Positions 1-64,000 of a stretch of DNA of 64,000 nt are shown piece after piece (within the stretch, counting starts at the first letter, position 1; the number at the start of each line of letters is the position of its first letter). Where the stretch lies: contig OY743169.1 in the NCBI GenBank assembly GCA_963555705.1, positions 46,860,124 through 46,924,123 on the forward strand, read 5' to 3'. The DNA is from Ligustrum vulgare (taxonomy: Eukaryota > Streptophyta > Magnoliopsida > Lamiales > Oleaceae). Position numbers and translations under genes: made by a program. Below the pieces are notes generated by a model that was not told the origin of the DNA, did not search any database, and worked only from the letters and a program-made list of their open reading frames with translations.

Positions 1-58
1 ACACACATCCAGACGGATCGCCCAATAGATCTACTTCACAGACACCTTCTTGATATAA

Positions 59-2745
59 TTACTTTAATAATTTATTGTGTGATACTCCTCGATTCTTTCC
101 TCCTACTTCTAAATCAATCTCTTCTTCAATGTCTATCATGTCGTCGTCCTCCTCTTCATAATATACTTCTTGGGACATTTGGCCTTCTTCGCATACCAGT
201 ACGCATGTTTCCTCTTCATTTTCTTCTCCTTCTTCCTCTACACTCTCCTCATTTTTAAATGCATTGACCAATAAGTAGTTATTAGCCATAACTAGAGGTA
301 GCATTCCAAACTGAATAGCAGTAGATCGCTCTGGATCTTCCTCATCCTCTTTTTTCTTGCTACGTTCAAATTCTGACTTCCCAGAAGAACTTTCTGGCAC
401 TTTCCCCACTGATTCCCCTATACCATTTTCCTTATTATCATAAAGGACATTTTCGTTAGCCACCTTGAATAACTTAGGTGTCTCAATAGGTAATGATTCA
501 TGTTGTCGTCTCATCATCTTTTCGTAGTTTATCTGAAAATGCCTTTGTTGTGTTCTGGTCATCTCATTGAAAGGCACAACACTTCCTGCATTATACTAGA
601 ATGAATGCCACACATTTGGCTGATGAGGTTGTGGTCTGAATGTCCTCCTGCTGCTTATCGGTCTAAACTGTTTTTCAAAAGGCAGTTTTCTATAAACTGA
701 CATGCCTTGTCCCCTATTGGACTGGAAACCAGGAACAACACTGGGATAACTATAATATCCCCGTGTACTGACTTCTTCCATAGGCTTGTTTACCTCTCCC
801 TTACATCTGGAGCATAAAGTACCGTTGTCTCCTCTAGGTTCCTTCCCTTTGAGTCATCCAAACACATTGGGACGTTGTTCAACATCTTTTCCATCATCAA
901 CAACTAACTTGAACCTTGGAATCTTATCTTTGAAACCGTCACCATCATGTTCACCTTGAGTGGCTGTGGGAAAGGGTTTTCATCCACTACAATCTTCTTT
1001 TTGGACTCAAAGGTGATTCGTCCTGACTAAATTGCTTCATGTAGCACATGACAGAAAACCAAGCAATTGTTAGTTATATAAAATCATGCATTGTGCTATT
1101 TACAATATTTTTTACCCTTAATTTGTTCAGGGCTTTGCAATTTATTCTTGTCGCTCAACTTTATTTGCATATCCTTATATAATTTATCAAATATAAGGTC
1201 AACTTTAGTTACAATGAACGAAAATATCTTAGCCATTTGTTTTTATCCTCCACGGGCTCATCTTTCACCATTGTGTTTGATTTGGCCGCTAGACAAGCAT
1301 ATGAATCCCCTTTGATCAGTTCGGCTAAACATACTTCGGTATGATCGTAGTACTCATCATCAACCATATGAGCATCAAAATTTGGGTCTTTATAGTAAGT
1401 CCCTTTGCTAGAGTTTTTCATTTGTTCTTCTCTTATTAGACGTTCATATCTAATCATAATAGTGCTTAACTGAAAAGGTTAGGGAATTCCCTATCCTGAA
1501 ATTTCTTTTTTAAATCAAAACTTAGGCAACTTTGAGCGATTTTGACAAATTCCTTTTCTGGAAAAGGTACAAAACATTTACTCCTGGGTGTCTTGAACCT
1601 TTGAAGAAAACCTTCTGCCCGTTCATTGGGAAATTGTAGTAAATTAGCCAGATCTGATAGAGTTACTTGCGATTCAGTTTCGTATAACTGAGTGAGGAAC
1701 AAATGTTCTAACTGTTGCCATGTCTTGACAGAATTTGTTGGTAAGTTAATGAACCATGAAAAAGCTATCACTGTTAAAGAACTAGGAAATAATCTTATCT
1801 TATGATGATCAGTCACTTTGCCACATTGCAATGTAAACTGCCATATATGTTCTAAGGTAGAAACTTCTCCTAGGCTATTGAATAATGCAAATTCCGGTAC
1901 TTTGTACCCCTAGGCAATGGATATGCTTGATCCACCCAATCAGGATATGGCTTTGTGTAAGTTGGTCATATACAAGGACGTATTCCCACGGCCATTTTGT
2001 CTCGCTCTATTTCAGGGATTTGATCTCTCAAAAAGACATTGAGATCATAAGGAACACCTCTAGATTGGTTCCCTAATGGTATCGCTTGAGGCCTAACTTT
2101 TGGCAATGTGTTCGTAGCAAAGGCACTATTATTTGGACCATTATTATTATTATTATTGGCCTGAGTATTTCCCCTATCATTTATATGTGGGGAATTCTGT
2201 CCATTATTTGCATTTAGGTTACCCCCCAAGTTTGATACATTTGAATTTACTCCAAAGTTTGATACACCATTACCATTACTCAGATTAGCCATTCCCCCAA
2301 CCCCTAAGTTTGAAGTGAACGGTCCAAAAGGTGGTTCTATTCCCTGATGTGGACTTGTGATTGGGGAGTTATGCCCTATAATCGTTCTGGCCTGAAAATA
2401 GTGTCCTATGTTTGAAAAAGTTGACTGACAAACTTGGCTTGTTAACTTATTCATATTATCATGTAAAGTTCTTAGCTGTTTAGTCATATTATCATAGTGT
2501 TCTTTTTCATCCTGAATAAACTTTTCTATGTTATGGGCATATTGTAAATTTACGTGTTCCACCACAGCTTGAGTGAGGTCACCAAATAACGCATGCATGG
2601 TTCGAGGATTCAAATTTGTCATGGGCTCATAATAGCTTCAACTTTCTCCCTCTGATCCTGGTGTACTTTGTTCCTTCTCGTATCTTTCGATTATAGACGG
2701 AAGATGATGGCTTGCTGGTTCCTTATCGGAATTCCTATGAGGCAT
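59..2745 (-). pseudogene. Ty3/gypsy gag region, broken
   Basis: Gag and downstream linker of a Ty3/gypsy retrotransposon read leftwards from the LTR at 2805-3580. The likely start is the ATG at 2745-2743 (MPHRNSDKEPASHH). An in-frame TGA follows after about 34 codons, then reading resumes at 2622 through an Asn-rich stretch (about 2240-2090). The stretch 1831-1466 has the retrotrans_gag look: FSWFINLPTNSVKTWQQLEH, then ERAEGFLQRFK. Pieces at 1457-1209, 781-596 and 577-59 continue the same strand in other frames; the last is very acidic and may be the gag-protease linker. No protease or RT motif is reached before the window edge. Several stops and frameshifts make this copy non-functional. Family assignment rests on the gag motif and on position next to an LTR and PBS; the lineage is not determined. 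Confidence 0.75.
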
Positions 2746-2783
2746 GATGTTTCACTTCATATCTTCAAAAACACACAAAAGTT

Positions 2784-2801
2784 GTTCCAATGGGTATGCC
2801 A
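2784..2801 (-). other. Primer binding site of the minus-strand gypsy element
   Basis: Read on the minus strand, three bases after the LTR end comes TGGCATACCCATTGGAAC, in the position and with the TGGC-type start of gypsy primer sites that are not tRNA-Met. The priming tRNA is not identified. Confidence 0.55.
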
Positions 2802-2804
2802 AAT

Positions 2805-3580
2805 TGTTTCGTGCGGGTTCTCTCGCTAACAATTAAAGTGGAAATTAGACGAATGTCTAAGGAACAACAACCTCTCGAGACAAAGTCTCAACGAGGGTTG
2901 CTTTATATATTAAGATTGCAGTGAAGACAAAACAACTCTAAGGGGCGCAAGCACACAAACTACACTAAGATCTTGACAATGAAAAGTAAAGATAAAGAAA
3001 ATTACATAATCTCTATTTGAGAGTTGATTGATTGATCCCTTCTAATTGCTTAAATTTATACTATATATACAAATTGTTTACAATTGCTTCTAACATTTGA
3101 AATATTAATTTGTTACCTTGATTTGTAACTTGCTTGGAATAACTGTTGTCTAACATATTGCATAACCGTAGCCCACTACTTTTATCTTCTTTATCTCCAG
3201 TAACTCCTATGGTCTCTTTTAACTGTAAAAATGGGGAAACTACTGATAAATGATTAGACTAGTCGTGGAATGTTCATTAGAAACTTGCTTCTTCAATCCT
3301 ATTCTGGCTTGGTCGTCCAATTGCCTTTGCATTCATCGCATCGCCCCAATGCCTTAGTGATCGTCCAGTCGCCCAAGTACTTTAACTGTTGCTCAATCGC
3401 CCAACTCCCTTGATATCGTACTCAATGGGTTGTCATGTTTCGGGTCTTCATGTTGGGCCTTCATGTTGGACATTCTAGATATCAACATTTGGGTCCATGC
3501 ACTAAACTTCTTCTAATGAATCACATCCTTTAGACCATTGAATTGGATCTTGTGAATTTGAGTATTTTTGGGTGTCAACA
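2805..3580 (-). repeat. 5' LTR of the minus-strand gypsy element
   Basis: On the minus strand the LTR begins TGTTGACACCC (3580) and ends CGAAACA (2805), giving TG...CA termini and about 776 bp. A TATA-like AATATATAAAG lies on the minus strand near 2901-2915, suitable for starting transcription towards gag. The gag region and PBS follow directly. The partner LTR is outside the window, so its boundaries and TSD (candidate TAACC at 3581-3585) cannot be confirmed. Confidence 0.7.
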
Positions 3581-3585
3581 TAACC

Positions 3586-4812
3586 CTACAACTACCTCGA
3601 GATTCACCAAAAAAACCCAAAAAAACTTATTTTAATGGATCCGAACAGTGGCATTGTAAATGAAAAAAAAAAAAGGCATAGTGATTGAGGGAGGGCTTCC
3701 CTAGGCTGACATGTTGATGCCATGATCTTATCCCGCCAAGTCATCTCTTCCTAATCCGTGAAAATCTTTGGATAATCACATTAGCATTTTTAATCATCTT
3801 ACTTGTGATAAGGCCGAATCTCCATGCTAAAGCCGTATCACTTATTTTACATTAAGCCGTTTTCGTTATGATTAAAATTTAATTATATATTCTTAAATAA
3901 AATCAATAATTAATTTTGAAAATACATTTTAAGAAATTCGTAACTTTTTAATCAAACATCTCATCAACTTTTATTAAATGATTCTTAGAATTTAATTAAA
4001 GATATCATAAGATTGAATAAACCGGTTTATAAATCACACAATTTTTCAAATTACTTTTAATCACGTACATTTCTCTCTCTAATTTTCAAGCACACATTTT
4101 GTCCCAATTTGGTGGCAATTAAAATTTGATTTTAATATAAGTCAAAATCAACAAATTAATTTTAACCACATATTTTATGGGATCCACGATTTTTAACCAC
4201 GCATCTCACCAATTTTTATCAAAATTTACTAAAAATCTGATTTTAATCGACAATTAAATAACGATTTACACTTGTAAAATATCGAATAAATTTTGACTTA
4301 GCAAAATCATAATATGCACATATAATTTTTACTTACTAAAATGGAGAAATTAAAATGAGATAAAATGAAGCGAGGTATGCGAATGTAAATCTCCTTAAGA
4401 CAGATTTTGCTCATGCACTGCAGAATCAAATAAACGTCCATATCCCAAGATACAATGTTTCTTCCAAATTAATATAGCACAGTATTAATTTTGTCGGGCT
4501 AACCAACGCTTGACTATACTCTTCAAGAACTGAATAGACATCGAATAATAAATATCGAATACGAAACTCAAGATAATTTGGAAGTTATTTTGACAAAATT
4601 TGGAGAAAGAAAGAATTATAAATCAATTATATTGAATTAATTTGGAGTGAATAAAATGAAATTAGGAGGGTCCCACCATTTCATTATTTATGGTGTAGAT
4701 TGCATTTTATCAAAAGTTACGTATCTTTATTATGTATATTAAAGTTACACCCAATCAATACTCCTATTGGAGACTTATTACACTTCAAACATAATCACCC
4801 ATAAATTCCAAC
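3586..4812. other. AT-rich intergenic sequence
   Basis: No ORF of coding character, no RNA gene and no element boundary that I can support. There is a short A-run near 3661 and long A/T-rich stretches. Confidence 0.5.
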
Positions 4813-4904
4813 AATCCCCCACGTAAATAGAAGAAATCGACTCAGAACAAGGAAGATGAAGAAGAGTACAATTTGAAAGATAACGCATCATGATAGGTAG
4901 CTTT
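4660..4904. repeat. Copia LTR/leader remnant, left half
   Basis: The stretch around TTCCAACAATCCCCCAC (4804-4820) resembles the LTR/polypurine boundary region common in Copia elements. Joining 4904 to 14873 across the GCTTT duplication gives one continuous sequence that leads, after about 260 bp, to a Copia gag start at 15137. I infer that the gypsy-Cassandra composite split this older Copia remnant. Orientation and exact LTR ends are uncertain. Confidence 0.4.
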
Positions 4905-7832
4905 TGTAGCGCCCCGAGTTCCGTATACCCGATTCACTACGTCATTTTCTGTCTAAATTTTTCGAATAATATTTTTGCGGAAGAAATAATTGAAATTCAT
5001 TTTTGGCAACATTAAATAAACTGTAATGGCCGCTAAAATTGAAAACATTTATGAAACCATTTGAAATAGTAAATCGAACCATTAATATTGTAAAGAAATT
5101 GCCAATATCATAATTTCTCAAATAAATGAACTTCTCTAAATTATTCGATTTGTTTGGAAAATACGGAAATCATTAACGTCAAACTTTCAACCGTTCAACG
5201 ATTATTGCCACCATCATTCATCGTTCGCCACCGTCTCCGAAATCTGCAAAAACTGTTAAAAAGTAGGGTGAGTATTTCATGGGGGAAATACTCAGTAGAC
5301 TCATCGCAAATTAATTTAATTTATAAGATGATTACACACATAAATCCCGGTTCTTTATAAAACGGCATTGATAGAGCTTCTTTATAAAACAGCTCTTGAT
5401 AACACTCATATTGTGCATTACAGCACGGGACATATTTTGCAAATCATAGACTCTTTGAAAATAGCTCTTTGAAAATAGCTCTTTGAAAACAGCTCTTTGA
5501 AAACCATATACTTATAAAAACATTTTAATTATGCCAAGCATAATTTCTTTTGAAAGCATAACATAAGATAGGATTGAAATCCTCATAACATAAATAGACA
5601 CAAGAATTTTACCGAACTTAGGTGGCAAGAATTCTTATGCAGTAAAACCATAATAACAGTAAGTTTTCATCATAACATAGGATAAAATCGAAATCCTCAT
5701 AAACATAAGAATTTTACCGAACTTAGGTGGTAAGAATTCTTATGTAGTAAGTATACCAAGCATAATTTTCTGAAATTCATAGGGATCAATTGCATCATAA
5801 CATAAGATAGGATCGAAATCCTCATAAACATATGCGACAGGAATTTTACCGAACTTAGGTGGTAAATCCTCATAAACATATGGAAAGATAGGAATTTTAC
5901 CGAACTTCGTGGCAAATCCTCATAAACATAGGAGACACAAGAATGTTACCGAACTTAGGTGGCAAGAATTCTTATGTGTAGCGCTACTAAAACTCCGGTC
6001 CCCTTAACATATCATAACTTATCATATGGGACCCAAAACAATCTTGGTAGATTGATTTCATAGCAATGATCCAAAAAAACATTTTCGTGAAGCATAGGGT
6101 ATACTTACTTTTCGTAAAAACATAAAGTATATTTTCTTTTCATAAAAACATACTTACTTTTCATAACAACATAAGGTATATTTACCTTTCATAAAAACAT
6201 ACTTGTTTTTCTTAAAAATTGACTTTCACAAGTCACATGACATTCATATGAAATCATAATTTAAATCAATTAATAAGTGCGAGTCTACCTCAAATCCGAC
6301 GAGTGCAAAGTTGAGCGGGAATGACTTCAATTTCTTTAAATTCTCCGTACGCTTCGTCTTAGCCAATAAGTCACTTTAGTTTATCGAATATATAGTTCAA
6401 AATGATAAATTATAATTTGAGGACTAAAATTGATGTTTTTGAAAGTTTAGGGACTAAAATGAATATTTTGAAAGTTGAAGGACTAAAGTGAATATCTTTG
6501 AAACTTGGGCTTTAAATCAAATTAATAAAATCAGCAGGGACTGAAATAATAGATTTTAAAAATGAAGGACTGATTGGGCTGAATTGATCATTTTAAAACT
6601 TGGGGACTGATTTGAAAGACTTTTAAAAATTCAGGGACCAAAGTGAAATTTTTGGAAATTAAAATAATATATCCTCAGATTTACTCTCTCTCTCTCTCTC
6701 TCTCTCTCATGTTTCTCTCGCTCGATTCACTCTCTCTCTCAACCTCTCTTCTCATCCGATCCGACTGGAGAAGGGCTCTTCCAGCCGGCGATATGATCGG
6801 CGAAACGCCGGCGCAAGGTAGATGCGTGCAGCGGACAGGTATTGGTTCAGATTTTTGAGGGATTTGTTGCGATTTTGAGTGCGAGACCGAGGCTAAAACA
6901 GTGGCTAAAATCACGATTTCCGGTGGTAGAAAATCGGTCAGCGCAGTCGGGATTGAGGTAAGTAACTGGGTAATTGGTTTGGGTTTGATTTTGGGTTTGG
7001 GTGAAGATTTATTGATGGTGAATTGGAGATTGGCAGTGGATGGTGTTGACCGGTGGTGACTGGATTGAGGAATTGCAGGTGATAACATTTTGGTAGTAAT
7101 TGTGGTTGATTAGTGGTGATTGTTGGCATTGATTGTAGTCTGCAGGTGGTTTGATCTTGAAATGGATGGTATAGACTGTGGAGTGGTGATACTGCAGATT
7201 CTGGGAATGGAGGTGGATTGGCTGTTGCGGTGATTGGGAAACTAGTTGCAGAGAATTTGGGTGGTAGGTATATTTGATGATAATCCTGGTGTTTAGCTTT
7301 GTTGGTATTGCAGTGATTGTGGTGTTTAACACAGTGATGGTGATGATGAATGAAGCAGCTCGGCTATAAAGAAGAGTGTTTGAGGGTAAAGGAAAATGCA
7401 CATGGGGAGGGAATATGATGATGGTGGGGAATATCATAATTGAAAGGGAATAATTGAGTGAATATTATCATAATCATGATGATGGAGGAGGAGCAAAACT
7501 TGTAGAATAAATTTTGATTATGATAAGAATTGGACTAACTTTGATCAAGAAGCGTATTTAAAACAGACATATTTTGGATTGAAAATAAATTTGAGAATAA
7601 ATAAATTTGGAATTTAAAATGATTTTGAAAATAATACTTTAAATAAATAATTAAATAACATAATTTTAGAAATTCGGATTTTAATTTAAAATCGAACAAA
7701 TTCGATATTTCTTGACTTGGCTAGACGAATCCGTCGCGGCATTAATTTCAAAATAATAAATGAAATAGTAGCGACACAATTTTCTAAATATTAAAATAAT
7801 TATTTATTGCATAAAAATTCTGGATCGCTATA
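4905..7832 (-). repeat. 3' LTR of LARD-like element 1
   Basis: About 2928 bp, almost identical to 11319-14190. On the plus strand it runs from TGTAGCGCCCCGAG to CGCTATA (expected CGCTACA, one decayed base). It contains degenerate repeats built on GAATTTTACCGAACTTAGGTGG (about 5560-5960), alternating GGACTAAAATGAATATTTTG-type repeats (6410-6650), a CT tract at about 6684-6708 and a GC-rich segment at 6765-6850 followed by a consensus splice donor (GAGGTAAGT, about 6956). ORFs in the GTG/ATG-rich part (6680-7440) are low complexity and not believed to be genes. Confidence 0.9.
5270..5293. repeat. LTR palindrome, left LTR of element 1
   Basis: GAGTATTTC and its exact complement GAAATACTC separated by ATGGGG, a 9-bp stem. 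The same stem with different loops recurs in every related LTR in this window (11684, 26261, 32651, 53198). Confidence 0.8.
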
Positions 7833-8300
7833 ATCTTACCTCCTTAAAATAATTTCGTCCTCGAAATTAAACTTACTTAATCTTATAATTTCTGAATACT
7901 TAATCAGAATCTCTTCTTCTTATCATCGAATATTCTCAAAATAATCAAAACAATTCCCAATCGTATGTAAAAATTTCATCAAATCTTTACTGACATATCG
8001 TATCATAATAATTTTTCCTTTCTTATCATCGAAAATTCCCAAAATCATCAAAGAATTACCTGAATATTCTCTCTACGTAACATACCCAAACATATCAACA
8101 TAATATCATCAACTTATCTTTCCAATATTTGTAACCCAAAATTCAGTAAACAAATATCTCCCAAAACTAAGATTCTATACTTAAATGTCACCACATTTCC
8201 TGCAAAGTATTTCTTTCACTTGTATATACGTATGAATTCTGATTCAATACGGTACTCATTTTACTTTCCACGTATCATCACACTATACCAAGATTATCAT
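7833..8300 (-). other. Element 1 interior, PPT side
   Basis: Read on the minus strand, GAGGACGAAAT-type sequence and TTTTAAGGAGGTAAG (7835-7849) form the polypurine tract just before the 3' LTR, as in plant gypsy elements. The stretch to about 8120 aligns by eye with the interior of element 2 (28574-28640 and about 30950-31060), so it is the native interior of this family. No coding sequence is seen. Confidence 0.7.
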
Positions 8301-8486
8301 TATAAAAACAAAATATCAGTACCCATAATCCAAGAAAATATTTCAAATCTCAAATCCCATCATCAAATCTTTCTTTTATCAAGAAAGTGAACGGCGCATT
8401 AATTCTTGTCTCCTCTTATCCATTATTTTATTCCATCCTTTCTTACTGTAACACAAATCACGCGGATTCATTCATATCCTTGCGCT

Positions 8487-8495
8487 TTTAAATAG
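8487..8495 (+). promoter_or_regulatory. TATA-like box before the Cys-rich ORF
   Basis: TTTAAATAG, followed by TTCATGC. The same TTTAAATAG occurs before the LOG ORF (9382-9390), also with an AGTTCA motif downstream. The ATG at 8528 is only 32 bp further on, so a start about 30 bp after the box would give a very short leader. A five-codon uORF (8499-8516) would then lie upstream of or at the start site. Confidence 0.4.
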
Positions 8496-8527
8496 TTCAT
8501 GCTGGGAAGAGGTTGAATCATCAAACA

Positions 8528-9079
8528 ATGGATATCATCCTTTCTAACATTCGCAAGTATTATTCCAGTCTTCCTATGAATGATCTGAGAAAGATCTATA
8601 GAATAAGGCTCGAAAGATTGAGGTTGCTAATGGCTCATGATATTCCAGAAGATGTTCGCTGGTTGATAGAAGCAAAGGTTCGACTATCTGGTGAATTACC
8701 ATCAACATTTCCAAAGCACATGCCTGGTTTAGGCAAAAGCACGTTCGCAAAGAAACGAAGAGCAAAAAGGCTGGGTGGTTGCTACAAATGTGCTCGTTGG
8801 AATTGTGATACTCGTTGCAAATCAGTAGGATATTCTTCTACTAATCGGGATGATAAAATCGAATTCATAAAGGGTGGACTGAGTAAGGAGTCTTTGGATG
8901 ATATTCGACTAACTCTTGAGACGCACCCAAGTGGTTATGTACAACGTGAACTTCTCTCCTTATACGCTCAGTTTAACGAGGACAAAAATCGTTATAGTCT
9001 CCAAAATATAATAGCAAAAGATCCTGTTTGCCAGTCTGTTTTACAAAATGAGGCTTCTGGCAGTTCAGCAATGATATAA
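8528..9079 (+). CDS. Basic Cys-rich (zinc-finger-like) protein, cargo ORF 1
   Basis: An uninterrupted 183-codon ORF. I start it at ATG 8528, which has A at -3 and G at +4; the reading frame is open five codons further upstream but only to a TTG. Visible parts: an N-terminal, probably helical, charged region (about 1-60), a basic patch KKRRAKR (75-81), then four cysteines C85, C88, C93 and C97 (C-x2-C-x4-C-x3-C), then an acidic/helical C-terminus. The order basic patch then compact Cys cluster then a hydrophobic EFI motif recalls the small nucleic-acid-binding proteins at the 3' end of carlavirus-type plant RNA virus genomes; that is a resemblance, not a proven homology. It lies 385 bp before the LOG ORF on the same strand, antisense to the host retroelement. 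It could also be an unrecognised plant protein. Function is not assigned. Confidence 0.55.
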   Translation: MDIILSNIRKYYSSLPMNDLRKIYRIRLERLRLLMAHDIPEDVRWLIEAKVRLSGELPSTFPKHMPGLGKSTFAKKRRAKRLGGCYKCARWNCDTRCKSVGYSSTNRDDKIEFIKGGLSKESLDDIRLTLETHPSGYVQRELLSLYAQFNEDKNRYSLQNIIAKDPVCQSVLQNEASGSSAMI

Positions 9080-9160
9080 GGTAAATCTTTTGATATGCTT
9101 TTAAAAATATTTTTTCTGTTTTCTTTAACGCGTTTTGGAAATAAAAAAAATATTTTCCTT

Positions 9161-9286
9161 TCTCGAGTTTTGATAAAGCTGGAAATAAATATATTTTCCT
9201 TTTCTCGAGTTTTGATAAAGCTGGAAATAAATATATTTTCCTTTTCTCGAGTTTTGATAAAGCTGGAAATAAATCACCGAAAGGTG
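9161..9286 (+). repeat. Three 42-bp tandem repeats between the cargo ORFs
   Basis: A unit beginning TCTCGAGTTTTGATAAAGC recurs at 9161, 9203 and 9245 at exact 42-bp spacing and almost without differences. A degenerate partial unit precedes it (about 9130-9160). The copies' similarity points to recent amplification. Confidence 0.85.
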
Positions 9287-9288
9287 AT
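9273..9288 (+). other. GNRA-loop hairpin at the end of the 42-bp repeats
   Basis: ATCACC-GAAA-GGTGAT, a perfect 6-bp stem closed by a GAAA tetraloop. It could be a structured element in RNA read from the plus strand; no function is shown. Confidence 0.45.
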
Positions 9289-9381
9289 ATCTTTGATAAA
9301 ATAGTCAAAAGTTGGCCGATTTTGTCAAAAAGTGAATCTTTACTTTTTCAGAATCAATCAAAAACAGTAAATTTTTCCGGC

Positions 9382-9390
9382 TTTAAATAG
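9382..9390 (+). promoter_or_regulatory. TATA-like box before the LOG ORF
   Basis: TTTAAATAG, identical to the box before cargo ORF 1. The LOG ATG is 75 bp downstream, so a transcript starting about 30 bp after the box would have a normal plant-length leader. Confidence 0.5.
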
Positions 9391-9464
9391 CCAAACATAT
9401 TTCATAGTTCAGGCATCCCAAAATCACATCTTCTTCGTAAGTTTTCCCTTCTTTACTATCAAAG

Positions 9465-10118
9465 ATGGAAGCACCAAAACTTCGACAGATCAAAACTATT
9501 TGTGTATTTTGTGGATCAAAAGTGGGGAAAGGCTTCGGTTATCTAGAAGCGGCTGTAGATCTTGGAAAGAAACTGGGGGAAAAAGGTATCACTCTTGTAT
9601 ATGGGGGTGGTAGCAGTGGTCTAATGGGTTGTGTTTCCCAATCTGCTCTTGCAGAGAAATCAAAAGTAATCGGTGTTATACCTGTCCCTTTGGTAGATGT
9701 TGCAGGCAAAACACGAGGGCATGAAGTTCAAACCTTATCCATCCATGAACGCATAACTTGTATGCTATATGGTTCTGATGCCTTTATAGCCCTGCCCGGA
9801 GGTTTTGGTACCTTAGAAGAAATTTTTAACATTACCTCGTGGGCTCAACTAGATCTCCATACTAAGCCTATTGGGCTTCTGAATGTTAACAATTTCTTTG
9901 ATGGTTTGTTAACCTTTCTTGATTATGCTGTGGAACAGGGATTCATCTCTCCATTTTCCAGAAGGCTTCTTATTTCTGCTCCTACTATTGATGAACTACT
10001 GGATAAGCTGCAGTCATATATCTCAATACAAGATCCAGCAGGGGTTAAGATAGATTGGTCGCAAGGAAGGGGAATCAAGCGAAAATGGAGTCCGGTTAAT
10101 GTAAACTTAACTCTTTGA
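9465..10118 (+). CDS. LOG: LOG-type cytokinin riboside 5'-monophosphate phosphoribohydrolase
   Basis: 217 codons, the usual length of plant LONELY GUY enzymes, which release free-base cytokinins from their nucleotides in the cytosol and nucleus. Family marks: ICVFCGSKVG near residue 12, LVYGGGSSGLMG (44-55), the signature PGGFGTLEE (111-119) with the catalytic-type Glu, SWAQLDLHTKPIGLLNV (125-141) and a typical SAPTIDELLDKL near the C-terminus. The Arg of the HxR motif is present (HER, 94-96), but the following residues that are usually KAEM read ITCM. The start ATG has A at -3 and G at +4. The gene has no introns, unlike ordinary plant LOG genes, and lies inside a non-autonomous LTR retrotransposon, antisense to it. 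All key residues needed for the fold appear intact, so it may be active. It is well diverged from typical plant LOG sequences. Confidence 0.9.
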   Translation: MEAPKLRQIKTICVFCGSKVGKGFGYLEAAVDLGKKLGEKGITLVYGGGSSGLMGCVSQSALAEKSKVIGVIPVPLVDVAGKTRGHEVQTLSIHERITCMLYGSDAFIALPGGFGTLEEIFNITSWAQLDLHTKPIGLLNVNNFFDGLLTFLDYAVEQGFISPFSRRLLISAPTIDELLDKLQSYISIQDPAGVKIDWSQGRGIKRKWSPVNVNLTL

Positions 10119-10128
10119 ATCTTAGAAT

Positions 10129-10347
10129 AGGTGGGGGTAGAGTACGGAGTATTTTCACTCTCGAGACACCCCTCCATTTACTAGGATTTCCTTAATGTTT
10201 AAATCTTGTGTGTACTTCAAAGATTCCAGGTGGTAGATTACGGAGTATTCTTACTCTCGAAACACACCTCTTTGAAGGTTTCTTTATTTCCTCAAAAGAT
10301 CAGAGGTGGTAGGATACGGCTACTCCGGAAACACATCTCTCATTCTG
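10129..10347 (+). repeat. Three hairpin repeats downstream of LOG
   Basis: Three degenerate units at about 10129-10175, 10227-10274 and 10302-10347 share GGTGGTAGA-type, ACGGAGTATT and CTCGAAACACACCTC-type parts. Each can fold: GGTG pairs with CACC outside and GGAGT with ACTCT inside (units 1 and 2), with a shortened inner stem in unit 3. Spacing is about 75-98 bp. Serial 3' stem-loops of this sort would suit an RNA 3' UTR. Confidence 0.7.
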
Positions 10348-10438
10348 AGGATCTTTCCATGTTTTTCTCTTATGCTTTCGTGTGTTTCATGTATTTCCTT
10401 TCCAGTGTGACTCTTGTGTGTTCTCCTTATGAGAAAAT

Positions 10439-10444
10439 AATAAA
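10439..10444 (+). terminator. AATAAA polyadenylation-like signal after LOG
   Basis: AATAAA, 320 bp after the LOG stop and just before the point (about 10460) where the sequence again matches the native interior of the related element 2. It may mark the 3' end of the captured unit. No poly(A) tract follows. Confidence 0.35.
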
Positions 10445-10459
10445 ATCTCTGCTATCATC

Positions 10460-11303
10460 TACTAAATCTCGTTTGTGATGTAAATGATCTTGCATGTCTA
10501 ACCTTAATTCCTTTAGTGGATGCTTATCATATTATGCTCTTAATTCCAAATGATAAAATTCTGGATAGAGTCTCCCTTGTAATTTGGACTTATCCAAACC
10601 ATAAGCATACTTCATAACTCACAATAATAAAAAAAAACTCAACATTTGATCACAACGATCTAAAAAATATTGAAAACGATTCCATCACTTCAATATCATC
10701 AAAATATCCCATAATTCAATTCATAATTCCTCAACATAGAAATTTCAAATCATATTTTTCAATATCACAATATCACTTCCTTCGATACCTTAATGGCTCA
10801 AAAGATAACTCATACTTATAAATATATGCCATAAATCATGTTCCCAAAATTTATTCACAAGGCCAAACTTCATAATAAATTTCTCTTCAAAATAGAGGAA
10901 ATAATTCAGTTACTCAACATAATATCCATTACTTAATTCTCAATAAAATCATATTATTCCCATTATGCTCAACACTCGTTTTATTTCTTAAAAAAAAATT
11001 TCATAATCATACATTAAAACATATAAGTTATGACAAAGCATAACAACATCATTATTTTTGAAAGAAATACATTCTTATTTCTCATAAATCATAAGTATCC
11101 GAAATACTCTTCATTCTTTCTCATAAATCAATAAAATGAGTATTCGAAATACTGAAATAACTTTAAACATCATAAACTTCTTTACCTCGGAGTTGGTGGA
11201 ACGAATGATGGCAGTGGCAATCTTCATCAATAAAATTTTATAATGGAAAATATTTCTTGAAAATTCTTTTGCAAGTTTTACCAGTCTACAGAAACGCAGA
11301 CTG
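10460..11303 (-). other. Element 1 interior, PBS side
   Basis: Non-coding, AT-rich, and collinear by eye with 31250-32339 of element 2 (for example GAGTCTCCCTTGTAATTTGG in both). It is therefore native retroelement sequence, and the homology break near 10460 marks the right edge of the cargo. Confidence 0.7.
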
Positions 11304-11315
11304 GCTCTGATACCA
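11304..11315 (-). other. tRNA-Met primer binding site of element 1
   Basis: On the minus strand this reads TGGTATCAGAGC, the classical initiator tRNA-Met complement, three bases inside the 5' LTR. It fixes the element's orientation as minus. Confidence 0.95.
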
Positions 11316-11318
11316 ACT

Positions 11319-14190
11319 TGTAGCGCCCCGAGTTCCGTATACCCGATTCACTACGTCATTTTCTGTCTAAATTTTTCGAATAATATTTTTGCGGAAGAAA
11401 TAATTGAAATTCATTTTTGGCAACATTAAATAAACTGTAATGGCCGCTAAAATTGAAAACATTTATGAAACCATTTGAAATAGTAAATCGAACCATTAAT
11501 ATTGTAAAGAAATTGCCAATATCATAATTTCTCAAATAAATGAACTTCTCTAAATTATTCGATTTGTTTGGAAAATACGGAAATCATTAACGTCAAACTT
11601 TCAACCGTTCAACGATTATTGCCACCATCATTCATCGTTCGCCACCGTCTCCGAAATCTGCAAAAACTGTTAAAAAGTAGGGTGAGTATTTCATGGGGGA
11701 AATACTCGGTAGACTCATCGCAAATTAATTTAATTTATAAGATGATTACACACATAAATCCCGGTTCTTTATAAAACGGCATTGATAGAGCTTCTTTATA
11801 AAACAGCTCTTGATAACACTCATATTGTGCATTACAGCACGGGACATATTTTGCAAATCATAGACTCTTTGAAAATAGCTCTTTGAAAACAGCTCTTTGA
11901 AAACCATATACTTATAAAAACATTTTAATTATGCCAAGCATAATTTCTTTTGAAAGCATAACATAAGATAGGATTGAAATCCTCATAACATAAATAGACA
12001 CAAGAATTTTACCGAACTTAGGTGGCAAGAATTCTTATGCAGTAAAACCATAATAACAGTAAGTTTTCATCATAACATAGGATAAAATCGAAATCCTCAT
12101 AAACATAAGAATTTTACCGAACTTAGGTGGTAAGAATTCTTATGTAGTAAGTATACCAAGCATAATTTTCTGAAATTCATAGGGATCAATTGCATCATAA
12201 CATAAGATAGGATCGAAATCCTCATAAACATATGCGACAGGAATTTTACCGAACTTAGGTGGTAAATCCTCATAAACATATGGAAAGATAGGAATTTTAC
12301 CGAACTTCGTGGCAAATCCTCATAAACATAGGAGACACAAGAATGTTACCGAACTTAGGTGGCAAGAATTCTTATGTGTAGCGCTACTAAAACTCCGGTC
12401 CCCTTAACATATCATAACTTATCATATGGGACCCAAAACAATCTTGGTAGATTGATTTCATAGCAATGATCCAAAAAAACATTTTCGTGAAGCATAGGGT
12501 ATACTTACTTTTCGTAAAAACATAAAGTATATTTTCTTTTCATAAAAACATACTTACTTTTCATAACAACATAAGGTATATTTACCTTTCATAAAAACAT
12601 ACTTGTTTTTCTTAAAAATTGACTTTCACAAGTCACATGACATTCATATGAAATCATAATTTAAATCAATTAATAAGTGCGAGTCTACCTCAAATCCGAC
12701 GAGTGCAAAGTTGAGCGGGAATGACTTCAATTTCTTTAAATTCTCCGTACGCTTCGTCTTAGCCAATAAGTCACTTTAGTTTATCGAATATATAGTTCAA
12801 AATGATAAATTATAATTTGAGGACTAAAATTGATGTTTTTGAAAGTTTAGGGACTAAAATGAATATTTTGAAAGTTGAAGGACTAAAGTGAATATCTTTG
12901 AAACTTGGGCTTTAAATCAAATTAATAAAATCAGCAGGGACTGAAATAATAGATTTTAAAAATGAAGGACTGATTGGGCTGAATTGATCATTTTAAAACT
13001 TGGGGACTGATTTGAAAGACTTTTAAAAATTCAGGGACCAAAGTGAAATTTTTGGAAATTAAAATAATATATCCTCAGATTTACTCTCTCTCTCTCTCTC
13101 TCTCTCATGTTTCTCTCGCTCGATTCACTCTCTCTCTCAACCTCTCTTCTCATCCGATCCGACTGGAGAAGGGCTCTTCCAGCCGGCGATATGATCGGCG
13201 AAACGCCGGCGCAAGGTAGATGCGTGCAGCGGACAGGTATTGGTTCAGATTTTTGAGGGATTTGTTGCGATTTTGAGTGCGAGACCGAGGCTAAAACAGT
13301 GGCTAAAATCACGATTTCCGGTGGTAGAAAATCGGTCAGCGCAGTCGGGATTGAGGTAAGTAACTGGGTAATTGGTTTGGGTTTGATTTTGGGTTTGGGT
13401 TTGATTTATTGATGGTGAATTGGAGATTGGCAGTGGATGGTGTTGACCGGTGGTGACTGGATTGAGGAATTGCAGGTGATAACATATTGGTAGTAATTGT
13501 GGTTGATTAGTGGTGATTGTTGGCATTGATTGTAGTCTGCAGGTGGTTTGATCTTGAAATGGATGGTATAGACTGTGGAGTGGTGATACTGCAGATTCTG
13601 GGAATGGAGGTGGATTGGCTGTTGCGGTGATTGGGAAACTAGTTGCAGAGAATTTGGGTGGTAGGTATATTTGATGATAATCCTGGTGTTTAGCTTTGTT
13701 GGTATTGCAGTGATTGTGGTGTTTAACACAGTGATGGTGATGATGAATGAAGCAGCTCGGCTATAAAGAAGAGTGTTTGAGGGTAAAGGAAAATGCACAT
13801 GGGGAGGGAATATGATGATGGTGGGGAATATCATAATTGAAAGGGAATAATTGAGTGAATATTATCATAATCATGATGATGGAGGAGGAGCAAAACTTGT
13901 AGAATAAATTTTGATTATGATAAGAATTGGACTAACTTTGATCAAGAAGCGTATTTAAAACAGACATATTTTGGATTGAAAATAAATTTGAGAATAAATA
14001 AATTTGGAATTTAAAATGATTTTGAAAATAATACTTTAAATAAATAATTAAATAACATAATTTTAGAAATTCGGATTTTAATTTAAAATCGAACAAATTC
14101 GATATTTCTTGACTTGGCTAGACGAATCCGTCGCGGCATTAATTTCAAAATAATAAATGAAATAGTAGCGACACAATTTTCTAAATATTA
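11319..14190 (-). repeat. 5' LTR of element 1, truncated
   Basis: Nearly identical to 4905-7832 but lacking the last 39 bp (plus-strand sense) that correspond to 7794-7832, i.e. the start of the LTR on the element's own strand. At 14188-14191 it runs through a shared TTAA into the Cassandra LTR. It contains the same palindrome (11684-11707), CT tract and low-complexity ORFs. Confidence 0.9.
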
Positions 14191-14214
14191 AGAGAATTGA
14201 TAGGTACTACTCAT

Positions 14215-14330
14215 ACAAACAAGGTGCACCTTCTTTTCCGGAAGTCCATCGTTAGAAACTCCAAAGTTAAGCGTGCTTGGCTTGGAGCAATTCTGGGATG
14301 GGTGACCTCCTGGGAAGTTTTCTCGGGGAG
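14215..14330 (+). ncRNA. 5S rRNA-like segment in Cassandra LTR1
   Basis: CTCCAAAGTTAAGCGTGCTTGG and GGATGGGTGACCTCCTGGG match the internal promoter (A box, C box) region of plant 5S rRNA; the 5' third is diverged. It is part of the transposon, not a 5S gene, and may allow RNA polymerase III transcription. Confidence 0.85.
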
Positions 14331-14443
14331 CGTGCGAGTGAGGACAAAGCATGCTGAAAAGACCCGTGTTGGTACGGTGGGGACAGTATGCCGTCATCTA
14401 ACGGCCGGTACAGCCCGTTAAGTGGGACCCGGGTCGTTACAAA

Positions 14444-14455
14444 TGGTATCAGAGC
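14444..14455 (+). other. tRNA-Met primer binding site of Cassandra
   Basis: TGGTATCAGAGC two bases after LTR1. It fixes Cassandra in plus orientation, opposite to the LARD-like body of the composite. Confidence 0.95.
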
Positions 14456-14640
14456 CGATCGCCAGCCGGAAATCGGGAACTAAGTGCTACGCCATAGGGC
14501 GGGAGCCACCTCTAGAATCCCAACGCCTGGCAACAGATCCTCGGATGGATTAAGCGCGACGAGGACGTCGCGAGTCTAACGGGGGTGATTGTAACACCCC
14601 AGGACAAGAAAGCTTAAGAGAATTGATAGGTACTACTCAT

Positions 14641-14756
14641 ACAAACAAGGTGCACCTTCTTTTCCGGAAGTCCATCGTTAGAAACTCCAAAGTTAAGCGT
14701 GCTTGGCTTGGAGCAATTCTGGGATGGGTGACCTCCTGGGAAGTTTTCTCGGGGAG
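14641..14756 (+). ncRNA. 5S rRNA-like segment in Cassandra LTR2
   Basis: Second copy, at a 426-bp offset, with the same A-box and C-box-like motifs as in LTR1. Confidence 0.85.
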
Positions 14757-15136
14757 CGTGCGAGTGAGGACAAAGCATGCTGAAAAGACCCGTGTTGGTA
14801 CGGTGGGGACAGTATGCCGTCATCTAACGGCCGGTACAGCCCGTTAAGTGGGACCCGGGTCGTTACAGCTTTCGCTTTGAACCTTCCATATTAAGAAATC
14901 TAGCGAACTCACTTGGCTAATTAGTGAACGCAACGTTTTGAACCGTTAGTCGTTATTATGAGCCCAGAGAATAGACCAAACACATCATCTTCCTTCTATA
15001 TTTCTGTTTCATTTTTATTATTATTCCCGTCACTTTTTGACAAAAATATTAAAATAGACTTTATACATTATTTCTGTTTTAATTATGTGTTTTAAAGTAT
15101 TAATTTTGGATTTCTGTAATTGTATTTTACAGAAAG

Positions 15137-15715
15137 ATGGCAATTGTTACGAGAAATACTATTGATATTAATGGACATAATTCTGTATCAAATAATGCAA
15201 TTGGACATAGTTCTGGGTCCAATCAATTTGTCATGCCACCAGCATCTCAATATGAAAAGTTGGAAAAACTCAACGGTACATATTTCAAACGTTGGTAACA
15301 AAAGATGTTATTTTATCTGACAACGTTGAATTTGGTCAAATTTTTGAGTGAACAATGTCTTGCACAAACCGAGGAGAATGTTACTGACAAAAACAAGCAG
15401 TTAGCTATTGAAGCATGGAAACATCCAGACTTCTTATGTCTCAACTACATTCTCAATGGGTTGGATAACACATTGTATAATATGTATTGTTCGTGCAAGA
15501 CGGCTAAAGAGTTATGGGATTCTCTTGACAAAAAATATAAAACAGAAGATGTCGGGACAAAGAAGTTTAGCGTTGGCAAGTTTTTGAAGTTCAGGATGGT
15601 TGACACGAAGACAGTAATGAGTCAAGTTCAAGAAATGCAAGTTATTATGCACCAATTTTATCCAACATTTTTACCCGAAAGAACTTTTTTTTTTTTTTTA
15701 CAAAAATTCGTATAA
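15137..15715 (+). pseudogene. Ty1/Copia gag remnant
   Basis: From ATG 15137 an ORF runs to an in-frame TAA at 15296-15298 and continues in the same frame to 15715. It shows the Copia gag (UBN2-type) pattern: FLCLNYILNGLDNTLYNMY, TAKELWDSLDKKYKTEDVG, KFLKFRMVDTKTVMSQVQE. Sequence stops resembling gag at a T-run near 15686. There is no zinc knuckle, protease or pol, so it is a truncated remnant. It resembles the gag of the Copia element at 46.9 kb (KMVFYLTTLGLAHFL versus KMLFYLTTLNLVKFL). Confidence 0.8.
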
Positions 15716-16165
15716 GTTGAGTGACCGATTCAACTAATTTTTAACACTTATACAACATGAACATCATTATTTATGTGAGCAGATAAAATTATAGTTTAAT
15801 GATATTATAATTGTGATAAATTAAAGTTGAATCACGATAACTTCATTCACCCACCTTTAAATTTTTTAAACAACATAGTACACTAAACAAAATGTGCACA
15901 TGGGATCTTATCAATTGTTTGAATTATAAATGTATTTGTGTATTCTATAAACTATTTAAATAAAAGAAATAATAAATATTTGTCAAAAAAAAAAAATAAT
16001 AATAATTAATTCCGGTTAATTTTTCCCCTATATATTTGATCTCCATCCCATATGAGCTCTCATCCATTTCTCAAACCATATATACAAATAAAACCAAAGT
16101 AGAGGAATTCTCATCTATTTTCAAGCGTATATTACTCCTCTAATAATTTATTCTGAAGATAGTTT
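15716..16165. other. AT-rich spacer with a TATA-like region
   Basis: No gene. CCCTATATATTTGATC at about 16027 and CATATATACAAATAAAACC at about 16078 could be old promoter sequence of the decayed gene that follows. Confidence 0.35.
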
Positions 16166-16169
16166 ACCA

Positions 16170-16455
16170 TTTTGAAAGGCCAGCCGCCAGTTGCTTAAAA
16201 GATCAAGAAAAAGTCGTGTGGGGTTGGATGTTGATGGATACAGTTGAACACAGAATCCCGAAAATGCATGAAACTGCATCGATTAAATCTGTAAGCACTA
16301 CAAATTCTTCTGAACAAGCTGGGACAACATTTTCTCGGCCTCCTGTAGTGAAGCCCGTTGTTGATGCTGCTAAAGAGGCCAATGCCAACAAGTTTAATCG
16401 GGAAGAGTCATCGCTCCGAACTATAATGTATTTGAGCTGCTGGAGTCTTAATTGA
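16170..16455 (+). pseudogene. Wound-induced-protein (DUF3774-type) gene relic
   Basis: The open frame ends SLRTIMYLSCWSLN, very close to the conserved C-terminus (SLRTVMYLSCWGPN type) of the small plant wound-responsive proteins of the DUF3774 family; LKDQ upstream (about 16194-16206) also fits the family's N-terminal part. There is no in-frame ATG ahead of the LKDQ region, only ATGs further in (16228, 16234), so the natural start is lost or lies in another frame. Family proteins are about 80-100 residues and of unknown biochemistry. It sits immediately left of a Copia insertion (16503), a short distance after its stop codon. I call it a decayed gene, though a rearranged but expressed version is possible. 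Confidence 0.6.
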
Positions 16456-16502
16456 TTTTTGCATAATTAGTTTCAACTGAATATGAACATCTTCATTTAA
16501 TG

Positions 16503-16608
16503 TGTTGGGCAATTGATCTGATACAATTAAATGAACCGAAATTTTGAGCCCATTGCATCAGTCCAGTAGTGCAGCCCACTCTATTACCCAGCTTAAGCCC
16601 AATTGCTG
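16503..16608 (+). repeat. 5' LTR of Copia A, first part
   Basis: Matches 24645-24750 of the 3' LTR with two visible differences. The last five bases (TGCTG) are duplicated at 19238-19242 around the inserted solo LTR. Confidence 0.93.
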
Positions 16609-19237
16609 TGTAAGACCGCTTTTCAATTTTACGTACAATTTTAAATTTCGCTCAATATTTATGTTACTGTGATTATAAATTATAAAATTTTGATATTTAA
16701 TGTCTATAATTCGAATTATTTTGCAGTGGAAGGACTTGGGCGCCGTCTCGATCGATGTGCCAATTAAAAGTTTATAAATTGTTTATGAACTCTATGTGTA
16801 ATTAATTATTTTTATTTGTTAAGCTTGTTAAATTCTAATTGTCATTGAGTAGTAAGTTGTTTAAATTTCATTAAATTGAGATTGGGAAAAGGTTTAGGGC
16901 GAATTGAAATTTTATTGGGAGTTGTGGACTTAAATTTCTAAATTGAGAGAATTGAGGGGCCAAGTTGCAAATTCCAAAAGTTTATATCCAACCCTCATTT
17001 TTCCTCTCCCTCACTCACGCCTCTCGGTCTCTCCCTCTCTCGACGTCGCTCTCTCTCTCTCTCTCTCTCGGTCTCTTCCCTTTTTCGCCGACCATGACCC
17101 AACCACCAGCCACTACCAGTAAGCCACCCCACCGGAGGCCGCCACCCACAGCCGTGACCTCCACCTTAGCAACTATCACGGTAAGACCACCTCTGCGCCT
17201 CCCTTACACTGCGCAACCCCACACGGACATACACTCGCACACATTCACGGTTGCAGACTTCGAAAGTGGTTTTAATTTCAGATTTCTTTCACCTCGGTAT
17301 ATATATATATATATATATATACACGTAAATTGCAGTTTTTGTGTGTGTATTTACATTGTATGTATGTAAATTTTCATGCTCCTATAAGCCAATTTCAGAT
17401 TTAAGCTTAGTAAGATTTCAAATTATACTGTTAAATTGGAAAAATCGGGTAATGTAAATATATATGTATAATGTGAGGATTTGGAAAAATCTGTAAAATA
17501 TGGCATGCTAGGTGTTTGAAATAACTTTAAACCTCATTTGGATTAAATTGAAGTTTTTACTTTGGTTAGGAGTATGGTTAGTTCAAAAAGGATAATGATT
17601 GTGTTTTGAACTAAAAGTTTTGCCTAATTTGATAAGTGAGTTTCAATTTTTCTTTTTTGCCTTCGAGTTTATCTCTTATTTCGAGTATGGTATTATATGT
17701 GTTGGACCTAGCGTAAGGTCACGTTTGGGATTAAATTGTGAATGAAATAGAAGTTTTAAACCTTGCTTAGAATTTAAAATGGGATTTTGAACTAAAAGTA
17801 TATTTTATTTAATGAATGGGTACAACACGGATTTTGGTACATTGACGTCACGGGCAGCCGATGTTCCTCCACTTGCAATTTCAGCTAACGGTAAATGCTA
17901 AGGACGTCAAGTAAGTAAACTTCCCCTATATTCATGAAAGTAGAAAGTTAATGTGAAATTAATGTGCGTAAGTAATTTCGTGTTAATTACTTCATGTTGA
18001 TGTATTTGATTTGCGATATGCAAGTATGTGTATTTAAGGAAATGATCAAGCATGCACGTTGTCATGTCATTGCATCATTAAGCATGCATTGACATCGGAA
18101 TGGGGAAGTCAAATATTTTAATGAAATGAATGTGTCAAAGTGCAAAGTTTGTTCAACAATTATGTATTCTAAGATTTTTAGAAAGAATGGGTGTACTTCT
18201 ATGCCATGAAAGTTGCGAGTGGGAAATGGGGCGCAAGGGACCGGCGTACCCGAATTAAACCGCTTTGCGGTGACGATTGCTGATCCGCTTGGCGGTGGAA
18301 AATATTAAACCGCTTCGCGGTGACGATTTCTGAACCGCTTGGCGGTGGCAAATATTAAACCGCTTCGCGGTGACGATTGCTGAACCGCTTGGCGGTGGCA
18401 AATATTAAACTGCTTTGCGGTGACGATTGCTAAATCGGTTGACGGTGGCAAATATTAAACCGCTATGCGGTGGAAAAAATGATAATCTGGTCCTAAATAA
18501 GGGATATTGCCCACTGTATTGTAATTGGCTAGAAGATACACTAATTGAGTTCACGATAGAAATGAAGTTAAAGTTTTTGGAAACGTCTAAATGAAAGTCA
18601 TGAAATGAAGTGAAAGTTTTGAAATGACGTGAAAGTTTGAATTGTTTGAAAGTTTTGAAAGGTTAAAGTAAATGGGGATACATATTTCAAAGCTTAAAGC
18701 ATTCATGTCGTGAGCATGCATTCATGCATAAAGTTTACTTACTGGGCTTTAGCTCACCCCAATCCCTCCCCATATTTCAGGTGATGAAAGTTAGATGATC
18801 AGAGGAGAGCACTCGGCAGCTGAATCAGGCTATAATCGCTTCAACACTATTAAAAAATAAAGTTAAAGTAGAATTTATTTCAATTTCTCATTATTTATTC
18901 TTTAATTCATGTATTATTGAGGTTAAATTACCTCTTATTTCATTTGCTAAAGTTTATTTACTTGGAATTATATTGTTGAGGAGTTTGGGACTTATTGTGA
19001 TGGTTTGGATGATGTTGGGATTGAATGAGTTGCGAATATGTATTTTAAAAATGGTTTGATGTCTCTCTACAGGTTGGCTATGCCCAATTTACAGAGGAGA
19101 CTGTCGAAATTTTTGTAAAATTTCATAATAATAAAAAAAAATGATAACGTTGAGGTTTTTAAATGATTCCTTTCCGCATTTAAGTAAAGAAAAGTTAGCA
19201 CGCCTAGGTTTAAGATTTTTGAACTTGGGGTGTTACA
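16609..19237 (+). mobile_element. Gypsy-type solo LTR inside the Copia A 5' LTR
   Basis: 2629 bp, starting TGTAAGACCGC and ending GGGTGTTACA, flanked by TGCTG on both sides. It has no PBS, PPT or coding sequence, so it is a solo LTR left by recombination between two LTRs. It holds a CT tract (about 17050-17068) before a Pro-rich open frame, a TA microsatellite (17300-17320), 50-bp tandem repeats (18255-18472) and, near its end, CAGGTTGGCTATGCCCAAT followed by GGAGACTGTCGAAATTTTTG, a motif typical of the 3' part of plant gypsy LTRs. Confidence 0.9.
18255..18472 (+). repeat. 50-bp hairpin-rich tandem repeats
   Basis: Units start at about 18255, 18305, 18355, 18405 and 18455 (last one partial). 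Each holds two short inverted repeats, CCGCTTCGCGG and CCGCTTGGCGG, so each unit can form two GC-rich mini-hairpins. Confidence 0.9.
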
Positions 19238-19242
19238 TGCTG

Positions 19243-19741
19243 TGACCCAGATTCTTGATCCATTTAATACCACCGCCTCACCTAAGCCGTTAGATCATAT
19301 GGCTTCATCCTGGCCGTCCATTTGTAAACAAAAGGAAGGGAGACGTTCTGCATACTCAACACAATCCAGACTCTTCCTCTCTCTGATGAAAACCCTAACT
19401 CTCTCTCTATAGGCGATTTTTCAATCGCCTCATCTGCACTTCGTGATTTCTTCCTGAAACTTATAGATCTTGAATGTTTATTCTTAGTGGTACTGCTAGA
19501 TACTGATTTTGCAACAATCAGTATAAAAATTATTGAGTTTTGTCAGAGTATTCTGAAACTCAGTTGATTCTTTGTGGTTTTATGTTCGAGTTCTTTGTTT
19601 CTGGAAGTTTTCATGTATATTTCTGGGTTTTGATTTCTGGTGTTGTAACTTTACGTTTCTGAATAAAGTTGATTTGATTTTTTGTGGTTAATATTGTGTT
19701 CTTGTTCTTTGTGGTTTGATTCTGAATCTTAAATCCTTACA
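19243..19741 (+). repeat. 5' LTR of Copia A, second part
   Basis: Continues the LTR after the solo-LTR insertion and matches 24751-25259. It ends CCTTACA directly before the PBS. The 3' LTR carries an extra CTGATTTCTT duplication. Confidence 0.93.
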
Positions 19742-19742
19742 G

Positions 19743-19754
19743 TGGTATCAGAGC
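19743..19754 (+). other. tRNA-Met primer binding site of Copia A
   Basis: TGGTATCAGAGC one base after the 5' LTR. Confidence 0.95.
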
Positions 19755-20800
19755 CTTAGGGTTCTTTGAAAAAATCGGTGGATTTGACTCAGTACTGATA
19801 GATCCAGATTTTTCTTTTTTCTGTGTTTAGGGTTTCTGGAACAAATTGATTTCTTCGAACAATTTTTTTAGGGTTTCTGAACTGTTTAAATTTTTTAAGA
19901 AATTTTTATTTTCTTAAGTTGATTCTCAAACCCTAATAGTATATTTTTTATCCTCTGAAAATTTTGTTTAAAATCTTTCAGATTCAAAATTTTTTTTTTT
20001 GAAAGGTTTTTTATATAAAATCTTTTAAACCTCGTGGATTTTGTTCTTTTGAAACCAATTTTAAATTAGGGTTCCCGAATTTTTTTTGTATATCTGGATC
20101 TTTTTCCCCTGAGTCTATATTTCAGAGGATCTTGAGACACAGAATATTTTTTTATAAAATATTCTGGTCACACATAGATCCTACATTGATTCTTGGTGGT
20201 TGATTCTTCGTGGTGGATACTTGGTGATATTTCTTTGTGGATTAATTCTTTGTGGTGAACAATTGATTCTGGTACTTTGTGGCCTTGGACTTCTGGGATT
20301 CTGACTCATTGTGGAAGCTGCAATAGCTTACTATAATTCTGCAATCAGGTGATATTATTCAATTACTGCAATCCTATATTGTAAATTTGTCATTCAAATT
20401 TCCTGTTCTCTCCCAAATCTCTCCGTTGAAGCCTATAACTTGGACCCCTACCTTACCTTTGTCCAGGATTTCATTGAGAATCCGAGAATCTGAGGAAGTG
20501 TGAGAATATCCAGTATAGGTTGAGGGATATACTGGAAGGACATTTTTTATCAGTTTACTGCTTTGAACATTTTCTTGATTGAGTAATTAGACTGTTGAAT
20601 TGTGATCACCTTGATTACTTTGTTTGCTAAAACTGTGTTCTGAATATTAGCAAACTTCCTTGAATATAAGTTCTTGACATTGTGATATTGTCTTACTTGT
20701 GATTGTGACCTGCATTATTGTTTACTGCCTGATTATTTGTTCTTTGAACTGCTAAAGTTCAATAACTTGAAATATTTTCTAAATCTTGGTCATTATTTCA
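19755..20800 (+). other. Copia A 5' leader
   Basis: About 1 kb of T-rich untranslated leader between PBS and gag. It has several repeats of TTCTTTGTGG/TTCTTGGTGG type at 20190-20290 but no ORF of note. Confidence 0.6.
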
Positions 20801-21774
20801 ATGGCTACTGTTAATGTATATGTTGAGATATGGAATGGCAAAGGGGATTTCAACCTCTGGAGCCAAAAAAATGCGAGCTTTACTACTTCAAATGAAATGT
20901 GCTAAGGCAATTGATAAATCTTGGCCCCTTGATACCCCTCAGGACAAACAACTTGAAATGGATGAAACTGCATGGAGCACCTTATTTTTACACTTATCTG
21001 ATAATGTTATTAGACAAGTAGGCAAGACTAAAACAACATCTGAATTATGGGATAGGTTGGAAGAACTCTATGATACTGTGTCTTTGCCTGATAAATGTTT
21101 TCTTTGGAAGCAATATTTCTCTTTTAAACTTGATCCATCTAAGGATGTAGAAGAGAACATGAGTAGGTTTACTAAGATCACACAAAGTCTATTAAATTGT
21201 GATGAAAAACTTACTGATGAACAAAAAGTTGTTTGTTTATTGAATGTTATGGGGGATAAGTTTAAAGATTTAAGGAATGCTTTAGAATATGGGGGGCAGA
21301 AGTTGAGCACTGAAATAGTACATACATCCCTTAAAAATAAAGAGTTAGAGTTTAAACATAATCCTAAGGAAGCCTATAATGTGATAGGTACCTCTAGGAA
21401 GAAGAACTCTTCTAGGCTGAATAAGGCTGGAACAAATTTCAATAAAAATTGGAATAATTCTAGCAATAATAGGGATTGGAATAACAAGCCCGTGAAAGGA
21501 AATTTTCAAAATAAGGGCAACTTCAATAGGCCTAGAGACAGTAATTTTAGAAGTCAACCTGGTTTCAGAAATCAAGATAATAATGCTAAAAATTATAATA
21601 ATTTCAGAAACCATAGCAACTTTAGATCTCAGGATAATAATGCTGGTACTTCTAATATAGATAAACCACATAGAATTTGCTTTTATTGTGGCCAACCTGG
21701 ACATCATATTAAATACTGCTTTAAAAGAAAAAATGAACATGGAATCAGTAATCAGACTGAGGCTGCAGTGCAAG

Positions 21775-21819
<45 letters not shown>

Positions 21820-24588
21820 GGGTGGTTTATGTCACTACTGAGTCAGATAATAAAAATGAATGGATTTTAGATTATGGTTGCACTTTTCACATGTGTCCTG
21901 AAAAGGATATGTTTGCTGATTTCAGTAATGATTGTTTTGGTTCTGTGAAACTAGGAAATAATATTTCTTGTGATGTGAAAGGTATTGGAAAGGTTTTGTT
22001 ACAACTTGAAAATAGCAAAACTCTTATTTTGAATAAAACCAGATATGTTCCTGATTTGAAGAGGAACTTGATTTCACTTGGAGTTTTAGATTCTGAATCT
22101 TTTGAGATCAGAATGCAAAATGGTTTTTTGAGTATTTTCAAAAATAAATGCTTGATTATGAGTACTCCCAAAATTAACGGGATTTATATGTTAAATGCCT
22201 TGCCTTTTTATGCTAAGTCTTTTAATGATGTGTCTGATTTGAATAAAACTGAGTTATGGCATAAAAGATTAGGACACATAGGTCAAAAAGGACTTAAACT
22301 ACTTGAGACCAAAGGTGTATTTGGTAATGATGTGTTGCATAAACTTGACTTCTGTGAAAAATGTGTGTTAGGAAAACAGAAAAGAAGTTCATTTGGTAAA
22401 GGTATTCATAAATCTTCTGATGTGCTTGAATATGTGCATGCTGATTTGTGGGGTCCTACTCCTGTGGGTTCAGTTTCAGGTTTCAGATATTTTCTTCTTA
22501 TAGTAGATAACTTTTCTAGGAAAACCTGGGTGCATTTGTTAAAAACTAAGGATGCTACTGTGTCTGTTTTCAAAAACTGGGTTACCTTAGTTCAAAATTT
22601 GAAAGGAAAAAGAGTCAAAACTATTAGAACTGATAATGGTTTAGAATTTTGTAACCAAGAGTTTGATTCTTTTTATAGCACCTTAGGTATTCTTAGGCAT
22701 AGGACTGTTGCCTACAGTCCACAGCAAAATGGGGTTGCTGAAAGAATGAATAGAACACTTCTTGAAAGAACTAGGTGTCTCTTACTTGATTCAAATTTGC
22801 CTAAAATTTTTTGGGGTGAAGCAGTCAAAACTGCATCTTTTTTGATAAATCTTTCTCCCTGCAGTGCTATTGATTTTAAGATTCCAGATCAAATCTGAAA
22901 TAATTATCTTCCTAACTTTTCAAAATTAAAAGTTTTTGGTTGTGCTGCCTACTCACACCATTCTGAATCTAAACTTGACTCCTAGTCTTTAAAATGTGTC
23001 TTTCTTGGGTATGGAGAAGGAGTCAAGGGCTATAGGTTATGGGTCAGGGAACAGGGAGGTTACAGGGTCATTTTGAGTAGGTCTGTAGTGTTTAATGAAA
23101 ATGATTTTCCTTGTAAAAATGAAAAATTGTCTGATCCTGTTAAAGAAAAAAGGTTAATTGACTGTAAATGGATTTTTAAACTGAAAGAAAGTGAATCTAA
23201 AGACATGAAACCTAGGTACAAGGCTATACTTGTAGCAAAGGGTTTTTCTCAAAAGGAGGGAATTGATTTTAATGAAATATTTTCACCTGTTATTAAATAC
23301 ACTTCCATCAGAATTCTATTTGCTTTGGTTGCACAATTAGATTTATAACTTGAGCAAATGGATGTGAAAACTGTTTTCTTTATGGTTCTTTAGATGAAAC
23401 CATTTATATGCATCAACCTAAAGGTTTTGAAAAAGGCAGAAATTCTGATTTGGTTTGTTTGTTGAAAAAATCTTTGTATGGCTTAAAACAGGCTCCTAGG
23501 CAATGGTATAAGAGATTTGATTCTTATATACAAAGCCTAAATTTTCAGAAAAGTAAATATGATTCCTGTTTTTATTTTAAACTTGGCAAAACTGATTTCA
23601 TTTACTTGCTTTTATATGTGGATGACATGCTTATTACTGGACCAAATATGCATGATATTAATGTTCTTAAAGATAAACTGCATTCTGAATTTGAAATGAA
23701 AGATATAGGAAATGCTAAAAGAATACTTGGCATGGATATTTTTAGAAATAGACAATCTGGGAAATTGCTCTTAAATCAGAAACATTACATAGAAAAGGTC
23801 TTAAACAGATTTTGCTTATCTGAATCAAAACCTGTATCTTTACCTCTGCCTGCACATTTTAAATTATCTATTGAGCATTGCCTAAGTCTGATGATGAATT
23901 ACTTAGAATGAAAAATGTGCCATATTCAAATGTTGTTGGATCTGTCATGTATTTAATGGTCTGTACCAGACCTGATATAGCATTTGCAGTAAGTGTTTTA
24001 AGCAGGTTTATGAGCAATCCTGGTGAATTGCACTGGGAAGCTATGAAATGTCTTCTAAAATATTTGAAAGGTTCTGCTAGACTTAGTCTAGTGTTTTCTA
24101 AAATCAAAAATGATTTTAAACTTAAAGGTTTTGTTGATTCAGATTTTGCTGGAAATGTTGATAACAGGAAGTCAACATCTTCTTATTTCTTTACTTTAAA
24201 TTCTTCCTGTATTAGCTGGAAATCCGAGCTTCAAAAACTTGTTGCCTTATCATCAACTGAAGCAGAATATATAGCTGCTACAGATGCTGTTAAGGAATGT
24301 TTGTGGTTAAAGGGTTTATTATCTGAAATTGATTGCATTTCTGATTCTGAAGTTGAAATATGTACTGATAGCATGAGTGCATTACATCTGTGTAAAAATC
24401 CTGTTTTTCATAATAGGTCAAAACATATTGATGTTAAATTTCATTTCATTAGGGACATTATTGATAAAGGTATTGTGAAACTTGTTAAGATTCCAACTCA
24501 GATTAATCCTGCTGATACAGGAACAAAGATCATTTCTATTAACAAATTTAAAGATGCACTGAGTTTTTTGAACATGATTGAATTTTGA
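20801..24588 (+). pseudogene. Copia A gag-pol polyprotein, broken
   Basis: Starts MATVNVYVEIWNGKGDF at ATG 20801; an extra A in the run near 20868-20875 shifts the frame, and the long ORF continues from there to 22898. Order: gag, zinc knuckle CFYCGQPGHHIKYC, an Asn tract from an AAT microsatellite (about 21777-21818), protease WILDYGCTFHMCP (the catalytic DSG reads DYG), GAG-pre-integrase HKRLGH, integrase core with HADLWG, RTDNG and NGVAERMNR (D, D, E kept), RT with YVDDMLITG, RNase H with DSDFAGN and STEAEYIA. Breaks: TGA 22896-22898, TAG near 22983, stop and frameshift near 23346, frameshift near 23870. About 22.9-23.2 kb the segment linking integrase to RT is missing. It cannot make a functional polyprotein. 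Confidence 0.93.
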
Positions 24589-24633
24589 TACTTGTCTGTT
24601 ATGTTTTATCAGATACTGGAATTCAGCTCAATT

Positions 24634-24644
24634 GAGGTGGAGAT
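24634..24644 (+). other. Polypurine tract of Copia A
   Basis: GAGGTGGAGAT abuts the 3' LTR, the normal plus-strand primer position. Confidence 0.85.
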
Positions 24645-25259
24645 TGTTGGGCAATTGATCTGATACAATTAAATGAACCGGAATTTTGAGCCCATTGCAT
24701 CAGTCCAGTAGTACAGCCCACTCTATTACCCAGCTTAAGCCCAATTGCTGTGACCCGAATTCTTGATCCATTTAATACCACCGCCTCACCTAAGCCGTTA
24801 GATCATATGGCTTCATCCTGGCCGTCCATTTGTAAACAAAAGGAAGGGAGACGTTCTGCATACTCAACACAATCCAGACTCTTCCCCTCTTTGATGAAAA
24901 CCCTAACTCTCTCTCTATAGGCGATTTTTCAATCGCCTCATCTGCACTTCGTGATTTCTTCTGATTTCTTCCTGAAACTTATAGATCTTGAATGTTTATT
25001 CTTAGTGGCACTGTTAGATACTGATTTTGTAACAATCAGTATACAAATTATTGAGTTTTGTCAGAGTATTCTGAAACTCAGTTGATTCTTTGTGGTTTTA
25101 TGTTCGAGTTCTTTGTTTCTGGAAGTTTTCATGTATATTTCTGGGTTTTGATTTCTGGTGTTGTAACTTTACGTTTCTGAATAAAGTTGATTTGATTTTT
25201 TGTGGTTAATATTGTGTTCTTGTTCTTTGTGGTTTGATTCTGAGCCTTAAATCCTTAGA
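24645..25259 (+). repeat. 3' LTR of Copia A
   Basis: 615 bp, TGTTGGG to CCTTAGA (expected CCTTACA). It is very similar to the joined halves of the 5' LTR, so the element is fairly young despite its coding damage. Confidence 0.95.
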
Positions 25260-25264
25260 TAATG

Positions 25265-25958
25265 TAAAATTTAAAATAGTTTTTCTTTAACCAAGTCCAT
25301 ATAAAGTTCAAAGCTCCTTGTGCAGCAAGGTTTGGGTGGACGTGAAACCCTAATTCAACACACACACACACACACATAATTCCTAGGAATGCAGGGGTAG
25401 AAATATCATTTACTAACACATGTAATATTTACAATACACCCCCCTCCCCCCCTTAAATGATATATTACAAAAAATATCAACTTCATTGAAATATTGTTTG
25501 ACAAAAACTAGATGGGGGGGGGGGGAGAGGGGGGGGGAAGGTATATCAAACAAAGGAAAATGAGTACAAATATTTAGATATATTAAAATAAATGCTGCAT
25601 CATTAAAAACTTACTAATTAGAAAATGCAATGGGACAAAACATAAATTAAGGAAAAAGAGTACAGCTACTCTCCCTGATGTTGATCACGACTCGACTTAT
25701 CTCAATCTTATAGACCAATTTTTTAAATATAGATGTGGACAATGCTTTTCCTGGTAATTAGCTAAAATATCTCTTGAGCGAATTTGTTGAGAATTTTGGA
25801 ATGATTTGATGTTGCCTCGTTAATACCTTATCAGCAAAATCCAGTGGGACAAAAACCTAAGCGACGGAAAAAAGAGTACAGCTACTCTCCCCTATTCAAT
25901 CTATATTGAGCCATCCATATCATTTTTTCGAGAGTCTCGCAGACGATAGTATAACAAC
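25265..25958. other. Intergenic sequence with simple repeats, possible old Copia LTR
   Basis: CA repeat (about 25359-25375), C-run (25438-25450) and G-rich tract (25514-25539). CATCATTAAAAACTTACTAATTAG with CAATGGGACAAAAC and GGAAAAAGAGTACAGCTACTC (twice, near 25650 and 25870) resembles sequence common in plant Copia-type LTRs and leaders. It continues after element 2 at 34953. No gene. Confidence 0.4.
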
Positions 25959-25963
25959 ATGTA

Positions 25964-28573
25964 TGTAACGCCCCGAGTTCCGAGGAGCGCGGGAACATCA
26001 CTTTTCTAAATTCTTTAATAAACTTTGTTGCGGAAAATGACTAAATATTAAATATCGCATTTATTGAATAAAAGTTTAGCGATAATTCAAATGGAATAAG
26101 TAAATTCGTACAAATTTATGAAAATAATAATTCTTGATAAAATGAAATAAATATTTCAAAGCTCACGACTTTTAAAAAAATATCAATTTGTAATTTGCCG
26201 TCATTGCCCATCACTCGCCACCGTCTCCGAAATCTGCAAAAATTGTTAAAATAACGGGTTGAGTATTTCAAAATGAAATACTCAGTAGACTCATCGCCAA
26301 TAATTAATCTACAAGATAATTGGACAAGAAATTATGTAAATAATGTAGTGACATTCTTTTCTTATTCATAGGCATCACATAGTGAACGCAAATGAACACA
26401 TTCTTTTCTTTTCTTGGCTAGCAGATAAGTTATGCCCAGCATAACATAATTCTTTATCTCAAAAGAGATATTCTTTTCTCATGCAATTAAGCATAAAATC
26501 ACACAAATCCACATAACACATGCAATTATAATATAAATCAATTAGTGGGGGCGAGTCTACCTTAAATCTGACGAGTGCAAAGTTGAGCGGGAAATGACTT
26601 AAATCCTTTAAATCTCCGTACGCCTCGTCTAGCCCATAAGTTACATTAGTCTTTTGAAATTTATAGTTTAAAAATGACAGTTTACAATTTGAGGACTGAA
26701 ACTGATGTTTTTGAAAGTTGAGGGATTAAAATGAATATTTTCGAAAGGTGAGGAATTAAAATGAATATTTTTGAAACTTAAAGTAAGATTTTAAATATTT
26801 AAATTAAAGAGGACTCAATAACTTAATTTAAAAATATAGTGGCTGAAATAAGAAATTTTCAAAATGAAAGGGCTGATTAAAAATCTTTTAAAAACTTAAG
26901 GGACTGAATTGATAAGTTTTAAAACTACAGGGACTGATTTTGAAATAATTTTGGAACCCAGGGACTAAAGTGCAAATCCTGGAAGTTAAAATATTAAAAT
27001 CAAAATATTTACTCTCTCTCTCATTCACGATCTGAAAATCAGACCGAGAGAGAGAAAGGCGAGAGAGAGCGCGCACAGGGGTTGAGTCCGGCGGAGGTAC
27101 TGCCGGCGATTTTCCGGTGAAACGCCGCGTTCGAGCGGCGGCGGTCAGGGTAGCAGTGGGGGGGTGGCTGGAGGAAGATATTTGGGTGGTTTATTGTGTG
27201 AAACCGAGACCAAATCAAAGCTTGAAATCGAAATCGGAGTTGTGATTTTCGGCCAAAATCCGTCCAGTTGGCTGGTGATGAAGGTAAGTAGCTAGTTCTT
27301 CTTGTTTTGTCCTTGGTTTGGGGTTTGATTTGGTTAAAGAATTGAGTTGGGCAGTGGTGATGTGCAGAGGAGTTTAACTTGAAAGTGGGTGGTGACGGGC
27401 GTAGTGATGATAACGGTGGTGATGTCGAGTTGTGAAGTTTGAGGTTTGCTATTGAGTTTTCGATTGGCAGCGGTGGTTTCTTGGAGGTGGAGGCTTGGGT
27501 TTGGCGAGTTACAGTCGACTATGGCTTGCAACTGGCTGTTGTTCGGTGGTGATGATGGTGATGATGATGATTGGTGTTGAAGATGGAGGTGAGTTGGAGG
27601 AGGTTGTGGCCGTGTGCGAATGATGATGGTGGTTTGGGTTCTCGATTGAGGTGGTGTTGGCCGTGAATGGTGGTGCTGCAGGTGGTTTGTTGATTGGTGC
27701 AGGTGATGATGGTGGAAATGGGTGGTGGCTGCGTTGGTGTTGATTGATGATGATGATGCTGGTTGTTTAATTTGGATGCAGGGGACGAATATGGTGGTGA
27801 TGATGACGATTTTTGGCCTGCATTGGGTGGGGATTCTTGGTGGTGATGAGGTTGGTGATGAATGGAGCTTAAACAGAGGTTGGTGCTTGGTTGTGGCTTG
27901 GGTGTGGCGATGATAATGATATAGGTGATGGGAGTTTGGTGAGATTTGTGGTAGGTGGTGAAAATGGAGGTGGGAGGAAGATGACTTCAAAATAGAAAAG
28001 AGGAAGAAAAGAAAGTGATCAATGGGAGACATCATAATTTGGGGGGAATCATTGAGTGGAATAATTGAGTGGATGGAAATGATGATGTTTAGTGGAGAAT
28101 ATTTGGTGTAATGTATGGAAACGTGGATGAAATTAGGTGGATATAGATTAGGATTAGTTGGTAGGATTAATTTTAGGATAATTAACTAAAAATTAGACTA
28201 ACTTCGATTTGGAAATGTATTTAAAATTGATATATTTTGGACTGAAAATAAATTTGAGAATAAATAAATTTTGAGACAAAAATGAATTTCGTATTTGGAC
28301 TTAAAATAATTTAATAAGGAAAAAATTTAGATATTTTTAATAAATTTGAAATTTAAAAATGATTTTGAAAACAATACTTTGAATAAATAATTAAAATAAT
28401 ATAATTTTTAGAAATTCGGAATTTAATCAAAATCGAATGAACTCGTTATTTCTTGACTTGGCTAGACGTATACGTCGCGGTGTTAACTTAAAAATATTTG
28501 GTGAGATAGCAGGGACATGATTTTCTAAATTTTAAAATAATTATTAAATGCGCAAAAATTCTTGGTCGCTACA
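25964..28573 (-). repeat. 3' LTR of element 2
   Basis: On the plus strand TGTAACGCCCCGAG to GGTCGCTACA, 2610 bp. It contains the palindrome GAGTATTTC/GAAATACTC (26261-26283), GGACTAAA-type repeats, a CT tract near 27011, a GC-rich block and a donor-like GAAGGTAAGT near 27281. The GTGATG-rich ORFs around 27334-28035 are low complexity and not credible genes. Confidence 0.92.
26261..26283. repeat. LTR palindrome, element 2 left LTR
   Basis: GAGTATTTC-AAAAT-GAAATACTC; same 9-bp stem as in element 1, different loop. Confidence 0.8.
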
Positions 28574-28639
28574 ACCTTACCCCCTTAAAATATTTTCGTC
28601 CTCGAAATTAAACTTGCTCGATCTATGATTTCTGTATAC

Positions 28640-29000
28640 TTGGCTTGGATCTTCTCTTCATTTCCCAAGTAATCTCATCACTATTATATCTACCCACTGG
28701 ACTTTGACGAAAGGAATCTCTTTATTTCTTAAAACATGGACTTTTCTCTCTACTATGCACATAGGTGTCTCTTCATAAGTCAAATCTTTCTGGACTGCAA
28801 TAAACTGATAATTCTCCATATGATTTGAATCATGAACATACTTTCTCAGTAGGTAAACATGAAAGACATTGTGAACAGATGCAAGTTCTGGTGGCGAAGT
28901 CAAACAATAAGCCACATTACCTACTTCTCTAGCATTTTAAATAGTCCGATGAAATGAGGCCTTAAATTCCCTCTCTTGCCAACACAAAAATACCTTTCAT
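28640..29000 (-). pseudogene. Gypsy pol remnant (integrase C-terminal end)
   Basis: On the minus strand the region reads LRPHFIGLFKMLEK, then after stops SPPELASVHNVFHVYLLRKY, QKDLTYEETPMCIVERKVHV and FVKVQW. This is the C-terminal tail of Ty3/gypsy integrase typical of elements that end in a chromodomain-like module. Stops and frame changes make it dead. It lies just before the PPT and 3' LTR, where the end of pol belongs, which proves the gypsy descent of this LARD-like family. Confidence 0.88.
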
Positions 29001-32000
29001 AGGATCTATACTAATGTCGAAACTACAAAATATTCATTAACCCAAATGCTTAAACTAATAATCAAGAAGATTGATCAAGAATAAATCCTTATGATCCATA
29101 ATATAAAAGCGCGATATCAATTCCAAAATATTGAGTACAAAACCCAAACTTTGCAGAATCTTTCTGAAAAATTTACCAACGTAATCATTTATAAGTTCGA
29201 CTGAAACTTCCTTTTCAAAATTTGGGATTTCAAACTTAAATCCTTTAATCCATACTTTTAAATCATGAATCAAGTACTCGGTATCACATACTCATTCTAA
29301 CTGAGTGCTAAGATACTAACTTAAAGCGTCATACGGATCATATATGTTATTCTCAAACTTAAGAAACCTCACTAACTTCCCAATATGAAGTTCAAGATTC
29401 AACTTTCCCTATTCTCCCAAAACTTCAATTCATGTCACACTATGAACAATTCTCTGATTAAGTCTATCACCATTGAATAAAACTTCTGTGAATCATATAG
29501 GATTCCTAATCAAGTTTGCTTAACTTAAAGATACAATCCCATTATAAGTGAAAGTCACACAAATGATCTTCTCAGGTTTCCTATTTTCGTATCAAAATAC
29601 TTTACTCACATCAAAAGTACAACCGATAATAATTAATCGAAACTGCATCACCAAAATCTTAAATAAATCCATACATTATGACTCAAAATAAAAATTCCCA
29701 ATCATATGTAATATTTCACCATAATGTAATAGACCATCAAAATAAGATCGATTAACTCAATATTCACAAGATTCTTCACGGGATAACCATAACATCTTTT
29801 AATCGTCTAATCACCATATCCTGTAGTAATCATGTAATCTGTCACTTATCATCGTATCATATGACCTCAAATATTCATATCAATCTCTCTAAGATTTCAA
29901 TATAATAACCATCATACCTATCTCGTGAACCTTATACGTCAATCTGCTCACTAAGATTATATATCAATTTCTCATACTAATAAATCTTGAATTCTACAGT
30001 TGTCACTCTTCTGCACACCACTCCAAAATAAGTCATTACTGTGAAGTCTTATCCTTATTTTCCATAGATTCTATCCACAAGGACAATTGCCTAAAATTTC
30101 ATTTCTTATTTTCGAACCAAGATACCATCAATAACAATTTCCAAAATTTCAAGATATGATCAATCATAAGCCTTTCTCTGATCAAATACATTACTTCATC
30201 AATACTTGTACAAAATTTAGGACCTGATAAAGTTTCTTTCATTAATTTCATCCAACAATTTTCTCTCATGATCTTCTAGTATCATAAATGAAAACTTAAC
30301 GTACATCAGTGAATCATACAAAGTACAAGGAAACCTGATTTATTTTTCATGACTGAGATTCATCATTCTTTGAATTCCACTTAGAACCAAATACAACATA
30401 ACTTATTCATGAAAAATCAACTTATTCCATAATCTCAACACATCATTACCTTCAATTCTCACCATAAGAAAAATCGCATTATTCCTTATAATTATCTCTT
30501 GTACCTTTTGTATTCGAATGACCTTATGACCATCATCATTATCTCACATAATCCCAAACATTCACTCACATGTCCCCAATTTCTCACTTTGAATAAATGG
30601 TTACTCCTTTAAGGCATCTCACCATAAAATATTTTCAATATCTCCCATTCATGATAACTGACTATTCCCAATAATCATATTACATGTAAATTCAACAAAC
30701 GGTAAATGGTTTTCCTAGCTATCACAAATGTCTAAAAATGCAAGCTCTCAACATAACCTCTAAACTCTGTATAAAGAAATATTTGCTGACTACTTAAGTC
30801 ATTATTCAATAACCAAAATGACATCACGTCTCTTCACTAATCTCTGTAAGTCCATGAAAAATTTTCTCCAAATTTCAATAAATCTTTACTATTTCCTTAA
30901 AAACATATCAAACCATAAAAATTTGTCATCTCTAAAACTTTTTATCATCAAATATCACCAAAATAATTAAAACGATAGAAATTACCTGAATATTCTCTCT
31001 ATGTAATATACCAAATAACATATTATTCACAAATCAACATAATATCATCAGCTTATCTTTAACATATCTTCCCGATCAAATTCCAAAAATAAATCAACAG
31101 TATTATCTCATATCCTCATAATTTATAATATCTCCAATATCAATGATCATTCCTTACTAGTGATCAATTCGTTCCCAAGAATAATTAAGATTCTTCCCAA
31201 TAACGCCATAATACTTGTCTTCACTCATCTTTCAAAATATAACTTTTCATTTACTAAATCTCGCTTATGGTGTAAATGAACTTGAAATTCTAACCTCAAT
31301 TCCCTTAGTGGTTGCATACCATACTATGCTCTTAATTCCAAATTCTAGGCAGAGTCTCCCTTGTAATTTGGACTTATCCAACCCGTAAGTATACTTCCTA
31401 ACCAACAATAACAAATAACTCTACATTTGACCACAACGATTTATATATTGACAACATTTCCAACAAACTTAAATATCACCAAAAATATCCCAGAAAATCA
31501 ATTTATAATTCCTCAATATAACAATTTCAAATCCTAGTTTCCAATATCAATAACTCACTTTCCTTCAATACATTAATTGGCTCAAATGACCACCCATTAT
31601 TCATACTTATAAATATATGCCACAAATCATATTCCCAAAATTTAATCACAAGGCCAAACTACATTATAAATTTCTCTCAAAATAGAGGAATAATTCACTT
31701 ACTCAACACAATATCCATTACTTAATTCTCAATAACTAAGAATCAAATCTTTAAACCTCTAATTTCATAATTCTTCTCATAAAAGTCTCAATAAAATCAC
31801 ATCACTTATAATCTCAACACCTCATCATAATTTCATAAAACTGGCTTGCTATTTCTCGTTTAGTCTAAACGATAGATATTCCGAAAATATTGTCTAATCT
31901 TTTTTGTTAACTTCTCATAAATGGTGTCATGTCTAAAATCAATTATGCAAAGTCCAGTTAGGATTCATCATTTCTAAACTCGAGGACAAAAATTATTATA

Positions 32001-32339
32001 AAATCATTCTTAAATAATATTATTCCCATTATGCTCAACACTCGTTTTCTTTCTTTTCTTTTCTTTCTGAAAAATTTCTCATTATGCTCCAAAACTCATT
32101 TCTTTCTTTCTTTCTTATTCGGATACAATCTCTTTCTCTCTCTCTTCATTCTTTCTCATAAATCAGTAAAATAAGTATCCGAAATACTGAAATAACGTTA
32201 AACATTGTAAACTTCTTTACCTCAGAGTTGGTGGAACGAATGATGACAGTGGCAATCTTCATTAATAATAATTTAATAATGGAAAATGTTTCTTAAAATT
32301 TATTTTTGAAAATTTTCCAGTCTACATAAACGCAGACTG
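29001..32339 (-). other. Element 2 interior, non-coding
   Basis: 3.3 kb of AT-rich sequence with no plausible ORF. Parts near 30950-31060 and 31250-32339 match the interior of element 1. Short CT/TTTC runs near 32045-32140. It may be decayed pol or the conserved non-coding core of the family. Confidence 0.65.
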
Positions 32340-32351
32340 GCTCTGATACCA
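32340..32351 (-). other. tRNA-Met primer binding site of element 2
   Basis: TGGTATCAGAGC on the minus strand, three bases inside the 5' LTR. Confidence 0.95.
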
Positions 32352-32354
32352 CGC

Positions 32355-33398
32355 TGTAACGCCCCGAGTTCCGAGGAGTGCGGGAACGTCACTTTTCTAA
32401 ATTCTTGAATAAACTTTGTTGCGAAAATGACTAAATATTAAATATCGCATTTATTGAATAAAAGTTTAGCGATAATTCAAATGGAATAAGTAAATTCGTA
32501 CAAATTTATGAAAATAATAATTCTTGATAAAATGAAATAATTATTTCAACGCTCACGACTTTTAAAAAAATATCAATTTGTAATTTGCCGTCATTGCCCA
32601 TCACTCGCCACCGTCTCCGAAATCTGCAAAAATTGTTAAAATAACGGGTTGAGTATTTCAAAATGAAATACTCAGTAGACTCATCGCCAATAATTAATTT
32701 ACAAGATAATTGGACAAGAAATTATGTAAATAATGTAGTGACATTCTTTTCTTATTCATAGGCATCACATAGTGAACGCAAATGAACACATTCTTTTCTT
32801 TTCTTGGCTAGCAGATAAGTTATGCCCAGCATAACATAATTCTTTATCTCAAAAGAGATATTCTTTTCTCATGCAATTAAGCATAAAATCACACAAATCC
32901 ACATAACCCATGCAATTATAATATAAATCAATTAGTGGGGGCGAGTCTACCTTAAATCTGACGAGTGCAAAGTTGAGCGGGAAACGACTTAAATCCTTTA
33001 AATCTCCGTACGCCTCGTCTAGCCCATAAGTTACATTAGTCTTTTGAAATTTATAGTTTAAAAATGACAGTTTACAATTTGAGGACTGAAACTGATGTTT
33101 TTGAAAGTTGAGGGACTAAAATGAATATTTTCGAAAGGTGAGGAATTAAAATGAATATTTTTGAACTTAAAGTAAGATTTTAAATATTTAAATTAAAGAG
33201 GACTCAATAACTTAATTTAAAAATATAGTGGCTGAAATAAGAAATTTTCAAAATGAAAGGGCTGATTAAAAATCTTTTAAAAACTTAAGGGACTGAATTG
33301 ATAAGTTTTAAAACTACAGGGACTGATTTTGAAATAATTTTGGAACCCAGGGACTAAAGTGCAAATCCTGGAAGTTAAAATATTAAAATCAAAATATT

Positions 33399-33432
<34 letters not shown>

Positions 33433-34947
33433 CACGATCTGAAAATCAGACCGAGAGAGAGAAAGGCGAGAGAGAGCGCGCGCAGGGGTTGAGTCCGGAG
33501 GAGGTACTGCCGGAGATTTTCCAATGAAACGCCACGGTCGAGCGGCGGCGGTCAGGGTAGGAGTGGGGGGTGGCTGGAGGAAGATATTTGGGTGGTTTAT
33601 TGTGTGAAACCGAGACCAAATCAAAGCTTGAAATCGAAATCGGAGTTGTGATTTTCGGCCAAAATCCGTCCAGGTGGCTGGTGATGAAGGTAAGTAGCTA
33701 GTTCTTCTTGTTTTGTCCTTGGTTTGGGGTTTGATTTGGTTAAAGAACTGAGTTGGGCAGTGGTGATGTGCAGAGGAGTTTAACTTGAAAGTGGGTGGTG
33801 ACGGGCGTAGTGATGATAACGGTGATGATGTCGAATTGTGAAGTTTGAGGTTTGCTATTGAGTTTTCGATTGGCAGCGGTGGTTTCTTGGAGGTGGAGGC
33901 TTGCGACTGGCTGTTGTTCGGTGGTGATGATGGTGATGATGATGATTGGTGTTGAAGAAGGAGGTGAGTTGGAGGAGGTTGTGGCCGTGTGCGAATGATG
34001 ATGGTGGTTTGGGTTCTCAATTGAGGTGGTGTTGGTCGTGAATGGTGGTGCTGCAGGTGGTTTGTTGATTGGTGCAGGTGATGATGGTGGAAATGGGTGG
34101 TGGCTGCGTTGGTGTTGATTGATGATGATGATGCTGGTTGTTTAATTTGGATGCAGGGGACGAATATGGTGGTGATGATGATGATTTTTGGCCTGCATTC
34201 GGTGGGGATTCTTGGTGGTGATGAGGTTGGTGATGAATGGAGCCTAAACAGAGGTTGGTGCTTAGTTGTGGTTTGGGTGTGGCGATGATAATGATATAGG
34301 TGATGGGAGTTTGGTGAGATTGTGGTAGGTGGTGAAAATAGAGGTGGGAGGAAGATGACTTAAAAATAGAAAAGAGGAAGAAAAGAAAGTGATCAATGGG
34401 AGACATCATAATTTGGGGGGAATCATTGAGTGGAATAATTGAGTGGATGGAAATGATGATGTTTAGAGGAGAATATTTGGTGTAAAGTATGGAATCGTGG
34501 ATGAAATTAGGTGGATATAGATTAGGATTAGTTGGTAGGATTAATTTTAGGATAATGAACTAAAAATTAGACTAACTTCGATTTGGAAATGTATTTAAAA
34601 CTGATATATTTTGGACTGAAAATAAATTTGAGAATAAATAAATTTGGAGATAAAAATGAATTTCGTGTTTGGACTTAAAATAATTTAATAAGGAAAAAAT
34701 TTAGATATTTTTAATAAATTTGAAATTTAAAAATGATTTTGAAAATAATACTTTGAATAAATAATTAAAATAATATAATTTTTAGAAATTCGAAATTTAA
34801 TCAAAATCGAATGAACTTGATATTTCTTGACTTGGCTAGACGTATATGTCGCGGTGTTAACTTAAAAATATTTGGTGAGATACTAGTGACACGATTTTCT
34901 AAATTTTAAAATAATTATTAAATGCGTAAAAATTCTTGACCGCTACA
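32355..34947 (-). repeat. 5' LTR of element 2
   Basis: 2593 bp, matching 25964-28573 with scattered substitutions, a longer CT tract (33403-33429) and a missing 40-bp block near 33900 relative to the other LTR. The palindrome is at 32651-32673. Confidence 0.92.
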
Positions 34948-34952
34948 ATGTA

Positions 34953-35189
34953 TATGGGGGTATATGAATTATACGCTATGATAATTCATGTTAATCATCA
35001 ATTTAATTTCTACGTAATGTTGTTGCGCAAAAAATATGCCTCATTATTACTTGAGATTTTACCATATTTATCAATTTCTCAAGTGTCTTTGAAAGTTCTT
35101 CAAGAAATCCAATCATAATTAAATTGTTATCAATGATGAAAATAATAAATACAAATATAGATCTTTGTATTATATGGTCATTCTTATAA

Positions 35190-35249
<60 letters not shown>

Positions 35250-36256
35250 TAAATTTGAACTATGTGTATCGAGCATATTTAATCCTTCAGTGATTATAAT
35301 TGTATACTTATATAGTTCAAATTACAGTTGTCAAATTGCTACAATCAAATTTTAGTCATGAAACTTCAAATACAGATTTTTCTCGAATCATTCAGCGCAA
35401 TAAAAAAGTATAGAGTTATTGATTACTATTTTTATTCCCACGGATTGGTACTTCAAGAAAAATCCCAGTGTGACGAGTTGTTGGTCATACATTTTGATCT
35501 CACTCATTGATACTTCAAAGAGCGCAAGTTAATAATAAGAATCAATCATCTTCTCTCAAAATTTATATTGGTTATATTCTTATATTTATTGAAACTTTTG
35601 ATGCATTGACAGACAAATAAAATATTGCATCTACTGAATATCGTTTCATATTCAATGCCAGATTTTTGAAACATTCACTATGCAACAAGTTGTGTATTAC
35701 GATTGTACAATTTTGTTTTCCAGTTGCATATACCTATAGGTATTTTACTTATTTTACACTTCTAAATGTTTAGAATATATATCCCAAACTTATGATTTTT
35801 GTAATAAGTTCAATTTAGTGTGGATACATACTGTGACCAACTATTTTTATATCGATTTTTTTGACATATTTCCTTTTTCTATCCTCACTATTTTAAGGTT
35901 TCGAGTCAAACATACACTGCGGAAATTAAAAGACCCGAAACCAATGCCTAGATCAACCTTGCACTCAGCTGTGGTAAGACAATAGCTTTGATGAATCTCA
36001 TGAATTTGAATTTTGGTGAATGATGTAGAAGTATCTTCACCACAGCCATCTATTTGTCCAACCTCTAACAATAATCCACACAGCAAGTTAGGATCTGGAA
36101 GGGGTTGTGCTAACGACCAAAAGATGACTACTGTAGATCTACTGTAATTAACCTAGTACTTATAGGTTCAAACGAAAACCTAATTAGGTTAAGATAGTGA
36201 GCTCGGGCTAATCTAAGTCTGGTCCAACAAATTAGGCTTAGACACTATTCCAACAA
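34953..36256. other. Intergenic AT-rich sequence, possible minus-strand Copia LTR
   Basis: Continuation of the pre-insertion sequence at 25963. It contains an AT microsatellite (about 35193-35245). On the minus strand GTGGAGATTGTTGGAATAG at about 36265-36247 looks like a Copia polypurine tract plus LTR start, so 35800-36257 may be a minus-strand Copia LTR fragment. No gene. Confidence 0.4.
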
Positions 36257-36342
36257 TCTCCACTTATCCAAGATCCAATTCCAGATGTTTAATTTTTTCT
36301 TCTATGTGTGACCTATCAGGTTCCATTTACAATGACAACGTC

Positions 36343-36440
<98 letters not shown>

Positions 36441-36468
36441 ATTATTATTATTATTATTATTATTATTT
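36343..36468 (+). repeat. (TAT)n microsatellite
   Basis: About 41 TAT/ATT units with one interruption (TATAAT) near 36438. The poly-Tyr frame across it is not a gene. Confidence 0.97.
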
Positions 36469-36981
36469 CAATCTGATTGAAATACGATGAATTGAAATCC
36501 CTATTTCTAATTCATCTTCAATTCACTAAGATTGATTAATTCACGTTACAGTCTAAGATTGACGTTTAGCAATGTGTTAAGGCAACCTATGTGAAGGAAA
36601 ATGTCACGTGATTATGACAAGACTAGTTTGTATGCGGTTACCATGGAAATATAATACATTCATCAATATAACTCAATTGGTTAAGAGATATGGATATTTT
36701 CAATCTCATTTCAATCAATTATGTTATTCACCATTTCTCTTAGTTGATTTTATTGTGAGTGAAAATACCTTTTCAACTCATAACATAACCCTAACCAAGG
36801 AATTTATATCAACTTAAGTGGGAGAAGTACAAGTTATGATTTCCTAATACCCTGGAGTGAAGAATCCTTATGTTTGACATACACAACCTTCATATGACTC
36901 TCACTATACATGTACGAGGTCATCCTGATGATTCCCTCTCAAAAGCCAACATGATGTGATCTCGATTGTGAACTCACAGAA

Positions 36982-37672
36982 TTGACTCTTGAAATGTCTG
37001 GAAAGTTCCAAATTCATGTTTAGATGGATGGTAATATGAAGACTCGAGTCTCACGACATAAGAACCTAAGGTATATTAAACTTTAGATCCATTGAGATGC
37101 GAAAACAAGAACTGACATGGGTAAACATCACAAAGTTTGTCCAAATCCTTTGATAAGTTTGATTTGGAATACCACAAAGATGGTTAATCTTTGATAAGTA
37201 CGGGTTGAATGTCACAAGAGTTGAATATTCATAAGTTCCAAATTCTAAAGGGAATCATGACCTTTAATGTATATTGAGTCACTCAATAAATTGTTTAACA
37301 TCAAAACTAACTATTTGATGTGATCCCATTTGGGAAACACGATGAAATAGCTGAATAATAGATTGAAATGCCTAGAAAGTTCTAAATTCTGGTTGGAATG
37401 GACCGTAAGTAAAGACCCGAGCCTCATGACACTAGAACCTAAGGTATATTAAACCTTATACCCATTGAGATGCGGAAACAAGAACCAACAAGGGTGAATG
37501 CCACAAAGGTTATCCAAATCCTTTGATAAGTTTGATTTTGAACTCCAAAAAGATGGTTAATCTTTAAGAAGTTCGGGTTGAATGCCACAAGAATTGAATC
37601 TTGATAAGTTCTGAGTTTTAAATAGAATCCTCATCTTTAATGTATATTGAATCACTCAATAAAAATAACTGT
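36982..37672 (+). repeat. Tandem duplication of a 330-350 bp non-coding unit
   Basis: The blocks at about 36982-37298 and 37350-37672 align throughout (GAACCTAAGGTATATTAAAC, CAAATCCTTTGATAAGTTTG, TTTAATGTATATTGA in both) with many point differences. The duplication is old. Confidence 0.85.
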
Positions 37673-38169
37673 TACAGTGAATGAAAATAACATATAAAGA
37701 AGTAATAAAATTCCTAAACTAGGTCTGTCCATTATAGAAGCACAAAAAAAGAGTTGACATAATTAAAAATGGAAATATAGAAAAATCCTGAAACCTAGTT
37801 TTGGAACAAGCATGCGATCACGTGGTTTCCAATATGGCGATCGCTTGGAGACAGTTTTTGCATTTTGACCATTGAAAGTGCAATCTTGTGATCAAGGCTT
37901 CAATATGCCTCGCGATCGCGTGGTTGTACTTTTTTCAGCCGCACGTTTGTTATTTTGGTCATAACTTTTCTATCGAAGTCCGATTTCCATGATTCAAAGT
38001 GTGTTGGAAAAAAGAACCAAAGGGCTACAATTATTCACGAAATTGCAATATTTAAATTCAAATGTTTTCTATACGAGAACTGAGTCTCAACTTCCAACTA
38101 AAAATCTGAATCGTTGCCCTCATTTTTGTTCCAAAAGAATAGGAGCATCAGAGGATTAAATGAAAAGAT
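37673..38169. other. Intergenic sequence left of Copia B
   Basis: No gene recognised. Flank of the Copia B insertion; it should be collinear with 54437 onward, where LINE-like sequence starts. Confidence 0.4.
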
Positions 38170-38174
38170 GTTTG

Positions 38175-38627
38175 TGTTGAAATACTTCTCTCTCTGTAAA
38201 CTTTCAGCAATTTCAGTTTTGGTTCGAATGAAATTATTGCTATATTTATATATGAAACTGCCATTTAATTAGAATTGAACCTGATCAATTCAATTCCAAT
38301 TAATGAGGAGGCAGTTTCTTGGTTATAAATAGAGGTTTCCAGCTGTGTGGAAAATAGAGAATTTCTCCCTCGTTCAAGTTATTATTATTATTTTGTTTTT
38401 TTATTTTTGGTCTTTTCTTCCTGTGTAAAAGTCCTATTTTGAGAGAGAGTGTTAGGCGATTAACGTTGTGTAGCATGAATCGACAACCGATTGTATCTTG
38501 GGAATCGAACATCGATCAAAACGTCTTGCATCTCGGTGAGGTGGCGAATTCAATTTAAGAAAACTGTGTAAACAAGGGCCTTTGATTTGGTTACATTTGC
38601 TTTGATTCTCTAATATTTCCCCCAACA
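38175..38627 (+). repeat. 5' LTR of Copia B
   Basis: 453 bp, TGTTGAAATAC to CCCCAACA. It shares with the 3' LTR TGAGGAGGCAGTTTCTTGG-type promoter sequence, GGTTATAAATAGAGG (TATA box, about 38322) and the (C)AACGTTGTG block. No tRNA-Met PBS follows; the primer site is unrecognised or lost. Confidence 0.9.
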
Positions 38628-39094
38628 AGCTTAAATCGAATTTGTGTTTGGAAATTTTAGAGAATCATAATTTTCTTCCGGTTAATGTTTATTGCTTGGC
38701 TTTGGTTTCCCCGTTTATGTTCATTTTTTTCATTAAGTTCATGGTTATTGTTTAAATAAAAATTGCAGTAAGGATTCTTAGACCAGTAACAGATTCGTTG
38801 AAGAAATAAATAAAAAAAATTAATTAATTGGTTTATTGGAATTTTTTCCCTTACCGGCGTTTTTTCAATTTCTGTATTGCATGAGAATTTAGATGGTTTT
38901 GCATGGGTTTTAGGTGGTTTGCATGCTTATGATCATTACTTCCATTATTATTTAATGATTGCCTTGTTATTCATTTGATTGGTAATTCTCTCATCATTGT
39001 TTAATGACTACCTCCAAATTATTAATTCATGATTAAAAAGATTGCTAAATTGTTTATAATTTGACAAAATAATCTCACTGCAAGAAAATCGGTC

Positions 39095-39440
39095 AACAGA
39101 GACGACTAAAGTCGTCTCTGAAAGCGTAAAAGTCGTCTCTGTTGAGAAATAGAGACGACAACGTCGTCTCCATTTTTCGTCTCTGTAGACCCGTGGCTGT
39201 TGGTCATTAGAGATGACATTAGTCGTCTCAACTCATTAGAGACGACATAGTCGTCTCTAAAAGTTTAAGTATTAGAGATGACTAAGTCGTCTCTAATATA
39301 TTAGAGACGACATAGTAGTCATCTCTACTAATTAAGTATTAGAGACGACTAATGTCGTCTGTAATACTTAACATGTAGAGACGGCTATTAGTCGTCTCTA
39401 ATACTCTATAGAGACGAAAAATGTCGTTTCGGTTTGTTAT
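39095..39440. repeat. Left subterminal repeats of CACTA A
   Basis: About ten copies of GAGACGAC or its complement GTCGTCTC, mostly as inverted pairs separated by a few bases: the usual binding platform for a CACTA accessory protein. Confidence 0.9.
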
Positions 39441-39766
39441 ATTGTCGTCTCAAATGATTAAGAATGAAATGATTTTTTTTAATGCGACCACTATATTTCG
39501 TTAATTATTCAATTTTTTAAAAATTAATTATAATTAATTTGTATAATTCTAAAATTAATTAAAAAATTAATATTCTGTAATCATTCTATTATAATTTTTT
39601 TATTGTAACAACAACCAAAAATAATATTTTTCATTTATTAATTAGTATTGAAATATTGTTAATATTAACAAAATATTAATTAACAGATTAATAATTAAAA
39701 AAAAAACAGTAGCACGTATTAAATAACGAAATTTGCATTTATACAAAAAAGTCGTAACAGAAACCC

Positions 39767-41458
39767 CTAAGAATCTAAGTCGTCGTCGTTCATATAATAT
39801 TCGATGTCGTCGTCATCGTCCGCATCCCCATCCACCTGAATCGAGGATCCAACACCACATCCTGTGGCCATGGCTGACCCTGATATCTTTTCCAATATTT
39901 GTGCTAACACAGTATTAACTCGAGCAAGCTCGGACTTCGTCTCGACCATCTCATGCTCGAGCTCCGCCACACGCGCTGACTCTCCAGTAGCGGGTGAAGT
40001 CGCTGTCGACTATGCCGAACTAGAGAAGCCGGAGACCGTCCGACCAACTCCACGAACGTGGCCCCGCCTATCTTCGAGCACCTCCCAGACGACATTGTGC
40101 TAGTCGAATTGTGTCCCCGATAAGCTCGCCTGCTGTGTCTGCGTCTCCTTCGTCTGGAGCATTTCATACTGAATATTCAAAAAATGAAATGAGAAGGCGA
40201 TAGTGAAAAATTAAAATTGTAACAAACTTAAAAAAAAATGTTCGGGATTACATAATACTTACATGTTGGCGCTCGGCCTGCTCGCTGACTCAGACTTCTC
40301 CTTGGTCAGTTTGTCGTGTATGAACAGACTTCCACGTATCCAAAATGGAAGGCCATTTCTGTGTAACAGGATCCCTCTAAAAATAAATAAAAAATAAAAA
40401 ATCAATAACTAGTAAATAAAAATAACGATAAATAAAACTAGATGCGTCAACTATTTTTTACCTGAAATGCGAAATTAATTCATATTAATATCGATTTAAA
40501 TAGGAGTTAAATTAACTACTAATGAAATCTAAATGACTTGATCAAAAACTAAATCCAATCAATTTACCACTTACGTTGGCGTGGCGTGTTTCCACGATAC
40601 TCTTGGACCCCTGCAAACTTTGGTAAGGGAGCTTGGCCCGATTGGCTGCGTTCCTGTGCGACGCAGCCTAAAAAATACAAAGTAAAAAATTAAATATGAA
40701 AATAATAATAAATTAATAAATATAAATATAAATCATTAATTATACCTTGAAGGATGCACTCTCGAACAAGTCTGCGCAGTTACCCCACTCGACCATGTCA
40801 ATGTCGTCAAAGGTTTTGTGCGGCCATGTATTTTGTAGTATTTGTAGGCCTTACCTTCGTACTCTTTGTAGCGCTCAGAAGCGCTCTTGTCAATACCCTT
40901 ATCAACCCAATGACACTTCTGTTGTGGAATATTTCCCTTGATGTTGAAATAATGCTATGAAAAAAAAATAGAATTCAACGTTTAATGAAACTTATATAAT
41001 TTAAATATGATGAAACCTTAAAACAATGTAAAAACTCGTACCTCAACCTCGACGCGAACACGATCCTTTATATGTTCTGGGACCTTGCTCCATGCTGAGT
41101 ACTTGGGAACTATGAGTTGACGTACCGTCATTCCTAGGAAACGGATGAACTCCGGCTCATTCGAACCAATAGGATGAATCGTCCTCTCTGTATCCAAGTC
41201 AAACTCAATTGGTAGTGGAACACTACCATTGTCCCTGAACCGCTTCTCAACATTGAGCATTCGGGACTTGCCACGTCTCTTTGGCGGTGGCGCTAACATG
41301 AAATCAATCAAACTCTTTAATATTCTATAAGTGAGATAAAAACCATTAAATGTAATTAAGGAACAAATACCTGACTCACAAGGAGGCGGCAAACGACGTC
41401 CCCCTCTATCGGGGTCCTGATTACCCCCATCCCTTCCATGGGACATAATATCGATCAT
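39767..41458 (-). pseudogene. CACTA accessory transposase (Transposase_24-like), split and damaged
   Basis: Read leftwards from 41458. First piece 41458-41018: FRDNGSVPLPIEFDLDTERT, then GMTVRQLIVPKYSAWSKVPE, the start of the plant transposase Ptta/En-Spm domain. Next about 40957-40741: HYFNIKGNIPQQKCHWVDKG, then after a one-base frame change WPHKTFDDIDMVEWGNCADL. Next about 40672-40571: AASHRNAANRAKLPYQSLQG. Next about 40380-40264: RDPVTQKWPSILDTWKSVHT with an in-frame TGA. Last about 40167-39767: a coiled-coil tail ELEHEMVETKSELARVNTVL ending in an Asp-rich YYMNDDDLDS. Separating stretches are AT-rich and look like introns. In the family this protein binds subterminal repeats. The frameshift and stops suggest it is dead. 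Confidence 0.82.
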
Positions 41459-41695
41459 ATTTTGATAGATATACTGCTGATCAAGGACTTTTTATCCTAA
41501 CCTTACCACAAAGAACATTTTTCAACTCAATAATCAAAGAATTGTAATCTTGGAATGGATTAATTGTAAATTAGACTACAAAGAAACTCAATGGTATATA
41601 AACATGCATGAGACTTGCAAACACAAACAACAAAACTGTCATCTTCAAGAAACTAGAACAAATCAACAAAAATCATAATGTTTTTTTGTTGCTGT

Positions 41696-41885
41696 TGCCT
41701 CGAACCATGAAGGCTTGGATGATAGTTTCATGGCCCAACGAATGCTATCATCTGGGATTCCTCTCCATGAGCCATATCTCACTCATTGTTTGTCAAGACT
41801 GGTAAAGGACGAGAAGACAAAGCTTAAAACAAGAAAGATATCGATTAGCGAAAGCTTTTACGTGACGGGCATTGCTGATCGAGTG
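41696..41885 (+). pseudogene. Captured fragment of an RNA-dependent RNA polymerase gene (RDR3/4/5 type)
   Basis: The frame reads NHEGLDDSFMAQRMLSSGIP, LHEPYLTHCLSRLVKDEKTK and KISISESFYVTGIADRV, which matches in pattern the segment just before the TADPTG motif of the plant gamma-clade RDR proteins. It ends abruptly after GIAD, and flanking sequence is unrelated. It is an exon-sized piece without catalytic motif, on the plus strand inside CACTA A and antisense to the transposon's own gene. I read it as a gene fragment picked up by the transposon. The family call is from memory of the conserved pattern and should be tested. Confidence 0.55.
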
Positions 41886-42573
41886 TTGTATTTTAAACAA
41901 CTGCTTGGAAGATGGGAAATCCTTGAAATTATATTTGGTTTGGGATTTAATTTTTCTAGATCTTCATTGTGTTATGTTTCAGTTCTTTCATAGAGATGAT
42001 GTTGCTTGTTATAATCATCATCTATATGTATTTCTTTTTAGGTGTGTCAATTGTACATCGATTGGTGCAATTTGAGAAACCAAAGATTCTGAACTGTTGG
42101 AAACTCCCCCAAGATCTCTTGATTCGTGTGTGCGTGTCTATAATTTTTAAGGCATTTGAGTTTTTAAATCTCGTAAGTACTGAATTTGTGGGGTTTCTCA
42201 AATATTTGATCTTTTAATGTGGGTTGTGAGAATTATGTGTTTTGATATAGGTTTCAGAGATTAATGTTCTTTATTGATTCTTATATATGATTATTTTGGA
42301 GTGCTGATGTTTCTGCCTCGAGATTTTCTTTCCCACTGATTGTAGTGAGAATCTGATACTACTCTACTTTAATATTGTTTGGTTGTTTACACGGGTCTCA
42401 CTTTGATGTTTTTTTTTTTTTTTTTTGCAAAGATTATTCTTTTTGAACTTGTGACTTGGGAGTTTGATTTGGTTTTTGAATTGTGTTAAGAGAGGGCAGG
42501 ACTTCTGGCTTAATACTTTCCAAATATTCTGTTGGTGACTATGTTTGGCGGAAAACCTGTTGTGTGTAAAAGC

Positions 42574-42650
42574 ATGAGGCAGAGGCATAGTCAAGGATAT
42601 GCCTCAAGTGGTGATGACCTTGAAGATGATGCACGTTCAACGGTTCAAGG
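42574..42650 (+). pseudogene. Possible captured first exon of a host gene
   Basis: ATG 42574 opens MRQRHSQGYASSGDDLEDDA and ends at a donor-like AAGG|GTAATG (42650). It resembles the N-terminal exon of a plant membrane protein family (TMEM128-like) as I remember it; weak evidence. It lies 0.7 kb after the RDR fragment on the same strand, consistent with a second captured piece. Confidence 0.3.
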
Positions 42651-44950
42651 GTAATGTCTCAATCCTTTTCATTGCCTAGAAGGTGAGACTGTTAGCTTTA
42701 GCTTTTTACCCATTTTGATTAGTATGTTCTACTTATTGATGAAAATCTATTACATAATTAAGCTAAGGGGCATACTATAGAGAATGAAGAAAAAGGGTTT
42801 TTTTTCCTCTGTTATTTAGTTTTTTAATATTGGTTATTGCTTGAAATAGCTGATGATAGATTGGATTGAACCAGCGGCCGGCAGATCATGGGAATTCCTT
42901 GAAATTATATTTGTTCTAGATTTAAAATTGGTACTCTTGTTATGAAATTTATGCTTAGATTGGGCTTTTGAAGCTACTGACCAAGAAATGAGAGGAATGG
43001 GGCAAGAAACAGCTGCTTACCAACCTGGAATTAAATTTACTTGACAGCAGCACAGGTGATTTGACAAACATGTTAATCAGAGTAAAACCCACTAAAAAAA
43101 TTCACTCCAGGTATCAGACAGTTTCTGTATCAATTTTTCTGCTATTATAGTGGAGTACCAATTTACAGTCAGGAGTCAGCCACAGCATTTCCATTCGGTG
43201 GTGATTTGGATCGCTTCTATTTCACAGATAGCACGAGGAAGAAAAAGAAGATGAAAATCCCTAATGGGAAAATCCAATATGTTCAATTTAGCCCTCAATA
43301 CTCAACTAGACTACATGTTTGATATCGAGATCATATGCCATAGCATGTATCATTAGATAAAAACTAGCAGCACCAGTGAAGGAATATTTTTAAAAAATTC
43401 AGTTAAATAGATCATCATATTCGGAAAACATCAAAGAAATCTTCTTGATAAAGCAATTGTATGCACTATTTTCAACTTGACACTGAGCAATTAACCAGCA
43501 CGACATAGCAAAGTGGTGACAAAAAAATATCAATGATTTGAAACCATAGATTCCATGCCTTTGTCTACAGAAAGCATTTTGGAGTCAACTAAGTTCAGTT
43601 TATCATTTCCATTCCAGATGTTGGATTTCATGGAGCCAAATTATTCTGTTCACTTATTCTTTCGAATCAAGATCCATATAAGAAGTCAAGATAACTCACA
43701 ATACAAAGTACAAAATACAAAATCCAAATTTCTTATGATGAAGAAAAACAAACATTTTCCCAACTTTTATTGATTAATGGATACTGAAGCAGTAATTTAA
43801 AGTGCCCAGAAAATTATTGCTTCATGCCACCATAATGGAAGAAAAAGAGGGAATATTTACCAAATCGAAACCAACAAGAATTGCTCCAAACGTCAACACC
43901 TAAACCACCACCAAACACCCAACGAGTTGGCGTACAGGAACCAAAAATTGTTGTATATTCACGAAACCCTGAAATTAAAAAAATGCCAACCCATTTTCTT
44001 CAAGGTGATAGGCGGAGCTGGGGGCGCGCAACTAGGGCAAAAACCAAATGAAGAAAATTTGCGTGGAAGGAGACAGGCAGGGGAAAAAGACGGGCGCGCA
44101 GAGGAAAATTTGCGTGGAAGGAGACAGAGGCAGGAGAAAAATTAGAGGCTTTGTTTTATAATTTCGCGCATTAGTGAAAATTGGAGGGAGTGAAATTTTT
44201 TAGAATATTTTGTGTCATTAGTGATCGCAATCCGTCCCATGCACGAAATATATAATTGAAAATTATTTATTTAATAAGTTGTAAAAATACAATGCTTGAT
44301 AAAAATAAGACAATGAAAAAAAATATATAACTTGCATACACAAATTTTGGATAATTTACGATTTGTTTGTTAAAAATGTTGTGCTTAAAAATATGTTTTT
44401 TAATGTTTTCGAAAAAAAATATGTGGTTGCAAAATAAAAAGAGAAAATGTATGTTGTTAAAAAGTGATTTCGAGAATTGTGTTGTTTAAAAACATGTATT
44501 TTTATAATTAATTTCCTTGAAACATGTATCTTTATAATTAATTTCCTTTAAAAATAAAAATAAAAATTAGGGGTACTTATTTACCCTTATCTTTTGACCA
44601 ATAACGAAATACCTTTTAAAAATTTTTAAGAAGAAAAAATACTTTGTACATTGTGAGTGTCACATTATTATTATTATTATTTTTATATTTCTGTCACTTT
44701 TTTAATATTTTTGAACATTTTTTAAAATTGTGACACTATGTAACTTATTTTCAGAAAAGTGATACTTTCTCAATCAAACATAAATTAAAGTCTTAGAAAA
44801 AAAAGTGTAACTTATTATTTTTAAATACATCACTTTTATTACTTCTGTTTTAATTAAAAAGTGACATTTTGTCACTTTTTCTAGTTGAAAGTCAATTTTC
44901 CGATTTTTGCAATATATACCATTGACTAACAAATTGTACAAGTGTATAGG
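42651..44950. other. CACTA A filler, unclassified
   Basis: No clear ORF. 44060-44140 contains a 70-bp direct duplication (GAAAATTTGCGTGGAAGGAG twice). 43850-44000 reads like an untranslated region on the minus strand. 44185-44930 is A/T-rich. Confidence 0.4.
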
Positions 44951-44956
44951 GGTGGA

Positions 44957-45150
44957 CATTAACTAGGGGTGAACAAGTAAACCGCCACCCCGCTAAACCG
45001 AATCAAACCGCAACAAATGGTTTGGTTTGGTTCGGTTTCAAGCCCGAAATGGTTTGGTTTGGTTTGGAAAAATTCCAAACCGCTATAAACTGTTTGGTTT
45101 ATGTTTCAATTTTCGAAACCGGGGTTTGAAACCGCAACCCGCCAAGTTTT
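44957..45150. mobile_element. hAT-type terminal fragment
   Basis: TAGGGGTGAACAAGTAAACCG followed by repeated GGTTTGGTTTGG/CCAAACCG, the usual look of plant hAT ends. Only one end is evident, so it is a fragment or the left edge of a decayed non-autonomous copy. Confidence 0.4.
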
Positions 45151-45929
45151 AAATAAATTATAAAAATGAGCGCAGGAATAACTTATCAAATTCAGATTGT
45201 TATCGAAACCTTTAAGTTATTTTGAATGCTTCTTTGATTTCTTTTTCCAGCAAAAATGAATTATAGAATAACTTTTATCAAAATTTGAACGTGTTACTTG
45301 AAAGATTTCTAACATCTGTCAATTGCAAAAAATGTGAGATTTTTTAGGAATAAAGCTATGTGCTAATCTATGCCTGTTTGATCTTCCTATAAGCAGTCCA
45401 ACTCCATTCCAACTAAAACTATTGAATGCTGCAAAAAAGTTAAAATGTGGCATGCAGTTTCCATTGAAGAACTTTATAAAAAAATTAGAAAAGAATTCAT
45501 TATCAGACATGTGTGCTTAATAAACTAATCTTCAAACAGTATAACAAGCGTAATGCAAGTGCAATTAAGTGTAAAAAAACGTTAACAAGAAATTAAAATT
45601 AAATAAAAATAACTCACCAATACGGTAAAATTCACTTTTATACTGCGTCAAGCAACAAATTTAAACTCCAAGAACAACATAGATAGTAGAAACTGGCATA
45701 AAAGGGGACGAAAAATATTATTAATCAGTCGTTTAAAAACTCTATAAAATACTGAAACTTTGGAGTAAATATCTTACCAAAATCACATGAAACATCTTGA
45801 TTCAAAATGTCCAAAAATCATTTTTAAGTTGAGTAGAACAAAATTGAAGAGGTTTCAGCTAAGCAAAATGAAAATCTTAACAAGAAAATGGGAAAAAAAA
45901 CGTCTGTCATGACATATATATCCGGAGGC

Positions 45930-46620
45930 AATAGAGACGACATTTTGTCGTCGCCATTGACTTGGCGGGACATTTTCCCGCTTTTTTGCTTACCATTAGA
46001 GCTGACATTTTCGTCTCTATTTCCATGTATTAGAGACGACATCCACGTCATCTCTGTTTTTTGTATTAGAGATGACACTAGCCGTCTCTAATACGAGTGT
46101 ATAGAGACGACAAGACTGTCGTCTCTATTTTCCACAAAAATTTGTTCGTCTCTATATTTTAATATTAGAGATGATTATTGTCGTCTCTAATACTAATGTC
46201 GTCTCTATTTCATTCAATTAGAGACGACTGAAATATCTTCTCTATTTCCACACAATAGAGACGAAAAAAGTTCTCTATTTCATTCAATTAGAGACGACTA
46301 AAATGTCGTCTCTATTTCCAACCAATAGAGACGAAAAAAGTTGTCTCTATTTTTTACATATTAGAGACGACAAATATCGTCTCTAAATAACAACTAATAC
46401 AGACGACGAAATAGTCGTCTCTAATAATTGGGAAATAGAGACGACTTTGTCGTCTCTGTTTTTAGAGACGACTTGTTGCCGTCTCTATTAGTCAAGTGTT
46501 AGAGACGACAATCTCTATTTGTCATCGCAAATCACCTATCATTTGTAATGACAAAATTGTCGTCGTAAAAAACTGAAGCATTAGCGACGACAACAAAGGT
46601 CGTCGCTAATTTTCGTCTTA
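45930..46620. repeat. Right subterminal repeats of CACTA A
   Basis: More than fifteen GAGACGAC/GTCGTCTC motifs, often as inverted pairs, up to the right terminus. Confidence 0.9.
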
Positions 46621-46653
46621 TTCAATCATTTTTCTTGTAGTGTCTTCTCATAT

Positions 46654-46847
46654 AAATTGTAAATAGATTCGAGATCTATGTTTTCTATTCAAAACAAATA
46701 AAAGCAAACTTATAATTGTTTATAATTCATGATTAAAAAGATTTCTGAATCGTTTATAATTTGACAAAATAATCTGCTCATATAATTTTAAGTTTACTTT
46801 TATTTGTTTTGAATAGAAAACATAGATCTCGAATCTATTTACAATTT
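46654..46847. repeat. 59-bp inverted repeat before Copia B gag
   Basis: Arms 46654-46712 and 46789-46847 are complementary at 58 of 59 positions, separated by 76 bp. The spacer contains a near copy of the sequence left of CACTA A (39025-39075). It lies 47 bp ahead of the gag ATG, so the leader RNA could form a long hairpin. Confidence 0.92.
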
Positions 46848-46894
46848 AAAACGTTATAATATTCTAAATTATTTGTTGCTGGTTGTAAGGTTTT

Positions 46895-49800
46895 ATGGCG
46901 TCACATGGACATGATGATGTGAACAATGGAAACAACATTGTTGGTACCAGTGTACCAAATCTTGTGGAGATTAAACTGGAATTCCTCCCATTTATGGGAT
47001 AATTGGTAGTTGGATTCCTCACATTGGAGTGAAACCCACTTTACCTATGGCTGCAGCCTCTGTAATCTAGTTTGACACAATACCTTTACCAATACCAAAG
47101 GCTGCGGCATCGGTACCTTTGCCATCGTTTCCGGTTAATCATGCAATTTGACCGGATAAGTTTGCTGGTACTGATTTTAAGACGTGGCAAAACAAGATGG
47201 TTTTTTATCTAACTACGTTGGGCCTTGCACATTTCCTCATTGAGGATGCCCCTGTCGTGGATGAAAACGACATTGATATGCATAGGTGTGCAACTTTGGA
47301 CACTTGGAAAAGTGCTGATTTTGTGTCGCAACTATGTCCTGGATGGCCTGTAGAATTCTTTGTATCACATGTACGTGGTAAAGAAGTCTGCTAAGGACTC
47401 TGGGAGTCCTTAGAAAGAAGTACAAGATCGAGGATGCTGGGTCTGAGAAATTCTTGGCTATTTGGTGTATGGATTTCAAAATGGTTGATTCACGTTCAGT
47501 GGTGAGCCAAGTGCAGGAGTACCAAATGCTTTTGCAAGAAATGCATGCTCCCTATAGGTGGCTACTGCTATTCTCAAGCTACCTCCTCAATGGAAGACTT
47601 TCAAAAGCTATTTACAGTATAAGAGGAAAGAGATGTCTTTCAAGGATTTAATTATCAAACTGTGCATTGAGGAGGATGACAAACTTGCTAAACGTAAATC
47701 GAAGAATTCTTACTCTGAGAAGGCTAATTTATTGGATCACGGCCAAAGTTCTGGTACTAAGAAAGGTCAATCGTTTAAAGCCAAGAAGGGAAACAAAAAT
47801 CTAAAAGATAAAAAGCAGGCCACGAAAGGGGCTCAATTGAAGCCTACATGTGGGGTAGGAAAAAAGCTTAAGTTCCAGTTCATTGGAAAGTGCTTCAATT
47901 GTGATAAAGTTGGGCACTGATCAGCAGACTGTCGCCAGCCTTGGAGAGATATCAAGCAGCGTCCTCAAGCTAATATGTTTGGAAATGAGAGAAATCATCT
48001 CTCAAATGACATGTCTATTCCTAAGAAGCGGTGATTAGTGAGGTTAACTTGGTGGGGTCTAACCCTAAGGAGTGGTGGCTAGACACTGGGGCCACTTGCC
48101 ATGTCTGCTCTAATAGGAGCGTGTTTAATATTTTTGCACCAGTTACAAATGGTGAAAAGTTTTTCATGGGAAACTCCGCAACATCTGAAGTGCTTGGTAA
48201 AGGAAAGGTGATCCTGAAGATGACCTCTGGTAGAGAGCTTACTCTGACCAATGTCCTGTACATGCCAGAGATTTGCAAGAATCTGGTCTCTGGGTCTCTT
48301 TTGAGCAAGAATGGTTTTTGCATGGTTATTGGGGCGGATAAGCTGGTGATTACCAAAATAGGAGTTTATGTTGGGAAAGGCTATATGACTGATGACCTGT
48401 TTAAATTGAATGTAATTTCCGTAACCCTAAGTGTTATGAATAATGAGAAAACTCCTTATGTTTACTTTCTTGAGTCTCCTCATCTGTGGCACGGTAGATT
48501 AAGTCATGTAAATTACAATGCATTACGTAGACTAAGCAAACTAAACTACTTGCCCAGGCTTCAAATTGATTCAAATCATAAATGTGAAACCTGCATTGAG
48601 GCTAAGCTTACTAGGTCTTCGTTTCATAGTATTGAAAGAAGTACCGAGTCATAGGGACTAGTCCACAGTGATGTGTGTGACTTGAAATTTGTCCAAACAA
48701 GAGACGGCAATAAGTACTTTATTACTTTTGTCGATGATTGCACGAGATATTGCTATGTGTACTTGCTTAAAAGCAAAGATGAAGCTATCGATAAATTCAT
48801 TCTTTATAAGAATGAAGTTGAAAATCAACTTAGCAAGAAAATAAAGGTGTTGCAAAGTAATCGTGGTGGTGAATATGAATCACCATTTGGTGAATTTTGT
48901 ACTAAATATGGAATATTTCACCAAACTACTGCATCTTATTTACCTAGCAGAACGGAATTGTTGAGTGTAAGAATCGAATATTAAAAGAAATGATGAATGC
49001 TATGTTGATTAGTTTTGGATTACCACAGAACATGTGGGGAAAAGATATTCTTTCTGTGAATTACATTTTGAATAAAGTGTTAAGAAAGAATATGGATAAG
49101 ACTATGTATGAACTTTGGACAAGCTGTACACCTTCGTATAAATACTTATGAATGTGGGGGTGTCTTGCGAAGGTCATGGTGCCTCCTCCTAAGAAGATCA
49201 AGATTGGACCTAAGATAGTTGACTGTGCATTCATTGACTATGCACAAGATAGTAGTGCATATAGGTTTCTGGCGCATTATAAGAATGTACCCGATATTGA
49301 TCCGAATACGATCATGGAGTCTAGGAATGCACAATTCTTCGAGAATATATTTCCTTGTAAATATCCAAAACAGTTAACTCCTATTAAGCGGACTATGGAA
49401 TCTTCTACTTCTAGCAGTAGTAAAGATTCAGTTGAAGAAGGTGAGGATGAGCCTAGATGGAGTAAAAGGATCAAAACTTTTAAGACGTTTGGCCCTGATT
49501 TTCTCACATATTTGATGGAGAATGATCCTCAAAGCTATAAAGAAGCTATATCTTCTCCAGATGATCATCTGTGGAAAGAAACCATAAAGAATGAAATCTA
49601 TTCTATCCTACAGAATCATACATGGGAATTAGTAGATCTCCCACCGGGCTGTAAACCTTTGGGCTACAAGTGGGTCTTCAAGAAGAAGATGAAAGCGGAT
49701 GATTCGGTTGATAAGTATAAAGCTCAATTAGTAATCAAAAGTTATAAGCAAAAAAAAGGCTTAGATTACTTTGATACTTATTCTCCCATGTCGAGAACAA

Positions 49801-51100
49801 CTTCTATCTGGATGATAATTGTTATTGCAGCCTTGTGAAATCTTGAAATATATTCGATGGATGTAAACACAGTTTTCCTGAAATGGAGATTTGAATGAAG
49901 AAATCTACATGGAGGAACCAGAGGGGTTTTTGGCTCCAGGTCAAGAAAGGAAAGTCTGTAGATTGGTCAAATCACTTTATGGTTTAAAGCAAACACTAAG
50001 CAATGGCATGAGAAGTTTGATAATGCTATGCTTTTTAGTGGCTTTAAAATCAACGAGTGCGACAAATGTGTATATGTTAAGGACACTAATGATGGGTATG
50101 TCATATTGTGTCTGTACATCGATGAAATGCTCATTTTCGGCAGCTCTGATAAGATTATCAAAGCCACTAAGTACATGTTAAACTCAAAGTTTGACATAAA
50201 AGATATGGGTCTTACGGATTTCATTTTGGGAGGAAAAATTACTCGAACACCAAATGTACTTTTGTTATCTCAATCTCAGTACATTGATAAGATACTAGAC
50301 AAGTTCAACAATTCAGATACCACTGTGGCCAGGACTCCCGTGGATTTGAGTTTCCATTTATCCAAAAATACTAGTGAGGGTGTGTTACAATTAGAATATT
50401 CTTGCATAATTGGGAGTTTAGTGCATTTAATGACTTGTATGAGACCGGATATAGCATACTCAATTAGTAGATTGAGTAGCTACAAGAGTAACCTAGGTGC
50501 TATCCACTGGAAAGCCATTTTCAGGGTGTTACATTATTTGAGGTACACTCGTGATTTTGGATTGCATTATTCTAGATACCCTATAGTAATCAAAGGGTAT
50601 GCTGATGCAAATTGGATATTAGATATGTCAGACTCCAAGTCTACAAGTGGATATGTTTTCACTCTTGGTAGTGCAACTGTCTCTTGGAAATCGTCCAAAC
50701 AAACTTACATCGCAAGATTTATAATGGAATCAGAGTTCACTGCTTTGAACAAAATAACTGAGAAAGCAAAGTGGCTTCACCAGTTTATTGAGGATATTCC
50801 AAGATAGTAAAAGCCTGTGCCTGCAATTTGTATTTATTGCGATAATTAATCAGCAATGGGCAGGGCACAGAGCAAAATGTATAATGGTAAGTCTCGACAT
50901 ATTCGAAGACGACATAATACCATTCGACAACTACTCTCACAAGGTATTATCATTTTGGACTATGTGAACTCAAAGGATAATATTTCAGATCCACTAAATA
51001 AAGGGTTAACTCGAGAGCTAGTTGTAAAAGCATTGAAGGGAATGGGCTTACAGTCTACGACGTTGAAAGGTATCATGGTGGAAACCCAACCTAGTAGAAT
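46895..51100 (+). pseudogene. Copia B gag-pol polyprotein, broken
   Basis: ATG 46895 opens MASHGHDDVNNGNNIVG but hits TAA after about 35 codons. Further gag: FAGTDFKTWQNKMVFYLTTL; zinc knuckle CFNCDKVGH with a TGA inside it (about 47920). Protease WWLDTGATCHVC (48073 on). GAG-pre-integrase LWHGRLSH; TAG at 48652. Integrase HSDVCDL, then QSNRGGEY, where the second catalytic Asp reads Asn, then a frameshift before NGIVECKNR. RT: WVFKKKMKADDSVDKYKAQL, stop and frameshift near 49838, and YIDEML in place of YVDDML, so one catalytic Asp is lost. RNase [19 protein letters not shown]; ends with DPLNKGLTRELV near 51010. Inactive on several counts. Confidence 0.92.
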
Positions 51101-51222
51101 GGAGATCCCAGTATTTAGGTTCAAAGGGACAACTAAACCTCGTATATCTGTTAAATCACTGAGAAGGTACTTCTTCTGCTCATTCCTATGGTGCTCACGG
51201 TGATTGGAAGATGCAGGTTAAG

Positions 51223-53555
51223 TGTAGCAACCGAGAATTTTTCGTGACTTATTTAAAGATTATTAAAAATGTGTCGCTACGACTTTACTCATTTATTTTA
51301 AACACATTTTTTTCTATCTATTTTAAGTGAAATTAAATTTATCTTAATCAAATTTCCAAATTTTATCAAAAGTGTTTCCAAGATCACAATTTAAATTTTG
51401 TCCAAGTTTTAATTATTTTAAGTCCAAATTCGAACTATTTTGAGTCCAAACTATTTTAACCCAGCCCAACTCCTTAGGCCCAAAATATTAGACTACAAGT
51501 TTTTCCACGTTTTTCTTTATTTCTTCCCAGAAATTTTCTTCTTCCAAATTTCAAGCTTTGTCCATTCATGATTGATTATCATTCCCAAGATTATTTCCCC
51601 CTCACACGTCATAACTAATCTGATCCCTTTAACCTCTCCCTCAGTCCCCTCAATTAGCCCAAATCCCTTCAATCTTCCCCAAGTCATATGTTACCAAAAC
51701 TTACCAAAAATTTGTTAACAATCAGCAGCATATACTCCCCTTCATCCCCATCACAACTCACGTTCACAAACACATAAAGCATTCACAGCAAATCCTTCTT
51801 GGTACGCATCCCCTCCCCATCGTCATTCTTGCACAGCACAAAATCAATACTACACATACATGCACCACGAAATCCTTACAGATTTCATTCGACTGTGCCT
51901 CAACCATCATAGCACACCCAACACTTCACTGGCTTTGATCTTCATTTTCGAACCCAACTGCATCTCCATAATCGAACCACCACATATTCCCACAACCACC
52001 ACCAACCTGAGGCCCGAATCCCTCATCACCACCCTGACTGCATCACTACGCCCAACTCAAATCCAACATCATCAATGCCCAATCTCCACATTCACACAAT
52101 CAACCCCAAAAATCAAGAAATAAAATAACCCAAACCACAGTCGAAGCCATCGAGCCTCACCCAAACCGCAACCACCAGCCATCACCTCGCACACCACACT
52201 TCATTTTCGCCCAAATCAAACCCAAAAACCCAAGAATCAGGCTAACCCATAACGTACCTCAATAATTTCCGGAGTTCTTCGCTGGAAAACCCACGAACCC
52301 GAGCTCCACAGCCTCGGTTTTGTCCCGATTTTCGCACATCAGACCACCCAAAACATTTTTATTCCCTCACACTCGCACCACACCCACCGTCGCCATGTGC
52401 AGGCGGCGCCATCACCGTGTTGGCTGGCGGCGTAAGTCGGAGGAGAGGGGCGAAGCCCTCTCCGTCTCCATCCTCTCTCTCTCTCTCTCTCTCTCTGATT
52501 TCTCTGTATACGAAATTTGAGAGAGAGAAATGGGAAGATATGCTTTATACAAAAAATAATAATAATAATCCTTGAACCCAAGTTTTTGAAAATATATTCA
52601 TTTCAGTCCCTTGCGTTTTAAAAAAAGTGTTTGTCCAGCCCTGCTGTTTCTGGAAATCTCTGAATCGGTCCCAAATTTTATTTTAATTACTCAAATCTGT
52701 CTCAAAGTTCATTATTTATGTGAACCAGTCCCTGATTCTTCCAAATTTCAAATCTAGTCCCTAAAGCCTTTTTAAAAAAGTCTTATTTTACACAAATTCA
52801 TCATTCTGGAATTTATTATTTCAAAGTTTGATTTTAATCGTATATTTATTTTATAGGACTAGCCGAGGCACGAGAATATTAGAATGTATTTATCTTGTTT
52901 CCTCAATACTCGAGAAATAAAGTAGACTCTTATTTACAGATTTATGTTTTCAAAAATGCGCATCAATGATTATTTGGATTATAAGCTTAGCATATATGAT
53001 TGTGTTCATGAGAATTACTTGATTTCTAAATATGAGTCTATGTTATGAGAATTTACTTGCTTAAATGCATGAGACTTGAACTTGTATTTATTTACTTGTT
53101 CATGAGAATACTGGTAATCGTTAGATACCTGAGACTTGAATATCATGATTATGTGTTTAATTTATAATGTTAAATGATTATTGTGCGTGAGTCTACTGAG
53201 TATTTCTTTGAAATACTCACATTTTTTTTAAAATCAATTTTGCAGATGATGGAGTTGGTGGCGAGGCGTACGATGGTGGCTATTAATAAGCCTTTAAAAT
53301 GTTCCATTTCAAATAACAACTTTAATTTGTTTTGTCAAATTATTTTTCATCCTCGAATTGTTGAAATTACAAATTTACTTTATTATGTTCAAGTTTAATT
53401 CATGTTCAAACATTTTGGCCATTTTAGTCAAGTTTATAAAGTTATGTGAATTGAGATTTCAGTTATTAAAATTATTTTCTGCTAAATTATTATTTTCAAA
53501 GTTAATTAGAGACGATGAAGTGACGTTCTGGGTATTTAGAACTCGGGGCGTTACA
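51223..53555 (+). mobile_element. Gypsy-type solo LTR inside Copia B
   Basis: 2333 bp, TGTAGCAACCGAG to GGGGCGTTACA, flanked by TTAAG (51218-51222, 53556-53560). It lies between the end of pol and the 3' LTR of Copia B. It shows the same plan as the LTRs of elements 1 and 2 but in plus orientation: CCACCACC-rich part, GC-rich block (52385-52460), CT tract (52469-52495), repeats of the CAGTCCCT type, and the palindrome GAGTATTTC/GAAATACTC followed by TTTTGCAGATGATGGAGTTGG. No coding function. Confidence 0.92.
53198..53218. repeat. LTR palindrome in the 51.2-53.6 kb solo LTR
   Basis: GAGTATTTC-TTT-GAAATACTC; identical stem to elements 1 and 2 although the surrounding LTR is diverged. Confidence 0.8.
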
Positions 53556-53944
53556 TTAAGCTATGCTATTAATGATCCTTAAACGTTGCTGTGAAACGCT
53601 GAGTTAAGAGGTTACCTATGTGAGTGTAAGTGTGGCCGCTTCTATAGAGATTGGGAAGGCTACATCCTTGAACAAATACTTACAGAACCAGGTGACGTGT
53701 CCATGGCCAAAACGAACACAACATTGAGAACTACTCTGTGTCTAGAATGATTCTGTGTGAGGTCTATTGTCTTGGTTTACACAAATAGTGAAATAGTTCA
53801 AGGTATCAGATTCATTGGTTTGCTAGTAATACCCGACATATTTTCATAAGTGAAGGTTCAAAGGTAAATGCTACATATCCTATGCAGGATTGATTCAACT
53901 CTCTCTCTCTCTGGTTTTCACAAATATCCATTCATGTAGGGGAT

Positions 53945-54431
53945 TGTTGGAAAATTTCTCTGTAAACTTTCAACAGTTTCTTCAGTAAGACTTCTTCAGC
54001 GGTTTCATAAGTTTCTGTTTTGGTTTGGATGAAATTATTGATGTATTTATTTATGAAACTACTATTTAATTACAATGGAACCTGATCAATTCAATTCTAA
54101 TTAATGAGGAGGTAGTTTCTTGGTTATAAATAGAGGTTTCCTGCCCTATGGAAACTAGAAAATTTCTCCCTTGTTCATTTTATTTTTTGGTCTTTTCTTC
54201 ATGTGCAAATGTCCTATTTTGAGAGAGAGAGAGAGAGTATAATCATAGCTAGTTCGTAGGCGGTTAACGTTGTGCAGCGTGAATCAACAACTGATTGTAT
54301 CCTGGGAATTGAACAACGATCAAAATCTCTTGCATCTCAGTGAGGTGGGGGAATTCGATTTAAGAAAATTGTGTAAACACGGGCCTTCGGTTTGGTTACA
54401 TTGGGTTTGATTCTCTAACTTTTCCCCAACA
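53945..54431 (+). repeat. 3' LTR of Copia B
   Basis: 487 bp, TGTTGGAAAATTTC to CCCCAACA, preceded by the purine tract TAGGGGAT. It shares TATA-type GGTTATAAATAGAGG with the 5' LTR and has a longer GA tract (54221-54236). Confidence 0.92.
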
Positions 54432-54436
54432 GTTTG

Positions 54437-55310
54437 GACTATGAAGCAAAAGGTTGAAGAAAATGCTAAGGCTAATGATTTGAATACATTGGAAGTTGGA
54501 GAAATTTGAAATAAACCTACTAAGGATTTTGGAAATACTGAAATACACAATGAGGAGCATGAGAATTGCAATGATGATCTAACTAGAGTGAATCGAAAAA
54601 TAGAAGCGGATAAAAGGGATTTGGTCATTGAAATTGCTGAACGACCAAATCTAAATAAGTTGAGGAAGTCTAAGATTAATGCCGAATTAGATGTATATAG
54701 TGACTTGGATGACTTTAAATTGTTCAAAAAAACTCAAAATGTGGATGAAAATCAATTGGACTTTAGTAGTTAAAATTTTGAATGCCTAAAGGGTAATGAA
54801 GTTGAAGAATCTGATTTACTGCTTATCAATGAAGAATTCAGTATCAATCCTAAGGATCTGAATGGAAATATTATCCCTATTGACCAATTATATGTTTATC
54901 TGGGAAAATTTAAAATTGATAGATTAGGGACAATGATGAAATAGTTACTTAGCCTCACCTGTTTCAAAAGAGAGAAAATTTGCATCAAGTCTACATATTA
55001 GAAGTCCTCATGAAATTGACGCAATTATCAACAACACTGCTATTTAGGAATCCCCAAAAGCTTCTAAAATACTCGATCAAAATAATAATATGAAGACTAG
55101 AAAGGCCAGACAAAGGAAGGTAAAAAATCCAACTCTATTCATGACTTATTATATTCTTATATGGAATCTCAGAGGGACAGTTAATTCTTTTCTAAATTTT
55201 TCACTATCCTTAAGGATAGACCACACGCGATCAAGTTTAAATCCTTTCTTGAATTTTTTGACATGGCATAACAATATTTTAGCTCGATCTATCTGCAAAT
55301 TGATATGAAT
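54437..55310 (+). pseudogene. L1-like LINE remnant
   Basis: A string of short, charged, stop-interrupted frames ends at about 55140 in MTYYILIWNLRG, which matches the first residues of the L1-type endonuclease (ILxWNxRG). The preceding Lys/Arg-rich KARQRKVKNP would be the ORF1-ORF2 linker. No reverse transcriptase follows. Assignment rests on one short motif. Confidence 0.4.
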
Positions 55311-55639
55311 AAATTTATTACATTAAAGTGAATATCAAACAACTTTTTGTAATAAATTCACTTACAATATCTTGTTCGGATGCTCCGCTTGGATTTAAAT
55401 TTTCCACTTGATGTATGCATCCATGTAGTTTACTAATGGCTACATTAATTAACGTGTAACGGGATTACAATGATCTCAAAGGTCGGGACTGAGTAATATG
55501 GGGTGGTAATGAACTATTTTACTCTAACTTGACGCGGCTCCAAAAATGATCTTTTGACTGATTATTACCAATAATCAGGTTTTGAGAAATATCTAAATAT
55601 GCACGACACAGATGAGAGTTGTGCTTTTATAATGTCATT
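55311..55639. other. AT-rich spacer
   Basis: No gene or element boundary seen. Confidence 0.45.
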
Positions 55640-56070
55640 GATATCTTGGATTGATTTGATAAGAAAAATCTTATCTAACAGCTCAGATCTCGTGCAATCT
55701 GATCAATGGTGGGATTGAGTTACAGCAATCAATGTTATCCTGTCATGATAAGATATGTAATCTAATCTAACGACTTATATCTCGTGTAATCTGTTCAATG
55801 ATTGGGATTGAATTACGGTAATCAATGTTGTCCTGACATGATAAGATATGAAATCTAATCTAAAGGCTCATATCTCCTGCAATCTGATCAACAGGTGTGA
55901 TTGAATTACGATAATCAATGTTATCCTGATATGATAAGATATGGAATCTAATCTAAAGGCTCATGCCTCTTGCAATCTTAAATTGATAAGATGAAAGTCT
56001 TCTCACCTAATGGCTTATATCTCGCGTAATCTGATCAACAATTGAGATTGGTTAACGAAAATTAACCTTA
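55640..56070 (+). repeat. Degenerate minisatellite of about 93 bp
   Basis: Four to five units with ATCTAATCTAA, CTCATATCTCNTGCAATCTG, ATTGAATTACG and ATCAATGTTATCCTG followed by ATGATAAGATATG. Copies differ at many positions and the last is shortened. Confidence 0.85.
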
Positions 56071-56149
56071 TCTACAAAAATGCAATTAGTATACAATTCA
56101 TTCATATCTAACACTTCAAAATTTATATATCAATTTTACGTCTCAAAAA

Positions 56150-57490
56150 ATGAATTTCAATGTTGGCGGATCTTCCAATGTAAATGAAAGTTTTCATGAC
56201 GAAGACGAGTAGATCATGAATGAGCTTGAGGCACTTGACGCTCGTCATGACATTGTGGTTCGTATGTATTTGAATAACAACATCCTTCTAACTCAAATGG
56301 TTGAACATCAGCAAAATCCACCAACACATGGCGACTCGGTCCCTTGGTACATTGTCATACATCATGATAGAGAGTCTACCCATAAACGATTGTTCAACAA
56401 CTACTGCAGCGAACCCATGTTACGACGAAAGGTTGTTTTGACGATGTTTTCGCATGTCTAGAAATTTATTTTTACGCATAGTGCAGTCTGTGGAGTCGCA
56501 TGATAGTTACTTCATACAAAAAAAGATGGACTAGCCGGGCTAGGATTGTCCTCTCTTCAAAAGATAACTGTCGCCTTTCGGATGCCCTCGCATGGAGTTA
56601 CAGCGGATGTAACTGATGAGTATGTTAAGATTGGTGAGTTGATAACTATTGAAAGTTTGAAAAGGTTTTGCCATGCAGTCATGGAGGTATTTGGAAGCCA
56701 TTTTTTGTATTTACCCAATGCTAGTGACATTGCATGGCTTTTTCATGTTGGTTGACAATGTGGTTTTCTCAGAATGCTGGGCAGTCTTGACTATTTGCAC
56801 TGGAGGTGGAACATTTGTCAAACCCCATGGGCAGTCCAATACGCAGGTAGGAGTGGATCTCTAACCATTGTCTTAGAGGCTGTAGTGGATTATGATATCT
56901 AGATATGGCACACATACTTTAGCATGCCAGGTTCAAACAACGACATCAATTTTTTAGAGGCCTCCCATATATTTGCCAACCTCGCTAAAGGTATTGCTCT
57001 CTCTACTAATTATGTCATACGGGGACGTGAATACAATATGGGTTATTATTTAGCTTATGGTATATATCCGAACTAGGCCACTCTTGTACAAACAATTCAT
57101 GAGTCACATGGGCAGAAGAAAAAATATTTCACAATGAAACAAGAAGGCTATAGAAAAGACATTGAACGAGAATTTGAGGTTTTACAATCTAGGTTTGCAA
57201 TTGTTGCAGGGCCGTCATGATTTTGGAATAAAAGCATCGTACACGATATCTTGACTGCATGCATCATTATGTACAACATGATCATAGAGGAGGAACGTGT
57301 TGTTGAAGCACATATTAGAGAGTGGGTTGAAGCATCGAGCCAACAAGTTGAGATGGTTGTAGATGAAAATGTCTGTTTCTAGTAGTTTCTCGCTCGTCAC
57401 CGTTAGATTAAGGATAAAGAGGCTCATATTGCACTCCAAAATGCTTTAATTGAACATTTGTGAGAACAATATACAAATTCCAGGAATTAA
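56150..57490 (+). pseudogene. PIF/Harbinger DDE transposase, dead
   Basis: From ATG 56150 the full transposase can be followed through several breaks. Visible: LQKITVAFRMPSHGVTADVT (56550s), GSLDYLHWRWNICQTPWAVQ (first catalytic Asp), LTIVLEAVVDYDI, MPGSNNDINFLEASHIFANL (second Asp), YNMGYYLAYGIYP, RKDIEREFEVLQSRFAIV (catalytic Glu), ILTACIIMYNMIIEEERVVE, and a C-terminal ALIEHL then EQYTN. In-frame stops at the beginning (TAG 56210-56212), near 56458, in DYDI*IWH and YPN*ATL, in AGPS*FWN and near the end, plus a frameshift near 56750. Most stops replace Trp or Arg codons. No intact terminal inverted repeats or partner Myb-like ORF were found. Confidence 0.9.
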
Positions 57491-57559
57491 ATTATTGAAA
57501 TAAATATATTTACCGTATTTCTCATTTTACTTTAATGATGAAATAAATATTTTGAATAA

Positions 57560-57716
<157 letters not shown>

Positions 57717-57969
57717 GTGAAATTTGAAGTTTTGTGTTGGAGATGAGTTATAATGATAGAGTAAGAGAAACTGCAGTTTAATGTAAAGCTGACTGCATTT
57801 TGAGTTCTTGATTGGAGATGACCTTAGGGTGATCAGATGTTATTTGACAAAAACTTAAATAGTCCTTTGATTATAGGAGGAGACTTTAATAGGTCCCACT
57901 AGTACAAAATAGCCCAAAAAAGAAGCTATTCGCCCAAAATAGGAGACTTTAATAAGTTTTAGATCGTGA

Positions 57970-58110
57970 GGCGCCGCCCAAGTATGGGCGTCAGTTCTAA
58001 TTGAAGAACCGACGCCTATGTGCGTATTATAGGCGTCGGTTCTTATGTTGAACCGATGCCCATTATTTAAAGGCGTCGGTTCTACGTAAGAACCGACGCC
58101 TTTAATTGAA
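57970..58110. repeat. Left subterminal repeats of CACTA B
   Basis: Five to six copies of GAACCGACGCC or GGCGTCGGTTC in alternating direction. Confidence 0.88.
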
Positions 58111-59156
58111 TTTAAAACTTGCGGGCTAGGTCTCATTTCTTCACATTTCATCTCCTCCTTCACCCGCGCGCCGGCCTCTTCCTCCCTACCATCACGCCGT
58201 CGCCACCATCACGCCGTCGCCACCTTCGCCATCTCTTCCCCTCCGCGTGCCACCCCACCCCCGCTCCCCTATTTTCTCTTCGCGCCACCCACCTCTCTTC
58301 CCCTTCGCCTGCCCCCGTCTCCGTTTGCCACCAACACCAGCCGCCGCTGCTGTTCTTGCACTAGCCGCCACCACCCCCACTGTTCTTGCACCAGCTGCCC
58401 CACCCCCACCCCCCCTCGCTGCGTCCACCTTACTGGTAAATAGTTTTCCTTTTTGTTTTTTTTTTGAACATATACAAGCTTCAATACATACAACCCACAC
58501 ATTTTCATATTTTAAGTTTAAACTAGTTTCTTCATTTCTTTAGGTTATAATTGAATTTATTATTTATGATTTAATATGTTGATTGATTTAGATGAATTTA
58601 TTACTATAGTTTGAATGTTAATGTAGATTATTGATTTTGAGTAAGTAGATGTATAAATTCATTTTTTAAATTATTAGAGTTTTATTGAAATTTTAGAATG
58701 TTAAAAAAATTTATTTGATTTTCGAAGTTACGGATAAGTAATGATTATGAGGTATTTACAAATGAATTATTTGAAATGTTTTGTACTTGTTGGATGTTTT
58801 TGTGAGTTGAGATGGTTATGTTGTAATTATTTGGAGATATGTGCATATATGGTGAATAATTAAGAGGCTAAAAATGTTTGAGTTTTTAACATGTTGAGGT
58901 TGAATATTTTAGAATAGATGATAATGTTGAAGTTTGATTGGGAGTTTTGTTTGAGTTTTGAATATGTTGAGGTTGAATATTTTAGTTTTATTTTGGTATT
59001 TTGATTCCCCTTACAGGTTGGCTAAGTCCAATTTATAGGGGAGATTCTGTCAAAATTTCTGTAGGGATTTATAAATAAAATATGAAAATAATAAATTAAG
59101 GTGATTTCATTTGTTTTAACACGTGATGAATATCTTTATATATAGGTTTATTAGAT
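58111..59156 (+). other. CACTA B 5' region
   Basis: A C-rich stretch (58150-58430) with Pro/Ala-rich open frames on both strands, probably untranslated first exon, ends near CTTACTGGTAAATAG (58430). Then T-rich sequence with the features of an intron up to TATATATAGG before the first coding ATG. 59016-59080 resembles the 3' part of a gypsy LTR. Confidence 0.5.
59016..59080 (+). repeat. Gypsy-LTR-like fragment in CACTA B
   Basis: ACAGGTTGGCTAAGTCCAAT with GGGGAGATTCTGTCAAAATTTC parallels 19071-19130 of the solo LTR at 16609-19237 (CAGGTTGGCTATGCCCAAT, GGAGACTGTCGAAATTTTTG). A small remnant in the presumed first intron. Confidence 0.6.
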
Positions 59157-62100
59157 ATGGATCGGGGTTGGATGTATGGGAGACGTAATACAAATGAATA
59201 TGTTAAAGGGGTTGAAGAATTTATGAAATGTGCTGAGGAAAACAAAATAAAAGAAGGTGAAGAAATGCTTTTGTGTCCTTGTTTTGATTGTAAGAATCTG
59301 AGAAAATTTCGTAGCTCTGAGCAAGTGAAGAGTCATTTGATTCGTCGTGGGTTTAAGGAAGGTTATACACGGTGGATATGGCACGGTGAGAGTATACTTC
59401 CTAGGACGAGCACTGGTGATGATAAGGTTGATCAGGAGGAGAATAATGTGGATAATGATGAGAATGATATGAATAATGATCGGATAGATGAAATGATGCG
59501 TGACATACAAGAGAATTTCATTGAAAAGCCTCATATTTTCGATAGCTCGTTTAATGATTCTGAAAAATCTTTATTTTCTGGTTGTAAGAAACTCACAAAA
59601 TTGTCTGCTGTGTTCAAGTTGTATAACTTGAAAGCAAAGAATAAGTGGACTGATAGGAGTTTCATGGCTTTATTGGAACTTTTATGAGAGATGCTTCCAG
59701 AGGATAACGAGCTTCCTTTTTCAATTTACGAAGCAAAGAAAATGTTGTGCCTGATGGGTATGGAGATCGAGAGGATACATGCATGTACAAATGATTGTGT
59801 ATTGTATCAGAATGAGTATAAGGACTTGCATCTGTGTCCAAAATGTGGGGCATCGAGGTATAAGCGAAAGGAAGGAAATGATAATTGGGAGGATAAGAAA
59901 GGATCTCCAACAAAGGTGTTATGGTACCTACCCGTAATACCAAGATTTAAACGCTTGTTTGCCAATGCAAAGAATGCAAAGAACATGTGGTGGCATGCTG
60001 AAGGGAGGAAAAAATATGGAAAGCTAAGACACCCAGGGGATTCTCCTCAATGGAGGACCATTAATAAGATGTTTCCTGAATTTGGTGGGGAAGATAGGAA
60101 TCTTAGGCTTGGACTATGTACAGACAGGATGAACCCGCACGGTAGCATGAGTAGTCAACATAGTACTTGGCCGGTTCTTTTGGTGAATTACAATCTTCCT
60201 CCTTGGTTATGTATGAAGCGCAAGTACATCATGTTTTCGTTGCTAATTTCAGGGCCTAAACAACCTGGAAATGACATAGATGTTTACCTAGCGCCACTAA
60301 TTGAAGATTTAAGACTGTTGTGGAATGAAGGTGTGTTGGCATTTGATGCACATAGCAAAATGAATTTCACATTACCTGCTATGATATTTTGCACCATAAA
60401 TGATTTTCCAGCTTATGGTAACTTTTCGGGTTATACTAACAAAGGAGCTAAAGCATGTCCTGTTTGTGAAGAAGATACAGTTGATTTTTGGTTGAAAAAC
60501 TGTAAGAAAAATGTGTATATGAGTCGTCGCATATTTCTCCATGTTCATCACCCTCATCGAAAGAAGAAAAAACCCTTCAATGGAAAAGTCGAGACTCGAG
60601 TTTCCCGCTTACCGTTAATAGGAAAAGAGGTTTATGAACGAGTTAAAAATATTGATATCGTGTTGGCAAACCTTTTAAACCTCCTCAGAAGAGTCTTTGG
60701 AAGAAGAGATCCATATTTTGGGATCTACCCTACTGGGAACACTTACAGGTAAGGCATTGTCTTGATGTAATGCATGTGGAGAAAAATGTATGTGATAGTG
60801 TCATCAGGACATTATTGAACATTCAAGGAAAAATAAAAGATGGTATCAAAGTTAGAAAAGACATGGTAGAAACGGGAATACGAGATAAGTTAGCACCCCA
60901 AGAGTAGGAAAAGCGTACATATTTACCCCCAGTTTGTTACACTTTGTCTAGAAAGGAGAAAACAAATTTTTGTGAGTGCCTAAATTTTGTTAAGGTTCCA
61001 TCTGGATACTCATCAAACATAAAAAGTCTTGTGTCGATGAAGGACTTGAAATTGGTTGGTATGAAGTCTCATGACTATCATGTCTGAATGCAACACTTGT
61101 TACCAGTTGCAGTTCGTGGTATACTCCCAAAACATGTTAGAAATGTCATTATAAAACTTTGCTTTTTTTCAATGAAATTTGTAGTAAAGTTGTTGATCCA
61201 GAGGTGTTGGATGATTTGCAGGCCGATATTGTTATCACTCTATGTCAATTTGGAATGTATTTTCCTCCATCATTTTTTGACATTATGGTGCACTTACTTG
61301 TTCACTTGGTGAGAGAAATTAAGATTTGTGGTCCAGTTTTCTTGAGGTATATGTATCCATTTGAGAGACACATGGGTATATTAAAAGGATATGTGAGAAA
61401 TCGATTTCGACCAGAAGGCAGTATCATTGAAGGTTATGCTGCTGAGGAGGTTATTGAATTTTGTACTGATTACCTGGATGATATTGTGCTATCGGTATTC
61501 CTAAATCTCGTCACGAGGGAAGACTGAAAGGTAAATGTACTATTGGATGCCAAACAATTGTGCCCAATGTTGAATTGCGAGACAAAGCACACCTCCTTGT
61601 CTTGCAACACGTTACTGAGGTTCATCCATATTTGGACGAGCACATGTCCATTTTAAGGCTGCAGAATCCTTCAAAAGTTGAAAGGTGGGTTACTAATCAA
61701 CATAATCGCTCATTTGCAAAATGGTTCAAAGATAGAGTGATGCAAGAATTATCACAAATGCCGAATAACATTTCTGAAACTATAAAGTAGTTAGAGTACG
61801 GCCCTGACATGCTTGTGAGGTCTTATGAAGCATATGACATTAATGGGTATACATTTTATACAAAACGTCAAGATGATAAGAGCACGATGCAAAATAGTGG
61901 AGTAACTCAAGTAGCAATGTCAAGAGATTTTTCCAGTGCCAAAGATACCAGCCCAATAGAAGCCGTAATATCTTATTATGGTGTCATTGAAGATATTTGG
62001 GAACTTGATTACAGGGAGTTCAATTTTCCTCTCTTTTGATGTAAATGGGTTGATAATCGACGGGGTGTTCGGGTGGATGAATTAGGCTTCACTTTGGTGG

Positions 62101-62393
62101 ATTTTGGTCGGTTGGGTTATCTTGATGAGTCATTCATACTAGCATCACAAGCAAAACAGATATTTTACGTTCTTGATCCTGCCAATACTAAGTGGTCAGT
62201 TGTCCTTCAGGGCAAGAGACATATTGTTGGCATTGGTGATGTGGTGGATGAAGAAGAGTACGATCATTTTGACGAAAATCCTCCATTTTCAGTTGGTATA
62301 CAACCAGATGCGATTATAGGGGAAGATAATCTTGACACAAATTACATGCGTGAGGATCATGAAGAAGGATTGTGGGTTGACCGTCGCTTGTGA
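59157..62393 (+). pseudogene. CACTA transposase TNP2 type (TNPD-like), broken
   Basis: Order of domains: Transposase-associated (MDRGWMYGRRNTNEYVKGVE, with CPCFDC), Transposase_21 (from about 59691: FSIYEAKKMLCLMGMEIERI, CPKCGASRY, LRLGLCTDRMNPHGSMSSQH, KACPVCEED), DUF4218 (PFERHMGILKGYVRNRFRPE at about 61350), then DUF4216 (YYGVIEDIWELDYREFNFPL, WSVVLQGKRH at about 62190). This is the standard plant CACTA transposase. Breaks: TGA 59685-59687 (in LLELL*EMLPED, an Arg CGA by family), frameshift near 60660, TAG near 60905, TGA 61084-61086, frameshift near 61160, frameshift near 61500, TAG 61788-61790, TGA 62037-62039. The mother copy is elsewhere. Confidence 0.92.
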
Positions 62394-62545
62394 TTAATTA
62401 ATTGTGTAAGATTGTTTACTTTCATACTTAGAACTTTTTAATTTTGTTCATATGTGCTCTACTCATTGCTAATATTCTTTATATATGCTTTATTCATTCT
62501 TACTAACTTGTTTATATATTTTTGTTTATTTATATACGCAGATAG

Positions 62546-64000
62546 GTGCACAGTCCCGTGAAAGTCATGGTTGATTCTACCAGTTCATCTGATGATCAGA
62601 ATATTAGTCAACCGAGAAAGACTAGAGGACCAACAACGTGCAGAAAGATGAGGAGGAAGGGGGATGAAGTAAAGGTTATTGAGTTTGATGATCGTAATAG
62701 GCCAATCAGACCCCATAAGAAGAAGTTCAGGTCTTATATAGGGTCCGTGGTCCGTATTCATGTGGATATAAATATTAGTGATTGGCATAATGTCCCTAAA
62801 GGCCTTAAAGATATGATTTGGGAAGACATAAAGGTATTAGATCACTTCAAACATATTAAAATTAATCAATCTTGTATATATATTTTTTTAGCATGGTATA
62901 ACATCGCATATTATTGTTGTATTTCAGAAGGAGTTCAGCATACCCGATGACGAAAGGAAACAAATTATTTTAAAAGTTGCGGGGATGCGATGGAAAGATT
63001 TCAAGACTAGGTTGGTGCATAATTTCATTAACAATAAGCACCCAAAATATGCATCACCTCACCTACTCTGCTATATGATTACGTGACCAAAGAGAAATGG
63101 GAGCAGTTCAAGAAAGAGCATGAAACTGAGACTTTCAAGGTATATTTAATTGTACATGAAAAGTAGTGTGATGATTCTTATTAATTTCTTATTATCGAGT
63201 TGAAAACTAATGAATGTGATGCTTTATTTTTTCAAGGAAAAAAGCAAAAAGGCCAGGGAAAGCCGAGCACAACGAGCATCCACATTTTTTGGGCTCCACT
63301 GGTTATGCCGGGATGAGGCTACAGTGGCTTTTATCAGACCCACTGTCTTCGGCCTCTTCATGTGGGACAATTAGTTCATCCATATTAAGCAATGATTGCA
63401 GCTTAGATTGGATGCGAGCTAGATCAAAGAAGAAAGAAGACGGATCTTATTACATCCTCAATGAAAAAACAAGGGAGGTGTACGCAAAAATTGTAAGTGT
63501 AGCCTCCCAATTTTGTTTCGTAATATGAATTAAATTTCACTTCAGTACCTATATTTAGTTTTCATTTTTTTTTTTTGAAAACAGATTGAAAAATCTGAGG
63601 AAGCAACTCAAGGGACCTTTGTCCCTAAGAGATACCACGACGTCTTATCTGAAGCCTTTTGAAAACAGGATCATCCTGGTCGGGTTAGGGGATATGGTGT
63701 CTACGTCACGGTGAGGGATGTATATGGAAAACCTGATGCGGCCAGCAGACGATCGAGTGGACTTGTGTCTGTAGATGATATTAAGGATATTATCATGAAG
63801 GAGGTGGAGGTTGGTATCACCGAGCGGGTCAGAAAAGAGTATGCAGCAGAGGTACAGAGTAAGATCGACAGTATGCAGCAGAAATACGAAGCCCTCCTCC
63901 AGCGCATGGGCTTAAATGTTGATGCTGAAATGGACATAACTCCACATCCCCGACCACCAACTCGCAGTAGTTTCTATTCAGTTAATCCAGATCCATTTGA
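62546..64000 (+). pseudogene. CACTA B second gene (Transposase_24-like), partial
   Basis: Starts near ATG 62570 (MVDSTSSSDDQNISQPRKTR). Exon 1 holds VVRIHVDINISDWHNVPKGL ending DIKV before a T-rich intron (about 62835-62930). Then KEFSIPDDERKQIILKVAGM, RWKDFKTRLVHNFI and a one-base break near 63070, KEKWEQFKKEHETETFK, a further intron, KSKKARESRAQRA, then after a stretch with stops EATQGTFVPKRYHDVLSEAF (TGA at 63660) and the coiled C-terminal VEVGITERVRKEYAAEVQSK up to the window edge. The same gene type remains in CACTA A. Family members bind subterminal repeats. At least two lesions, so probably dead; the end is off the window. Confidence 0.75.

What the first reader, a model, noticed from the sequence alone, without database searches (positions are those of the whole stretch)
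8300..10460. A LOG cytokinin-activating gene riding inside a young non-autonomous LTR retrotransposon
Seen: an intact, intronless 217-codon LOG ORF with PGGFGTLEE and the HxR Arg, antisense inside the 3.5 kb interior of a LARD-like element whose LTRs are almost identical. Known: plant LOG genes normally have several introns, and LARD interiors are normally non-coding. Inference: the element has acquired a hormone-activation gene as a complete unit with its own TATA-like box and AATAAA, and could spread it through the genome. The related element 2 lacks this segment, so the insertion is about 2.1 kb between native interior parts.
Basis: partly seen in the sequence, partly recalled or inferred. 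Interest (0 to 1): 0.88.

Follow-up and report, generated by a model that had tools for sequence, protein, structure and literature searches.

The report
Retrotransposon carrying virus-like and cytokinin genes
A plant jumping element that lacks its own copying machinery carries two intact genes, one resembling a plant-virus nucleic-acid-binding protein and one resembling a plant enzyme that activates the hormone cytokinin, and the many copies in this genome that were sampled keep both proteins nearly unchanged, which suggests the genes do something for the element.

Summary
An intact 217-aa LOG ORF (9465-10118, +) lies antisense in a non-autonomous LTR element (about 4905-14198). No other frame exceeds 130 codons in 7 of 7 interiors. 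Three capped searches hit 438 distinct places; both genes stood side by side at 65 of 65 places read as DNA. Four of 4 copies with both flanks read have 5-bp target duplications. Both proteins show purifying selection: LOG dN/dS 0.06-0.09 and NABP 0.11-0.13 between two subfamilies. The LOG is no fresh host copy: it falls in a clade apart from the host LOGs sampled; 92 of 120 such LOGs, but 0 of 120 host LOGs, end in LxLxL. LOG domains in Gypsy elements are published (PMC9289625); my searches found no report of the pair. Best reading: a two-gene helper module favouring the element's spread (silencing suppression plus cytokinin), in an element that borrows GAG-POL. Function is inferred.

The parts
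4905..7832 (-). 3' LTR of element 1 (element reads on the minus strand)
   Evidence: 99.2% identical to the right LTR; starts TGTAGCGCC and ends GCTATA as in other copies
7833..7850 (-). purine-rich tract (minus strand TTAAGGAGGTAAGAT) next to the 3' LTR
   Evidence: sequence read; role inferred
8121..10455 (+). cassette absent from element 2 (edges approximate, left edge soft)
   Evidence: blastn of the two interiors
8480..8495 (+). TATA-like TTGCGCTTTTAAATAG about 40 bp before the NABP ATG
   Evidence: CTTTTAAATAG in 31 of 31 copies; function inferred
8528..9079 (+). NABP ORF, 183 aa, viral-type cysteine-rich nucleic acid binding protein
   Evidence: PF05515 32.1 bits (cut-off 23) and PF01623 26.5 bits (cut-off 20.9); homologues; intact in 31 of 31 copies picked by LOG
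9153..9278 (+). three 42-bp tandem repeats between the genes, copy number variable
   Evidence: gap fraction 0.52-0.83 across 31 copies at 9170-9269
9375..9390 (+). TATA-like TTCCGGCTTTAAATAG about 80 bp before the LOG ATG
   Evidence: GGCTTTAAATAG in 29 of 31 copies; diversity 0.009-0.016 at 9320-9419
9465..10118 (+). LOG ORF, 217 aa, cytokinin riboside 5'-monophosphate phosphoribohydrolase-like
10056..10115 (+). C-terminal tail of LOG: basic KRK, then VNVNLTL (degenerate LxLxL, EAR-like)
   Evidence: residues 198-217 under pLDDT 50 in the model
10123..10340 (+). three imperfect repeats downstream of LOG, low diversity over most of the stretch
   Evidence: no excess RNA structure (z -0.88)
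10439..10444 (+). AATAAA
   Evidence: read directly; AATAAAATCTC in 27 of 31 copies
11303..11315 (-). primer-binding-site-like stretch (minus strand TGGTATCAGAGCC)
   Evidence: match to initiator Met tRNA recalled
11319..14198 (-). 5' LTR of element 1, outer end truncated
25964..34948 (-). related element 2 without the cassette; keeps an integrase C-terminal-like relic at 28658-28915(-) (chromovirus type recalled)
   Evidence: PF24626 23.5 bits, below its cut-off of 30

Best explanation
The segment is a two-gene accessory module, NABP plus LOG, carried antisense by a highly amplified, recently active, non-autonomous LTR retrotransposon. The element must borrow GAG-POL from another element, probably a Tekay-like chromovirus (inferred), but brings its own protein-coding helpers. 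SHOWN: the gene pair, its genome-wide spread, recent transposition of sampled copies, the absence of other long ORFs in sampled interiors, and purifying selection on both proteins. INFERRED: each gene has its own promoter; NABP acts as its viral relatives are reported to act (dampening RNA silencing and/or regulating transcription); LOG releases active cytokinin in the cell, perhaps in the nucleus through its basic/LxLxL tail. Together they would make the cell permissive (less silencing, more division in meristematic cells), so that new insertions are made and inherited. LOG probably entered a mobile lineage once, long ago; it was not captured by this element lately.
For: Pfam hits for both genes. 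NABP intact in 31 of 31 copies picked by LOG; LOG intact in 26 of 30 loci picked by NABP, the window's own copy included. LOG pN/pS 0.038 in 27 sequences; 8 non-synonymous against 21 synonymous variants where 76% non-synonymous is expected, p 6e-8. NABP pN/pS 0.18 in 31 copies. Between subfamilies: LOG dN/dS 0.059-0.087 in 5 of 5 copies, NABP 0.114-0.126 in the 3 of 5 measured. Four of 4 copies with both flanks read have 5-bp TSDs and LTRs 99.91-99.97% identical. Only NABP and LOG exceed 130 codons in 7 of 7 interiors. 438 distinct places on 24 contigs in three capped lists; both genes side by side at 65 of 65 places read as DNA (31, 29 more, 5). Diversity is generally lowest over the cassette. 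Mobile-type LOG clade 100/97; LxLxL tail in 92 of 120 against 0 of 120 host LOGs. Three Orobanche gracilis gene models carry NABP and LOG domains together. Viral CRPs are reported as silencing suppressors and, for one carlavirus, a transcription factor (PMC12172455, passages). An antisense gene with its own promoter is known in maize Grande (PMC7264820).
Against: No expression, small-RNA or biochemical data were available. The AlphaFold model of NABP is poor (pLDDT 58), so its link to viral proteins rests on Pfam scores. The window LOG's tail is VNVNLTL, not a full LxLxL. All samples were ranked by identity to some query, so they favour intact young copies; this biases counts of intact genes more than the ratio of change types. 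Of 30 NABP-picked loci, 3 have a broken LOG and 1 a 4-aa deletion; the NABP of 1 of 5 subfamily B copies has a stop; within subfamily B the LOG dN/dS reaches 0.20 in one of ten pairs. Some windows outside the genes are as little diverged as some inside. Low dN/dS could reflect selection on a few source copies or on an unseen autonomous donor rather than on this element.
Confidence: 0.55

Rival explanations
1. Passive cargo: NABP and LOG are under selection only in an autonomous element elsewhere; the LARD copies or re-acquires them by template switching and gains nothing.
For: NABP also occurs in sense just downstream of a Ty3-type integrase ORF in another plant-like contig (L001). A subfamily B copy is flanked on one side by 701 bp with no blastn match to the window (one copy), so the cassette may sit in more than one element.
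Against: Within the window's own subfamily LOG pN/pS is 0.04 and NABP 0.18, and diversity generally rises outside the cassette in the same copies, as expected if selection acted through lineages of this element; repeated re-capture from a donor would also give this pattern and is not excluded.
Confidence: 0.25
2. Endogenous viral element: a piece of an unknown plant virus with NABP and LOG genes was trapped in the LTR element.
For: NABP belongs by Pfam score to families of plant RNA-virus proteins; two compact genes, each with a TATA-like box.
Against: No NABP relative was found in the IMG/VR collection (8 and 104 pattern matches, 0 confirmed; the collection is probably poor in plant RNA viruses, recalled). 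Homologues listed with an organism name are in plant assemblies (120 of 379 listed). NABP lies next to an integrase in L001. No other viral gene was seen in the interior.
Confidence: 0.1
3. Recent capture of a spliced host LOG mRNA by this element.
For: No intron; LOG is a plant-type protein, 52% identical to At2g37210.
Against: Separate clade from the 20 host LOGs in the tree; no place closer than 51% to a host LOG3 from Orobanche among the 150 scored (where exons of host genes score low by length); tail not found in 120 host LOGs; partner gene.
Confidence: 0.03
4. Host-domesticated gene family: the copies are kept for the plant's benefit.
For: Purifying selection.
Against: Hundreds of places on all 23 chromosome-size contigs with hits, and the four copies read with flanks are LTR elements with TSDs and nearly identical LTRs.
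Confidence: 0.05

Closest known systems
LOG (YgdH) domains in plant Gypsy elements (Steinbauerova et al. 2011, cited, abstract recalled; Alvarado-Marchena et al. 2022, PMC9289625, section 12 read, other passages searched)
   Same: A LOG gene as an extra domain in Ty3/gypsy LTR elements; reported in Citrus sinensis, C. clementina and, with the filter off, Populus trichocarpa.
   Different: That section names no NABP partner; those consensuses were found through reverse transcriptase, so they are not LARDs. Selection on LOG and the C-terminal tail are not treated in the parts I read.
Maize Grande gene23 and other antisense extra ORFs (PMC7264820, parts 1-2 of 3 read; PMC11963269, passages)
   Same: Antisense accessory gene inside an LTR element, with its own promoter.
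   Different: Per PMC7264820 these products have no clear similarity to other proteins and the elements are described with gag-pol; here the products are recognisable and the element has no gag-pol.
Carlavirus/allexivirus/mandarivirus cysteine-rich proteins (PMC12172455, passages)
   Same: Basic stretch followed by a Cys-rich motif; Pfam Viral_NABP and Carla_C4.
   Different: Here encoded inside a retrotransposon, in hundreds of copies, paired with LOG.
AlkB m6A demethylase in orchid Ty3 elements (PMC9289625, section 12 and passages)
   Same: A Ty3 element with an extra domain also used by flexiviruses.
   Different: Different domain; elements found through reverse transcriptase; no partner gene named in what I read.
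Host LOG enzymes (At2g37210, At5g11950)
   Same: Fold and catalytic motif; best structural match 2a33, TM-score by target length 0.94.
   Different: The element's LOG is intronless, in a separate clade, with an added basic/LxLxL-like tail.

Membership tests
LOG phosphoribohydrolase (PF03641) | Domain score above the Pfam cut-off | tested here: met
   116.4 bits against 27
LOG phosphoribohydrolase (PF03641) | PGGxGTxxE motif with conserved Arg (motif recalled) | tested here: met
   PGGFGTLEE and HER in the ORF; columns conserved in A2
LOG phosphoribohydrolase (PF03641) | Releases cytokinin base from its riboside monophosphate | not testable with these tools
   needs an enzyme assay
Viral NABP / carlavirus cysteine-rich protein | Score above Pfam cut-offs PF05515 and PF01623 | tested here: met
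   32.1 against 23 and 26.5 against 20.9 bits; the L001 homologue passes PF05515 only
Viral NABP / carlavirus cysteine-rich protein | Same fold as viral members | tested here: inconclusive
   model pLDDT 58, not searched
Viral NABP / carlavirus cysteine-rich protein | Encoded by a viral genome | tested here: not met
   here it lies inside an LTR element; copies of it have TSDs
LARD (large retrotransposon derivative) | Two LTRs, PBS, PPT and TSD, with no gag-pol | tested here: met
   4 of 4 flanked copies have TSDs, 7 of 7 interiors lack gag-pol-sized ORFs; the window copy's own TSD cannot be read
LARD (large retrotransposon derivative) | Non-coding interior | tested here: not met
   two selected genes in the interior
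Tekay-type chromovirus derivative | Shares LTR, PBS and pol lineage with Tekay | tested here: inconclusive
   iMet-type PBS (recalled); element 2 keeps an integrase C-terminal-like relic scoring below the Pfam cut-off; no autonomous partner identified
Athila with LOG extra ORF | Athila pol upstream of the gene, sense orientation | tested here: not met
   no pol in the element and antisense orientation; L001 shows integrase then NABP but no LOG

The most novel reading that the evidence does not exclude
A replication-defective retrotransposon that is 'non-autonomous for copying but self-helping': it carries a mobile, long-conserved host-manipulation module, a virus-type silencing suppressor/transcription factor plus a nuclear, co-repressor-binding cytokinin-activating enzyme (LOG with an EAR-like tail), which moves as a pair between element families and turns host cells into dividing, weakly silencing cells. 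Retrotransposons would then manipulate plant hormones much as gall-forming pathogens do.
Probability: 0.25. Interest if true: 0.92.

Novelty: new variant of a known kind. Interest (0 to 1): 0.78.

Why it matters
LARDs are regarded as non-coding passengers, and extra ORFs of plant LTR elements mostly have no known function. Here a LARD-like element with hundreds of copies keeps two recognisable, selected proteins with a testable logic: silencing suppression and cytokinin activation. It gives a concrete way to ask whether plant retrotransposons alter host development and defence to promote their own inheritance. It is also a warning for automatic gene annotation: plant genes named 'LOGL10' (for example P0125 and P0180) fall in the same clade and may be transposon genes.

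Tried and rejected
Recent host-gene capture: the tree speaks against it. Trapped virus: not excluded, but IMG/VR gave no NABP relative (8 and 104 pattern matches, 0 confirmed). IMG/VR with LOG gave two weak relatives, L002 and L003, not followed. RNA structure in the LOG 3' repeats: no excess. NABP fold: model too poor to search. LOG in the MAG that holds the NABP contig L001: none, and the tool warns that an empty answer shows nothing. Link of the P0007-type NABP to an integrase in this genome: nine places with a 70-73% identical NABP exist, three of them with one stop, but by eye none of the 91 scored integrase places (of 31,051 candidates) lies beside them, so the link rests on L001 alone. 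Contig-length matches between NABP and LOG hits (P0014/P0141 8,723; P0015/P0220 4,511; P0110/P0161 1,558) suggest linkage, but lengths of 873, 905, 1,006 and 1,018 matched too and are too short for both genes, so I give this little weight; compared by eye on the 120 listed of 379 and of 7,226 hits. EgEVE_1 (PMC5452135, abstract) is a caulimovirid and was set aside. A first LOG pN/pS of 0.64 was an error: L051, which has a 4-aa in-frame deletion, was read without its gap, and the window's own copy L052 was counted twice; one search drops both. L054 and L067 had already been left out as not full length; L062, with one stop, was kept with that codon skipped in the rate. No search for the host's own LOG gene with introns succeeded: the host-type query returned only intronless copies among its 150 scored places.
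Full report
WHAT IS THERE. The window is G000:C2:46860124-46924123 of an unnamed 1.385-Gb genome in 51 contigs, of which C1-C23 and C32 carry hits. An LTR element reads on the minus strand, from about 14198 down to 4905. Its LTRs are 99.2% identical with 6 mismatches and 17 gap bases. Beside the right LTR is a stretch reading TGGTATCAGAGCC on the minus strand, the classic plant initiator-Met primer site (recalled), and beside the left LTR a purine tract. The right LTR of this copy is cut short at its outer end, so its target duplication cannot be read.

TWO GENES, NOT ONE. On the plus strand, antisense to the element, lie NABP (8528-9079, 183 aa) and LOG (9465-10118, 217 aa). LOG matches PF03641 at 1.3e-33. 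NABP passes the Pfam cut-offs of Viral_NABP (32.1 against 23 bits) and Carla_C4 (26.5 against 20.9), families known from carla-, allexi- and related plant viruses. The LOG model (mean pLDDT 82) has the LOG fold (best PDB match 2a33, E 8e-24, TM-score by target length 0.94). The NABP model is poor (pLDDT 58). Each gene has a TTTAAATAG box upstream: CTTTTAAATAG in 31 of 31 and GGCTTTAAATAG in 29 of 31 copies; AATAAAATCTC downstream in 27 of 31. That these are working promoters is inference.

COPIES IN THE GENOME. NABP as query: 150 scored of 8,785, 98-100% identical, none with a stop, on C1-C23 and C32. A host-type LOG (P0352, Orobanche gracilis) as query: 150 scored of 8,903, all 48-51% identical to it, 146 without a stop. 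Five of these, read as DNA, are a second subfamily, B, 93.5-94% identical in LOG and 82-85% in NABP to the window. The three lists merge to 438 distinct places on 24 contigs. Each place was found by one gene; where DNA was read, both genes stood side by side at 65 of 65 places (31, 29 more, 5), some with one gene broken, see below. Two more queries were not merged into the 438: P0127 gave 150 scored of 9,031, 149 without a stop, many of them the same places as, and P0007 gave 150 scored of 8,543, of which nine are 70-73% identical to P0007, a third NABP type, three of the nine with one stop.

RECENT MOVEMENT. For four copies I read both flanks: all four have a perfect 5-bp duplication (TTTTT, GAAAG, TGTAG, ATGCA, read by eye from the printed edges), LTRs of 3.29-3.45 kb, and LTR identity of 99.94, 99.97, 99.94 and 99.91%. 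Over the LTR parts inside the fetched stretches of six copies, identity is 99.5-100%. In seven interiors (window and L034-L039) NABP and LOG are the only frames over 130 codons; the next longest are 91-130 codons, or none of 90 or more in L038, and were not tested for homology. So the element lacks gag-pol and must borrow it (inference from established biology of LTR elements).

SELECTION. In 31 copies picked by LOG, NABP is intact in 31 of 31 with pN/pS 0.18. In 30 loci picked by NABP (one is the window copy), LOG is present in 30 and intact at 217 aa in 26; L051 has a 4-aa in-frame deletion, L054 and L067 are broken, L062 has a stop. Over 27 LOG sequences pN/pS is 0.038; 8 non-synonymous (one of them the stop) and 21 synonymous variants stand against a neutral expectation of 76% non-synonymous, binomial p 6e-8 (related copies are not independent, so the p value is a guide). 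Between the window and subfamily B, LOG dN/dS is 0.068, 0.077, 0.087, 0.068 and 0.059 (dS 0.42-0.56), and NABP 0.114, 0.125 and 0.126 (dS 0.74-0.82) in the three copies measured; the NABP of L080 has a stop, and that of L078 is open but was not measured. Among the five B copies LOG dN/dS is 0.03-0.20 in ten pairs. Diversity over the 31 copies is generally lowest across the two genes and the stretch after LOG and higher in the surrounding interior, with exceptions both ways (for example 0.046 at 8670-8719 inside NABP, 0.021 at 8170-8219 and 0.026 at 11070-11119 outside); for LOG this is partly built in by the way the copies were picked.

ORIGIN. In a tree of 59 rows the 37 mobile-type LOGs form one side of a branch with 100/97 support and the 20 host LOGs another with 98/95; the bootstrap had not fully settled, so the values are rough. 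The window pairs with P0121 (93% identity) and then P0124-P0126, P0125 being from Diospyros lotus. The rows were a chosen 36 of 120 listed hits plus the window, 19 of 120, and three typed PDB stretches; host rows are from one LOG3 search plus LOG8, so other host LOG types are untested. 'Mobile-type' is my label: only copies in this genome are shown to be in an element; for the others it rests on clade, tail and copy number (38 of the 120 listed hits are from Reevesia pubescens, counted by name). LxLxL is in the last 12 residues of 92 of 120 such hits, against 0 of 120 host LOGs and 3 expected by shuffling; a basic triple in the last 30 in 105 against 1. EAR/TOPLESS is recalled as the usual meaning of LxLxL. 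The window's own tail reads VNVNLTL and so is degenerate.

OUTSIDE THIS GENOME. NABP has 379 hits at E up to 1, 120 listed, in plant assemblies and in contigs without an organism name; three Orobanche gracilis models (P0013, P0019, P0026) carry NABP and LOG domains together. One plant-like contig filed in a bacterial MAG (L001) has a Ty3-type integrase ORF at 194-1594 followed by NABP at 1787-2347 in the same direction and then a PPT-like run, with no LOG in its 3,330 bp (Athila assignment recalled). So NABP is, in at least that contig, an accessory gene of an element with pol, in sense, where env-like genes lie. A search for that linkage in this genome found none among 91 scored integrases. 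One subfamily B copy has, 0.9-1.6 kb past LOG, 701 bp without blastn match to the window, compatible with a different host element; one copy only.

HOW IT PROBABLY WORKS. Viral cysteine-rich proteins are reported to suppress RNA silencing, and that of chrysanthemum virus B also to act as a transcription factor causing hyperplasia (PMC12172455, passages). LOG makes active cytokinin (recalled; PMC9289625, section 12, says LOG regulates cytokinin activity). The simplest joint function is to favour division and weaken silencing in cells where new insertions can be inherited. The selection result shows that the proteins mattered in the line of descent; it does not show to whom.

KNOWN AND NEW. LOG domains in Gypsy consensuses of Citrus and poplar are in print (PMC9289625, section 12, citing Steinbauerova 2011, whose abstract I recall as two Athila-like elements with LOGL4 similarity). 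Antisense accessory genes with their own promoter are in print (PMC7264820, parts 1-2 of 3). As to the pair: no paper held retrotransposon, carlavirus and nucleic acid-binding protein together (0 papers); searches around LOG with retrotransposons, extra ORFs, YgdH or EAR motif gave, among the listed titles, only PMC9289625 as treating LOG in transposons (listings only except the papers named here); Pfam names of NABP gave two papers, by title on unrelated enzymes; LARD with captured gene and cytokinin gave one review lacking the word cytokinin. Subscription journals and preprints are mostly not held, so this is weak evidence of novelty. New here, as far as searched: the NABP-LOG pair, its place in a LARD-like element, the selection on it, and the C-terminal tail.

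Noticed in passing
G000, lists: Cassette copies often stand in tandem 6.1-8.8 kb apart (39 of 150 in the LOG list, 61 of 150 in the NABP list, 0 of 150 in the host-LOG list), about one LTR plus one interior, as if LTR-interior-LTR-interior-LTR arrays formed by recombination; five in a row at C23:10311325-10338630.
   Followed up: partly
window 20814-24588: A copia-like gag-pol (type recalled) in a few frames between 96%-identical direct repeats 19238-19739 and 24746-25257, so a fairly young second element.
   Followed up: no
window 59157-60752: ORFs that look like a CACTA-type transposase (recalled resemblance).
   Followed up: no
window 18254-18478: Array of 25/50-bp units with repeated CCGCTT...GCGGTG.
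   Followed up: no
G000 C1:46299482, C8:18779482, C8:18783991, C16:40940302, C10:52010776, C10:54776565, C1:71864002, C23:37051922, C4:8203394: A third, rarer NABP type, 70-73% identical to the NABP of P0007, matching its longer C-terminus; three of the nine have one stop; the host element is unread.
   Followed up: partly
L001 (DAIEQH010000041.1): A contig filed in a Candidatus Nomurabacteria MAG carries a plant-type Ty3 integrase and NABP: probably plant contamination of the MAG.
   Followed up: partly
L002 and L003: Two IMG/VR contigs encode LOG-like proteins (47% and 38% identity over part of the length).
   Followed up: no
G000: 23 large contigs and 1.385 Gb would fit a plant with x = 23 such as the olive family; inference only, no name is given.
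   Followed up: no
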